A stretch of 64,000 nt of DNA from Eucommia ulmoides (taxonomy: Eukaryota > Streptophyta > Magnoliopsida > Garryales > Eucommiaceae): positions 22,494,803-22,558,802 of the forward strand of contig CM028339.1 in assembly GCA_016647705.1 (NCBI GenBank). Reading direction: 5' to 3'. Shown here one piece after another: positions 1-64,000 of this stretch; within the stretch, counting starts at the first letter, position 1; every line of letters begins with the position of its first letter. The notes beneath the pieces are model-generated. The model searched no databases and was not told where the DNA came from. It worked only from the letters and a program-made list of their open reading frames with translations. The translations under genes were made by a program, and so were the position numbers.

Positions 1-1037
1 CGATGGCACGCCACGGGACCAACGACCCTTGCCGATGGAGACCCACACACACAGCGGCACACCGCAGCCGCAACCAACTCACACCATCGCCACAGCCGTT
101 GATCGCTCTCTCTCTCCGTCTCGATTTTTTTTTTCCCTTTGCTGGATTCTCGTCGACGTGACATACATTTCACACACACGCACACTCGCACACACTAGCT
201 GGAAAAATCAGAACACACACACACACACACAAACCCACATGCCGCCGGAAGAAGAAAACTGAGCACACCCCACGCCGCCGGAAACTTACCGACCCAGCTC
301 GTCACGCTCATGCATGCACACATCTATCAATTAATTAGAGGAAATTCACATAAATACTCACCAGCCCGACGATCGTCGATGGTTGAACGGCGATCCGCAA
401 CTCCCGCTCATCGGCGACGCTAAAAACGCACACTGCACTCCGTCGACGAACCACGCCACCGGCCAGACCAACCTCTCTCTCTCTCTCTCCCTGGAATTGT
501 CTACAATGTCCACACGACCACGCTGCCGGAGGAACGCCGATTCAAGAAAAACCGACGACCCCTCTGCTCCGATTCTCTCTCTCTCTCTAGAATTTCTCGA
601 GTGTTCCTCCGATTTTCTCATTTCTTTGCATGAGAGAGGTTTTTATTGCATGATTTTAGTGATCAAAGTGATCCTCAGCTCACCATGTCACCCCCCCCCC
701 CGGATCGCTCCTCCTTTGGCCTGTGGATCGCCCGTCGGTCGTGTGGGTATATATATATATATAAAAGTTAAATTACACTTTCCTCCCTCCAATTCCTTTA
801 GGGTCTTTATTTCAATAACTTTCCATTTTAAAAAGTTCCAAAATTATAATTTTGCCCTTAACATTTTTACTTTTGATTTCTAATTGCCAATTTAAATCTC
901 AAGTTTAATTTATTTTTTTTGCGTTTCTAAATTCCCAATTTGACCCCCAACGTTTGATTTGAGTTTTTATCAATAAAATTTTTACCCTAAAATTCTCTAA
1001 TGTTCTATGACGTACGTTCTACAACTTAGGGTTTACA
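1..1037 (+). mobile_element. 3' part of a long LTR (fossil)
   Basis: This stretch has the same build as the 3' third of the solo LTR at 36769-39879. CA-rich and CT-rich blocks with GC-rich patches come first, then a TA run near 750, then an AT-rich tail that ends in TTTACA near 1037. No gene is visible; the open frames here come from (CA)n and (CT)n simple sequence. The left end lies outside the window. The family link is inferred from layout and base composition, not from long identity, and the right end is approximate. Confidence 0.45.
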
Positions 1038-1047
1038 CCTTCCGTCG

Positions 1048-1225
1048 CCGTCAACGTCTTTGGCTCGAAGATTTTGGTTTCATCTGACAGATGAGGAGCT
1101 GGTACCTGAGATAGAAGGCTTGTGGGAAGCCTTTCTGATTTCAAGCTATTTCGGAAATCGATGTGTACGAATTTGAGCCTTGGGAGCTGGCAAGTTTCTT
1201 TTCTCTCATGAATACGTCCTTCTAA
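1048..1225 (+). pseudogene. NAC-domain gene fragment
   Basis: The plus strand encodes a piece of the N-terminal DNA-binding domain of a NAC transcription factor. From 1051 one frame reads STSLARRFWFHLTDEELV, matching the usual NAC start (APGFRFHPTDEELV). After a stretch that does not fit the family, a second frame from 1139 reads FQAISEIDVYEFEPWELA, matching NAC subdomain B. It then meets a stop near 1224. The two parts are out of frame, and the YYLKRK stretch between them is lost. The rest of the domain and the C-terminal region are absent. This is a dead gene piece, probably carried or stranded by the surrounding repeats. NAC identity is strong; which NAC group is not clear. Confidence 0.75.
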
Positions 1226-1765
1226 TTCTTTATTATTTTTTTCATTTGTAATAGGCATCTGGAATTAAATCGCACATCCTGTCAATTCCAGATTTGTTCC
1301 AAATTTATTTTGATTTGTTTTCTTGTTGAGTTTTGTTTGTTTGTTGGTTTGTGATTGTTTTTGTTTGACGTTGTTGTTTTTGCAACTATTTTTTATGTTC
1401 TCAAAAGATATAGATATAGAGTTAGATTTTCAAATATTCATGTTGATATGTATTTTGGTTAAAGTTCACGTGTTTTTGGTGAAATATTCACTATTTTATT
1501 TTTTGTTAATCTTAGTTTTTTCTATGCTTTTATTTGTTCTTGATTATCTTTACTGATTGCGAGAGATATTTACACATTAACATTTGCTCACGTAAATGTT
1601 CCTGTGAATAATTTTTAGATCAGTAAAATTGAGCGCTTTTTTTTTTTTTTTTTCACGTGAATGTTCAGATTGTGCCGTGCATTTGCAGACTAGTCAATAT
1701 TTTATGTGATTTTTTTGTTGTTTTGCCTGGAGTTCTCTTTTATTCACGATGTATTTTGATCATTT
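1226..1765. other. T-rich spacer, no gene seen
   Basis: AT-rich, mostly T-rich DNA with a T run near 1640. The short open frames are hydrophobic strings produced by T-rich codons. Variants of the CACGTGAATGTTC motif near 1590 and 1655 look like outliers of the array that follows. Confidence 0.6.
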
Positions 1766-2030
1766 TTCAAATATTGAGTGTTGAGTGATCGTTCACACAA
1801 AACGTGTGAATTATTGTTGAGTGATTTTTAAGTGAACCGAAATATTGTTTTGAAATATTTGAGTGGACATTCACACAAAAAGTGAACCATTGTTCGAGTA
1901 GAAATAGAGTGAATTAAAAATTTGTTTCTGAAAATTTGAGTGAATATTCACACAAAACGTGTAAATCATCATATGAGTGAATTAATAATGATTTTGAAAT
2001 ATAGAGTGAACATTCATACAGAAGTTCCAA
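1766..2030 (+). repeat. Imperfect tandem repeat with palindromic core
   Basis: Three to four diverged units of roughly 80-100 bp. Each holds GAGTGAAYATTCACACAAAA followed by a GTGTGAA-like segment, so the core TTCACACAAAACGTGTGAA is a hyphenated palindrome. Units begin near 1784, 1862, 1938 and 2007. No coding content is seen. Confidence 0.6.
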
Positions 2031-3719
2031 TGGCACAGTTCGTAAATAAAAATAAATTGGGAGGGCATTTATCAATGACTTTTTTCTATAATTTCTTTGA
2101 AGATCACAAACTTAATTATTTGAATCAAAAGACTATTTTCTAGTTTATACATCTCTAAATGACTAAATAATTAATTACTCTTATTGTTTTCTTAAACCTT
2201 CATGGATTAAAGGACTCTTAATCGAAAATACTCATTAAATAATGTTCTTACCGTAAAGTAGACGTGGTTGTTCTCTTAGGACCTGACGAAACACCGTAAT
2301 GATATATAAAGTTGCAAGTAGAGTTGTTCGTTCGCGTGTTTGACGAAACGCAAAAAAAAAATGTTAATATCTCCTTTACAAGTATGTCTATATTCTTTTT
2401 TCTTTTTTTTCCTTCTATGCTATATATTTGTTCAGTTTGTTTATAAAAAAGAAAAAATAAACAAAAGGGATGGAAAAGAAAAAGAGAAAGAAAAATGTAG
2501 TAATCTTGATTTGCTCCCAAAAAAGAGTTTACTTTTAGTGAAAAAAAATGACTTAATGATATGAGAGTTTTTCATACCATGCTTTTGGATTTCCTGATAT
2601 GTGTGAAATCCTTAAAACGTGGGTTAGGAAAGCACTTCCCTAAGTCGGATTTTAAGTTTAGGTTAAATTGGCAAGAAGGAAGGGGAAAAAAAAAATACCA
2701 TTTGCATTCCATATTTCTTCCATCATATCAATTTTTTTTTAATTTTTCATAGTCATTTCTCTCATAAGAAAAATTGTATTTAAAAAAAAAAGAGAATAAT
2801 AATAATCTTTTTGTTTTGCTAAAAAATTATAATTAAAAAAAAAAAAGATTTTTTGTTTCCTAATAAACTTTATCCTTTTTTGTTTTCTTTTTCTTTCTTG
2901 CTTCTAAAAAATCAGTGAAAAGAGAGACCCTTCCAAACAAAATTTTCACATTCAAAAAATATTTTTAAAGTCGGATTCATGTTTTTTCCTTCTAAAAAAG
3001 GGAAATATATTTCCCCGTCATACCTATCTCTTTCTTTCTTTTTTATTTTTTTCAAAAATCTCATTTCAAGTCCAAAAAAGAAAAGATTTTTTTTAAGCAT
3101 GCCTTATTTTATTTCTAAAAAAAACCAACACTAAATATATTTTAAAAAAACTAGTTTATTTTCTACGGAAATATTTTCCAAAGAAAAACTTCAAAAATTT
3201 TCTCTCATTTCTTTAAAAACACAAAATTCTCTATTTGTTTGTTTTTCTTTTTTTCTTTGTTTTTCTTTTATTTAAACATTGGTTTGTAACAAGAGTGTAT
3301 GATTGTGTTTTACTTCCTGTACTTTACTTTCTTTTGTTTCTACATTTGCTTGTTTTCTTTATGTTGTTCCATATCATGTCAAATTTATAACTTCCTCCTA
3401 AGCACATACACTTTACATTTTTGTATCACAATACCCAAGTAATAAAATCCTTTAGAACTAGATACAAGTTGGCAGTAAGGATAAGGCCGGGCATGCTCAT
3501 CCGTTAGAACCACTTTCAAAAACACCTCGCTTGGATCACTGACTAAAGATGGTTGTACTTAAGGGATGCCAGAGGTCTGAAGATCTGGAAACTGAGCCTT
3601 TCTAAGGTACGTTAGTAAAATCCGTGAGCCACATGTGGTGATCCTAAGGTAGAGTGCTACTTAAATCCTTATAGGACACTATTTATTAAAAAATGGAGAG
3701 GGATTTAAGTTGTTAGTGT
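2031..3719. other. AT-rich spacer, no gene seen
   Basis: Long A and T runs and low-complexity AT-rich sequence fill 2031-3420. From about 3430 the composition becomes more mixed, with GATCTGGAAACTGAGCC near 3585, which looks like leader sequence of the Gypsy fossil that follows. No convincing gene, RNA or repeat end is visible. Confidence 0.5.
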
Positions 3720-3975
3720 TCTATGAAATGCTTAGACTTTGGATTCAAAGAAAAGAAATCCCTAGGAGCGATAAAGATCGAGATAGTCGATATAGAAATT
3801 TTCACTTACTTCCTCCTAAATATCAATGAGCTCGTTCAGAAAAAAAAAGAAAAAAAAAATTCAAAATTGACAAGGAACGAGCCATAGGAAGTAAATGAAA
3901 ATCTCTATTTTGTCTAGACTTTATTTTATCTGACCAAGAGGTGTGATTTGTTGTGAATCCAAAGCATTTTAAAGA
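3720..3975. repeat. Inverted repeat in the leader of a Gypsy fossil
   Basis: The left arm (about 3720-3838) and right arm (about 3875-3975) are diverged reverse complements around an A-rich loop. Matching parts include CTTTGGATTC on the left with GAATCCAAAG on the right, TTTTCACTTACTTCCT with AGGAAGTAAATGAAAA, and GAGCTCGTTC with GAACGAGCC. The RNA could fold into a long imperfect hairpin. Function is unknown. Confidence 0.6.
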
Positions 3976-4279
3976 TATGTAGTTTGGAATCGATAAGGGT
4001 AAAAGGTTAAGAAGATATTTTCATTAGTTCTAAGAAAGAGATGTTTATCGAGCAGTAATTTGAAATACCTTCCACATGTTGTGATAGTTGTGTCTTAACT
4101 ATATATAGTTGTAACCTTAAAAATCCAGAACAAATGGAAATATCGTGTTAACCTGATCATGTATAATCGAATCCGAAACAATTCATTAAGCTACAATACT
4201 AACAAAGTTTTTAAATGCAAGGAAATTACTCCTCGAAAGGGAGTTCCTATCCTCCGTTCTCCTGTCTTTACTCGTCGTT

Positions 4280-7200
4280 GCTAAAATGAAAGATATCGAT
4301 GAAGGCTTACAGGAGCCTACTGAAGTATCACATCTAAGGGAAGAGGTAACCTAATTAAAATAGGTTGTTATCCACATAACCGAACTTTGTCAACTAATTC
4401 AACAAACGTATTAGACTCCTGTAGCTCCAGCATATATATCGGACTCTGTTAATCTGTCATCATCGCACGTACCATCAACTTATCAAGGTCCTAATCCAAT
4501 AGTTGGGGAACATCTTCCTCAGACATCTAACCCAACCTCAGGCCCAAAGGCGGCCCCCATAACAATCGATTCTAGCCTGGTTCTGGTATCTACAATATTG
4601 ACTTCCCTGAGTCTGTAAAAGCTTACTACTCCGGCTATTCTTGAGATGGCCAATCGAATAAAAAATATGGTTAAAGAATAATTTGAGAAGACACCTCTAT
4701 TAAGCAAGTAATTGCAAAAGATGGAGATGAAATTAAAAAAAGTAAAAAAGACAAGCTAACAAGTGATGTCGGGTATATTATCCAGTCATCGGTTCCATAG
4801 GTAAAATTCCAAACAACTTTACAATACCGTACCTCACCAAGTATGATGGCTCAAGGTGCCTAGACTGGCACATCCAACGCTACAAAAACAAGATGGGGGC
4901 TTATATTCACAATAAAGGATTAGAAGTCCACATGTTCTCATAGTCTCTAGAGGGGTCAGCAACCCGATAGTATGGAGGCCCCAAAAGGGAGAAGTTGAAG
5001 ACTTTCCCTTGATGTGGTCAAGGTTTTTTGTGAGCATTATGGATACAATCGGGAGATCTCGCCAGACAAAATATCTCTGAAAAATTTAATGAGGAAAAGT
5101 AGCAAAACTTTCACGAAATATACCGTCAGGTGGAAAGATTAAATGCCCAGGTAGTGTCGCCCATAAAAGAAACAAAAATGGTACAAATGTTTGTACAAGC
5201 TCAACCGTACCCATACTATGAGCTATTACTCAACACATTAAACATAATTTTTTCAGACGTAATTATTAGGAGAGAATACATAGAATAAGGAATCAGGACA
5301 AGAAAAATCCAAAAACTGATCGATAGTGAGGCTAAGAGATCAACGCCACCGAGAAACTTGTTGTATGGAGATGGTGTTGCAGGTAGAGCGCGTGGTAGTT
5401 GCAGAGCTCTATACGGAGTCGGATAGGAGCTTGGTTCATATGTTGGTGCCAGATTTTGATATGCAACAAATGGAGAAGGACCTTAGATTGACAAATCCTG
5501 AGTTTGATAAGAGAGGAAAGGTTGTTGCTAGCTATTGAGTTGGGATTTGCTATTTAGACTAGGAATCATGCCGAAAACCATAAGATCAAAGGAAATTTAC
5601 CCCATTGTCAGTCCCGTTATCCTGGATTTTTGAAAAATACATGAAAAACAAGATGCTTGAGTCGATCCCCCAGCATCAGTAGAACATACAAGCTCTAAAC
5701 TTCAACCCTTGTCTTTTCTATGCTATAGTCTGGGGAAACTAGCCATCATACAGAAAACTGTTACAATATGATGCACCGCATTAAGGATCTCATCCAGGCC
5801 AAAAACATAATTTTCCCGAGTGTGGGAAAAGCAACCATGCCGAATTGTTAGCAGAACTTGCTGCCTAAGCATGAAGAACCAGTTTTGACAGTCAACATGA
5901 TTGGTCGAGATTGGGGGAGCACTCGACAACACATTGGGGATTTATAAAATGGACCTAAATCCACCAAGAGCAATCTGGGTAGAGTTTGGGAACTACTCAA
6001 AAGCATATTGGGTCGATCTCTCGCCCTCTTCATGGGTAGGAAATAACCACCCTATCATGCCCATTGGTTGGGGAAGTGTACGAAGAAGATGAGATGAATA
6101 GAGATAAAGAAAATTAGCCAATGTATGACGAGGAGATGGTGAAAGCAAGTAAAGAAGAAATAGAGTCTCCCGATAAGGCAGACTTGGACTGAATCTGATA
6201 GAATTAAGAATCCTAAGTGATAGCATCTCAAAGGTGGCAGACATTCTCGGAAAAGTCCTTGACATGTACCATCCTGACACCATATCAAACTCCAAGAACC
6301 AACAACCCAGCTACCCATTGCCATTGCCACCCAAAAAGGCATTCGACAGGGGCCGAACTCGTTATTAAGAGACATTTGCCACTGCAATATCAATAGACAG
6401 ACCAGGGGTGTTCTCCAGAACATATAAACTAGTCTGGGTTTCCAAGGGCCCCCTTGAAGATTCATGGTAGTTCGATACTTTTGCACACACCCAAGAAGAT
6501 GTTAGAAAGTCGGTCAAGAAACAAAACATCTGAAAGATGATTCGAGATGAAGAAAGGGTAATGGATGACTACATGGCTGGTATAATAGACTGTGGGTTCA
6601 TGCACGTGGATCTCGAGAGAAAGCCAGGGACATTGGAATTTGTATCTATACTATACAACCACAAATTATTTGTCTCCCCTTCAAGGAGTTGGCCATTGAA
6701 CCTAAAAGAATGCTGGTAACTAAGTCACCAAAGTAGGAACTAGTAAAAAGCTAAAAAGTGGTGTCATGGAATTAGTCTGCCACAATCCAGACTAAAAATG
6801 GGAGAAAGGTAGATGAGATAATTGGAGAATTAAGAGGGATTACTAGAAGCGGGAGGGTTTTTACGACCTAAGACCTGTCGAAGGTTCTTAATCAAGAATC
6901 AAATGGAACCCCAAAGAAGAAGATAACGGAGTATGAGGTCCAAGAATTCCTAAAAGCCATGAAATAAAGAATACTTGGTTGTTGAGCAGCTGAGCAAGAT
7001 GTTAATCTGGATTGCGATGTTGTCTTTACTAGTGGCCTACAAAGTCCGTCGGAATGCCTTTTACTAAAATTTTTCAATAAAATGAATGTGTCATCTTTCA
7101 TCTTAAAGGATCGAGAATATTCTAAGCGCAAACCATGTGTCCTTCACTGATGATGAAATCCCGACAGACGGAACTAGACATATCAAGCCTATAAACTTAT

Positions 7201-8025
7201 CCGTACAACACAAAGATTTTGTACTATCCCGAGTGCTGGTGGCTTGGATTTGAAAATATTCCCTTTCATTACACTCGAGAAGAAATGGGTCGATACTTGC
7301 CAAACCAGAAATACTGTCACAATAGTCAGTGTGTACGATGGTGAGAAGAGAACTAATGGGAAAGGTCACTTTGCCTATCACTATAGCCCTACTTTCCAAG
7401 TTGATGTGCATGTCCTGAACATACCAACCGCCTACAACCTTTTGTTCGGACAATCTTTGATCCATGTCGTCAGGGGGCTATCCCATCTTTACTTCATCAT
7501 AAGTTGACATTCGTATTTGAAGACAACATCATTACAATCCATGTGGAGAATGATTATACCAGTCTGCAACTGTCCCAGTATTCATGGTAGAGCAAAAGGA
7601 ATGAGATGTATCATTTCAAGCTTTCGACATTACAAATACCATATATGTTTGAGAAGAGAACTTGCTACTTATAATAGGACTATCAGGTGTTACGACCATG
7701 ATGGCTACCAACCTATGCGCCCTAGACTTCAATCTAAGCAAAAGGCTAGGAAAATATGGAATTTGGATTCAAGACCTAGTGAAGATCAAATAAAGGCAAA
7801 ATACCCACGAACTGGGTTATGTCCAAGAAAAGGAGTGAAGGTTTAATTACTTGTCGAATGGAAAAATAGAGCCTAAACCGATCCCGCACATCAGGAGTAC
7901 CTTTCTATTTGCCGCCAAAGTAATCCATCTAGAATAAGAAAAAGATAAAGAGAGACCAAAGCTCTTATTGGTTCCAAACAAGGCTAGCCCCGACTAGATA
8001 GCGTATGAGACTCGTTTGACCCCCT
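4280..8025 (+). mobile_element. Broken Ty3/Gypsy (Tat clade) gag-pol body
   Basis: This is a retroelement fossil with many breaks, well over ten. A gag start with a coiled-coil-like segment is seen near 4285-4440. Gag core similarity follows at about 4830-5290 (for example YLTKYDGS, DWHIQRYKNKMGAY and NFHEIYRQVERLNAQ). The protease-to-reverse-transcriptase linker typical of the Tat clade lies at about 7240-7500 (DVHVLNIPTAYNLLFGQS). No intact domain remains. The body runs into a poly-C tract and then a Tat-type LTR start at 8179, which would make it the matching 3' end. It is old, judging by the decay. Confidence 0.8.
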
Positions 8026-8052
8026 CCCCCCCCCCCCCCCCCCCCCCCCCCC
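8026..8052 (+). repeat. Poly-C tract (27 C)
   Basis: An uninterrupted run of 27 cytosines preceded by CCCCT, between the Gypsy body and the LTR start. Its length may vary, and it may also be an assembly weak spot. Confidence 0.95.
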
Positions 8053-8178
8053 GGATTTTTGAAAGGTTAAAAAGAATATGAAATGGTAGATTATAGAGAG
8101 AATGGGTATTTTAGAGCTCTACTTAAGCCATTTTATAAAAAAAATAAAGAGTCTCCATATAGCATTGGGTATAATTGG

Positions 8179-8675
8179 TGTAGACACCGCATTTTGTCCC
8201 ACCTGATTTTGCATAGTTAAAAGTTTTAGAGTGTAAAGTGAAATTTCGAGAAACTTTAAGTCCATGCTTAAAGGGATGAATTTCAACTTTATATTTCATT
8301 TTAAAAGTTTCCACAATACTTTAATTTAACAAAAAAAATTACAAAATCATAAATCCCTGATGATTCTAGTAAATTTTAAAAGTTTTGGGGTCAAAATTAA
8401 AATTATAAATGTTATTTTTGGGCCAAATTAATTAAATTTAAAGTGGTTTTAAAAGGGATGTCACTTTTAAAATAGTTAATTTTGGTTTCCCACCCTTAAT
8501 TTCAAGAAATTGTGCATTTTGCACATATTTCTATTTTGATTTGAAAATTGTATTTTTTGTCGATTTTATCAAATTGACAGTCAATTTCATTTCTTATTTT
8601 CAACTTTAACATTCCAATCATATTTTGAATTTTTTGATTTCATTATTTCAAATCAATTTCAATTTCAATAAAATA

Positions 8676-8734
<59 letters not shown>

Positions 8735-11000
8735 CACTAAAAATTACATTTTTATTAATAAAGGGTGGTCTTGTCACCCAATTTGCTTTATGTGCACCTC
8801 CCGGGATTAAGACGAAACCTTGGATTCCTCAATAGAGTAGAATTAGAAGCCTTGGGAGTGTCCCCTAGTCCTCACCACTTATTATAAGAGTTAGGGGTTG
8901 GATTTCCTAATGTGAGCTCTATTACGAAAATTAATCCGTCCCCCTTCAAACAACATCTATAAATTCTGATGCCCTAATCCGAAGAAACTTGTTCCAGTAC
9001 CCTTTCTCTTTCTAAAATTCCCAAAGAAAACGGCCATTTGATCTTCCATTATCCCATCCCAAAAACCATCCGAAAAAGTGAAAGAATAAGAGAGAGAAAT
9101 AAGAAAGAAGAAGAAAAAGAAGAAGAGAAAATAGAGAAAACTTCGTCACTAAAACTAAGGTAAGTCTTTCCTAACCTTCTCTAACAATGTTTTATTTTCT
9201 TAAAATCGCTTGAAAGAATGGACTAAAAAATGGAAAAAAAAAAACTAAGAGGATGGTCCCAAGAGAACACTTAAAAAACTATTTACTTTCTTGCCTTTTA
9301 TTTTAGTATTTAAATTTTTTTTATTTACTTTTTTGTTCTGTATCTTTCCGCGCTTTAAATTTCTATCATTTACTTTTATGTTATGCGCCTTTCTACGCTT
9401 TTTTTAATTTTTGACATTTTCTATTCTACGTCTTTTCGCACTTTAAATTTCTATCATTCATTTTTCTGTTCTATGTCTTTCCGCGTTTTAAATTTTCTGC
9501 AATTTACTTTTTCGCATTTATTTACTGTTTTCACTAAAAAAACAAGGAAAAGTCTTAACTTAAGAAAAGTGAGAATGGGAGAATACCATCATTTTAAGGT
9601 TACCCAACTTGCTTAATACTTTAAATGGTGGATTGATGAAGTTTCTTCTGCAAAACAGGTCTTTGGTTAAGGTTAAATTGGTAAAAAAAAAATCATTTTT
9701 TTTTCATTAAATGTTTTCTTCCAATTTTTTTTTTTTTAAAAAAAAGCAAAAGTATTTCTTGATAATAAGGATTCTAATTTTTTTTTTTCTTTTGATCTGA
9801 TACTTTTTAGTTTGATTTAAAGTCATTTTCAAGGGTTTCACTTTTTTTTTTCCATTATTTCTTCACAAACTTCTTGCAAAGCAAAATAATTTATTCACAA
9901 TAAGGATCCTAAAAAAGTTCTTTGGATAAAGTATTTTTTACTTTGTTTTAAGATAGTTTTCAAGCTATTCACGAAAAAAAAAAAAAAAAAATCTTTTTAT
10001 TTGTTTTTTCACAAGCTTATCTCTATCTTGCAAAGCAAAATGATTTCTTCATAATAAGGATCCTAAATTTTTTTCTTTCGATCAAGTATTTTTTACTTTT
10101 TCCATAAAAAAAATAATCTTTTAGATTCACTAAAGTAACCCTAAACTAAAACAATCATCAAAATAAAACCCCCCGAGGGTCATTCTTGTTAAGTCATTCA
10201 TATTTGACAAGATATCACATCAGGAGAACATTTCAAAAATGTCAAAAAAAACTTGTCCCATTTTATTTCGAAAATACTGAAAAGATTTTTTTTCAGGAAA
10301 ATATTTTGAAATCAAATATCACATTAGGACTTAAATTTAAATTGGACTTAATTGGGTAAGATACCGTCTTCAGACGGGCGTCTTGGGTTGTGTAACAGTT
10401 TTTCCCAGCGTAATTGACCCACAAACCTTTTTACAATGAATCTCTAGTCGGACTGCACCTTTTGGAGTCAAAATATTACTTAAGTCATTTTTTTTTAATT
10501 ATTTTTCCAAAAAATCCGATGACCTATTAGACCACTCAAACTCAATGCTAGGTGATGAATTCTTTTTTTCAAAATTGGCTTAAGTTATTTATGAGAAAAG
10601 GGGTGAGTAAAAAAAAACTCTTTTTTACCTTTTTTTAACGTTTTCTTTTCTTTTAAAACCCATCCTTTTAGAAAAATTCAGGGTACGTTGATTGGTGTGC
10701 TTGGTCATCAAATTTTTTGGAAGAAAAATAAAATAAAATGTCTAAGTAAACTCGAAAGACACGGTCAAACCAAAGTTTCAGTTAAAAGAGTTCGAGGGTT
10801 AGTTACGCTTGGGGAAGATGTTAGGCACCCCAAGACGCCTGTTCGAAAATAGTACCTTATATCTAATTAAGTCCAATTAGTTTAAGTCCGAATGTATTAT
10901 TTTATTTTGAATTTTTTTTCCTCCTATTGTGAACTCTTTTGGTATTTTTTCAAATTAGGATAGGACAAGTTTTTTTTGTTCTTTTTTTGGAATGTTCCCT
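8179..11000 (+). mobile_element. Tat-type LTR (fossil), right end approximate
   Basis: It begins with TGTAGACACCGCATTTTGTC, a start shared by many plant Tat/Ogre LTRs. A promoter-like TATA box (CTATAAATT) lies near 8957, followed by an AG-rich leader and TAAGGTAAG near 9155. Segments at 10360-10440 and 10800-10860 (TTAGGCACCCCAAGACGCC) resemble the later part of such LTRs. Only simple sequence separates it from the Gypsy body to the left, so it is probably that element's 3' LTR. I saw no primer-binding site, and the right end is a guess. Confidence 0.55.
8685..8731 (+). repeat. (AAT)n microsatellite
   Basis: About 16 perfect AAT/ATA units inside the LTR-like region. The poly-Asn open frame across it is not a gene. 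Confidence 0.95.
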
Positions 11001-13130
11001 GCGTATGATCTCTAATCAAATATTAAGATATTTGACAAAGATGATCCGTGAGAATAGTTTTATATATGTTACCGATAAACTTATTTAATTTAAATGAGAA
11101 AATCAATCTAAGTGAATTACGATAGTCTTTATGGATGTATGAATGCAAAATGTAAAATATGAGGATAATGATGTTAAACTAGCATGATATGAACCTACTT
11201 TTATTTGCATGAATAAGCCTACTTGTGATGAAATGATCTAGACTAAACAAAATAATATGTTTGTGGTTTTTCATGACTTTTCTTTATGCAAAATAGCTTA
11301 ATTTAAGTGCGCCAATGCAAGGGATATGAATACGGGGATAAACTAGGGACCTAAATGAATTAACATAACTATAGACATCTAGATTACGTGTAAAGTGGGT
11401 GCTAAAGGATGAAATGAAAACATTGTTTCTAACCTAAGTATAATGACATGCTTTAGTACACGCTTACGATTTTCAAACTTATATGGGGAAGAGATCTAAT
11501 GTCTAACATTCCTAATATGACATACGTAAATGGCCTATACGAGCATGAATATACAAAGTGTAAGTGGTGTACATGTCCTAAACATGCTACTAAATGTTGA
11601 CAAAGCTGTTCAATAGCGTGAATCATGGAGTCTAAAATAGCATTTATAATATAGTAAAATATGAAAAGTGCAGGTGGTGTAAAGTGTCCTAAACATGTCT
11701 TCTAAGTGGGCAAAAGGCAATATGCAAAATGGCGTAGAATATTACATTACTTACCAAATGCATTTTATGTAAATGCAATATCATGAAATGCCTACTTTAT
11801 TAATTTGCCAAATTATGTCAAAGAAATCCCAATTTGACATCTCCTCAAATCCTATGGATATGAGAATCAAGGGAACACCACGAAAACAAATTTTGTCGAA
11901 ATTAACTCCTCCAAGACTTAAGCAAAATTCAACAAAGTGACTTACCTAGAGAAGTGATTTCCGAAACCAACTATTTCTAAATTCTAATCTATTTGGGGAA
12001 GCAAATCGACATTATGGAAATCTCTCCCTCAATTTACCGAATCGTTGAATTCGCAACAAGGCTTGTAGGAATTAATTATTACAAAACAAACTGATTGTTT
12101 TAATTTTTTTTTTCAAATATGAATTTAGACGTAGCAACAACATATTTTTCTTTTTCAATAACGACATATTTTAAATGCGAACAATACAAAAAGTCATCAT
12201 CTAACGCTCGGAGGCTAAGCCTGAAAGGGACACCTTGTCCCGACATTTTCATAGAATCATAGGGTAATTTTAACATGAATTACATTGCAGGAATTTAAAT
12301 TGCGATAATTTAAAATGCAATAAAATGAGAATGCCCAAAGAAAGGGCCTATGATATGAAGAGAAAGTACAAAAATAATAAAGAACTAATATTGAATGGGA
12401 AAAATGTACTTGTTCTAACAAAAAATCCCAACCAATGGGTTTTTCTCTCTCAAAGACAACTTTTTTTTTTAATTTTTTTTTCTGGGAATCAACTCCTGAA
12501 AAGGTTCCTCTCTGAATTTTGGCTTCCTGAACTTTGAGAATGAGAAAACTATTTATAGGAAAAAGTGGGGACTGAAAAAACACTCAAAAACTGCGGGACA
12601 TCTGTCACGCGACTACCCCTTCTCTTTTTATAAGTAGTGCTTGCGCATTGTGCGGATGCCCTCCCCTCCGTTTTTTTTTGTGGGTGGGCCCCTCCTTCTC
12701 CTTTCTTTTCTCTTTCTTTCTCTTTATCTCTTATCTTCTTCTCTCTCCGGCTTTATCTCTCTCTCTCTTTCTCTATTTTTTTTTCTTTTTTTCTTTCTCT
12801 CTCATTTTTATTTTTTTGTTTTTTAATTACTTTTTGATTTTTTTCAAAATAAAATAAAATAAGTTGCAATAAAAAATTTAGGGTTGACAAAAGTATCGTG
12901 TTTATAACTGTCCCTCTTTGTCATGCAAATTTCACTCGCTTGATAAAGACAGGAGACTATGATATTTTGACCACCATTCCATTTTCTAAATTTTTCTGAA
13001 AGTGCATGTTTTTGAAGTTTTACGATCGAACTCAAGATGAGTTGCCTGCGTATCCTACGGGGAATCAGGTCACTCACGAAAAGGTAATGAAGTTCACTCA
13101 TGAAGAGATGAAATTGATTGTGATGCAAAA
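11001..13130. other. Retroelement-derived non-coding DNA
   Basis: AT-rich sequence with no recognisable gene. A TATA-like CCTATAAATAG is read on the minus strand near 12555, and a CT-rich block fills 12690-12810. At 13035-13075 the minus strand reads GTAGGATACGCAGGCAACTC, a phrase found in non-coding parts of Tat/Ogre elements. It is best read as decayed leader, LTR or 3'-untranslated sequence of one or more such elements. Boundaries are not visible. Confidence 0.4.
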
Positions 13131-14030
13131 TGATGGGCACTCACGGAGAGACAATGCAAAATAAAAGACAGTCATAAAGAGGCAATATTAATGAAGGGCA
13201 CTCACGGAGAGGTAATACAAAATAAATGAGCACTCACGGAGATACAATACAAAATGAAATATACTCACGGAGAGATATTGCAAAATGAAAAGCACCCACG
13301 GAGAGGCAATGCAAAATAAAAGGCATTCACGAAGAGACAATGCAAAATAAAAACACTCACGGAGAGGCAATGCAAAATAACATGCACTCAAGAAGAGGCA
13401 ATGTTGAATAAATGGACACTCATGGAGAGGTAATGCAAAATAAAATGCACACACAGGGCAGCAATGCGAAATAAATGGGCACTCAAATAAAGGAAATGGA
13501 AAATAAAAGCCACCCACACAGAGACAATGCAAAATAAAGGTACTCACGAGGAGACACTACAAAATAAAAGACATTCACGGAGAGGCAATACAAAATAAAT
13601 GACATTCACGGAGAGGCAATGCAAAATGAAGGCACTCATAGAGAGGCAATATAAAATAAAAGGAACTCACGGAAAGCCATTGCAAAAATAAATGATGCTC
13701 ACAGAGAGTCAATACAAAATAAAAGTTAATAACATAGAGGCAATATAACATAAATGGGCTACTAATGGAGAGGCAATGCACAATAAATAGCCACTCATGG
13801 CGAAGCAATGTAAAATAAATGGGCACCCTCATAGAGGTAATGCAAAATGAAAGGCACTCGCGGAGAGGCAATATAAAATGAAGGGCACTTACGAAGATAC
13901 AATGCAAAATAAATGGGCACTCATGCAAAGAAAATGCAAAATAAAAGCCAATCATGGAGAGGCAATGCAAAATAAAGGCACTCACAGGGAGACAATACAA
14001 AATAAATAACACTCATGATAAATAAGGTTT
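13131..14030 (+). repeat. Tandem array 1, about 28 units of ~31 bp
   Basis: Near-continuous units built on CACTCACGGAGAGGCAATG followed by CAAAATAAA-type sequence, 30-33 bp each and 10-30% diverged from one another. The minus strand stays open for 119 and 145 codons here only because the repeat lacks stops in that direction. Arrays like this are known in the 3'-untranslated region of Tat/Ogre Gypsy elements. Confidence 0.9.
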
Positions 14031-14089
14031 GTTGAGAGAAAGGAATGATGAAGTACCTTCTAACCTGTGGCAGGGAGGATTAATATCTC

Positions 14090-14580
14090 TCGGTTTGTTG
14101 CCATAGAGAATTGACTCAAACAATAAAAATCAAACATACCCCCAACCTGTAGTAGGAGGATTAACACGAAATAAAAATTAACATACCTCCCGACCTTTGG
14201 CAGAGGAGGATTGACACAAATGAGAACTAACATACCTCCCGGCCTATGGTAGGGAAGGATTGACACAAAACAAAAACTAATATATTTTCTACCTTGTGAC
14301 ATAGGAAGATTGACACAAAACAAAAACTAGCATATATCCTAAACGGTGGCAAGGGAGGATTGACACAAAACAAAAACTAACATACATATCGGCCATAGAC
14401 AAGGGAGGATTGACACAAAATAAAAACTAGCATACCTACCAACCTATGGCATGAGAGGATTGACATAAAATAAAAACTAACATACCTCTTGGTCATTGGT
14501 AGGGAATGATTGACATAAAATGAAAACTAGTATACCTCCCCACCTATGGCAGGGGAGGATTGACAAGGTAAACACAATGC
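14090..14580 (+). repeat. Tandem array 2, about 10 units of ~50 bp
   Basis: Units contain CATACCTCCCGACCTATGGC, then GGGGAGGATTGACA, then CAAAACAAAAACTA. The spacing is close to 50 bp. It follows array 1 directly but has an unrelated unit, apart from sharing A-rich ends. Confidence 0.88.
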
Positions 14581-15110
14581 AAAAATAAACAATCTTTATA
14601 ATATGCCCTAGCCTGTGGTTGGGGGAAAATGAGAAAATAAAAGTATAAAAGGTTCCCATGCCTGTGGTTGGTGCAAAGATGACAAGGTAAAGTTTAAAAT
14701 GTCCTCAGCTTGTGGCTGGGATTAACAAGCTCAATTTTATGGACTCAAAGATGTGTAGACACCACATAATGTACCCCAATCTGTGACTAGAGCGAGAATG
14801 AGAGATCAAAGATAAGAAATGTGTCGCAACCTACGGATGGGGCTGAGACTTGGATGACCAAACCTTAACAGGTTACGTGCGTACCTTACCATTATGCCGA
14901 GGATCAAGTCCAATGTAGTTCAATGTACACCCTTTTCAAGACATGACACAAACACTCATGAAGATGTTTATTCAAGGCAAGAAAAATACTGGGATGCTCA
15001 TTTAGAGCACTCGAGTTTTCAAACAATAAGAGTGTCGCAATTTGAGACTAGGCAAAATATGAGGGATCACGTATAAAATGTGTCCCAACCCATGACTGGG
15101 GCCGACATCA
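14581..15110 (+). repeat. Degenerate array 3 with CCTGTGGTTGGG motif
   Basis: A looser series in which CCTGTGGTTGGG or CCNACCTATGACTGGGG recurs every 55-70 bp, separated by AATGAGA and AAAATGT-like A-rich stretches. TGTAGACACC occurs at 14753 and may be a second LTR-type start or a chance match. The motif resembles the middle of the array 2 unit, so arrays 2 and 3 may share an origin. Confidence 0.6.
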
Positions 15111-15640
15111 TTCAAAAGGAACCTCTTTGGAAGGAAGACCCCTTAGGATTATCTGCTTAAGAAGAGTTGACTCATTAGATGGCAAGGAGACAAGTGACTC
15201 ATGCAAGAATTTATGCAGCAAACAAGCATTCACACATTTTTTTCAATTAAAGAAATATTGGTCATACTTGAGTGATCCATAATTTTTTTTATTCTTTTTT
15301 TTTTTCAGCTATTTTTTCAATTTGAGACCTTTCTCTCCCTTTGAATTGAATTAAATTTTCCTTGGACCCAATTAAGGAGATTGAAAAACTTAGTGTACTC
15401 TTCCCTTTGTGGTATAGATTCGGATTAGTTTTTCATATTTTTCTCTTCCCTTGGCTACTAGAATTAATTTCGATGCTTGGGCTCCGAATCCCTTTATGTT
15501 TTGTATTTCAATCAACTCCTGCAAACTAGATTAGCCAAAATATGCACAAAAGTTTAAGTTTTATCTATTCAACCATCTCATTTTAATTGATACGATTTTT
15601 GTGTTGATTTAATTTGAGCTTGACAAATATAATTTTTTTT
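15111..15640. other. Spacer, no gene seen
   Basis: Mixed AT-rich sequence after the arrays, probably the tail of the same retroelement. No domain, end or RNA gene is seen. Confidence 0.4.
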
Positions 15641-15969
15641 TTGTGTTTGGCGGCAGCCGGACGGCGACAACGATGACAGCGGTGGTGTCAGACGATGGCC
15701 GGACGCCGGCGGCGGACGGTGACCAGCTGCGGGTGGTCATTGGACGATGGCCGGAGTTGAGAAATTTGGATTGAGTTTTTTTGGCACAAAAAAAAAAACA
15801 AATTTTTTTTATTTCTCATTTCCTTAACATTTTGATAATCAATTCCTATTTTTTGGGTTGGGTTGGGTTGGGTTAAGTTTTGTATTTATCAAACATGTTC
15901 CCAAAAATCAAACTCAGAATTTTTGGGTTGAGTTGGGTTGGGTTGGAAACACTAACCAAACGGGGCCTA
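15641..15969. mobile_element. Remnant of a TIR element or MITE (one end seen)
   Basis: A GC-rich block with CGGCGGCGG and GATGGCCGGA repeats (15650-15760) is followed by TGGGTTGGGTTGGG runs (15855-15945). The right end reads AACACTAACCAAACGGGGCC (15947-15966). The reverse complement, GGCCCCGTTTGGTTAGTGTT, is a common plant MITE terminus, and ACACTAACCAAACG also ends the element at 26354-26742. No matching left end is clear, so the element is partial or diverged. Confidence 0.45.
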
Positions 15970-17990
15970 AGCGAATGTAGTTTGGCATCATCTTACTTTA
16001 TTCATTCTTTCTATAGGATAGTATTTTCTATGGGATTCTTTTTGCATATCGGCACATGTTCCAATTGAAGAAAGAGGTAGAGAGTGCAACCAATGTGCTC
16101 TATCCGTAAGGGAAAAAAGAAAGAAGAGTAACCTAATTGCGTCGTCAGATTGATTTGATGATTTGAAGGTTGTACAAATGTCTAAAAACTCATACAAATG
16201 CTTATAAGGATTTTCCATGCTCATACCGTAATAAGTCGTAAGCATTTGAATAATCGACCACTTAATATTGAAGGCGTGTTTGCCCGCCACAGTGGGTAAG
16301 CGAATACATTAGGGAGATAAATAGTTTGATAGATTGTGATACTCCTTAAGAGTTTGAGGCATTTCTTCTCCCATGACTATCTATAGAGGGACTTCTTCTA
16401 ACACCGATGTCCTAAATTTGTTTCTATTCTTCCTAAGAATGTTATTTAACATGGAATCTAAAATTGTATTCCTATTTTTAAAAGATCGCCTACTGTGCCT
16501 GCACAATTTTTCCTACTACAATTAAGTGCTCAAATTCAGGATTCAACCGCACAAAAAAATCCCAAAAAAATAAATAAATAAGGAAGAAAAAAATATAAAA
16601 TTAGAACGTGTAACCTGGAAAACGTGATTAGCGATGGTAATTAAGTTCAAGAACCTTGTTACAAGATTCCCATATGTAGAAATAAAATATTCTTGAGGTA
16701 ACAATGAAAAGAAAAACAAAAATAAATGAATAAAATATGGATATACACAATGGATGAAAAATAAGAAGAAAAAAAAATAATTAACGTAGCCAATCCCCGA
16801 CAATGGTGTCAAAATTTGATCGTTCAAATTTAATACTCGTATTCAAGTGCAAAGCATTAGTAATATAGCATCGAAGTGCGAGTGTCAAATCATAGGGATT
16901 AGATTATAATTATTAATTTTATCTTATTTTTCGATTGGATTTAATGAAGTCGGTTTTAGATTTTTAATTATATAAATGCATAAAAATAACTAAATTAAAA
17001 TGTAAAATGATAATTGGTCAGGCTAGGGGCATATATTTGTTTTTCGATTATCCCAATGCGTTTTACTTCTTTATCTATTTTTATTCTGTATATAATATAA
17101 TGAAGTAATTTAACTACAAAAAAAATTAAAACATCTTCGGAATTCAGTTTCTAATCTGCGGTAAACCATCCGATCAAATATATCGATTGATCGATCGTTT
17201 AATCAGTATGAACTATCTTTAGAATTAAAATTAATCAATTCTTTAGTATAATCCATCATATTAAATCGTATCGATTTTAATAAGAACGAGTTATATAACG
17301 GTTAGATCTTAACCACATGTATTAGATTTAACCTACAAGTACCAATAACATTTTATTAAAACATGAATTAATTGGATAAATACTATAAAAATATTAATCC
17401 ATTGTTATACAACCTTATACACAGATAACATATAATAAGAAATAAAATTACATTAAGATAATTTAGAACGAATACAACGTAACCCAGTTTGTGGACCTTA
17501 GTCTTCCATGGAGTTTTTTCTTCTCAAAGGATGTTCAATCAACATGGTGCCCATTTGAAGAATCTCCACAAAAATCCAGCAGAAAATAAAGAATGAAGAT
17601 GAAAATCCTGATGAACAAAAAAAATGCAAAAGAGAAAATAAATAAAAAGGTTATCACCCTCTGTTCAGCTCTGAAATCCCCTCCTTGATCAAAGCCCAAT
17701 TAAATGGGCTTTTAATGGCCTTTAATCAAATTGAACGGTTCCAAAAAAGAGAATCGTTACAATCATGCCAAGCCCTTAAGGCTCTCTGCTGATTGCGCGT
17801 ACACGCTTGGATAGAACTCTGGGCCAAAAGGCCCAGGCTTGGTTTCCCTACAGAAAGTGCACGCAATGCACGCGAGGCTGGCCACCAGGTCGCAGCCTTT
17901 TCTCTCCCCATTTTTTTTTATCTTTTTTCGGCTATATTCATTTTTTCGACATTTCTTTGTTTCCGAGTTTATACCTGCAAAAATAATAAA
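15970..17990 (-). mobile_element. Athila-like Gypsy fragment: LTR, primer site, gag
   Basis: On the minus strand an LTR-like region (roughly 17990 down to 16818) leads to a primer-binding-like site at 16811-16793 (GACACCATTGTCGGGGATTGG). That site is a diverged form of the tRNA-Asp type used by Athila elements. It is followed by a gag piece at 16290-15988 with ENPYKHLYEFLDICTTFKSS, RAHWLHSLPL and KYYPIERMNKVR, all matching the plant Retrotrans_gag family. The fragment is broken and stops near the MITE-like end at 15969. The outer LTR boundary is not seen. It is old. Confidence 0.7.
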
Positions 17991-18044
17991 TAATATTATT
18001 ACTAATTAAAAATTAACCAAAAGATTAACAAAATTATAGATTTT

Positions 18045-18480
18045 GGGTGAAAGTTTGGTACAAAATTGAGAACGATCAGACGCATTTTGATCGACGGTGG
18101 GAGCTCCATAGACATCTTGTTCAAATGGGCATTCGACAAGATGAATATAGACTCGATCTTGCTTTAGGCCACAAAGTCTCCCTTGGTCAGTTTCGGCGGG
18201 AATGTCGTCACCTCGGAGGGTTGGGTATCTTTGGGGGTCATTGTGGGCACCACTTCGCATTCGACAACCGTGCGGAGCAAATTCTTAGTGGTGAATAGTT
18301 TGTCGCCCTACAACGCCATTATGGGATGCCCAACGTTCTTCGCCCTCAATGCGGTGAGCTCTTCCTACCACCAAATAATAAAATTTCCTATCGACCAGTG
18401 TGTGCAAAGTCCGGAGTAATCAAGAGTTTTCAAGGATTTGCACTTGCATGACCCTCAATTAGAAAAATAGCAATCAACAA
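18045..18480 (+). mobile_element. Gypsy aspartic protease fossil (Tat/Athila group)
   Basis: Segments match the protease region of OTA-type Gypsy elements: a LIDGGSSIDILF-like active-site block near 18090-18125, VSFGGNVVTSEG near 18180-18215, FLVVNSLSPYNAIMGCPT near 18275-18330, and AVSSSYHQIIKFP near 18350-18390. It is broken into several frames with a handful of breaks. No LTRs belonging to it are seen. It ends about 0.4 kb before the PP2A gene's leader. Confidence 0.8.
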
Positions 18481-18900
18481 GGGGGACCGAGCACACGGTT
18501 CAGGGCACCGAGTTCGTCCATGTTCCCATCAAAGAACATGTGCCCCAACCACACGAAATTGTCTTTTTATTTTTAAAAAATGAATAAAAATAAAAATAAA
18601 TGGATAATTTCACCTATTTCATTAAAAAATTAAATGGAAAAATAATTTTATTTATTTTAAGCATATATTCGCTAATTTACGAAAAAAATCTTAGTTCTCA
18701 CTCTTTTCGAACCAAATAGATAAAATATAGGTTTTTTTTTTTTTTTAAGTAAGGAGGAATAAAATAATAATTAGTTCAAGTAAAAAGAGGATAAAAGGCA
18801 TTTTGCCCTTTTCTTTTTCTTTTTTCTTTTCTGAAAAAAATCAATTTAACACCCATCTAATTTGAAATTTACCCGAAAAGAGAACATTAGGAAATGATCA
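18481..18900. other. Spacer and likely upstream promoter region
   Basis: AT-rich DNA between the Gypsy fossil and the PP2A leader, with T runs at 18735 and 18810. No clear TATA box can be chosen. Confidence 0.4.
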
Positions 18901-18978
18901 TTCTCGCGACCTGAACCCATCAACAGCAACCAGAGATTGCTTTGCTCTAACCCATCTTTTCTCTCTCCTCTGTATCTG

Positions 18979-19002
18979 CTCTCTCTCTCTCTCTCTCTCT
19001 CT
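18979..19002 (+). promoter_or_regulatory. (CT)n tract in the PP2A leader
   Basis: An uninterrupted CT repeat in the CT-rich stretch 18945-19005, upstream of the first coding exon. CT-rich tracts near the transcription start are common in plant genes. The actual start site cannot be seen from sequence alone. Confidence 0.5.
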
Positions 19003-19423
19003 GGTCAGTCGATTTATTTTCAGATTTCGATCACTGTCCCAACACGCGGAAAAAATCATCTCTTTTCCTTGCGTGTTTTGCTTTGAATTCCTTATCCGGA
19101 CCAGGAAGATTTACTTCATCCGAGTCCCAATCGATTCTCTTACACATATATGAGTATATATTCTCTCTCTCTGTCTCTCCCTTTTTATACCTCTATTTAT
19201 ATGCCCATGGATGTATATATATATTAATTTGGTGAATTATACTTTGACGCTGTTTACCCTTTTGACTTTGCTTTTTGTGTTTCGATTCATACCTAGGTTA
19301 TCATTGATAAAGAATGTCATCTGTTTACTGGTTTTCTTGTTGTAGATCATGCTCAGATCTCGCCGTCTCTTGATCTCGCCGCATAGCCGATAAATTCTGA
19401 GAAACTGAAGAATAAAGCACACA

Positions 19424-19744
19424 GTGAGTTTGAATCTCGCCTTTTAATTTTCATAAATTTAGAACCATGAACAAGTCAATTAGATTTCACTGTTTAATTC
19501 TTATCTCTTTTGGGGGAAATTGTGGTTCTGACATGATTTGAACTTGTGTTTTGCATATGCATTTGTCACTTTCACTTGAAAAGATTTATAATCTAAAGAA
19601 ATGGCCTAGAGGCAAAACTGGGGTGTTTAATATTTGATTTGATTTTTTATGGAGTTCCAATTTAGTGCTCAACATATATAGTTTGTACATATTTATGCAT
19701 ATGTAAAGTTTTCCTTAAAAATGTGTTTGATGTGTTCTTTTCAG
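19424..19744 (+). other. Likely intron in the PP2A 5' leader
   Basis: A strong donor, ACA/GTGAGT at 19424, pairs with a pyrimidine-rich acceptor, TTCTTTTCAG ending at 19744. This gives a 321 bp intron with the high T content normal for plants. A further leader intron upstream is possible (acceptor TTGTTGTAG near 19345), but its donor is not obvious. Leader introns are common in this gene family. Confidence 0.55.
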
Positions 19745-19796
19745 ATGAGAAGGGGATTCATTCACTGATACCATTACATTTTGTGATTTCAAGTTG

Positions 19797-19862
19797 ATGA
19801 CGAGCTCATGTGGTGGATTAGGTCTTTATCGGATTGCTAATGTTTGTAGAAAGTTGGTTTGA
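19797..19862 (+). promoter_or_regulatory. Upstream ORF in PP2A leader (21 codons)
   Basis: If the leader is spliced as proposed, the mRNA carries an upstream ORF encoding MTSSCGGLGLYRIANVCRKL plus one more residue. Shorter ones lie at 19745 (MRRGFIH) and 19862 (MRLIVVH). All end before the main start at 20022. They could lower translation of the main frame; there is no direct evidence that they do. Confidence 0.4.
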
Positions 19863-20021
19863 TGCGTCTCATTGTTGTGCATTAGCTAATGTTGATGCTT
19901 TTATATCGGTGACGTTTTCTTTGCTCTGAAAGAATTAGGGTTCAAATCGGACTCTAGGGTTGCTTGAATAAGCTAAAGTTCCTTCTGGAGGATATTTTTG
20001 TTTTTTCTGTTGTTTTAAGTG

Positions 20022-23000
20022 ATGATAAAACAAATACTTAATAGGCTCCCTAGGAAGCCATCAAAGTCATCCGATAATCGTGATGGTGGAAACCCTAGTT
20101 TCTCTTCAAACTCCAGTTCACGAAGCAGTGAGCTGGCTAGTAGCAGGTCTGGTAGTTCAAATACTTCATCACTTCAGGGCCTCAATTCTACTTCAAATTC
20201 CACGCTAAGCCATGGGAGTAGGCTTCAACAAGCCCCAAATCCAAGGGCTAACGGGAATTCAACTGTTTCAGTATATGAGGCGTTGCCTAGTTTTAGAGAT
20301 GTTCCAAACTCTGAAAAGCAAAACTTGTTCATCAAAAAGCTGAACTTGTGCTGTGTGGTGTTTGACTTTACTGACCCAACAAAGAATTTGAAGGAGAAAG
20401 ACATCAAGCGGCAGACTCTGGTGGAGCTCGTAGATTATGTGACTTCTGCAAGTGGGAAATTCACAGAAACCGTTATGCAAGAAATGGTGAGGATGGTGTC
20501 CGTTAATTTATTCAGAACATTCTACTCCCAACCTCGCGAAAATAAAGTTTTGGAAGCATTCGATTTGGAAGAAGAGGAGCCCTCAATGGACCCCGCTTGG
20601 CCTCACTTGCAATTTGTATATGAGTTTCTTCTGAGATTCGTGGCATCACCAGAGACTGATGCAAAATTGGCTAAGCGCTATATTGATCACTCATTTGTTC
20701 TAAAGTTGTTAGATCTCTTTGATTCGGAGGATCCCAGGGAAAGGGAGTACTTGAAGACTGTTCTTCACCGGATATATGGAAAATTTATGGTGCATCGGCC
20801 ATTCATAAGGAAAGCAATCAACAACATATTTTATCGTTTTATATTTGAAACTGAGAAGCATAATGGAATTGCTGAGTTGTTGGAAATTTTGGGAAGTATT
20901 ATCAATGGTTTTGCATTGCCTTTGAAAGAAGAGCATAAGCTTTTTCTTATTCGAGTACTTATACCACTTCACAAGCCAAAATGCATACCGATGTACCACC
21001 AGCAGTTATCATACTGCATTACCCAATTCGTGGAGAAGGATTGTAAACTTGCCGATACCATTATAAGAGGTTTATTGAAGTATTGGCCAATCACAAATAG
21101 TTCAAAGGAGGTCATGTTCTTAGGTGAGTTGGAGGAAGTTTTAGAAGCGACTCAACCTCCAGAGTTCCAGAGAAGTATGGTACCACTGTTTCGCCAGATT
21201 GGTCGTTGCTTGAGCAGTTCACAATTTCAGGTACATACTTTTCTTTGTACATTGTAGATACTTCACCCTACCCTACCCAAAAATTAAAATAAAATAATAT
21301 AAAATATAGATGTCAGAAGAAGAAGAAAAAAGATAACGAGGGTAATTTGAAATGTGAAAGACCCAAGTTTTACTAACATAAAATAACTGGTTGGGGGTAG
21401 AAAGAGGATAGGAGTACTCAGTTAATTCACCTGGTATGCTACCAACTTCCTTGGATTGCACCTGGTATTGTAATAGCAGCTTGTGTTATCCATTCACACT
21501 GAATATAACGAGTGTGCATTTACTTTGCCTTTGAATTTAGCTTTGCATGACATAAATTTAGTTATTTGAGCACGTTAGAGCCAGTCTAACTCAAGAAACA
21601 GTAATGGAATACTCATTAATCTGGTAAATGCTTGCTAAAATAGTAATCGGGGCCTCCACTTATTTCTCAAATAAGGATAGACACTAATTTGACGTTCTCT
21701 CTTTGTTTTAGGTTCCCATTAATATCCCTACACCCGTTTGAAGACAAGATCTTTAATGGAGAAAATTTCCTAGAATAACTGATAGATATCTCATATTGAT
21801 TAAAAATGTTAGGTAGGGGCAGATGACCTACCATTGTCCTAGTTCTCTACTCATTGAGGTGGCACGTCAACACGTTTTCGAAATCCAAAGGCACTTGAGG
21901 GGTTTTTTCGTAACTGGGATATATATACTCCCCCGGTCCCAATATATTATTTCCAAATTTCCTTTTTGGGATGGCCAAAGTGATTTTTTTCACCTTCCTT
22001 TTCAGCAAATAAAATTTTACCACCTTCCCAAATTAACCCTCTTCTCAACGATTCTTTCAAAAGTAAAAAATTAGCACACTTATTCAGAAGTCAAAAAGTT
22101 AAAACACTTCTGAACCTTTCCCATCAAGGACTATATAGTATATAGTAAAGTGTAAAATATTCAAAAACTACTTAGTGAAAGTTTGTGCACTATTTTTTTG
22201 GTGGCCTCAGGAGCTCCATTTAACAGGGTCCTCATGCTATCAAAAAAGTCATTAAGGTAGCATGGTGCTCAAATTTTGGTGGAAATTAGCAATCTTGCTA
22301 ACTGCTATAGGTTGTGTAGCTAACTAGCTATAGGAATGCAAATTAGAAGATTAGCAGGATATGTTGTAATTTGGTAAAAAATGGAAAAATAGTATATTTT
22401 TAGGTTTGGCTAGGGTTTGTTATTATTAGATTTCCTATAGTGATAGATGGTCTTCTATATCCCCAAGGAAAAGCTGTGTATAAATTGATGGTCTATGAAT
22501 TTGACAGATCAATTGCGTGCAATTGACCATTTATAAACACCGATCTTTGACCGGAGGCTTCTTGGAATGAGGTGTTAGTTTACCAATATGACCCTCTTCT
22601 CTTTCATTGTCTGACATATTCTTTTGTTGATTCTTGAGGTAAACATCTTATGAGTGTTACATATGTATTTGCATGCGTTGTAAAGATTATAACCATCCCT
22701 GTGAAGCATTGACATGGATATAGAAAATCCCGTGGCAGTGAGTTGACTAAGATAGGACAATTAATGTGTGCTTACTAATGTTTGTGGCACACACCCTGTG
22801 TGCAAAATGTAGAAAGTTGTAAAATAAATAGTTATTTGGTAATAGTGGTATTATAGGCATTTCACATCTTGTTGCACCTAAAATCAACCGCCTACCTCTC
22901 TTCTCCAACGTCCAGGCGAGGAGTCATACCTTGTAGTGCGACGAAAGTCTATCTAGAGAGGAAGTTGTATTGAGTCTAAAGGGCAAAAAGTAGACCTCAG

Positions 23001-26000
23001 CCGAGGCAGCGTTCACTTAACCTAATCCTTGCCTAAGCCCAACGTCTATAGCTCACAACCTTCACCTCACTATGATCGCATACGATTCTACCTGTCTCGT
23101 TTATCGAAGGTTTTCCATAAAGAGAAATTCTCTTTAGGTTATGCGCTAGGAATGCTACTATAACTAAGAAATTACGAAACCCAACATTTGATACTCCTGT
23201 TACATTTAAGAGCTAATATAACACATCATCCAAGTATTTCTACCAAAAAATCTAAATATTTACATCAATTGAACAAAAACGAGAAAGTGAGTGGTGGAAA
23301 ATTTTGTTGACGTAGAAATAATTGATATAATAAAGATTCAGTCCTCTTAATTTCTCGAGATTGTTAAATATAACCACTGACATGTCTCTCGTGTCACATG
23401 CTTCTCCAAGCTGTGTCCAACTAATAAATTAAAATCAAAATCAGGTATTTTGCATGTCAAGGCATTTATACAGCGGTGTTATACTTTGAGCTCCTAAGCG
23501 TGTGGGTGCTTCTTAGACTTTGAACTTCGGGTCCTATATTTTGATGTTAAGTTCATTCTGTTCTTTTTCCCTTTTCCACAATGCGCTTGTGTGATCTGCT
23601 TTTATTCTGTAGTAGCTTGGGCATGGATTTTGTGATGTGAAGAGTAAGAAGTCATATATTGTTCTCTATGTGTGAAAGAGAAAGTAAAACTTTGAACTAC
23701 AATGCCAACAAATTCTTCATCCCCCTTAAGTGAGGTCAGCTATATGAAACCGTTTTCGCAATAGAGATCGTTTTAGAGCTAACCTATCAAAGTTAAAACT
23801 TTGAAATAGTGGCTGAAAAATCCATGCTATGAATGCCATTTTTTCTGATTTACTTGGCCACATATTTGCCTTCTAGAGATGACGATTCACCTTTCTTGGA
23901 CCATACAAGAAATCCCTTTTCATCTTCTCTGATCTCTTCTCTACCACCACCACCATGGGAAACAAAGACATTAAGTGGGGAGGTTTTCATGATACAATGC
24001 TGGACGAGCTTCTTTCGAGTGAATTTTTGTTATAATGATGACAAAAATGATGAGATCACCATCCAATCGAAAGCCACGATTTATTTGAACTGGTGGAATC
24101 CCGCATAACTGAATAACTAGCATGTTAGTGGGTTCCACCAACTCAAGTGGTGCATTCTGAGTAGATGGGGATACCACATCATCTATATCGTGGTGAATAC
24201 TTGCTCCAACTAAAGAATGTCCATGTGCTGCAAAAAGTTTTATGGTCAGGTGTGCGAATAGGAGAGATTTCATCCCCACTCCTCTTTACACCACCAAATC
24301 CTCTGATGCACATGTATTGCATGTGCAAAGCAGTTTAAGGAAAAGTGAAATGCATAGTAATAGATGTATTATTTTATTGTAACCTTCTACAAGCTTTGTC
24401 CCAATAATTAAGAGTAAAATGCACGAAGCTTTGTCCTAATATTTTTCACTATGCCATGAAAGAAGCGTGCACCCCTTGGTCGTCAACAGCTTTCCACTTT
24501 GCAGCCAGTCATAAAATAGTAGTTATCCTGTTTCTTTCAATGCCTGTGCATGATGCCAAGCATTTCAAATAGATGCTCCATACCATGAGAGAGTGGTTAT
24601 GGACCTGTTTGGCTTGCCATATGGAAGTTCTTTGCTATATATGCTGAAACTCTGTTTCGATAAACAAATTCACCCAGTGGCTAGTTGTCGTGGTCCGACC
24701 TTTTCTGGCATAGCGGAATGAAAAACCGTTCAGCTCCTTGCATCCCACCAGATAAAGGTAAGCCTAAATATCATCAAACTCGATTTCATCTTGTGTGCCT
24801 CGCTGATAAGGAACTGTGGAGTGACCAAGTGTCGTGGCAGCCACTCTTTAGTGCACATTCTGATGGCCATGAGGCATGATTGCCCAAACAGTAGAGCAAC
24901 ATAACAATCAATGGCTGAGTTTGATTCATTGAGTAACATATATGCGGCATCGCCCCACAATTGCATGAGCCAATAAGTAGGGAAGGTGAACCCAAACCTA
25001 ACCCACAAGTTGGCACATGCTCCTGGTTTTATCCCGGTTTTCCAATTGGTTCCTTAACACATCCCCTAAAATAGTTTTGAGTTCATAGGGAAAGATGTTT
25101 GAAACCACCATTCAGAGGCGGACACCTAATACTGGTCATAGACCTTTGCATGGTATTGCCTATAAAACTCGCATCCTTATAGGGACCCAAGAGGTGTCAA
25201 GAGCCCGCCCTTGGGTTGCCTTTAGGATGCTATTGCTCGCTTAATGCCAGGAAGATGGCATAAGGTAGTGACAGCCTGACAGGCAACAACGATCTAAGGC
25301 TTTCCCCTTTTAGTACTTTATTTATGCAGTTTTTCCTCAGGGACCACAACACATTTCACCTCACTCTGGTGATATAACGGCCTTCATTTGAGCAAAAGAC
25401 ATCCGATTGATGAACCGTTTGAACCCCCTTTCTTCGAAGGACAAGTAGTACTTCCAATATGAATCTAATGACCATTTAAACCCGAAGCTGCACAATTACT
25501 TAACAAGTACTGTCATGGCCTTTGTGATGTTGAATGATTTCCACCTTTTATATGAGAAGTTATGGTAGCTTCTGCAGACCGTGACACTAGCACATGGAGG
25601 GTCGGTAATATTTTCTAGAAATAGTTTCTGGATGTAGTCTTACATGAGTGGAAATCTGTTTGAACAGGCGTTGAAAACAAACAAATAACAAAAACGAACT
25701 TTAGAGATGCGACCAAACATTCCCCCATATAATATGTAACTTAAATTTCATGTGCTCTCTCTCTCTCTCTTTGACACACACAAAAATGATTACATTGTTA
25801 ATTGCCGATATTTACAGGTGGCCGAGAGGGCATTGTTCTTGTGGAACAATGATCACATTGAGAACCTAATCAAGCAAAACCGAAAAGTCATACTGCCGAT
25901 TATCTTCCCTGCCTTGGAAAGGAATGCAAGACGCCATTGGAATCAGGCGGTACAGAGCTTGACTTTGAATGTCCGGAAAATCTTCTCCGACGTTGATCCT

Positions 26001-26177
26001 GAGCTCTTTGAAGAGTGCTTGCAAAAATTCGAGGAGGACGAAGCCCAAGAGCAAGAGATGAAGGTGAAACGTGAAGCGACGTGGAAACGCTTAGAAGAGA
26101 TTGCCGCAATGAAAGCAGCAAGTAATGAGCCAGTGCTAGTTCCCTGCCGGACAACCGCTCACCTGCCATCCTGCTAG
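20022..26177 (+). CDS. PP2A B' (B56-type) regulatory subunit
   Basis: It encodes a regulatory B' subunit that binds the PP2A scaffold and catalytic subunits and directs the serine/threonine phosphatase to its substrates. Exon 1 is 20022-21230 (403 codons) and exon 2 is 25818-26177 (119 codons plus stop), giving 522 residues, a normal family length. The junction [17 protein letters not shown] has donor CAG/GTACAT and acceptor TTTACAG, both in phase 0, as in the Arabidopsis B'gamma group. The start [16 protein letters not shown] also fits that group. A Ser-rich N-terminal region (about residues 15-85) precedes the HEAT-like B56 domain (about 90-490), with signatures [53 protein letters not shown] and [20 protein letters not shown] 20022 is chosen because the family starts there; the GTG just before it is not needed. 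No breaks are seen. The 4.6 kb intron is unusually long and holds repeats. Confidence 0.96.
21231..21927 (+). other. PP2A intron, 5' part, no element seen
   Basis: Intron sequence after the donor GTACAT. It is AT-rich with no gene or clear repeat end. Confidence 0.5.
21928..22135 (+). mobile_element. Stowaway-like MITE end inside the PP2A intron
   Basis: TACTCCCCCGGTCCCAATAT at about 21928 resembles the Stowaway/mariner terminus (CTCCCTCCGTCCC) and follows a TA repeat, the usual TA target. The far end (GGGACGGAGGGAGTA) is not found. The piece seems truncated or strongly diverged, with its right edge near 22135. Confidence 0.5.
22136..24690. other. PP2A intron, middle part, nothing recognised
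   Basis: Mixed sequence with no convincing domain. A region near 22890-23150 is less AT-rich, which suggests an old insert, but I recognise no family. The open frames on both strands at 23830-24280 have no recognisable motif. Confidence 0.35.
24700..25480 (-). mobile_element. Possible plant-mobile-domain element remnant
   Basis: On the minus strand a 92-codon open stretch (25008-24730) contains [20 protein letters not shown], which loosely resembles the GP-WLLQLWLH part of plant mobile domain proteins carried by some MULE and retroelement families. Upstream on that strand, AIFLALSEQ near 25255-25230 is also weakly reminiscent. The resemblance is short and could be chance. It would be an insertion in the PP2A intron read against the gene. 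Confidence 0.25.
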
Positions 26178-26353
26178 ACCCTGGTATGGATAATTTTTTT
26201 ACCTGGTAAATTCGCGTGGTTTTGATATTCTGATTGGTATGTGTGTTGAAAAAAAACGTTATTTTGATTTAGGAGGTTGAAATTCGTGAATTTTCAGAGT
26301 ATCGGGTCACATGGGGCGGATGACATCAGTCTCCGGGGTATCAGACTGGTTTA
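26178..26353 (+). other. PP2A 3' flank
   Basis: Likely 3'-untranslated sequence directly after the TAG stop. No unambiguous polyadenylation signal can be chosen. Confidence 0.4.
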
Positions 26354-26742
26354 GGTGGCATTCGGTTAGTATTTTTTTTTTTTTGGAATTGTTAAAAAAC
26401 TTGGAACATAATCAGAAATACAGTATGGTTGCGTTTGGTTTCATGGAATTGGAGCCTCAAAATTGGAATAAGATATGAACACACGTAAAAATCTTGAATT
26501 TCGCATTTGTTCATATTTAATTCCATTTCCAAAACTTTGAATACTGTGCTACCAAACACTACCTAACAAAAAAAAAATATGTCTCTGCTAGGTTGACAGA
26601 TTTTTAGAACAATTTTCTGGCATCACAGGAACATATTTCTTTTGTTTTTATTTTTTGTTTTTGTTCCAAGTTTTCTGGGAATTTGTTTTTTTTGGGGGGG
26701 GGGGGGGGGGGACAGAAACCGAAACACTAACCAAACGCCACC
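26354..26742. mobile_element. MITE with GGTGGCRTTYGG ends, host to a smaller MITE
   Basis: The left end GGTGGCATTCGGTTAGT and right end ACTAACCAAACGCCACC are inverted repeats. Inner parts also pair, for example AACTTGGAAC with GTTCCAAGTT. A flanking TTA lies on the left; the right flank does not match. It carries a nested element (26427-26563) and a run of 18 G at 26694-26711. The ends fit the PIF/Harbinger (Tourist) style. It has no coding capacity and lies about 0.2 kb after the PP2A stop. Confidence 0.7.
26427..26563. mobile_element. Short MITE, copy 1 (nested)
   Basis: Ends are GGTTGCGTTTGG and CCAAACACTACC, with TAT on the left and TAA on the right as the 3 bp target. The interior shares TGGAATTGG and AATTCCATTTCCAAAA with the copies at 32540-32669 and 35465-35593. 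It is inserted inside the larger MITE at 26354-26742, so it is the younger of the two. Confidence 0.75.
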
Positions 26743-27318
26743 TGCCATTCCGTTAGCGCTGTATATATGTGGAATTCGATGGGGGGAGTTAAATTGAGTT
26801 GCATTCATGCTCATTTCAAAGTGATATGGAGGAAATTTGGTTAGTGAAATTGGACTTTCTGTTGGTGGTTCGAAAATTTTAGCATTTTGAAAGAAACATC
26901 ATTTTCCAGGTATCTGTGTAGCCATATAAATATGCTTCTTTTTATGATGATCTGTTTCATGTATTATTAAGATGCGATTTTTTTTAATATATTTGTATGT
27001 ATTTTCACATTGTGTTTGGGATCTGGTTATTGGCTGTCATGAATTTGTTTTCTTCATAATTCTAACTACAACGTATGCAGTGTACCATGTCGATATCGAT
27101 TAAACAGTGAAGTACTTGTTTGGCACGCTGTTTGAAGTTATCAAATCACGGTTTTTAGACTCTAAATCTGTTTGTTATAAAAAAATTATCCTATTGTAGA
27201 TTGCAATCATCTTGTTGCCTGCAAGATGTATGTACCCTTCGATGTAGGATCTCTGTGTTTGTTTTGAGATTGTGGTGGAATTCGACTAATTTCTTATATT
27301 CGCTGCTATTAAGGGTTA
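26743..27318. other. Intergenic, nothing recognised
   Basis: AT-rich DNA between the MITE pair and the TRIM-like element. No gene or repeat end is seen. Confidence 0.5.
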
Positions 27319-27700
27319 TGTTGAATCTCACATCGTTTGTGTTACCTGATATTGAGCTATATATAAAGTTTATGACAATCTTCATCTTTAAAGGCATTTT
27401 TTGAAAGTGAGTCAGGCCCATTGGGTTTCTACATGGTATCAAAGTCAGGTTTTTGGTCTGATGTTGGGTGTGTTGAATTCCACATCAATGTTGGGCCCCC
27501 GATAACCGTTCTCAATGGTTTGTCAAAGTCCACCCTGCGAGTAAGGAGGCATGTTGAATCCCACATTGATATTGGGGCCGTTGATATCTATTCGCAATGG
27601 TTTATCAAAAAGTTCACCCTATGCATAAGGGGACATGTTGAATCTCACATCGCTTGTGTTACCTGATCCTGAGATAATTCTTATCTTTCTTTTGAGGGTG
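27319..27700 (+). mobile_element. TRIM-like miniature LTR element (fossil)
   Basis: A 115 bp LTR (27319-27433) begins TGTTGAATCTCACATCG and ends TTTCTACA. It is followed at once by TGGTATCAAAGTCAGGT, a primer-binding site of the initiator-tRNA-Met type. The short interior has two repeats of about 82 bp (from 27471 and 27552) that themselves start like the LTR. A second LTR start lies at 27636; its far end has decayed. No coding capacity, as expected for a TRIM. It is broken at the 3' side and of moderate age. Confidence 0.75.
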
Positions 27701-28482
27701 AGGGTGTACTAGGATAGGTTGTGGTGGTAGATGGTGTTTTTTTCAATTTATTGTTTTGTATATTATAGTGCAATGATTTATTTTATTTTATTTTTATGTC
27801 ATTGAACACCTCGGATGAGTTTCACTCGCTTTCTTTATATATATTTTTTAGTGAATTTTAACTGGATTTCAGTGGACATACAATAAACTTGTGAAATTTC
27901 ACTGATGTTTTAATTAAGTCGTGCAATTTGAATTGAAATATGCTAAACAAATATGGATCATATTTGAAAATGGTTAAATTGAACATTTCAATTGGTGACA
28001 TCTTTCCATGGTGAATATAAGTTGAAAGAGTTTAGGTGGTTGAATTCAACATTTGAAGTTTTCCATACATAAAGATATGTTGATTAAGTAATTGAAGAGT
28101 AATAAGGTAGCTGACTAGGATTTTGAAAACGACACTAAAACAAGATTTGTTTTCTGAAGTAAAATCTGTGAATTTGTAATTTGCTCCAATTGATTGTTCC
28201 TATTTATCTGGGGAAAAAAGGTAAATATAATTATTATTTTCTTGGTAATGGGTGTAATAATGTGGTTGATTGATATACTAATACTAATTATTTTAGAGAT
28301 AATTGACGATTAATCTCAAATAGCAGATGTAATCTGTTGTTAGTCCTATTTAAAATATGAGTTTTGATTTAGTCTCTTAAATTGATTTTTGTTTGTATAT
28401 TAGTCCTGCATGTGCTCACGTATTGCACAAAATGTAGAGAGAACTTTGTTGAATAAATTCGTGTCATAGTGAATATTAGTTA
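27701..28482. other. Intergenic, nothing recognised
   Basis: AT-rich DNA with no gene, repeat end or RNA gene visible. Confidence 0.5.
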
Positions 28483-28760
28483 CATGTAACTAAAATTAAG
28501 TTATAATTTAAATTATATATATATGTATGTGTAATATTAGTTACACGTTACAAATTATACGTATTTATGTAATATTTGTTACATCTAACAAATCTTCTGC
28601 ACAAATTATTTAATATTTGTTACATGTATTTATGTAATATTTGTTACATCAAACAAATTTTTACACATAAATTAGTTAAATGTTACAAATTACATGTGTT
28701 TTGTATAGTATTTGTTACATATAACAAATATTTTACGCATAAATTAATTACATGTAACTG
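28483..28760. repeat. AT-rich array of TTTGTTACAT palindromes
   Basis: Diverged units of about 50-65 bp, each with TAATATTTGTTACAT followed by a TAACAAAT segment, so most units contain a hyphenated palindrome (TTTGTTACAT and TAACAAA). Five or six units are seen. Confidence 0.6.
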
Positions 28761-29879
28761 CGCAAGTGCAAGCGTGTGTATTGGGTCTTCTGTCTTTTTT
28801 AAAATGCGGGACTAAAACACAAGTTGCAATAGTGTATGAGACTTTTTTTAAATTAAGGGTAAAGACTTGTCACCAAAACACTCATTATTTTATTGAGTTT
28901 AAACTCTTAACACTCCTTATAGTTTTCACTGGAATATAATTTTAAAATCTCTTGAGACACTCCTTGTAATTTTATGTTTAACTCATTTAACATCCCTTGA
29001 ACCAAAAATAAAGATTTGGTTCTCCATTTTGTCTTTTTAAAGAGGACTTATATTTTGCTTTCCCTCAATTAATCCTATTCAATTTATTCAAAGACTAAAT
29101 GACCTTGTATGAAAGATGATGGTCCAAAGTAAAGTATAATTTTTTAGGGTATATGTAATTAGCCTTTTGTTGTTTTTTTTAGTGGTGGTTTCCATGGTGG
29201 TCTTTGAATTTGGAGAGAGAGAAAGAGAGAAAGGGGGTAAGAAAGGGAAAATGAGAGAGAACAAGAGAGAGAGAGAGCCCAAAATATTGTTTGTCGGAGA
29301 ATCGAGAACATAATCAATTGGTGGAGTAGTGGTGTTGCTGCGACGACAACAAATAGGACAATCGATCGACGACATGCCTCTAAAACTGCTCGAGATTCTC
29401 AAGCTCTTGGTCATGGTTGTCGTTCATGGAGACAACCTGATTCTAGCGGATGCTTATTCATTTCAAGAACGAACCTTAATTGTCCAATCATCGGCATTGT
29501 AAGTAATGTAGAGAGAGAGAGAGGATTGGATGGTGGCCAGTGTCAGGGTGGGCGGTGGAAGGTAATCGACATCAAGGTTGGCAGTGGAAAAGTGATGAAA
29601 GTCTAGGTGAGCAGTGGTGGCCATCTGAGAAGATGAAGTAGGAAAAAAGAACGAAGAAAAAAAAAATCAAAAATATAAAGCAAAACAACGTACTTTAGGT
29701 TCTTTCGAAAATATAAATGTAAATGATTTTTTTTTTTTATTCTTTTATTCAAATAAGGGTGAGGACAAAAGAGCCATTTTAGTTTTTTTCTTTTTTACCA
29801 GTACGGGATTCCCGTGATAATTTTCGTATATTAGGAGGTGTCGATGGAATTTTAAAAAATATCTTAAGGTGTCTATGAT
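28761..29879. other. Intergenic, nothing recognised
   Basis: AT-rich with GA-rich runs at 29210-29275 and 29510-29525. The minus-strand frame of 108 codons at 29088-29414 follows these simple runs and has no family motif. Confidence 0.45.
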
Positions 29880-30460
29880 AATTTTCTTTTTTATAAAATA
29901 TCATCCTCTGTCATTTTTATAATATTTGAAATATCTCTTATCTTTTTAGTTTTGGTACCTAAAATATCTTCCATTACATTTTATTAACAAAAATACTTTC
30001 GTAATGTAATTGTTTTTGTTGTTTATTATAATTTTTTTATTTTTATTTTTTACTCTCTCTTTCTTGTTTTTTATTTTTTATTAATTTTTTATTTTTATGT
30101 GTATTTGTTTTGTTTTAACTTTTTTTTTTTTTAAAAAAAATTAGTATGGTATTGGTAGAAAAAGGTAATAATCTAGAAAAGAAAATGCAAAAAAAAAAAA
30201 AAAATGAATTAAAAAACATTTTTTCATTTTAATTTTTAATTTAAAGTTTTCTTTTATCTTTTTTCTTTTCTAATGTTTTGCTTTTAGTTTTTTTACTTTA
30301 AACACCATATAAAAAAAATAAAAATAAAGAATAATATAAAAAATGGAAATTAAAAAAAAAAAAAAAAATCTGTTGTAAGAGTATTTTTACCAATAAAATT
30401 TGATAAAAGATGTCTTAGGTATTATAAAAATGATAGAAGATGTACTTGGTATATGTCGAA
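29880..30460. repeat. AT-rich fold-back element
   Basis: The left arm (about 29885-30010) and right arm (about 30370-30460) are diverged reverse complements. CATTTTTATAATA on the left pairs with TATTATAAAAATG on the right, and TTTTATTAACAAAAATACT with AGTATTTTTACCAATAAAA. The loop of about 350 bp is almost pure A/T. It has no coding capacity. Probably a fold-back or MITE element of unknown family. Confidence 0.55.
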
Positions 30461-31161
30461 ATAATCTCATATAAGATATTAACGCTTTTTTTATTAACAA
30501 CATATAAAATTTTGAATCTGAAAATAACTTTTTATTTATAATAATTAATGGAAGATTAAATTACAATTTATATATCAACAGTTGAGATTAAATTAATAAG
30601 ATGCAAATTGCATTCGGCCAATAATACTGGGGGTTAGAACGTAATTTTAAAAAATCAATTGTCGAACAAAAACATATTTATTCCAGCGGTTATAATTCCC
30701 GAGACCAACATCATCTGTGGGTCGCTCTATTCTAGCTGCAAGTCACTTGTACTTCAATAAATGTACAAGTTTCGAAGCAAGAACATCTGATATAATGGAA
30801 GTTCTAATTGTACTGTAACGTAGCTCTCAACTTACAGCCAAAGACAACCCAGCTGCATGTCATGTCATTAGGATTCATCTGTGCGCATTTCAATCCTGAT
30901 CTCTCTCTCTCTCTACACGCCATCGTGGCATTGGATTGAATCTCTCTATCTCTCTCTCTAAATTCATCCCAGAACTCGAATTCAATGTAATTTCTCCAAG
31001 TTTCAACGATTGAATCTGATGATAGTTGAATCAAATCATGAACTAATTCTTCCAAGATCTTTGAATTTGTTTGTACAGAGCGACTGGGAGGGGGAGGGGG
31101 CGGGGGTGAGGCTGTGTAGAGACGGAGAGAGAGAGTGGATTAGAGAGAGGGAGAGAGAGAA
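30461..31161 (+). promoter_or_regulatory. Upstream region and leader of the carboxylesterase gene
   Basis: AT-rich sequence gives way to CT-rich tracts at about 30900-30960 and GA-rich sequence at 31085-31160 just before the ATG, which fits a promoter plus 5' leader. CCAAT-like GGCCAATAAT lies near 30616. The exact start of transcription cannot be set from sequence. Confidence 0.5.
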
Positions 31162-34100
31162 ATGCCGAGTGTTGCTGTGAAGCTCTACAGTGTGTTCTTC
31201 AAATTCCTCCTGAGGCACCGGCTGCAGAACCTAATCCAAAATCCGGTAACTGAGGGCGACGGCAAGAGCTCCTTCGGCGTGACGTCGCGGCCCGAAGAGT
31301 CGATCGCTCCGGCAAACCCTTCGTTCGCCGATGGTGTTGCCACCAAAGACATCCATATTGACACCTTAACCTCTCTTTCCGTGCGTATCTTCCTGCCAGA
31401 CTCGTGTCTGGTCTCCCCGGACTCGGATCCAAAAGCTAGGGTTTGGGCTTCAACGAGACGATCGGATCCTGTAGTTGGATCAGATCTGAATCACAGTGTC
31501 GAACGACGGAGCAGCTACGGCTCGTCTGAAACTAATAATTTAGTTACGCGTGCAGACAATCACAGGAGGATTAGTTATGGTTCCGTTGGTGATGAATTGA
31601 ATCTGAAATCGGAGGGTGGTGTTTATAGAGGATACGCTCCGGCAAGTAATAACTGTCGAAAATTGCCGGTGATGGTGCAATTTCACGGCGGGGGATTTGT
31701 GAGTGGGAGCAATGATTCGTGGGCAAATGATTTCTTCTGTCGGAGGATTGCTAAGTTGTGCGATGTCATTGTACTGGCTGTTGGGTATCGGCTGGCTCCA
31801 GAGAATCGGTACCCAGCAGCGTTTGAGGATGGATTGAAAGTGTTGCATTGGTTGGCCAAGCAATCGAATTTGGCAGAGTGTAGTAAGTCATTGGACAGTC
31901 GTAGGGGCAGTGGAGCAGACTTGAGGAAGAATGATTCTCAGCGGCATATTGTGGATGCTTTTGGGGCTTCGATGGTGGAGCCATGGTTGGCTGCTCATGG
32001 AGATCCATCCAGGTTCCTCTTTGATTCTGCTAAATTGGTTGATGAATTTCCATTTCAGGACAATAAATTTTTAATTTTTGTAAAGAAATTCCGTGTCTAG
32101 TTTTGTTACTCTCGAGGGTGATAAACTTTCGACTGTGAAAATGGAAAAATGAACCGAAAAGTTCTTACAAATAAGGTTAAATTGGCTGTCGTGTGGTTGA
32201 TTAAAATTCTGAAAGTGGGAATTCAATTCTTTGAGTAACTTCACTTTCTGAATAGCAGTATAGTTGTAATGTAGGAAGCGTTGGAACGAATAAACTTGAA
32301 AGTGTAGAAACTCAATGGGCCTAACTCACTCTCAAAAGACGCGGATTGCCCTACACTTCATATATAGCTCAGGATCAGGTAACACAAGCGATTTGGGATT
32401 CAACATGCCACCTCACTCGCAGGGTGGACTCCTTGATATGCTACTGTGAACGGATATCGGAGGAAGAGCCCAACATCAATGGGGGATTGAATAGAAAGCA
32501 ATATTGCAAAAGAAAGTTGTGACTGGTGAAAATCTCTAAGATGGTGCTTGGTTGCATGGAATTAGGACCTTGGAATTAGAAATGAATGCATGTAAACTTC
32601 TAATTTTTTGCCTGAGATCGTTTCTAATTTCACTTCCAAAGCTCCAATTTTGCGCCTCCAAACGCTACCTAAGCTACGTTGCAATTTCTGCATCCTAGAC
32701 TTCCTAGTGGACACTGGCCAAGTTCCATGCTATGTGAACTAAATCATGCTATGTGTTAAAATGATTGCTGCAGTTGTTTATTTTATGCTTAGAGGCTTCA
32801 ATTGTTTTGGTGTTATGTTATTCCCATGTCTTTATACATTGACATTCATGTTTTGGACTGCTTATCACGTGTTGGCACTTGCATCTATTCTTTACTTTGT
32901 TATCTGAAGTCTTAATGTGAATATGGGCACGAAGCTGCACATATCTCACTTAAAACTTGGCACTTTGAGCATGGTGCTTACTGCGGTGTGTTGCATTATG
33001 TCCTGTTTTCACAATTTTTGTAGTTTGAGGTTTTGTCTTTTTACTGGCAAATGCCCCGTGCTTAAGGCCGCTATTTCAGGTAAAATTTAGTTACGAAGAT
33101 ATATTAAATCATTGGCTAACTTTGGTCAGAAGGGATAGTTATACAAATTCAAATGAAAGTTCAAGTAGCAATATGATGAAATTGAAATATTAGAAGGTTG
33201 ATCTTTTTTTTTTTTAATTTAACGGTCTGGGAAGTGGGGTGTGAGAAATATTTGAGCGGGAAAATTCCCTCCCAATATCTCTCAGGGAAATCTCATTCAT
33301 TCATGTTTATCAGCATCATCTCAATCATTAATATAAAGACATTTTCAAATACTGTCTTGATTTATTATATAGGTTTATTGTTTGGGCGTGGATATGTTTA
33401 GTATTTTTAATTCCACAAGCTCAATCAGGTCTAGTTTGGCATATATGGTTTTTGGTCCATTAATAGGACTTTTTTTGCCCAAAATATTGGGGTAAATGTA
33501 GTTATGAACAAGGCAGTGATCATTTTGCTATATTCTTACAGTATTGGTGTAGCTGTGCGTATCCATCAGCACGTCCTTCACAAGTTTAAGAGTTGTTGGA
33601 TTTGTTCAGTTGTTAATTGTGTACTCGCCAAACACTATATCCAATCTAAACTTGTATCAAGAACTGTTAAGTTTTAAACATAACCTAATTTGGTCCAAGC
33701 TTCATGCATATAACTCTGGAGTCTGCTAAAGCAGCTAGACATGCTTAGCATTTTTCATGTAAAATGATAGTTCCTAGAAAGAGAGGAGAGGGGAAAAAGG
33801 GTAAAGAGACTAAGGGCCTGTTTGATAAAACTGAAAATGAAGTGCTGAAAAGTATTGAATTTTAAGTGTTAAATTTGTTAGGTATTGAATGTAAGTACTT
33901 ATCTTTTTTATTACTTCTAGCCCCCAAAAATATATCTCGATACAAATTTATGTCTCTAAATAACCTTTACTGCTTTATCTTTCTAAAAATTCTCTCTCTC
34001 TCTCTCTCTTTTCTAAAATTTTCATTTTTTTCTCTCCACAATTGTTCGTATATTACTTTTTTTTTCCCCAAGATTTTATGGTAACAATGTTACGTGGTGG

Positions 34101-34870
34101 TTGTGAAAGATAGATATTTGATGATTTTAAGTAATAAGTCACTTCATTTAAAATTTCAAATTATTTTTTAAGTGATACTTCTATTTTAGGCGGCTGCTTC
34201 AATTATTTTATCAATCACACTTAATTTGGATAAAGTACTTAATGCGCTCAGTTTTAGGTGCTTAATTTTGTTATCATACAGGCCATAATCTTCCTCTATG
34301 TTTTAACTTGATTTTGATCTTACTTGAAACAGGTGTGTTCTTCTCGGGGTGAGTTGTGGTGGAAACATAGCTGACTACGTGGCAAGAAAATCTCTAGAGG
34401 CAGGCAAAAGGTTGGATCCGGTCAAGGTGGTGGCTCAAGTCCTGATGTACCCATTCTTCATAGGGAGTATTCCAACACATTCGGAGATAAAACTGGCAAA
34501 TGCCTACTTCTATGACAAACACATGTGTATACTTGCTTGGAAACTCTTTTTACCTGATGAAGAATTCGATTTGGACCACCCCGCAGCCAACCCCCTCATA
34601 CCCGGACGGGGCCCACCTCTGAAACGGATGCCACCGACACTGACGGTGGTGGCAGAACATGATTGGATGAGGGATCGAGCCATTGCATACTCAGAGGAGC
34701 TCCGGAAAGTGAATGTGGATGCACCCGTGCTCGAGTATAAAGACGCAGTTCATGAATTTGCTACTCTTGACATTCTACTTAAGACTCCTCAAGCCCAGGC
34801 TTGTGCTGAGGACATTGCTATTTGGGTGAAGAAATTTATCTCGCTTAGAGGACATGAGTTCTCTTATTAG
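31162..34870 (+). CDS. Plant carboxylesterase, CXE11/CXE16 type
   Basis: It encodes an alpha/beta-hydrolase of the plant class-I carboxylesterase (HSL, GID1-like) family, predicted to hydrolyse ester bonds; the natural substrate is unknown. Exon 1 is 31162-32012 and exon 2 is 34333-34870, giving 462 residues. Donor CCAG/GTTCCT and acceptor AAACAG join in phase 2 through codon 284 (Arg) to read DPSRCVLLGVSCGGN. The oxyanion motif HGGGF starts at residue 175, the nucleophile is Ser291 in GVSCGG, the acid is Asp394 in EHDWMRD, and the base is His424 in AVHEF. The ending RGHEFSY matches Arabidopsis CXE11 and CXE16. A Ser-rich insert (about residues 85-160) before the catalytic core is typical of this clade. 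GID1 receptors have lost the catalytic His; this protein keeps it, so an active enzyme is expected. No breaks. The 2.3 kb intron holds three small elements. Confidence 0.96.
32303..32487 (-). mobile_element. TRIM-like LTR and part of interior in the esterase intron
   Basis: On the minus strand an LTR of 103 bp (32405 down to 32303) begins TGTTGAATCCCAAATCGC and ends TTTCTACA, matching the element at 27319-27700. The adjoining 82 bp (32406-32487) match one interior unit of that element. No second LTR is seen. It is a broken copy lying opposite in orientation to the gene. Confidence 0.75.
32540..32669. mobile_element. Short MITE, copy 2, in the esterase intron
   Basis: 130 bp with ends GATGGTGCTTGG and CCAAACGCTACC and a perfect TAA target duplication (32537-32539, 32670-32672). 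It belongs to the same family as 26427-26563 and 35465-35593. The 3 bp TAA duplication points to the PIF/Harbinger (Tourist) group. Confidence 0.82.
32670..33813 (+). other. Esterase intron, nothing recognised
   Basis: AT-rich intron DNA between two MITEs, without gene or clear element ends. Confidence 0.5.
33814..34285. mobile_element. Tourist-like MITE in the esterase intron
   Basis: 472 bp. The left end GGGCCTGTTTGATAAAA pairs with the reverse complement of the right end, TGGCCTGTATGATAACA. It is flanked by TAA at 33811-33813 and 34286-34288. TIR sequence and 3 bp TAA target fit PIF/Harbinger. A CT run and T-rich core lie inside. It ends 47 bp before the splice acceptor of exon 2. Confidence 0.82.
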
Positions 34871-35230
34871 AATGGGAGATTGCAATTTTGATGAACAGCT
34901 CTAAATCATTATTACCGGAAGATGGTGGTGTCGAGGTGAGTTCGTTGTTTGTTGATGTTAATAGTTTCTTCGTACTTCCTGGTCCTGTTCGGTTTGGATT
35001 TATTTGTTTATTTTACTACACATGAGATGATGAGATTAGGATTTTTTTTAAATCTCCCTTTTCCCCCCAAATCGGCCGGCCTTGTTAGCATTTTCCCTGT
35101 GTATTAAAATAGTACTTGAGCAGTTTCCCATCCATTTTCTTTTATTGGTCTGTTGTTACGCATTCTGAGTGTGTTTTTAGGTTATCGTTCTTTATCTTTT
35201 CTGGGTTGAGCTCTCTTTCATTTTTGTTGT

Positions 35231-35403
35231 GAGGGCGAATCTTAAGTACAATGGTAAGATTGTTCTATTGTGATTTAGAGGTTCGTGGTTCAAATCTTAG
35301 AAACAATCTCTTTATATACTGAGGTGAGGCTGCGTATATCTCACCCTTTCCAAACACCGCAATGACGGAAGTCTTCGTACACTGAGGTTGTTTTTTTTTT
35401 TTT
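35231..35403 (+). mobile_element. Au-type SINE
   Basis: A tRNA-derived SINE about 173 bp long. It starts GAGGGCGAATCTTAAG, has a box A-like AGTACAATGGTAAGA and a box B-like GGTTCGTGGTTCAAATC. Then comes the Au body (GTGAGGCTGCGTATATCTCA, CCCTTTCCAAACACCGCAAT, ACTGAGGTTG), ending in a T run. TTGTTG on both sides may be the target duplication. It is moderately diverged from Au elements of other plants. It lies 0.36 kb after the esterase stop, perhaps in or near its 3' untranslated region. Confidence 0.85.
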
Positions 35404-35464
35404 ATTATTATTGTTGGTTGTCTTAATGGCAAAAACTCGGTTTCGGGGTGTGATTGTGAACTAA

Positions 35465-35593
35465 GATAGTGTTTGGTTCCGTGGAATTTGAGAATCGGAT
35501 TGGAAAGGAACTTATGTATAAATCTGAAAATTTATATGCGGTCATTCCCAATTCCATTTTTGCGGGTTCAATTCCGCGCTTCCAAACGCTATC
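35465..35593. mobile_element. Short MITE, copy 3
   Basis: 129 bp with near-perfect ends GATAGTGTTTGG and CCAAACGCTATC, TAA on the left and TTA on the right. Same family as 26427-26563 and 32540-32669. Confidence 0.8.
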
Positions 35594-35876
35594 TTATTCT
35601 TGAACTTGTTGGTTTGATGGAATGAAGTTCTATCATTTTTTTCTTCCCCAAAAGGGGAAATGGCTGTTGGTGTGCCCTAAAATGGAGGGTGAAGCAAGGT
35701 TTGTGGATAAATGATGAATTGAATCCAAAATTTCATCACAGAAACTTCATTTTTATTGATTTCACCAAATGTAAAATATTCAATCCTTAGATGATGTTTG
35801 GGGTTCTTGTTCTTTGTTTGTTCTGTTTTCTGTTTGTGTGTTTGTGCTTTTGTGAATGGTAGCATAGAGCGGGAGT
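35594..35876. other. Esterase 3' flank, nothing recognised
   Basis: Short spacer up to the Copia-type LTR. No motif is seen. Confidence 0.4.
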
Positions 35877-36498
35877 TGGTGACCCACAGATCTATCCTAA
35901 AGGGAGTGAAGTGAATTGGGTAGTAATAAAAATTGAAATAATTAAATTATCAAACCAGCAATCACCAAATTTTCCTATCCAAATATTATCTTGAGTTTTA
36001 ATGGAAACGTGTTTATCTAAATGCATAACCAAACAAATAGGGATAGAGAAATTGAACACACAGATTTATCCTGATTTGGCAAACTATTCTTATTTTCGTT
36101 CAGTTCCTTGAGTTCTTTCAGGTATTTTGTAATCCACTAACTCTGATTCTTTTTTCATGGAGGAGCTAAAACCTTACAATTTTTTTTACAAGCTAAAAAT
36201 TAACATAATTTTTTTTTTAGGATCAAAATCAAACCTTTTACAATTTCTTTTTTCCAAACTAAAGACGAACATTATTCTTTTACAGGTTATGAATGAAACA
36301 TATCCATCTTTTTACCAAGCTAAAAAGTAATATAATTCTATTATACATAGAATCAAACATAATCATTTTACAGGTTAAGAATCAAACTTATTTACCTTAA
36401 TTAGACACCGATCCAAATGTGTCTAATTCTCTCACATTCATCAATACAAAAAATATCAAGTTTCTTCCCACATAAGGTTCTACCACCACAATACAATA

Positions 36499-36763
36499 GG
36501 ATTAATTATACTTTACCTCCTGTGGTTAGATCGTTTTGCACTTTGTCCCCTGTAGTATTTTCGTCACTACGTTTTTCCTTGTGGTTAGGCCTTGTTACAC
36601 TTTATCCCTTGATGCAGACCTAATTACAATGGGCAAAGTGATGACGAAGAGGATAAAGTGCAACAAAGACCTAACCATTGGGAGACAAAGTCATGAAGAG
36701 AATACCACAAGGGGCAAAATGCAAAACAACCTCACCACAAGGGGGTAAAGTATAATTAACCCC
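36499..36763. mobile_element. Mutator-like fold-back MITE
   Basis: 265 bp, almost wholly a long inverted repeat. GGATTAATTATACTTTACC on the left faces GGTAAAGTATAATTAACCCC on the right, and the arms of about 110 bp continue with GTGGTTAG and CACTTTGTCCC-type segments. The 9 bp target duplication is AATACAATA: whole on the left (36490-36498) and split on the right by the later LTR (36764-36768 plus 39885-39888). A 9 bp duplication is the mark of Mutator-type transposition. Confidence 0.85.
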
Positions 36764-36768
36764 AATAC

Positions 36769-39700
36769 TGTCACACCCCATCCCGGACACCCGTCACCGT
36801 GGGGCCGGTGTGGCGTCGACATGACATTACCTAACCGTCAAACCAACTCATATATTCCAACAAACATAAAACAATATACAAATCATCTATACAACAAATA
36901 TTAATTTAGTGCTATGGAGACACACCCGTCGTCAAAAATAATAATACCGAAATATAAATACCCATGAACCTCTCTTAGGTTCACCTCAGCCGGCTCATCA
37001 AGAAAATCCTCACACAACTCCATCGTAGGACTCTTCCTAGCTCCAGTAAGGGATCGACCGACTCTTATCCGCTACACCTGCGAGTGTACTATCTTCTTAG
37101 TAAAAATATTTTACAATAATAATTCATTCTACAACATCTAAATGGATTAAACGTAAGTAAATAAAACACCACATAGCTCGTAAAATCTCAAGAATATAAG
37201 CAGTGAAAGTAAAACGATATAGATAAGTTCCATTCAATTCCATCTAGTATAAAACCATACCAATCACCATAATAAATAATAAATCACCTAATAATAAATA
37301 AAACACCACATCTCAAAACACACACCTCGAACACAACACACAGTGGCTAGCCATAGTGATCGTTTAACCTCACGATCGGGAGTTACAATAGTACCGTAAC
37401 ATCCGTATGAATGCCTTCCTACGAAATATCCACACCCCTTTTGGGAAGAAATATAATTCACACCCCTTACGGGGAGAAATATCCACATCCCATGGGAAGA
37501 ATCCACACCCCTTACGGGGAGAAATATAATTCTCACTCCTTTCGGGGAGAACAACTATGGCATCATCAAAATCATCAATATAGTTAAAAATCCACATCCC
37601 TTACGGAAAGAAATACATTTTCACATCACATCATCAAAAATCCACACCCCTTATGGGGAGAATATAAACCACACCCCTTTCGGGGAGAATTTCCAAAATC
37701 ACGTTTTTCACTCTCCTTTTTAAAAGTACCACCAATTTCAGTAAAAAAACCAATTTTTCACCTTTGTACCACCGATTTTAGTAAAAACTATTTTTTCCAC
37801 CTTTGTTTTTAGAAAACCAAGCATTTTTAGAAAACCATATATTTTTCACTCTCTTTTCAAAACCACCCATATCCAACGAAAATTATTTTTAATCCTTCTT
37901 TTTAGAAACCAACACAATTCTCCGAAAATTCATTTTACCAACTCACCCCAAAAATCTGTTTGATCCATATCATTTATGAAATCGTACAGTGTAAGTAAAT
38001 ACATATGTCATCATATATATACACAGAAAATAGTTTGGCAAGAAGACAGTACACTCACCTGAATATCCGATTTCGTAAACTTTAACCGACTAACCTTAAT
38101 CAGAACTCCGGTGCCTGCAAACCTAATGGTGACAGGGCCTAAATCAATATTTTATGTAAACATAACTTAATCATGAATTGTGGACCCTAAATTTCATAAT
38201 TTTCTATTCCCTGCGCTTTATTATGAAATTTACTATATCGAATTTATTTGTGTAAACGGTCTCACTATTTCTTATCGTCATTTCGACATTTTTCATGCGA
38301 ACACATAATGCTAAATTCAATGATAATGATAACATGTATTTTACATTGAGACAATTAAATGTATATATTAAAGAAGTGCGAATTTTTTTACTTTCCCCGA
38401 ATTTTTCACCGGCCGAGAGATTGGATTTATGTTTTTTAGTGGGGTGGTTTGTGTAATTTCCCCTCCTTTTTTTTTTTTTTTTTTTTCCTTTTCTTCTTCT
38501 TTCTTTTTTGTTTTTGCTTCCTGCTCTGTTTCGGGTTGGAGCTCCAGCTGATCTCCTTCCTCAACGCCGGCCAACTCTCACTCCTCCCGCCGATCTTCAC
38601 CGCCAACGATCCGAGCACACATACACACCCAGAAAACTCTTACACACATACCCGATCACATACCCACAACTAAACACACACCTACCCACTTCTCTGTCGA
38701 CTTAACTCCACGGCCGACGACCACCCTCAACGAACCACCACCGACCCTGTCGATCACCTATTGACCAAACTCACCACACACACAACAACACACACACACA
38801 CGACAAACACGGAGACCCATCGCCGAACAATCACTATCCCCGTCGACCGAACCATCACTGACCCTCTCTCTCTTTTCATTTTCTGTTTCTATTCTGGGAC
38901 TCGCCGTCGACCGACATTGCTCAGATCACACCACTCATCCACGAAGACAACACTCACGACGCCGAACGGAACACACACCCAAAATCAAAACCCACATTTT
39001 CTCTCTCTAACTTTCCGGCCGGCAACACCCACTCTCTTGAACACCCATACACACACCAAACACACCCACATACACTGCACACCACAAATGCACACACACC
39101 CATGCAGCACACGTATCACACAGTAGGCACACACACACAACCGACAACTCTCTCTCTCCTCACCGATGGTGATACCTCTGATCACACATACACATACGCC
39201 ATGTTGAACACATCCCACACTCAAACATCAAACACAGGCACCCACATGGCCAACCAACAAAACCCACAGCATTAAACACACACACAGACATACATGGCTA
39301 GACGACTGAAAAATATACCCACATACACATGCATATCCACATACCTTTACCGAACAATGGCGACGAAGCACGTACCACCGGAGCGAAATGTCCCAACAGC
39401 ACACAATCACACACACACGCACTAAGTCACGCAAACCCACCGTCGGCGACGTCACACAACCAAACCCACTGTCGGAGAAATTTAGACGACGGCAACACTC
39501 AAAACCCACTCCGGCGGACTCTCTCTCTCTTCCGTTCTCTTTCTCTCTCTCTTCTTCTTCGCGATTCTTCTCCTGATTTCTCTATATATATATATATATA
39601 TAAGATCATGTAGCCGACCAAGTGGCCTGTCCCCCGCCACTCGTTCCTCTCTGTCTATATATATATATATATATATATATAAAGAATTTACACAATCTTC

Positions 39701-39879
39701 CCCCTATTTTTAGTTAAGATTTTAATTAAACCCATTCTCATTTTAATGGTTTGAAAAATTACAATTTGATTCCAAAAATTTAACTTCACATAATTAATTT
39801 ATACCATCCACCCCAATATTTTTGAAACATTTTAAAACGCGATTTCAATCATACGCATATCACAGATCGGGGTCTTACA
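36769..39879 (+). mobile_element. 3.1 kb solo LTR (Del/Tekay-like Gypsy, inferred)
   Basis: It starts TGTCACACCCCATCCCGG, ends GATCGGGGTCTTACA, and is flanked by a perfect 5 bp duplication AATAC (36764-36768, 39880-39884). It has no coding domain and no second LTR. Inside are a conserved box CACGATCGGGAGTTACAAT at 37371, a tandem array (37430-37690), CA-rich and CT-rich blocks (38600-39580) and TA runs (39582-39602, 39656-39680). Assignment to Del/Tekay chromoviruses rests only on LTR length and terminal sequence. It looks complete as a solo LTR. The perfect duplication suggests it is the youngest of its family here. Confidence 0.85.
37430..37690 (+). repeat. Tandem CACCCCTTACGGGGAGAA array
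   Basis: About eight to ten units of 20-35 bp built on CACACCCCTTACGGGGAGAA. Each holds the palindrome CCCCTTACGGGG or CCCCTTTCGGGG. It lies just after the conserved CGATCGGGAGTTACAA box of the LTR. Confidence 0.85.
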
Positions 39880-41364
39880 AATACAATATATGCTCGATTA
39901 ATGTCTCGATAAACTATGTAAAATAACTAAGTGAGAATAAGACTTTACTCAATTTAAGCATACAAATAATATAAATTAGATTTCACTGGCAAAAATTATT
40001 TCACAAGATGTTCAAGATATTTTAAATTGAAAACGACTTCTCAAACAAAAATACTATAAGTTCAATTTAAGAATATAACTCAATTAAAGCACAGTTAATT
40101 TTGAGCAAGTAAATGAGAGCAATCTCACCGAGATTTCTTTTAGAATATCGTAGGAAAGACTCAAACCCAAAATAGCAAGAACAATGATTTCTTTAAAGCA
40201 AAATTTTTTCTCTTGAAAATAATCTCAGCAAAATAATACTCTTAAACTTTATGAATATGACTGATTAAAACTTTTGCTTTTGATTGTTATTAAGTCAGAA
40301 AAATGTTGGTCTTATTATATAGATTTCAAACTATGTCTATAACGATTATTTTTCAAAACATATGAATATTTATGTCACATATAGACCCCATATAAGATAC
40401 TTCTTCAAATTAGGTATATTTGACATAAAAATACTCTTTGAAAAACTCAATTTAATCTCCAAAACTTCTTTAATTCAAATCCCTTAAATATAGAAAGAAA
40501 TTTTACTGGTAAAACTCATGGAACCAATTAATATAGGGACTAATTAATATGATTTTCAAAATATATGATAGATATATGAAATATACTCAAATCCTCTTAA
40601 AATCAGATTTTATAACTTTTAAAACTATAGGATTTGGGTTGAAGATTTTGAAAAACGAATCAGTCAACAATCTGATTCCTAACTCGTCGATTGACCGAAA
40701 TTCCAGTTGGTCAACCAACTGCCTCATGAAGATCCTACTTTTTTTTTTTTGTTTTATACCCTGAATCAGTCAACCGACTGTATTTGTGGTCGACTGTTCA
40801 GGCCAGACGTAAAATTCCAATGGCTACTGATCACGTCAGTCGACAGGTAATCGTGTTGTTTAATCGCCTAGACCAAAAGCTTCTCTATCCATGCACTGCT
40901 TCTCTTGCTCAACCGCCCACTTGGTCGGTCAACCGTTTGGTCCAGAACATTTTCTTATTTTCATAATTTAAAACATTTTCTTTGAACAATACTTTGCAAA
41001 AAATATTTATACTCTTAAATTTATCACTTCTTACTATGATATGCATAAAATAATCGATTTTAAGTGTTGTGTGTAATCTTATTCAGGTTGTATTAAGAGT
41101 ATAAAGGTATTGAATTATTTTACCTAAAAATACAAAAAAAAAATCATCTGCTCCAAAAAATCTTCAACGTCTTCAATTGCAGCCTTCTTAAGTCTTTTGT
41201 AAAATTTCATCTTTGTAAATCATCAACAAGCATTATCTTTATGATTCAATCTTTTTCTCATTTTCTCAAACGGAACTCAAATTTGAAATCACTCAATAAA
41301 TATATTAGTTCCGTAAAACATCAATGTTGAATTGTCCACCAAAACATCTAGGGTCAACAGGGGT

Positions 41365-42071
41365 TATAAACAAATTTTGAAGATGAGGTCCTTAGAGTAT
41401 TTACGTAGTTATTTTTATATACTTTTTTTTTTCATGATATATGTAATAATTTTAATATATTCGTATATTTATTAAATAACTCATTTATTTTTATTACTTA
41501 ATGCAATAGTTGTTGACGTAAGTAAGGATATTGAATATAATAGTTGTTGAAGTAAGTAACAATATATTAAGTGAAAATAGAAAGTAATTCAAGAATATAT
41601 AAAAACAAAAATACAATCCTAATATGAAAAATATTTGAGACGTTCGCCATCAAAATTCCGTGTCTTTTGTCAATACCTTAGAGAGTTTTTACCGGAGAAA
41701 AATAGTGTTCAATTATCTATTTACTCTTATCTTTTAAAAAATAAAAACTTTAAAAATGAAATAAGTGCATTGACTATTTTACCTTTATTTACATATGTTG
41801 ATATTTGACTTTTTTTTTTTTAATTTCTTCCACTCTCCTTCTCTCTCTTCTCTAATATCTTGGATAGAGAAAAAAAATATTATCACCACTACCACCATGA
41901 CCCCTTGCAATCAATGTCACTACCACCACCATGATCTCCAGTAATTGTCGTTGCCGCCACCACCCTTGTTCCAAGCCTCACCTGGAGAACCAACTTACTC
42001 GTCACTGTAGATGTTCATCCATCCTGAAAAGTTCATGATACCCGAGCGATAATAATGTCAATGAATAGACC
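41365..42071. other. Spacer before the second Tat body
   Basis: AT-rich DNA, then a CCACCACC-rich stretch (41885-41985) and leader-like sequence. It probably belongs to the Tat element's leader or LTR, but no boundary is visible. Confidence 0.4.
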
Positions 42072-43734
42072 TTGGTAGCTGAGCCAAAAGGCAAAGAAGA
42101 ACATAAAGGACCTTCACAAGCTTGGAAGCACGAGATAGAAGAATTAAAAAGAATGGTGGAAGAATTGAAAATAGAGAAATCCTCGAGGCATGTGACGTAC
42201 GAGGAACTGTCAGTATTGTCCCAGGTGGTTTATCCTGAAAATTTTGTAGTTCCCGAGTTCACCGAGTATGACGAAAACGGTCACCCAGAATGGCACATAG
42301 AAATTTATAAAGAGGAGTTGGGGGTAAACACTTGTAACGGATATCTTTTCTTAAATATAGTTTGAACGTCACTAAAAGGATCTGCCTTGAGCAATTACTT
42401 TGGACTAGTCCAAGATAAAAGTCTTCAATAATCTCGTGGTGGCATTCTATGAGCAATACGTGTAAAATAGGGATTCTACTCCTGATCGTAGCACTCTATA
42501 CCAATTTTTTAAGAAGAAAGATGAGAGTTTTAGGAAGTACACAACTCAATGGAGGGAAGAAACTGCAAAATTTATTCATCGGCTAAGCAAGGAAGCCCAG
42601 ATAGAAATATTCAAGGCAATCCAAGCTCTTACATTCTACCACAACTTGTTAAGTATAGTAGTGGTGACCTTTGATGACTCAATCAAGTAAAACTGAATTT
42701 ATAGGGGAAGAAACAAGGAATAAAAAGAACGAAGGATCTTCCTCTGACTCAACGAAGAAATTGGACCCGCCGAAAAAGAAAGAAAGTGAGATGGTTTTCA
42801 TTGTGGCCCCCCAGCAAGCCTCTCGCCAAAACAATCCCCAACCTTTCCATACCTAAAACTACCCCAATCAAAACCACAATTACCTCGACCACAAACTGTG
42901 AATACTAACACTATTCCCAAAATCACCTATACTACCCTCATTCCCCAATTACCTATGAAAACTCACTTCTGTGTGACCAAAACTATCCTCCACAACCAAA
43001 CTACCCTCAATATCAAGCTCCCGCTTGCCAAATTCCCTCATACAAGCCAAACCTAAATCCCATGCCCCTAATCATAATAAGCACTTTCAAGCCTGAATCG
43101 CAAGACCGCCGAGATTATCCTCTCCCCCGTGCTGCTGGGGGAATTTTCAGAATAAAGATGAGGAGTTGTTGAATCTCCAAATCCCTTTCATTGAGTTGTC
43201 CCAACACTATCTGAAGCATGGGATGTTGTTTCCCCTGCCATTCTATGAGTCTAAGCCTAGGAGTTAGGCCATATCCTCGAATGCGTTATGTGAATACCCC
43301 TCTGGGAGATAAAGGACATACAACTTAACAATGTTTTCAGCTAAAAGATAAGATTGAAGAATTCATCCAGAAATCATGTTCCCAAAGAAACCCAAGGCCA
43401 CCATGCCAAACTGTCAACGAAATCCATTGCTGGAACATGCCCTCTTGAGGAGTGGGGTAAATATGATATTTGTTGAGGAAGAGATTGTAGTAATTGATAT
43501 TGGTGGAATATGTTTACACCCCGAGGTTTTTGGGGGAGGACTCGAGTTACACTAGAATAAGGTTGCAGAGAAATTAGGTAAATCCTTAGTGCTGTTGTTC
43601 CCAATCCAAGAGCCTGTAAGAAGCTTGAATAAAGTCTCGAAATTTTGAGATCGTGGGAAAAATCGACAACGGAGAGGAGTTGCTTATCTCAGCTGGAGAA
43701 GGCAAATGAATTACCCGATTTAGAAGAGTGTATG

Positions 43735-45180
43735 TGAAACGACCCAGTTTCCCAGGGCAGCCACTCGATTTCTCCCTTTTTACGAAGAAATATTGGTGAA
43801 ACACAAACTACTCCACTACCACGCTTCTGCTGCGCCACTATGATAAAAATAATAATATCCACCAACTGTCAATTGACATAGATTTTCAAAAATATAATAT
43901 ATTTTACCAATTCAAAATTCACCGATTATATATATAACCAACTATTCCATAGCAAAATTACAAAATTCAAATACTTCTTGATCAACACCGATTTTAATTG
44001 CCTCAAAAGAATACGACATCGTCCTCTGACTCTACTTACCACTAGTGGATCCGTTTCTAATTGAAGTACCTAAGAAAAAATATTTTTATCGATGTTCTAT
44101 CTTCATAATATAAAAACAATTAATGGATCAAGTACATTTGTCAGAATCTATTTTTCCAAAACAAAATATAACCGTAATGAATAATAATGAAATTCATAGA
44201 TATCACCATGATAAAATAATTAAATATAAATCAACCAATGAAATCACTTTTATATAATAAAATACCAGAAACATACTTCCTTTCCAGTTATAGGATCTTT
44301 TCACCTTACGATCGGGAATTATAACGGTACTGTAACCTGTATAACTGTGCAATCTACGGTTGTCATCGGTATCAAGGCCATTCAATATCTTCAATGGTAG
44401 AAGCCAACATGTGGTATAAATCACTATACCATAATGATAATCACAATCGTCAACAATAAAAGTAACAACAACCACCTACAGGATTTGTCTTCCTGTTAAG
44501 TCACAACACAACGTTCTACAGGACATGCTCTTCTGTTAGGACCAACAACATCCCGCAGGACATGTCCTCCTATCGGGATCACACTATGACATATAGGTAT
44601 AATAATAAAAACTATTTTTTCACATTTAACTATTTACTTGATCCATTTAACATTATAAAATAATTTATTTTAATATACCTTTTCTTTTCACATTTTTGTA
44701 CGTAAATATAATTGGACAATTTACATAGAAGATAATACACTTACCTCAATATTTGCACTGCTTACTATGCTACTGTCGTCATACTAACGGGGTCAGCGTC
44801 GCTTGTGAACCTAATAACGACATGGTCTAAACTAAGAATTTAACTAAATAAATTTAACATGACATGCAATACATGAAATACGTGACACTAAATGCAATTT
44901 TTCATATTCCTAAATTTTTCTAATTATATAAAATTTATTAAAGTTGAACGCCATATTTTCTTATTTTCTTAACCGAATATTAATTATACAACTAAAATAT
45001 TATAGTTACATTTATAAAATTTATCAATTAATAATTTAACGATAGAGAAATATTAACTAACTATTAATAAATTTATACCAAAAATAATGTTAAAATATAT
45101 CTTATACTTTACTTAAATTATTCTTTTTGTTTTCCACACATTAACTATATTTATATACCCACAATAAATATAAATATAAT

Positions 45181-45211
<31 letters not shown>

Positions 45212-45765
45212 CACGCACAACTATAACCACATATATATAAAACTATAAGAGAGGAAGAGAGGGACTTACTAATGGAATAGATGGGAAGAGGACGAGCAAG
45301 AGGAAAATGAAGCAAAATGAACAAAAACAAATGGAGAAAAAGTGTAGGCCGCAAGTTTTTTCGTCCATCATTTTTTTTTCTAATTATATACATACATAAA
45401 CACTTGTGTGCTGTCCTAACAACACACATTTTGAAAGACATGTGTGTTGTCTTGGACAACACACATGTACTTATATTAATTATATTTTTTTTATATTTTA
45501 TTATTATCTTTATATATTACAATTATGTTAACATCCCACAAAAATATTAAATTTCTATTTAGACCTAAAAGATAAAAGTTAATAATTTAAAATAGCAATT
45601 GGTCCCTCAAATTAAAAAAAAAAAAAAAAAAAATCAAATTAAAATTAGCATATTAACCCTTAAATTTTTTTTAAAAATAAATAAATAACACAATAGACCC
45701 TATTATTTATTTAAATATTCTAAAATGAAATTAAAAATATGCACGTGCAAAAATTAGGTCTTACA
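43735..45765 (+). mobile_element. 2.0 kb solo LTR nested in the Tat body
   Basis: It starts TGAAACGACCCAG, ends TTAGGTCTTACA, and is flanked by GTATG (43730-43734) and ATATG (45766-45770), four of five bases alike. It shares with 36769-39879 the terminal GGTCTTACA and the box TTACGATCGGGAATTATAAC (about 44307-44326). A CA/TA microsatellite lies at 45182-45230. It has no coding domain. It is a shorter, more diverged member of the same LTR family. Confidence 0.75.
44478..44580 (+). repeat. Tandem CAGGACATG units in the nested LTR
   Basis: Three to four units of about 35-45 bp with TACAGGACATGCTCTTCTGT or CGCAGGACATGTCCTCCTAT. Each can pair internally. They sit after the conserved CGATCGGGA box, at the same relative place as the array at 37430-37690 but with a different unit. 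Confidence 0.65.
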
Positions 45766-48345
45766 ATATGCCTTGCAGGATTTAAACTAGGTCCCCGTAA
45801 AAAAGCCCAGGAGGCCACTGAAGAAACCAGTGATGGAATAAGAAGCCCAATATTTTATGGGGGTGATAAAGAATTTTGTCTATAGGATCGTCAAGCAATT
45901 GGTCAAAGCTATGGTGCACATTTCAATGCTATATTTACTGTTATCCTTTTTGGAGCACAGACAAGCTCCACTTACGGTTCTGAACGAGGCCAACCTACTG
46001 AGTACCATCCCATCGAAAAAGTTTGTTACTTTGGTTGAACAAATATTGGGATTATACACCATCACGTTCACTGATAGCGACATGGATGGAGATGTTACGG
46101 GGCATAACAAGCCTCTAAATATCACCGTGGAAAGCCACGGGATGTTCATAGCTCGAGTACTGATTGATAATGGATCGCATTATGCCCGTGACAAAGCTAG
46201 AATAAATGGGGATTGTTTTGGGTGGCTTCTGACCCTTAAAGGCAATATTTTGAGCATTTTATGGGTCAAAAAGAGAAAGACTTGGGAAAATTGATTTCTT
46301 AATTGAAATCAGCCTAATCTAGAATTCAATGTGAACTTCTAAGTCGTCAACATACTGACTTTATAGAATATACTATTCAGAAGGTTGTGGATCCACAACC
46401 CTAGTCCGATGCCCTCATCGCTATACCAGAAAATAAACTTTATCATTGACAACACCTTGTATGTGATTAAGGAAAACTCCGACATCGTTCTTTTCACCAA
46501 GCGATAAGACGATATGTCCCATTGGTGGCCGAAGAGAAAAAGAAGATTGAGGTCTCCTATCAAATGTTTGACGTTGTGAATACCATGATTTTAAAGGAAG
46601 GAAAGCATGAGTTGGTCCTAACACTGTCAAAGACTGTGGCCGTTGTTGCCAAAAAAATAAAATCTCTAGGTTGCGTTCCCAAAAAGGGACTCAGAAAGAA
46701 GCTAGATGGAATGACTAAGCTGATCAAGGTTAAAGGAAAAAAAAAAAAGAGATTCGGATTGGGGTACGAGCCCACCAAAGAGGACATAGCCAAGTTGTTC
46801 TAGGATAAAAAAAAGTCGAGAGTCGAATTTATCAACTACTAGTTATTCTACACATCTGGGTTACCTTTCTATACCTGGTTGAGACCATCAACCAAGAAGA
46901 CAAGACAGTGGGGTTCGAACTCCACCCTGAAAAAATATTAAATGGATAAGTTGTATACGTCATCTCAGAAGAGGCAGGGCTAAGTTGCAAGTCCGGTATC
47001 AGAGGAATCAAAATGTTATGGAACTAGAACTCTTATGTCGGTTCGCTGAGCATTTCGGTGAAATTGGGGAATTTCTTGTATTTACCTTTCCATTCAACTA
47101 GCCTTCTGGATAGAATTGATCTACTTTGTAATGACTCATTTTAATGAATACGATTCTACTTTATCCAAATTATTACTTAAATGTTTAAATTTTTATTTTT
47201 TATTTTTCAGGTTACTTAAATTACCTGTATATAATATATGTAATATCATTGAGTTTAAAAGCGATGAGTATGATTCAATACAGAGCTAGATTATGACATG
47301 ATGGAAAGATAAATAAAAGAAGAGTCAATGTTTCCAAGAGATGGCGAGAAACGAAAGGACTTTTTGGAATTTGAGAACAAGCCAATTCTCAGTACGAATA
47401 AGATAGAATTGATAAATCTGAGGACCACAGAGGACCTAAAAAAAGATAAAATTGGATTTGGGCTCATCGCTTTGGAGAAGAATGAACTGGCCACGCTCTG
47501 AGTTGCATATCAAGAAGTCTTTGTCTGGTTCTACGATGATATGGTAGGACTGGAGAAGAGAATCGTCACTCACAAGTTTCCTATAAAGCCTTGATGTGTT
47601 CTTGTCAAGTAGAAGTTGAGGAAGCTAAGGCTTGTTTCTAGCCTCGAGGTCAGGGACGAGATCGTAAAGCAATTCAATGCCTGGATCATCGAAGTTTGCA
47701 ACTACAGTGAATGGCTCTCCTACGTCGTTCCAGTGCTAAAGTCCTTTGGAAAAATTAGAGTATGTGTGGATTATTGTGACCTCAATCAAGCAAGTTCGAA
47801 AGATTATTTTCCACTGCCAAACATACATATCATCATCGACAATACTACTGGGCGTAAGTTATACTTGTTTGTCGATAGATTCTCCGGCTATGGTCATATT
47901 TTGATGGACGAAGACAACCGGGAAAAAACAATATTTACCACTCCGTGGGGAGTCTTGTACTATAGAGCGATGCCTTTCGATCTCAAAAATACCAAGGAAA
48001 TGTACCAAAGAGCAATTGCGACCCTTTTCCACGACATCATGCACAAAGAAATGGAGGTATATGTCGACAACATGATTGTCAAAACTCAAGAGAATGAGAA
48101 ACATCTTTACCACCTAAAATAATATCTAATTGACTCTGAAAGTATCAGTTGAAGCTCAACCTAGCAAAATGTGTCTTTGGGGTAACATCAAGATAACTCT
48201 TAGGTTTCATGGTAAATCGACATGGAATTGAGATCGATCCTTCAAAAATTCAAGCCATTATTGAGATGTCACCACCAAGGAATGAAAAAAAGATCTAAGT
48301 ATTTTTGCATTGAATAAATTTTATTGCTAGATTTATCGGTGGAGA

Positions 48346-49306
48346 AAATATTAAGCAGTAAGATTTTATAATTTACTTTCAAAAATAAAAATTGATTAAT
48401 AACCTGATTTCACTCACCAATTCAAAGAAATTTGAGAACAATCACAAACACCCAACATATCTGTAGAACCCCCCCTCCCCCTCCCCCCCCTACCACCCCC
48501 AAAAAAAAATTAGTGGATTTGAGAACAATCTCAAATGACCAACGGGCCTATGGAGAAAATAAGAGATCAATACCTATTTTTGTGTTTGACTTGAGAAGAG
48601 TTTCTGCAAAATAAAAATAAATAAAAAATAGATCTAGCAAATAATAAGATCTAAAATCCAACCATAAATAGCTAAAAAAAAGACACTAAAATCCCATTTC
48701 TTAATTAAAATGGTGGACAAAATCAAAGATTAATACATTTTTTATGGTGGATTTGAGGAGAAACTCTGCAAAAGGTTCTGATTTTACTCATCAAGAAACA
48801 CAAAGATAGAATTAGTACAAAATGAACAAACAATTCAAAGAAAAAAAAAACACTAAAATTATATACAATTATACAAATGCTAAAATGTGATAAACTAAAA
48901 TTAAGGCAACATATACAAGATTAAGAACAATCCTTACCTAATCTGGAGGCTTGAGCGAAGAACAATGGTTCGAAACGGTGGAGAGGTGGAGAACTTACAG
49001 ATCTAAGTAACGTAATATAGAATTAGAACAAAGAAATTTGAGAACAAACACAAGATTAATAACTAATGTCCTGATTTCAGACATGATAACAACCCGTTAC
49101 CCAATAAGCAAAACCCATACCTGATAATTTGGTATCGGTCTAGTGTCGTGTCATCGTGTAAATACCCATTTTGCTAGTTCTAAGTAACATAAAAGTATAG
49201 AAATCCTTATTGAAAAAATAAGATAATCAAATTCAAATGATATTTAATAGTACATTGAGCCTGGCAACTCTAGGACTAAGTGAACCTAGATTATTTGAAA
49301 GGATTG
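48346..49306. other. AT-rich spacer with a weak duplicate
   Basis: A-rich, with a C-rich run at 48468-48490. Two loosely similar segments (about 48510-48605 and 48712-48775) share GTGGATTTGAG and a CTCTGCAAA-like end. No gene is seen. Confidence 0.4.
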
Positions 49307-49978
49307 TGTAAGACCCCAATTGTAGCATGTAGGTCATTTTAGTCGCATTTTAGAGTAATTGGAAATTCGGAGTGAAATTGGGTCAATTAAAGTTCAAAAT
49401 TTAAAAGTTTGGGGGTTAAATTGAAAAATTAAGAAAACATTCAATCCAAAATTTTTACATTTAATTCTTGAAAATAAAAATCCTTGGGGTGAAATTACAA
49501 TTCCAGAAACTTTTAAAAATGGAAAGTGACTAAGAAAAAGATGTTAAGGAATTAGGGGGAGAAAAGAGGAAGGAGGTCTCGGAGGTTCGTGATCGCCTGA
49601 GATAGTGGGTTCATCAGCGTGAGGATGTGTTTCGGTGTTGATCGTTGCTTAGTTTGGCTGAGTATAGGTGTGTACCGTCCATTTGTCTCGTTCGACGGCA
49701 AGGGTATGTGAAGAGGTGTGTATGTGCTCTGTTTTTCTTCTGTTTTGGGGTGTGTCAAGTGTGTGTGGGTGTGAAGGTGTTGATTTTGGTGTGTTGGTCA
49801 AGCTTGAGGGGGGTGTTATTGGTAGAACGGATTGCTGTGTGGGTGAGGTTGATCGTTGAAGTGGGGTGGTGAAAAAGCTGTCGGAGATAGTGAAGAAAAA
49901 GAGAAAGAGAAACGGCTGGTCTGATCACAAAGAGAAGCAGAACGAGGAAGATGGATGTTCGCCTAGGCGATGGAGCAT

Positions 49979-52900
49979 TGATAAATGTGATATACCTACA
50001 TATTTCTAAACCGAATTAAGTTAGTTTTCGAGCATTTATATAGTATTTTATTACGTTTAAATTAATTTTCGTATTTTTTATATAAATCAGGTATGTGGGA
50101 CAAAAAGATAGGAAACTAGAGCGAAAACGATGAGATCAAACCAAAAGTGATTGAAGAACGGTGGAAAAAACAAGTTCGGAGGCAAAATTGTGAAACAAGC
50201 CCACCGCCGCAGCGTCCAGACCACCGCTGCGGCGGTGAAGATGCCGAGAAAAGAACAAATATTATTGATGGACCATCGCCTAGGCGAAAATCCAGCAGAG
50301 AAAACAAAAATAGACTACTGACAGCCCACCGCCTAGGCAAAAATCCAGTAGAATGTTCTTCCTAAGCCACCGTTGTCTTCATCGCCGCAGCGATCACCAA
50401 ATCGACCTACCTCCGCCTAGGCGGAGACCCTCTGCACAGCCTAGATATTTTTAGGATATTTATTTAGATAGTTTGGCTATAAATACCATCCCCTCTCCTC
50501 CTATCTTGAACCCCCCCGGCTATTTGGGCACCTTAAGCTATATTTAGGCTAGGGTTTAGGAGTTTTAAAGGTGGAGCTCACATCCCGAAATGGAGAAGAA
50601 AGGCGAATCGATCGTTGAGCGTTCTTAGCGGTTTATCTTCGGATGAGGCTAAGTTCTTCGATTGTTTTTCCTTATTTATTTAACTTAGGATATTGTGAGC
50701 ATGTTTAGCTCGTTATTTCATTGTAAATGCGGCTAAGGTCATATCTAAATATGGATTGTAGTAGGGATTAACACTAAATTTATAAATATATTGTTTGGAT
50801 GATTTCGGTGTTTCGTTTGTGATTGTTCTTCGTAGTTTGATTATATTTATCGTATTGTTTATTTATCATGCTTAGTTAGATAAATGGAGAATATGGGATT
50901 TTGATAAAGCCTGGATTCAAATTTGGGTAAACAAATGCCACGATTCTATAACCTGGTCGGGGTTTGAATCGTAGACAATCGATGACATTGGGGTAAGACT
51001 CATGCGACCTAGGGTCGTTAAGACGTTGAGGGGGACTTCTTCGTTGACACAAAGTTGTGTTATATTCCTCGCCTTACACTCGGGAGAGGTGGAGATGGAG
51101 TTTTAGAATGGATATTGTCGATAGGATAAATACAACGCACGATCTAATGACCCGGTCGGGAGTTGGATTGTGTGCAATCAATGATGCTAGGCGAGACTCA
51201 CATGACCTAATGTCGTTAAGACGTTGAGGGGGACTTTTTTGTTGACTCAAAGTCATGTATTCCTCCGTCTTACACTCGGGAGAGGTGGCAATGGAGTTTA
51301 CGTACCGAGATTGTCAAATAGGTCGAACACCGTAAATGTGAGTAAATCGAAATCAAACACGTATTTGTAAACACATTAATCCCTAGGCAATTCTTCACCC
51401 TTAAACATATTAGTATATTAGTGTAGTTAATTTATGATATATTAGTATTAGTTTAATTAATTAATTACATTTGTTTTTCACTTAGATAAAGTTAGGTTAC
51501 AACAAACGTGGTATTCGATAGTAACGACACCAATCTCTATGAATACGATAACGCGATCTTAATGATCACACTATACTAAAACTTAGACCTCGTATGCTTG
51601 CAAGTGTAAGTAGTGGCGTATGTCGCACCCCTACCAAGTTTTTGGCGCCGTTGCCAGGGATTGTTTTGATGTTATTGCCGGAGAAACGCGGTAACGGCCG
51701 AAGACTTAAGTTTTAGATAGGAGAAGCAAGTGTATCATATTTTTGGGATTGTGTTTTGTCGTTTATTGTCGATATTGTGTGTAAATGACTTAATTTTACT
51801 TTAGGCATTTCTTTTGTATATAATTTTTGTTTGTAGTTTTGTTTTTGTTTCCAATGCAAGGTACTTGCCGATGTTAGATCAATGGGTATTAATGCATCCA
51901 TTTTGACGGGATTCCAAGTCGTTTTATTTTGCGGGGCCACGCACATAATCCGGTGAGGCGTTTCATTGAAAGATTGAGTCATCCAAAGCAAAACCTCGCC
52001 AATCTTGAGGGCGTTTTGAAAATGTCGGGCCGAGGACATTAAACCACGCGCTTCTTGGGAGGCAACTCAAGGTCAAATAAGTTAAATCCATCGCATCCGA
52101 CTTGAATCGGAGGCGAGATCTTCTCGCCTCCTAGGTAAGTGTTCTAAACACCCTTCGTCAGCATGCCTTAAATTTCATATGTTGAGATTGATGATTGGGA
52201 TCGTTGAGAACATTATCCGTTTTAAGTTCGGACATGATGTGTAGTATGTTAGTTTATGTGTTACTATTTTCTCGTATTGCATGTGTGTTTAGGTTAGAAT
52301 GTGTTTATGTTTTTGTGTGTTGTTGTTATATGTTAAGTTTTGTGTTCATTTGGGCAGTTACCCGATAATGATAATTACCTTTGGTTGTTTTTGAGGTCAA
52401 GGGTAATATCCATGCATGCGTGATTCTGTGTGCTTAACTATGCGTTTTGGTCAAAATTATTGTAGATCTTAATTTGCATGAGCACATAGACTCAATGTAT
52501 TTATATTCAATTGATTTAAGGACGATTATCGATTAGCCAAACTCATGACACATTGAGGATTCTAGAACTTGATTGAGGGGAAGCTTGAGGCGAAATCCTA
52601 GGCAAGGTAGTTCCGGAGAGGTGATTTAGGCATTCGTTTTGTCACTTGAGCCTTTTTAAGTCTACCTTGTAATATGTTTATCCCTCGTTACCTTGTCGAA
52701 ATCTACATGCAAATTCAATTCTGAGCACATAAACTAAAACCTTAGCCAGTTGACCTTTTTCCAAACCTTAATCGCTGAATTTAAAGGTACATTAGAGTGA
52801 ATCAAATTAGCAATTTCAAATGCTACTTGATGTGAGCGGTTGGGTTTAGGGTAAACTTCTAATTGGTTTGGTATTTGAGTACTCACTTGTCGTTTTTCGT

Positions 52901-53036
52901 TTGCATTTCACACACCCCTTCAATTGTAACAATCAAATAAGTTTGGGGGGGTGTTCGTTGAAAAGAAAAGAAAAGAAAAAAGAATCAAATGTAAATGCGA
53001 TTTTAATTCCGTTTGTTTTTTACAAGTGATTATGTC
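49979..53036 (+). mobile_element. Athila-like fragment: LTR, primer site, 3' interior
   Basis: An LTR (about 49979-51636) starts TGATAAATGTGATATACC and ends CCCCTACCA, with a TATA box CTATAAATACC near 50478. At 51643-51660 TGGCGCCGTTGCCAGGGA is a tRNA-Asp type primer-binding site, the Athila standard. The interior is only 1.4 kb and non-coding: CTTCTTGGGAGGCAACTCAA near 52050 and AAGTTTGGGGGGGTG near 52950 are phrases from the 3' non-coding part of such elements, so gag and pol are absent. No 3' LTR is seen. The left boundary is approximate. Confidence 0.7.
51643..51660 (+). other. tRNA-Asp type primer-binding site
   Basis: TGGCGCCGTTGCCAGGGA, 6 bp after the LTR end CTACCA. It matches the form known from Athila and Calypso elements (TGGCGCCGTTGCCGGGGA) at 17 of 18 bases. 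Confidence 0.85.
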
Positions 53037-53179
53037 GATTTTAAATTTTTACATTTAATTCTTGAAAATGAAAATCCTTGGGGTGAAATTACAATTCTAG
53101 AAACTTTTAAAAATGGAAAGTGACTAAGAAAAAGATGTTAAGGAATTAGGGAGAGAAAAGAGTAATTTAACTAAAGATA

Positions 53180-53184
<5 letters not shown>

Positions 53185-53272
<88 letters not shown>
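53185..53272. repeat. (TA)44 microsatellite
   Basis: An unbroken TA repeat of about 88 bp in the right-hand part of the split LTR. The corresponding place in the left-hand part (near 49565) lacks it and about 100 bp next to it. Confidence 0.95.
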
Positions 53273-53276
<4 letters not shown>

Positions 53277-54559
53277 TATGTTCATGCATGTTATGATCAC
53301 AAATTGTGAGAGGAATGAACAATCTAGAAAACCTAGAGAGAGAGAGAGAGAGAGAACCAAAGGAATGAGGTCTCGGAGGTTCGTGATCGCTGGAGATGGT
53401 GGGTTCATCAGCGTGAGGATGTGTTTCGGTGTTGATCGTTGCTTGGTTCGGCGAAATATGGGTGTGACCGTCTATTTGTCTCGTTCAACGGCAAGGGTGT
53501 GTGAAGAGGTGTGTATGTGCTCTATTTTTTTTTATTTTTTTTTTGGGGATGTATCAAGTGTGTGTGGTTGTGAAGGTGTTGATTTTGGTGTGTTGATCAG
53601 GCTTAAGATGGGTGTTGTTGGTAGAATGGGTTGCTGTGTGGGTGAGGTTGATCATTGAAGTAGGGTGGTGAAAGAGTTGTCGGAGATAGTGAAGAAAATA
53701 AGAAAGAGAAACAGCTGGTTTCATCACAAAGGGAAGCAGAACGAGGAAGATGGTTGTTCACCTAGGCAGATAGGTGCTCACCTCGGTAGAGAATGGTTAG
53801 TGTGCAAAAACAGATAAAAAAAAGTGCGTTCGCCTAGGCAAACGACCTAAGGCCTAGGCGGTGGAGCGTCAGTGAGTAAACTAGAGAAGGGAAAAAGCGT
53901 GTTTGCCACGGCGGTGGATCTCTCGCCGAGGCGGACGGAGCAGGAGCATAAACTATGAAATTTTAAAGGAAATCGACAACCATTTCAGAACGGGTAACGT
54001 TTCTCGTTAAATTCTATGATTTGTTAAATTAAATTACTAGCCTTAAAATATCGAAATGGCAATAATAATTATTGAGACCGTTCACATGAATAAAGTTTAT
54101 ATAGTAAACTTTAACGGAGCAATATTAATCGAATAATAATTTTTCCTAATAAAATGTGGGAAATTGGAAAATTACGGAACGTAGGGCTTGCATTGCATGA
54201 TTAGGTTATTTATACACAAAATATTAATTTAGGCCATGTCACTAATAGGTTCACAAGTATCAGAGTGACGGTAGAGTATAGTCAGTAAAAGCTTTTCGGA
54301 ACGGATCACCAGGTGAGTGTACTGTCTTCTAGTAAATTACAAAAATCTATTTTTTTTTTTTGTGTGTATATGATGAAAAATTTGTTTAATTAAAATGGAC
54401 AAAATTTGCAACTGATATGGATCAAGCGGTTTTGGGTATTTGTGGTAAAATGATTTTTGGAACAAGTTGGTTTTAAAGGTGTTGGAAGAATTTTTAGACC
54501 GAGTCGTTTGTTTTGAGGTAGAAATTTGATGTTTGGTCCTACTAGACCATGGTATTTAT

Positions 54560-54660
54560 CTGCTTGGCGTAGTCCGGCAGAGTGGCGATTATCTGTTTCC
54601 CATAGTCCGACAGAGTGACAATTATCTACTTATCATAGTCTGACAGAGTATTGTGACCCG
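54560..54660 (-). repeat. Tandem CATAGTCCGACAGAGT units in the third LTR
   Basis: Three to four units of about 33-40 bp with AGTCCGGCAGAGTGGCGATT or AGTCCGACAGAGTGACAATT, and TATCTG or TATCTAC spacers. In LTR orientation they follow the conserved CGATTGGGAGTTACAA box, as do the arrays at 37430 and 44478. Confidence 0.7.
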
Positions 54661-55385
54661 TTAGGAAAGCAAATCTTACGAGTGGTACGGTACCATTGTA
54701 ACTCCCAATCGTGAGACTAAACGATTATGTGGTTAGTCGGAGGGTGTGTGGTGTTTTGTCGTATATGGTGAATGATGTGTCCGTGTATATATTTATATAT
54801 TAGTGTATTTGTCGTTTTAGTTGTTTTACACCATTTGGTGGGATATAGTATTCTGGTGAATTTTCACTGCTTGAGTAGAATGTGATGTGTATATATATAT
54901 ATATATATATATATGAGTTGGTTTCTGTGGTAACAGAAAAAGAGAGTTTTCCTTGTGGTATGTGATTTTTATATTATTGTTCGATATGTGGTATTTATAT
55001 GTTTTTATACTTGATTTATACTAAAAATATTTTTATTACAAAGACAGTATACCGATAAAAATTTTGTTTTCAAGTGCTGCAATTAGGAGTTGGTCCCCTA
55101 CTGACGCTAGGTAGAGTCAAGCGATGGTGAGGTGTGGAAGTATTTTGGGAGGAGCTGTCTGAGACGAACCTGTGAGAGGTTTCTTGTTGTTATTTTTTAA
55201 TATTATTATAATTCAGAGACAGGTGTATCCTCAATTAGAGAAGATGTATATGACTTGATTTTTGTGGTTGTATATTTATGTATGCTCTTGTCGTTTTTCT
55301 AGTTGGTTTGACTTTCAGGTGATGCCATGTCAACATCACACCAGGCCTAGGGCGATGGGTGTGCGGGGTGGGGTGTGACAGGTTG

Positions 55386-56540
55386 GGGCAACATTAGTAA
55401 TTTACCCAGCAATAAATAAACACTTGTGGATATAATTTGTGCTCGCATGTCTAAGGTCGTCTCAGGTAGAACAAAATACAACTCCCAATAACAATGTGGA
55501 CACCTACTCAATAAACACTATTATGGGACATTGAATTCGGAGAATAAGGTATCGTGAAGATCTGTGGAAGTAGCAACAAATTTCAAAACTTGCTTCCAAG
55601 AATCAAAAGGTTGAAGAATCAAATACAACTGTAACGTAAGCCTATTTAAAAATGACTTATTGCAATATAAACAAATAAAAAGATTCCTAGTTGATTTCAC
55701 TAAACAAGAAAATTCTTATAGAAACTTGAACCATACCCAAATCCATCACACTTTATTGGAAACTTGGAAATTATTACAAAATCAAAGCACTAAATATAAA
55801 ATGAAAAATATAAAAAATTAAGACCTAAATCTGATAGTTGCATTAATTATGCAAAATAGATGATCAAAATAAGAAAGAAAACTATGTCTTTGAAAAATTA
55901 AACATCCCAAACACTTGCCAAGAGATAAACAAAAGCAATAAAGGTTGGCCTGGTTAAGTTGTTCGTATAAATCTCTCTGAGCGAAATTCAAGAATTTGCA
56001 ATTGGGAACAAAACATAAACATTATTGGACAAAACTCCTTATAATATACTATCGCGAATTCAAAATAGAACAATAATTCAATTGAATTTCATAACAGTAA
56101 ATTCAATCGTAACAAAACAATATCAGTAATTCTCAGACCATTATAAATCATTTAAACACCGAACAAATACTATTAGAAATCAAGAGATACTGATGAGCTC
56201 TTAAACTGATGGCAAATTCTAGGGTTAGAAACCAAGTATACCAAACAAATATGATTGAGTCTATGGGGTTGACCTTATATGCAAGCCTCTTACATGCTTT
56301 CTCATTCCAAGCAAATAAGTAACATTTCAGTTATTAACATTTTGGTTAAAATAAAAGTTAACAAGACATACATATTCTTAACCGCATCTATGACTTCCCT
56401 TATCAATTCCAGAGGCCCTTATCAATTCCAGATGGTAGAAAAAGTAAAATAAATTAGGAGAGTAAAAAGTAATGGGAGCATATTATCTGCTTATATAGTG
56501 AACAACTTAGTGGCATTGCTTTCGACACTAGAAACATGTG
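55386..56540. other. Spacer, nothing recognised
   Basis: A-rich DNA, probably remains of another insert. No domain is seen. Near the end AGAAACATGTGTCT (56530) is an extra partial unit of the inverted repeat that follows. Confidence 0.4.
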
Positions 56541-56796
56541 TCTCGGGCCCAGCGACCTTGCTTTCAATACTGGAAACATGTGTCTTTGGTCACCTGATTA
56601 AAGAACCAAAAATTGTCACGTCCGACCGCCGGTCTACTCTGATCTCGAGACTATAGGCTCTATTTTTAGGGAATGATTACCCACACTCTCGAAATCAGCA
56701 CTGACCAACGGTCGGGTGTGACAATTTTACGTTCTCTACTCAAGTGACCAAAAACACATGTTTTCGATGTCAAAAGCAAGTTCACTTGGCCCGAGA
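56541..56796. repeat. Long inverted repeat, ~110 bp arms
   Basis: The left arm 56541-56650 and right arm 56686-56796 are reverse complements at roughly 80-85%, around a loop of about 35 bp. Matching blocks include TCTCGGGCC with GGCCCGAGA, AAACATGTGT with ACACATGTTT, TTTGGTCAC with GTGACCAAAA, and AATTGTCACGTCCGACCG with CGGTCGGGTGTGACAATT. RNA from it would form a strong hairpin. Confidence 0.8.
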
Positions 56797-57330
56797 ATGC
56801 CCATACGGTCCCAACTGAACTCAACAAAGAGATGCCGCGTGGTATCGCAACCTTTCTCAGTGTCGACGGTTTGTAGTGAGCGTCCCGTGTATCATGATGC
56901 CACCAACCGTTGTTGTTACTCAACCTTGTTAGCCTAAGTTGTTTCAATCATAGGATCCCCGGAGAAATATGATTTTTGACGATAACATACACATTTGACG
57001 TTTTAAATGAACTAACAATAATTTTGAGTATAGAATATCTGAATATCACCGAAACATATTATGAAAGCGAAATCAAGTCAAAAAGGTATGATTTACATTA
57101 AATCAATTTTTCATTTCGATAATACTCACGGGAAATTGAACTCAGAACTCTATGGGATGCGCATACACACACACCCCGTATATGTTCGTAATTGTGATAT
57201 ATTAATCTTAACATGTCCAATATGTTTATATATCACAATGTGAAGTGTGAGTTTGATCATTACACGCTATGTCGAAAAAAACACATATTGATTATAATTA
57301 TGCAAAATAGGAAATTTATGTTCTTAACAA
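56797..57330. other. Spacer, nothing recognised
   Basis: AT-rich. The minus-strand open stretch 56947-56666 runs into the hairpin and has no family motif. Confidence 0.4.
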
Positions 57331-57339
57331 GATCATGAG

Positions 57340-59182
57340 GTACATTGAGTTTTTGGATCATCTAAACATCATGATAATAATTGTTACATACTTTATAAAG
57401 TGGTTAGAATGATAAACGGTCATAATCCGAGACCAAAATCCCAAAACAGACAAAAACAAGATGTCACAGGAATTGCAGCATAAGTAGTTGACTACTTCTG
57501 GTCAGTATCGTTTATCTTTTCTGCTATGTTTTTAACTTTGCATTTTGGCGTCGTATGCTTGTTCTAATTATTGTATGATGATTCCTATGCTTAATAATGA
57601 TTATATAATAAGTTATCATCATTCAATTTGATCCAAACCATGTTGAATTGAAAAGAATTTGATCAAAATAATTTGAACTATTTGAGAAGTCAATATACAA
57701 AATTTTGTCATGAACTCAAATTTGGATTTGCAAATCATATTTTGTTCGAAATGTTCAAATCATGTTATGAGATGTTAGTTTAACATGTCTACATGATATA
57801 TACATAATCAATTGATATGTTTATCATTACATCTATAATTAATTGACAAATTGGCTCAAAGGATATGAAAATTCTATTTTCATCATACTAAATGAATTCT
57901 AAGTATTCAAATGCTTAAAATGCTTGTATGTGTTTAATTGGATTGTATACATGTATAATATGTTTTATATATATTGTATACACATGCTCAAATATATAAT
58001 CATGTATGAATACAAGTATTAGATTTGAATTTATCAAGATAATCAAGTGGGAATACAAAAGATATTATTTTGACTTAGTGATAAGATAGCTCATTAAATG
58101 TTAACCCATACCTTATCTGCCACAATGTGTATAATATCTAATCTTAAATAACTTACTGCATATTTTAAAAAATTGAGGAGTCTTACTTTTAATAATTCCA
58201 ATCCAACTTTGAATATCTCTATCATGATTTGTCTACATTCATTATTACCAACCATACTCAATTGTATTCATTGAATATGTAGCTGTAATTTTTCACTACC
58301 TCAAATACATGAATTAACTATAGGTCCTTTGCATTTAATTATACTATCTAGCATTAATGAGGTTGGAAAAAGGAGATGGAATCTTGACAAATCTGCAGAG
58401 ATAATGGAGAAGAGCCTTGCATTTTGAATCTTGACATTTGAAAAGGAAGCCCCAACGGTCATATGTTCTTTACACTCTTCAATTGAGATTTTCTCTACTC
58501 ATTTGCTACATCTATAAAATGAGGGAGATAGCTGGAAGTTCACCAACCCTTAACTCACGAAGTATCAATCACTCTACTTGAGTTACAAAGATCAAAGAGA
58601 TACTACCAAAGGCTTCCAAGCTAAAATCTGTCCAAAAACACTTCTATTCATTCTTAATTCATATTTCTTGAGTGTTTGTTCTATTTATTTCACACACATA
58701 GATTCTTGAGTTCTATATTTTGTGAGTGTCAAAGCTCCATTTTATGAGACGTTGAGTATATTCATTGTAAATCTTGAGTAAGGATTTTACTCAAAAGGAG
58801 AGATTTGTGAGTGGAATATATTCACTCTAGATTGTAAAGTCTTGAGATATGAACTTCTCAAGTGGCAACTTTGAACGGTTTGGTCTTTGCCCATAAGAAG
58901 ATCAAGAATAGTGAAATCCTCGAAGGAGCTTAGTGGAGTGGAATAGGCAAATGGTGTTTACCAAACCACTATAGAATACAGGTGTCAATTTCTCTAACTC
59001 TACTCTTTACATTTCCGCACTTATTTGTGTTTGTGATTATTGCTCTTATTTGAATATCCGTTGTTCACTTGACACAAGTCACATAAACAGTTAGTTTAGA
59101 GTGAGTAGATTTAATTAAACGTAAAATTTTCCAAAAACCAATTCATCCCCCCCCCCCTTCTTGGGTAATTCTTGGGCCATCA
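57340..59182 (+). mobile_element. Copia-type LTR (fossil), left end approximate
   Basis: It has a TATA box (TCTATAAAATGAGG) at 58511, a leader rich in GAGTGT and CTTGAG phrases, CCGCACTTATTTGTGTTTG near 59018, and an end CCAATTCATCCCCCCC, then TTGGGTAATTCTTGGGCCAT, near 59182. This CCAATTCAYC end box is shared with the minus-strand LTRs at 35877 and 63022. No primer site follows, so it is probably a solo or truncated LTR. It abuts the Ulp1 gene's last exon by less than 100 bp. Confidence 0.55.
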
Positions 59183-59266
59183 AACCTTTGTGATAGCGAA
59201 AATTAGTTCATATTGAAGCGGGTGCCACATTACCGTTGCAACTGGCGTTTGATCGATCTGTCCAAT

Positions 59267-61605
59267 TTATACAGTACTTGCTCCAGGGCGTGATTCCCCG
59301 TCAGACATTATCAGATCCAATGCAATTTGAACCCTGGATGAAGTGGATTCGAACAGAAACAGAAATAAATTGACAAACTGTTTGGTGACATATTCAATTT
59401 TTGTCTAAAGAAGAACAAAAAGGACAAATGATGTTAGAGGAGAAAAAGTATGCAGCATGCCTACCTTAAACTCCATTCTATAATATAGTACATTGGCTTG
59501 CATCAATTTGATTACGTACACTCCACAATCAAATTTGAAACAAATGTCAAAGGAAGAAAAAAAATATATAGGAAACTTGGGAATAGTAATTTATTAGTGA
59601 ATTGTGCAATAATTATGTGTTTGGTTGCTGGGGTGCCCAATCCACAAGTTCTATAGGGAAACTCCCTATTTTGATGTCGTATTTGTCCGCATCGAAAAAA
59701 TCTACACACATCTCATGGAGGTATATAACTTACATATATGTATGACGCGACAAGCATCAACATATTTGAACAACGTACTACGTTGAAACTAAATGTGATG
59801 AGAAGGTTATTTACCAACAAATCAAGTACTTTTGAGTTCAAATATTTGTGAGTTTTTAAGCATTTTTGCTAGTTTGATATATTTTGTGTTGTTTTGTAGG
59901 AATTACAAATAATTGAGAGAAAAGGCAAAAATGTGGTAAAAAGAGGTGAATTGGGTTGTAACGATTCGACAATAGTGCAGGTGCAGTAATTTCAAGATCT
60001 ATTTTTACCACATTTCAATTCGATTTTTGAAAAACTCAAATCATGGAAGTTGTATATCTCTTTATTATCTTTCCATAGCCTTTTTAATCACCTGAATCGG
60101 AGTTTGGACGAGAATGCTATGACCAAAATATGATCAAGTGTCGGAACTACCCAAAGCGCACTGTAGCGCCTTCTGCATCGTCTTTAACCCGAAAACCCCT
60201 ACTTTGAGCCCTATTTATACCCCTTTATGCCTAAAACCATGGGGGTAGCGAGATTTGGGGAGGAAACTAACATTAGAGGGTAGATTTTGGAGAGAAAACA
60301 CTCCATGATGTGGTGATTTGAGGCGAAATTGAGAAAAAAAAACACCATTTGAGGTACTTGGAGTTGAAGATTTGAAGCTCATAACCACAATAAGAGTTTT
60401 CTCTTTCTTTCTCTCACCCTAATCTTTATTGAATTTTATATTTGTGATATTGTGTTGAACATGTTTACATTTATGAATTTCTTGAAAATATAGTTATGGA
60501 TTCCGTTATATTGTATTAAAATTCATATCTAGGGCTTGATGTAATCTCGTTTGAACCATGTTTAGAATATTTTGTTAATTATTAGTTTTAATTCAATTTT
60601 ATGTCTCTCTATATTTAATGCGTTTGATTCATGTGGCCAACGAGTTAGATGATTTTAAGTTGTGAATTTTTACTCGAGAGAGATTGAGTTCGTGACCAGA
60701 ATTGAGAATGCATAATTTAGGTTGTTGTGAGTTCAGGAGGAAATCAACACCTAGGTATGCGAGTTGGGAATTTAGAATTTATCAACTAGAATATCTATTC
60801 AATTGTGTTTGCCTTATTAATGCTTCCAATTTATGCTTCTATATGATATTTTGGTTGATTTGAGAACTTGGAATTTGACACTCGGGAGAGATAATTTCAG
60901 GTTCGAACTTAGGTTAAACACAATATAAGTTTTAATAGATCGGGAGATTATTAAAGCTTAGCTTGGGTAATCTATAAGGTCAGGGCGTAACGAATATTTT
61001 TACCTAAATACTAGATAGGGATATCAGTATTGAAATATTTATATATTCTCTCACTTGACACTCGGGAGAGGTAATAAGGGAGCACGAGTGACCTTGATTA
61101 CTGAATGAATAAAATTAACTAATAATTGCTTAATAGAATGACATGAGAATAACGAGATGAGATCATGCCCCTAGAATATTTGTGCATAGGAAGTCCATAT
61201 TTTATTTTGTTTTTACTTTTATATTAGTTTTTATTTTATTATTTTTATAAACATAAAATTTGGTCGTTTAGATAAAGTTGGGTTACGATAATAGGGGTAC
61301 TCAACGATGATCTAAATCAATCCCTATGGATACGACACTCTACTCACTCCATACTGTTAAAATTTGACTTGTACACTTGTGGTGCGTAGCAAAATAAATC
61401 GCTACCAAAAAGCACAAATTTAGACCGTGTCAGTTTCTTACCAAGCGTCTGGCCCTCTCTTTGTGGACACTGGATGTTCTTTGGCATACTACCGAATCAA
61501 GAATTAAGACCTTCAATTCAAGAACATTCACGATCACCAGATACCAGTGTGTTTGGTCCACATTGAAAGGGAAATATATATGAGAAGCAGTAGTGTTCAT
61601 ATCAT
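59267..61605 (-). pseudogene. Ulp1/SENP-type (C48) cysteine protease, catalytic part
   Basis: Read on the minus strand it encodes the catalytic core of a Ulp1-like protease, the family that removes SUMO or SUMO-like modifiers. Exon A (61605-61442) reads FNVDQTHWYLVIVN, with the catalytic His at 61549-61547, then LILDS with the Asp at 61498-61496. It ends TTG/GTAAGA. Exon B (59711-59618) reads IELVDWAPQQPNT, with the oxyanion Gln. Exon C (59530-59465) reads DCGVYVIKLMQ, with the Cys at 59527-59525, and ends AAG/GTAGGC. Exon D (59404-59267) follows the acceptor TTCTTCTTTAG and ends SSRVQIALDLIMSDGES and TAA. Residue order and the last exon match the family. B and C are separated by 87 bp with no GT-AG pair, and exon A's acceptor is not clear, so I call it a pseudogene. 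It could be a host gene or one carried by a Mutator-like element. Confidence 0.78.
59784..61407 (+). mobile_element. Athila-like solo LTR inside a Ulp1 intron
   Basis: It starts TGAAACTAAATGTGATG and ends AATCGCTACCA, parallel to the LTR at 49979-51636. Shared parts include AAAGTTGGGTTACGATAATA near 61275, TCAATCCCTATGGATACGAC near 61317, and a TATA-like TATTTATACCCC near 60212. No primer site or interior follows, so it is a solo LTR or end fragment. No clean 5 bp duplication is seen. It lies between exons A and B of the Ulp1 gene, whose intron would be only about 106 bp without it. Confidence 0.7.
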
Positions 61606-63021
61606 TAAATTAAACTCACAAAATAGCTCACAAAAAGAACAAGTCTGGGGTTTATTGTGTCATACCATCTGGCAAATATCAAAATCCCCGGTGTAACGAT
61701 CAGCTAACATCTAAGCCTTTGACATCAACTTGACATTATGGTTACCCGGTATTAGTGCCTTTGTCCGTAAGACAAAAATTACCGGAAAAACATATATGCA
61801 TATAAAAATTTATTCACTTTCTAAGATACTCATTTGCTATGCATCTCCAGCTAAGAGTGATGTTCATAAAACTTACCCCGATATATGTGGGTACCAAGAT
61901 GGGCAATCGAGGTGGGGATAGTGTCCAACTTTTTACTCACACATGAACTTCGTAGTAACGCAACTAATCACCTACGTCGACATCATCAATCAAATCAATA
62001 TTAACGACATTCTTGAAGAAATTTTAAGGACAACGATGCATGATAAAAGACTTACATCAGAACATATCTATTCCCTCTTTGCAAACGTTGCAAGAGATGC
62101 CCGGGTAGCAATAATGTTTTTAAAATCGCATAACATTTCAATGTAGTAAACAACGGAACCCTAACATTAATTACACAAAAGCAACATGTATGATATTTAA
62201 CAACCCATTCAAATATGAATAACGTAACGTACCGTTGATTCAGTTTGGGGTTGAAAAAAAACTTTCACACACTTTCTTTCTTAGGACTGAATGGGTTCAC
62301 TAAATTTACTTTACTGCTTATAGCAGCCTATATAATTAACGCAAAAAAAAAAATCATTTACTTATGTTGCATTGGGCGAGGATGGATATAATTAAAAAAC
62401 AAGAGAGAAGATAATAAAAGTACATTATTCACCATAGACCTCGTTGACTTTCGCTTAGCAACCGATTTTTTCTGGAGGGACTCCATATGCTTTTTTTTTT
62501 TAGCCTAATTACCGGCGTCTTTTGCTACCTTCATATAGTGTTGGACTCTAAGAAACGAGAAGAATCTTATTTTTGTAATGGTAGTATCGTATTCAACATG
62601 TCTTGTACCTTCAATAAGACAATATCCTAATTTTGGACTTCAATATCCGACGGCTGCCCTGCCGTTGATTTTGCCCCCAATTTCTCCCTTACCAAGGTAT
62701 TCAGGGTGATCAACTACTTTGGCCCACCTACATTCTCATCACCTACATGATTTTTTCTCTCATTAATGATAGTATCTTGTCAAGTGTGTCATTCAAGTTC
62801 TTTTCAATCAGAGCGAAGGGCCCTGACGACAACGTCTCTAATGAAATCAAAGGCAACGGGCAACCCACATATTCATCACGTATGAGAGGGTCAGCCTTCA
62901 TTTCCTCTTTGCCTATTTGGACACTTGTAGACAGTGGGATGTCCCAAATGTCTACTTGCGCAAATGGCTCTCGCACGACCAATCGCTTTCGATGCAACGG
63001 TGGCATATGGAGCACGCGCGT
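61606..63021 (-). pseudogene. Possible upstream part of the Ulp1 gene
   Basis: No domain is certain here. On the minus strand a 90-codon open stretch (63015-62743) reads KRLVVREPFAQVDIWDIPLS and ends near a donor AT/GTAGGT. A candidate exon at about 62327-62268 follows the acceptor TTATATAG and reads AAISSKVNLVNPFSPKKESV. A lysine-rich piece KSVAKRKSTRS lies near 62470-62435. Linkers of this kind precede the Ulp1 core in plant proteins. The 5' end is cut by the Copia-type LTR at 63022. The plus-strand frames at 61730-62146 and 62747-63115 have no recognised motif. Confidence 0.35.
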
Positions 63022-64000
63022 TGTTGGCCCAGTAGAATACCCAAGAGGGAGGGTGAATTGGGTAATTAAAAATTATATCAGAGAAATAATAACACTTCAA
63101 AAACAAAACAATTAATTTTATCCTAAAATTAATTATTATCTTTATAGTAACGGATAAGTGTAATAAGCTCTAGATGCACACCCAAACAACACAAGATAAA
63201 ATCAAGAAAATAAGCAATGCAGTATACATCGATATATCCTGGTTCACCAAGCTACTTTTGGCTAATCCAGTCCTCTGAGCCCCACAGAGATTTGCACCCA
63301 CTAAACTAAAGATTCATTTACAGGTAAGAACCAAACTCTCACAATGATTCTTTTCGCAGGTTCAGATTCAACCTTTACAAATTTCTTTTCACAGGTTTAG
63401 GAATAACCTCTACTTTTTACAGGCTCAAGAATAACCTATTTCTATTACAGATAGAATCACAACCTAATTCGTTTTATACCTTAGGCTCAAGAATTAAAAC
63501 TTCACAAAAATACTCCAACTATCATATTTCCAGGTAAAGATGGAACCTTTACAAAATTCACTCAAAATCAATTCTATCTAGGAAGAATTACTATCTCAAT
63601 CTCTTTACAGGAAGAGACTGAAAATTGGCTACCCTTTGATTAAATACCCCCAACAGTATTTAATCTGTTACACTACTCACCAATACAAATTGATAAGTAG
63701 ATTATCTCACTCAGAGTTTCTACCACCCCAGATAAATTAAAACTCGATTAATATCCCAAATCTAGTGATAGAAAAGTGTGAGATTGAAAATATGATTTTA
63801 AACAAAAGATGGGTAGTAAATAATTGAGCACGTAATCAAATTCAAAAAATTGTTTATAAAATATTTTCTTCAATAAAAATAAAAAACAATTTCTAAAGAT
63901 CAATTTTTAAAAATTAAACAACCAATGCACAATAGAAAGTAATTGGAAAGATCTCAACCGGAATCCACAGAAAAAATAAATAGAGCGATGTTACTTCAGA
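63022..64000 (-). mobile_element. Copia-type LTR running off the right edge
   Basis: The minus strand ends in CCAATTCACCCTCCCTCTTG, then GGGTATTCTACTGGGCCAACA at 63022. Homologous to 35877-36498 and the start of 39885-41359: shared phrases include TATCCTGGTTCACCAAGCTA (63235), TTTCTACCACC near 63718 and ACTCGATTAATAT near 63741. Loose repeats of TTTACAGGTT or TTCACAGGTT with AAGAAT or GAATAAC occur every 45-60 bp at 63320-63620. No primer site is seen on its inner side, so it is a solo or truncated LTR. Confidence 0.65.

Follow-up and report, generated by a model that had tools for sequence, protein, structure and literature searches.

Locus and outer LTR

The window (the whole stretch of DNA analysed, 64 kb of the Eucommia ulmoides genome) contains a MITE and an inner LTR nested in an old outer LTR at 35877–41359. 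The left piece of the outer LTR (35877–36498) begins with TGGTGACCC and takes in the left-hand target duplication of the MITE; the right piece (39889–41359) ends with GGGTCAACA, an inverted match to the start, and the termini TGGTGACCC and TGTTGACCC agree in inverted orientation at 8 of 9 bases. Both pieces would be in minus orientation, to judge from the look of their motifs. The outer LTR has no coding part here, so that the Copia-type label of the original prediction is at most putative, and no primer-site match with at most two mismatches was found beside either end. The predicted flanks were found in place (GGAGT, 35872–35876; GGGGT, 41360–41364), but they are identical at four positions of five. 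From the matching termini and this 4/5 duplication, the outer element is a putative solo LTR.

A distant relative of the outer LTR lies on the minus strand at 63022–64000, where it is cut by the window end; alignment blocks between the two, including those with the left piece, are 61–68% identical. When the outer LTR is joined across its inserts, both sequences read TTCTACCACC, 15 bases, CTCGATTAAT, and neither word occurs in the rest of the window. The joined site was aligned, with anchoring, to 63610–64000; score 157, maximum of the controls 135, none of 2000 as good, random stretches overlapping the relative being left out. Earlier controls in which such overlap was allowed gave 5 of 1000 as good or better (maximum 546). 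The right flank alone (39889 onward) was compared with 63022–64000 by unanchored local alignment; it scored 146 where shuffles averaged 151, and in a further comparison 453 of 1000 shuffles did as well. The joined site passes the anchored test, whereas the right flank taken singly gives no significant match.

These results bear on the alternative that 35877–41359 is not one LTR, the right piece being unrelated and the 4/5 flank match due to chance. The mismatch in the flanks and the unanchored result speak in its favor; the inverted termini, the equal 15-base spacing of two words otherwise absent from the window and the score of the joined site above every control speak against it, and it was judged unlikely. 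The right end of the outer LTR is fixed by no second copy, which, like the mismatch in the flanks, counts against the main reading.

The relative carries no insert at the corresponding site (63718–63752) and reads across it, as the original prediction of an empty site had it, but at 61–68% identity it is distant; it is a diverged paralogue and not an unoccupied allele. The sole relative seen thus lacks the MITE at that site, which argues against a MITE that the outer LTR family already carried and that spread together with the LTR, with no insertion at this locus. That possibility was considered very improbable, and it would leave the order of the MITE and the inner LTR unchanged.

MITE and its family

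The MITE, a fold-back element of 264 bp (36499–36762), has the termini GGATTAATTATAC and GTATAATTAACCC; C36763 may belong to it as well. Its inverted match to itself spans the whole length of this short, noncoding element; the predicted fold has an energy of −58.9 kcal/mol (z −8.56; none of 200 shuffles as good). Family copies of the MITE and of the inner LTR were sought in the window's own genome (947 Mb). For the MITE, 40 places out of 1256 candidates were scored and 39 other copies were fetched. Under the strict rule, an exact 9-bp duplication was found at 17/39, a 10-bp one at 1/39 and none at 21/39; with one mismatch allowed, a match of 7–11 bp was found at 25/39. The swapped-flank control gave no duplication at any of the 39. 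Two copies (L030 and L034) share the same duplication and are 98% identical; therefore at most 16 of the 17 exact 9-bp cases are independent. The 21 copies that show no exact duplication with good termini count against the main reading. The label "Mutator-like" of the original prediction is nevertheless supported by the duplication length and the inverted repeats in other copies. End patterns of the MITE and the LTRs gave 0 matches in viral and genome contig collections, which hold no plant genomes as such; the 18-base MITE end was not found in paper texts, a result with no bearing on whether the family is described.

Split target duplication

The left target duplication of the MITE lies at 36489–36498 and reads AATACAATA (36490–36498), or CAATACAATA if it is of 10 bp. 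The right copy is divided: its first part, (C)AATAC, stands at 36763–36768, where AATAC (36764–36768) doubles as the left-hand 5-bp duplication of the inner LTR; its right-hand counterpart, again AATAC, follows that element at 39880–39884, and the remainder of the right copy, AATA, occupies 39885–39888. The AATAC duplication of the inner LTR is perfect. All the letters of the predicted nested duplication were present at the positions given for them, and removal of 36769–39879 together with one AATAC gives the duplication back. The predicted length of 9 bp agrees with an exact 9-bp match, but C36763 may be counted either with the MITE end or with the duplication, and in the latter case the duplication has 10 bp.

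AATACAATA stands at 36490–36498 and 39880–39888 and has one further exact occurrence in the 64 kb (minus strand, 60509). Given the base composition of the outer LTR, a single site matches with a probability of 0.297, and matches of 5 bp and 10 bp would fall by chance at exactly these positions with a probability of about 1.2 × 10−8. As to chance recurrence, 72 identical pairs were counted among 2,172,570 pairs of 9-mers in the outer LTR. When one mismatch is allowed, words like AATACAATA are common in the window (78 found vs 46 expected); the argument therefore rests on exact position and not on word rarity.

Inner LTR and its family

The inner element (36769–39879) begins with TGTCACACCCC and ends with GGGGTCTTACA; on its sense strand, the minus strand, it runs from TGTAAGACCCC to GGGGTGTGACA. 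It is a single LTR of 3111 bp, TG...CA, with the intact 5-bp duplication on either side; no direct repeat between its halves was found when a second LTR was sought inside it. The original prediction of a 3.1-kb LTR element with an AATAC duplication was right, but said nothing of its being a solo LTR. Both ends were confirmed by copies elsewhere in the same genome. Five independent copies are solo LTRs with 5-bp duplications: GTACA (L050), TTACT (L051), ACAAC (L054), TTTTT (L057) and TAAAT, the last in a thrice-repeated C8 locus. A copy with two LTRs (C16:42670991–42684836) is flanked by GTAGA on both sides and carries the primer-binding site TGGTATCAGAGC, which we take to be of the tRNA-Met type, 4 bases past its 5' LTR; in this copy the site adjoins the sense 3' end of the LTR, which gives the minus sense strand of the inner LTR.

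The internal sequence of the family is about 8 kb. In one internal region (L068, 8101 bp), from a copy that may be decayed, the longest stop-to-stop frame has 194 aa. A Pfam scan (E 0.1) of 8 of its 33 frames of at least 55 aa gave nothing above the cut-off, for which the possible decay of the copy is to be kept in mind; one match below the cut-off was MAML2_TAD (0.063). With no pol found in the frames scanned, the family looks non-autonomous. It probably moved with the enzymes of another element, since no reverse transcriptase was found in those frames.

A relative of the inner LTR ending at 55380 adjoins TGGGTAAATTACTAATGTTGCCCC, which resembles a MITE terminus, with four bases between; 4 of 20,000 random 28-mers from the window were as similar to the MITE end at the present locus as this flank. 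A preference of the inner-LTR family for sites beside MITE ends is unsupported: inspection by eye, without a count, showed no such terminus in the flanks of other inner-LTR copies, and we regard such a preference as most improbable.

Order of insertion

Three successive insertions by an ordinary process, first the outer LTR, then the MITE and then the inner LTR element, were considered the correct reading with a probability of about 95%. An LTR retrotransposon would have landed downstream of an alpha/beta-hydrolase gene, about 1 kb from the last exon detected there, and would have been cut to a single LTR, probably via recombination between its LTRs. The letters of the duplications record the next two steps, in which a Mutator-like MITE entered the outer LTR by a cut staggered by 9 (or 10) bp that copied AATACAATA, and a full-length LTR retrotransposon later entered the right copy of AATACAATA by a 5-bp staggered cut at AATAC. 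Recombination between the LTRs of the latter would then have deleted the internal part and one LTR, leaving a solo LTR of 3111 bp whose 5-bp duplication is intact; this step is suggested by the single LTR with a perfect duplication and by the relative with two LTRs.

Only (C)AATAC separates the two inserts, and such an abutment would also be seen with the reverse order, in which the MITE was inserted later beside an inner LTR element already in place. The MITE would then have copied bases of the LTR end, because its nine neighboring bases would have extended into the LTR, and its left flank could not be AATACAATA; the layout C, AATAC, LTR with the second AATAC, AATA is the direct outcome of insertion of the MITE first. 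Insertion of the inner LTR first was thus given hardly any credence. The split AATACAATA and the AATAC duplication fit only the MITE first and the inner LTR second, as had been predicted, and the duplications support reading the order of all three insertions as outer LTR, MITE, inner LTR. Divergence within the families is in line with this order (outer LTR, 61–68% identity to the relative in the window; MITE, p-distance 0.183–0.226 to the 39 copies; inner LTR, p-distance 0.067–0.080 to three copies), the distance to a relative not being the age of an insertion.

Comparison with known systems

For nested transposable elements of plant genomes, REANNOTATE reads the order from interruption and, by its own statement, does not check duplications (PMC2672092). 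As in its nests, the interrupted element is the older one and nesting gives the order, and a solo LTR made by recombination retains its target duplication; unlike there, the order at the present locus is also fixed at base level via the split duplication (PMC2672092). In maize and rice, LTR retrotransposons nested in Mutator-like elements are described, with 8–11 bp duplications as the criterion (PMC3903597). The present case is likewise one of an LTR retrotransposon disrupting a Mutator-like insertion, but in contrast to those coding MULEs the insertion is a MITE, struck in its target duplication and not in its body (PMC3903597).

In rice, large retrotransposon derivatives (LARDs) share LTRs with autonomous partners, and more solo LTRs derive from families with long LTRs (PMC1940013). 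The inner LTR would, like the rice solo LTRs, have been formed by recombination; unlike the LARDs with autonomous partners, its family was placed with no partner or lineage (PMC1940013). Mutator MITEs make up 41.5% of the MITEs in 207 plant genomes (PMC12550479). The present MITE resembles those of the Mutator superfamily in plants in its shortness, high copy number, inverted termini and duplications, and was placed with them by these features and not by a named family (PMC12550479).

Conclusion

The nest illustrates a common process cleanly, with nothing new in kind, and leaves views on how such elements work unchanged. Nine or ten bases fix the order of two insertions without dating, and the divergence of the three families agrees. 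The nest is well suited to teaching and to testing software for the reconstruction of nested transposons; it may also serve as a presence/absence marker in related plants.

Layout of the nest

On re-reading of the sequence, the coordinates of the original prediction proved exact to the base. The nest starts about 1 kb past the last frame of an alpha/beta hydrolase gene (Pfam; frames 31144–32097 and 34328–34867); a PP2A B56 subunit gene (Pfam) is found in frames 20019–21254 and 25740–26174. The nest reads: left flank GGAGT, 35872–35876; left piece of the outer LTR, 35877–36498, with final bases (C)AATACAATA; MITE of 264 bp, 36499–36762; (C)AATAC, 36763–36768; inner LTR element, 36769–39879; AATACAATA, 39880–39888; right piece of the outer LTR, 39889–41359; right flank GGGGT, 41360–41364. 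Exact copies of AATACAATA in the 64 kb: two on the plus strand, one on the minus strand (60509).

Order of insertion

Because the left flank of the MITE is AATACAATA, and an LTR flanked by AATAC at both ends interrupts the right copy of this word directly behind its AATAC, the MITE is the earlier insertion and the inner LTR the later one; the order first proposed is thus borne out. The reverse order was considered and rejected: a MITE adjoining the LTR would have duplicated LTR-end bases, and its left flank is AATACAATA instead. The duplication, claimed to be 9 bp, can be so read if C36763 is assigned to the MITE; counted into the duplication, this base gives 10 bp (CAATACAATA). The 10-bp reading is neater in giving the two termini equal length, and 9 bp is the family norm.

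With a match probability of two random bases of 0.297 (outer LTR), the 5-bp and 10-bp matches at the fixed positions have p ≈ 1.2e-8. Inside the outer LTR 72 of 2,172,570 pairs of 9-mers were identical, and one-mismatch matches to this AT-rich word in the window numbered 78 (46 expected); the weight of the chance argument is in position, not in rarity of the word.

The p-distance of the MITE to 39 copies was 0.183–0.226 (median 0.205), that of the inner LTR to three copies 0.067, 0.078 and 0.080. The ranking by divergence (old outer LTR, middle MITE, young inner LTR) agrees with the nest, distance to relatives being a different quantity from insertion age and the outer family being represented by one relative.

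Nested plant transposons with inferable order are standard (PMC2672092); maize and rice commonly have LTR elements within Mutator-like elements (PMC3903597). A narrow literature search found no paper in which an LTR had landed precisely in the duplication of a MITE; some chance of landing there holds for every insertion adjoining a MITE.

MITE and its family

The MITE folds back along its entire length (z −8.56; 0/200 shuffles as good). The species' own genome was searched (946.7 Mb; window, G000:C15:22494803-22558802); 1256 candidate places were found, 40 were scored, the nest copy among them, and the other 39 were fetched with 100-bp flanks. Under a strict rule (exact match and good termini) these 39 gave duplications of 9 bp in 17, 10 bp in one and none in 21; with right flanks swapped, 0/39. 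Since L030 and L034, both among the 17, are near-identical and share one duplication, the independent 9-bp cases number at most 16. The lengths fit the Mutator superfamily, for which PMC3903597 gives 8–11 bp.

Outer LTR and proposed empty site

The left piece, 35877–36498, is linked to the LTR at 63022–64000 by blocks of 61–68% identity. Across the site both carry TTCTACCACC, 15 bases and CTCGATTAAT, and neither word occurs elsewhere in the window. The joined site (36380–36498 plus 39889–40160) aligned with 63610–64000 at a score of 157, reached by 0/2000 random right halves (mean 71, max 135); an earlier control, which permitted overlap with the relative itself, reached the score in 5/1000. 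The right flank alone was not significant (146, shuffle mean 151; in a second shuffle test 453/1000 were as good). The relative, proposed as an empty site, reads across without insert; as the joined site beats its controls and the right flank alone does not, it is a fair but distant stand-in. The outer termini, TGGTGACCC and TGTTGACCC, match in 8/9 bases; the flanks GGAGT and GGGGT, taken as a duplication, agree in four of five bases and differ in one. No primer-site match (≤2 mismatches) was found beside either outer-LTR end.

Other repeats in the window

At 53043–55380 (plus-strand sense) lies an LTR distantly related to the inner one (blocks 64–67% identical); where it ends, at 55380, the flank resembles a MITE terminus (4/20,000 random 28-mers equally similar). 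Direct repeats, 49449–49968 and 53043–53767 (97% over 123 bp, 89% over 408 bp; the two blocks separated by a TA microsatellite in the second copy), may represent either an LTR pair or a partial duplication. Also seen: diverged tandem arrays, 13120–14018 (minus-strand frames repetitive) and 14106–14565; a reverse transcriptase fragment, 47613–48119 (PF00078, E 2e-8); long imperfect palindromes, 10197–11026 (67%) and 56541–56796 (73%), perhaps more fold-back elements.

Inner LTR family

No direct repeat was found between the halves of 36769–39879. The own genome gave 14,808 candidates; 40 were scored, and 20 loci (L048–L067) were obtained. The ends, TGTCACACCCC and TCTTACA, were found again at unchanged positions in other genome copies. 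Besides the nest's own, these loci hold five independent solo LTRs with identical five bases on both sides: L050, GTACA; L051, TTACT; L054, ACAAC; L057, TTTTT; and one C8 locus in three copies, TAAAT. The latter (L058–L062, L064; 75.82, 75.85 and 76.00 Mb), one solo LTR thrice with identical flanks, suggests a local segmental duplication. The flanks of L054 (C17:10425423-10428593) resemble, by eye, the related LTR at 54.7 kb of the window, and may mark another nest. Transitions among differences of L048 were 201/240 (to L049), 174/204 (L050) and 182/225 (L051), in line with what methylated-cytosine loss would give. Solo LTRs and LARDs have been described in rice (PMC1940013).

A two-LTR element of the family lies on C16 (42670991–42684836), with GTAGA on both sides. 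Four bases past its 5' LTR begins TGGTATCAGAGC, which corresponds to the tRNA-Met primer site; this puts the sense orientation of the inner LTR on the minus strand. The internal region of the C16 element (L068, 8101 bp) held no frame >194 aa, and Pfam on 8 of its 33 frames (≥55 aa) gave no family above cut-off. A C17 copy shares internal sequence with L068 (94% over 2472 and 1333 bp), broken where a long, possibly Athila-like element carrying a reverse transcriptase (PF00078, E 3.8e-25) sits; at this locus (L069–L070, C17:16770921-16787783) the element lies near the primer site, with joints ACGTG and ACGTC. As L068 is without long frames or a Pfam family, and the reverse transcriptase of the C17 copy belongs to the interrupting element, the inner family, judged from 8/33 frames and few copies, looks like a candidate LARD.
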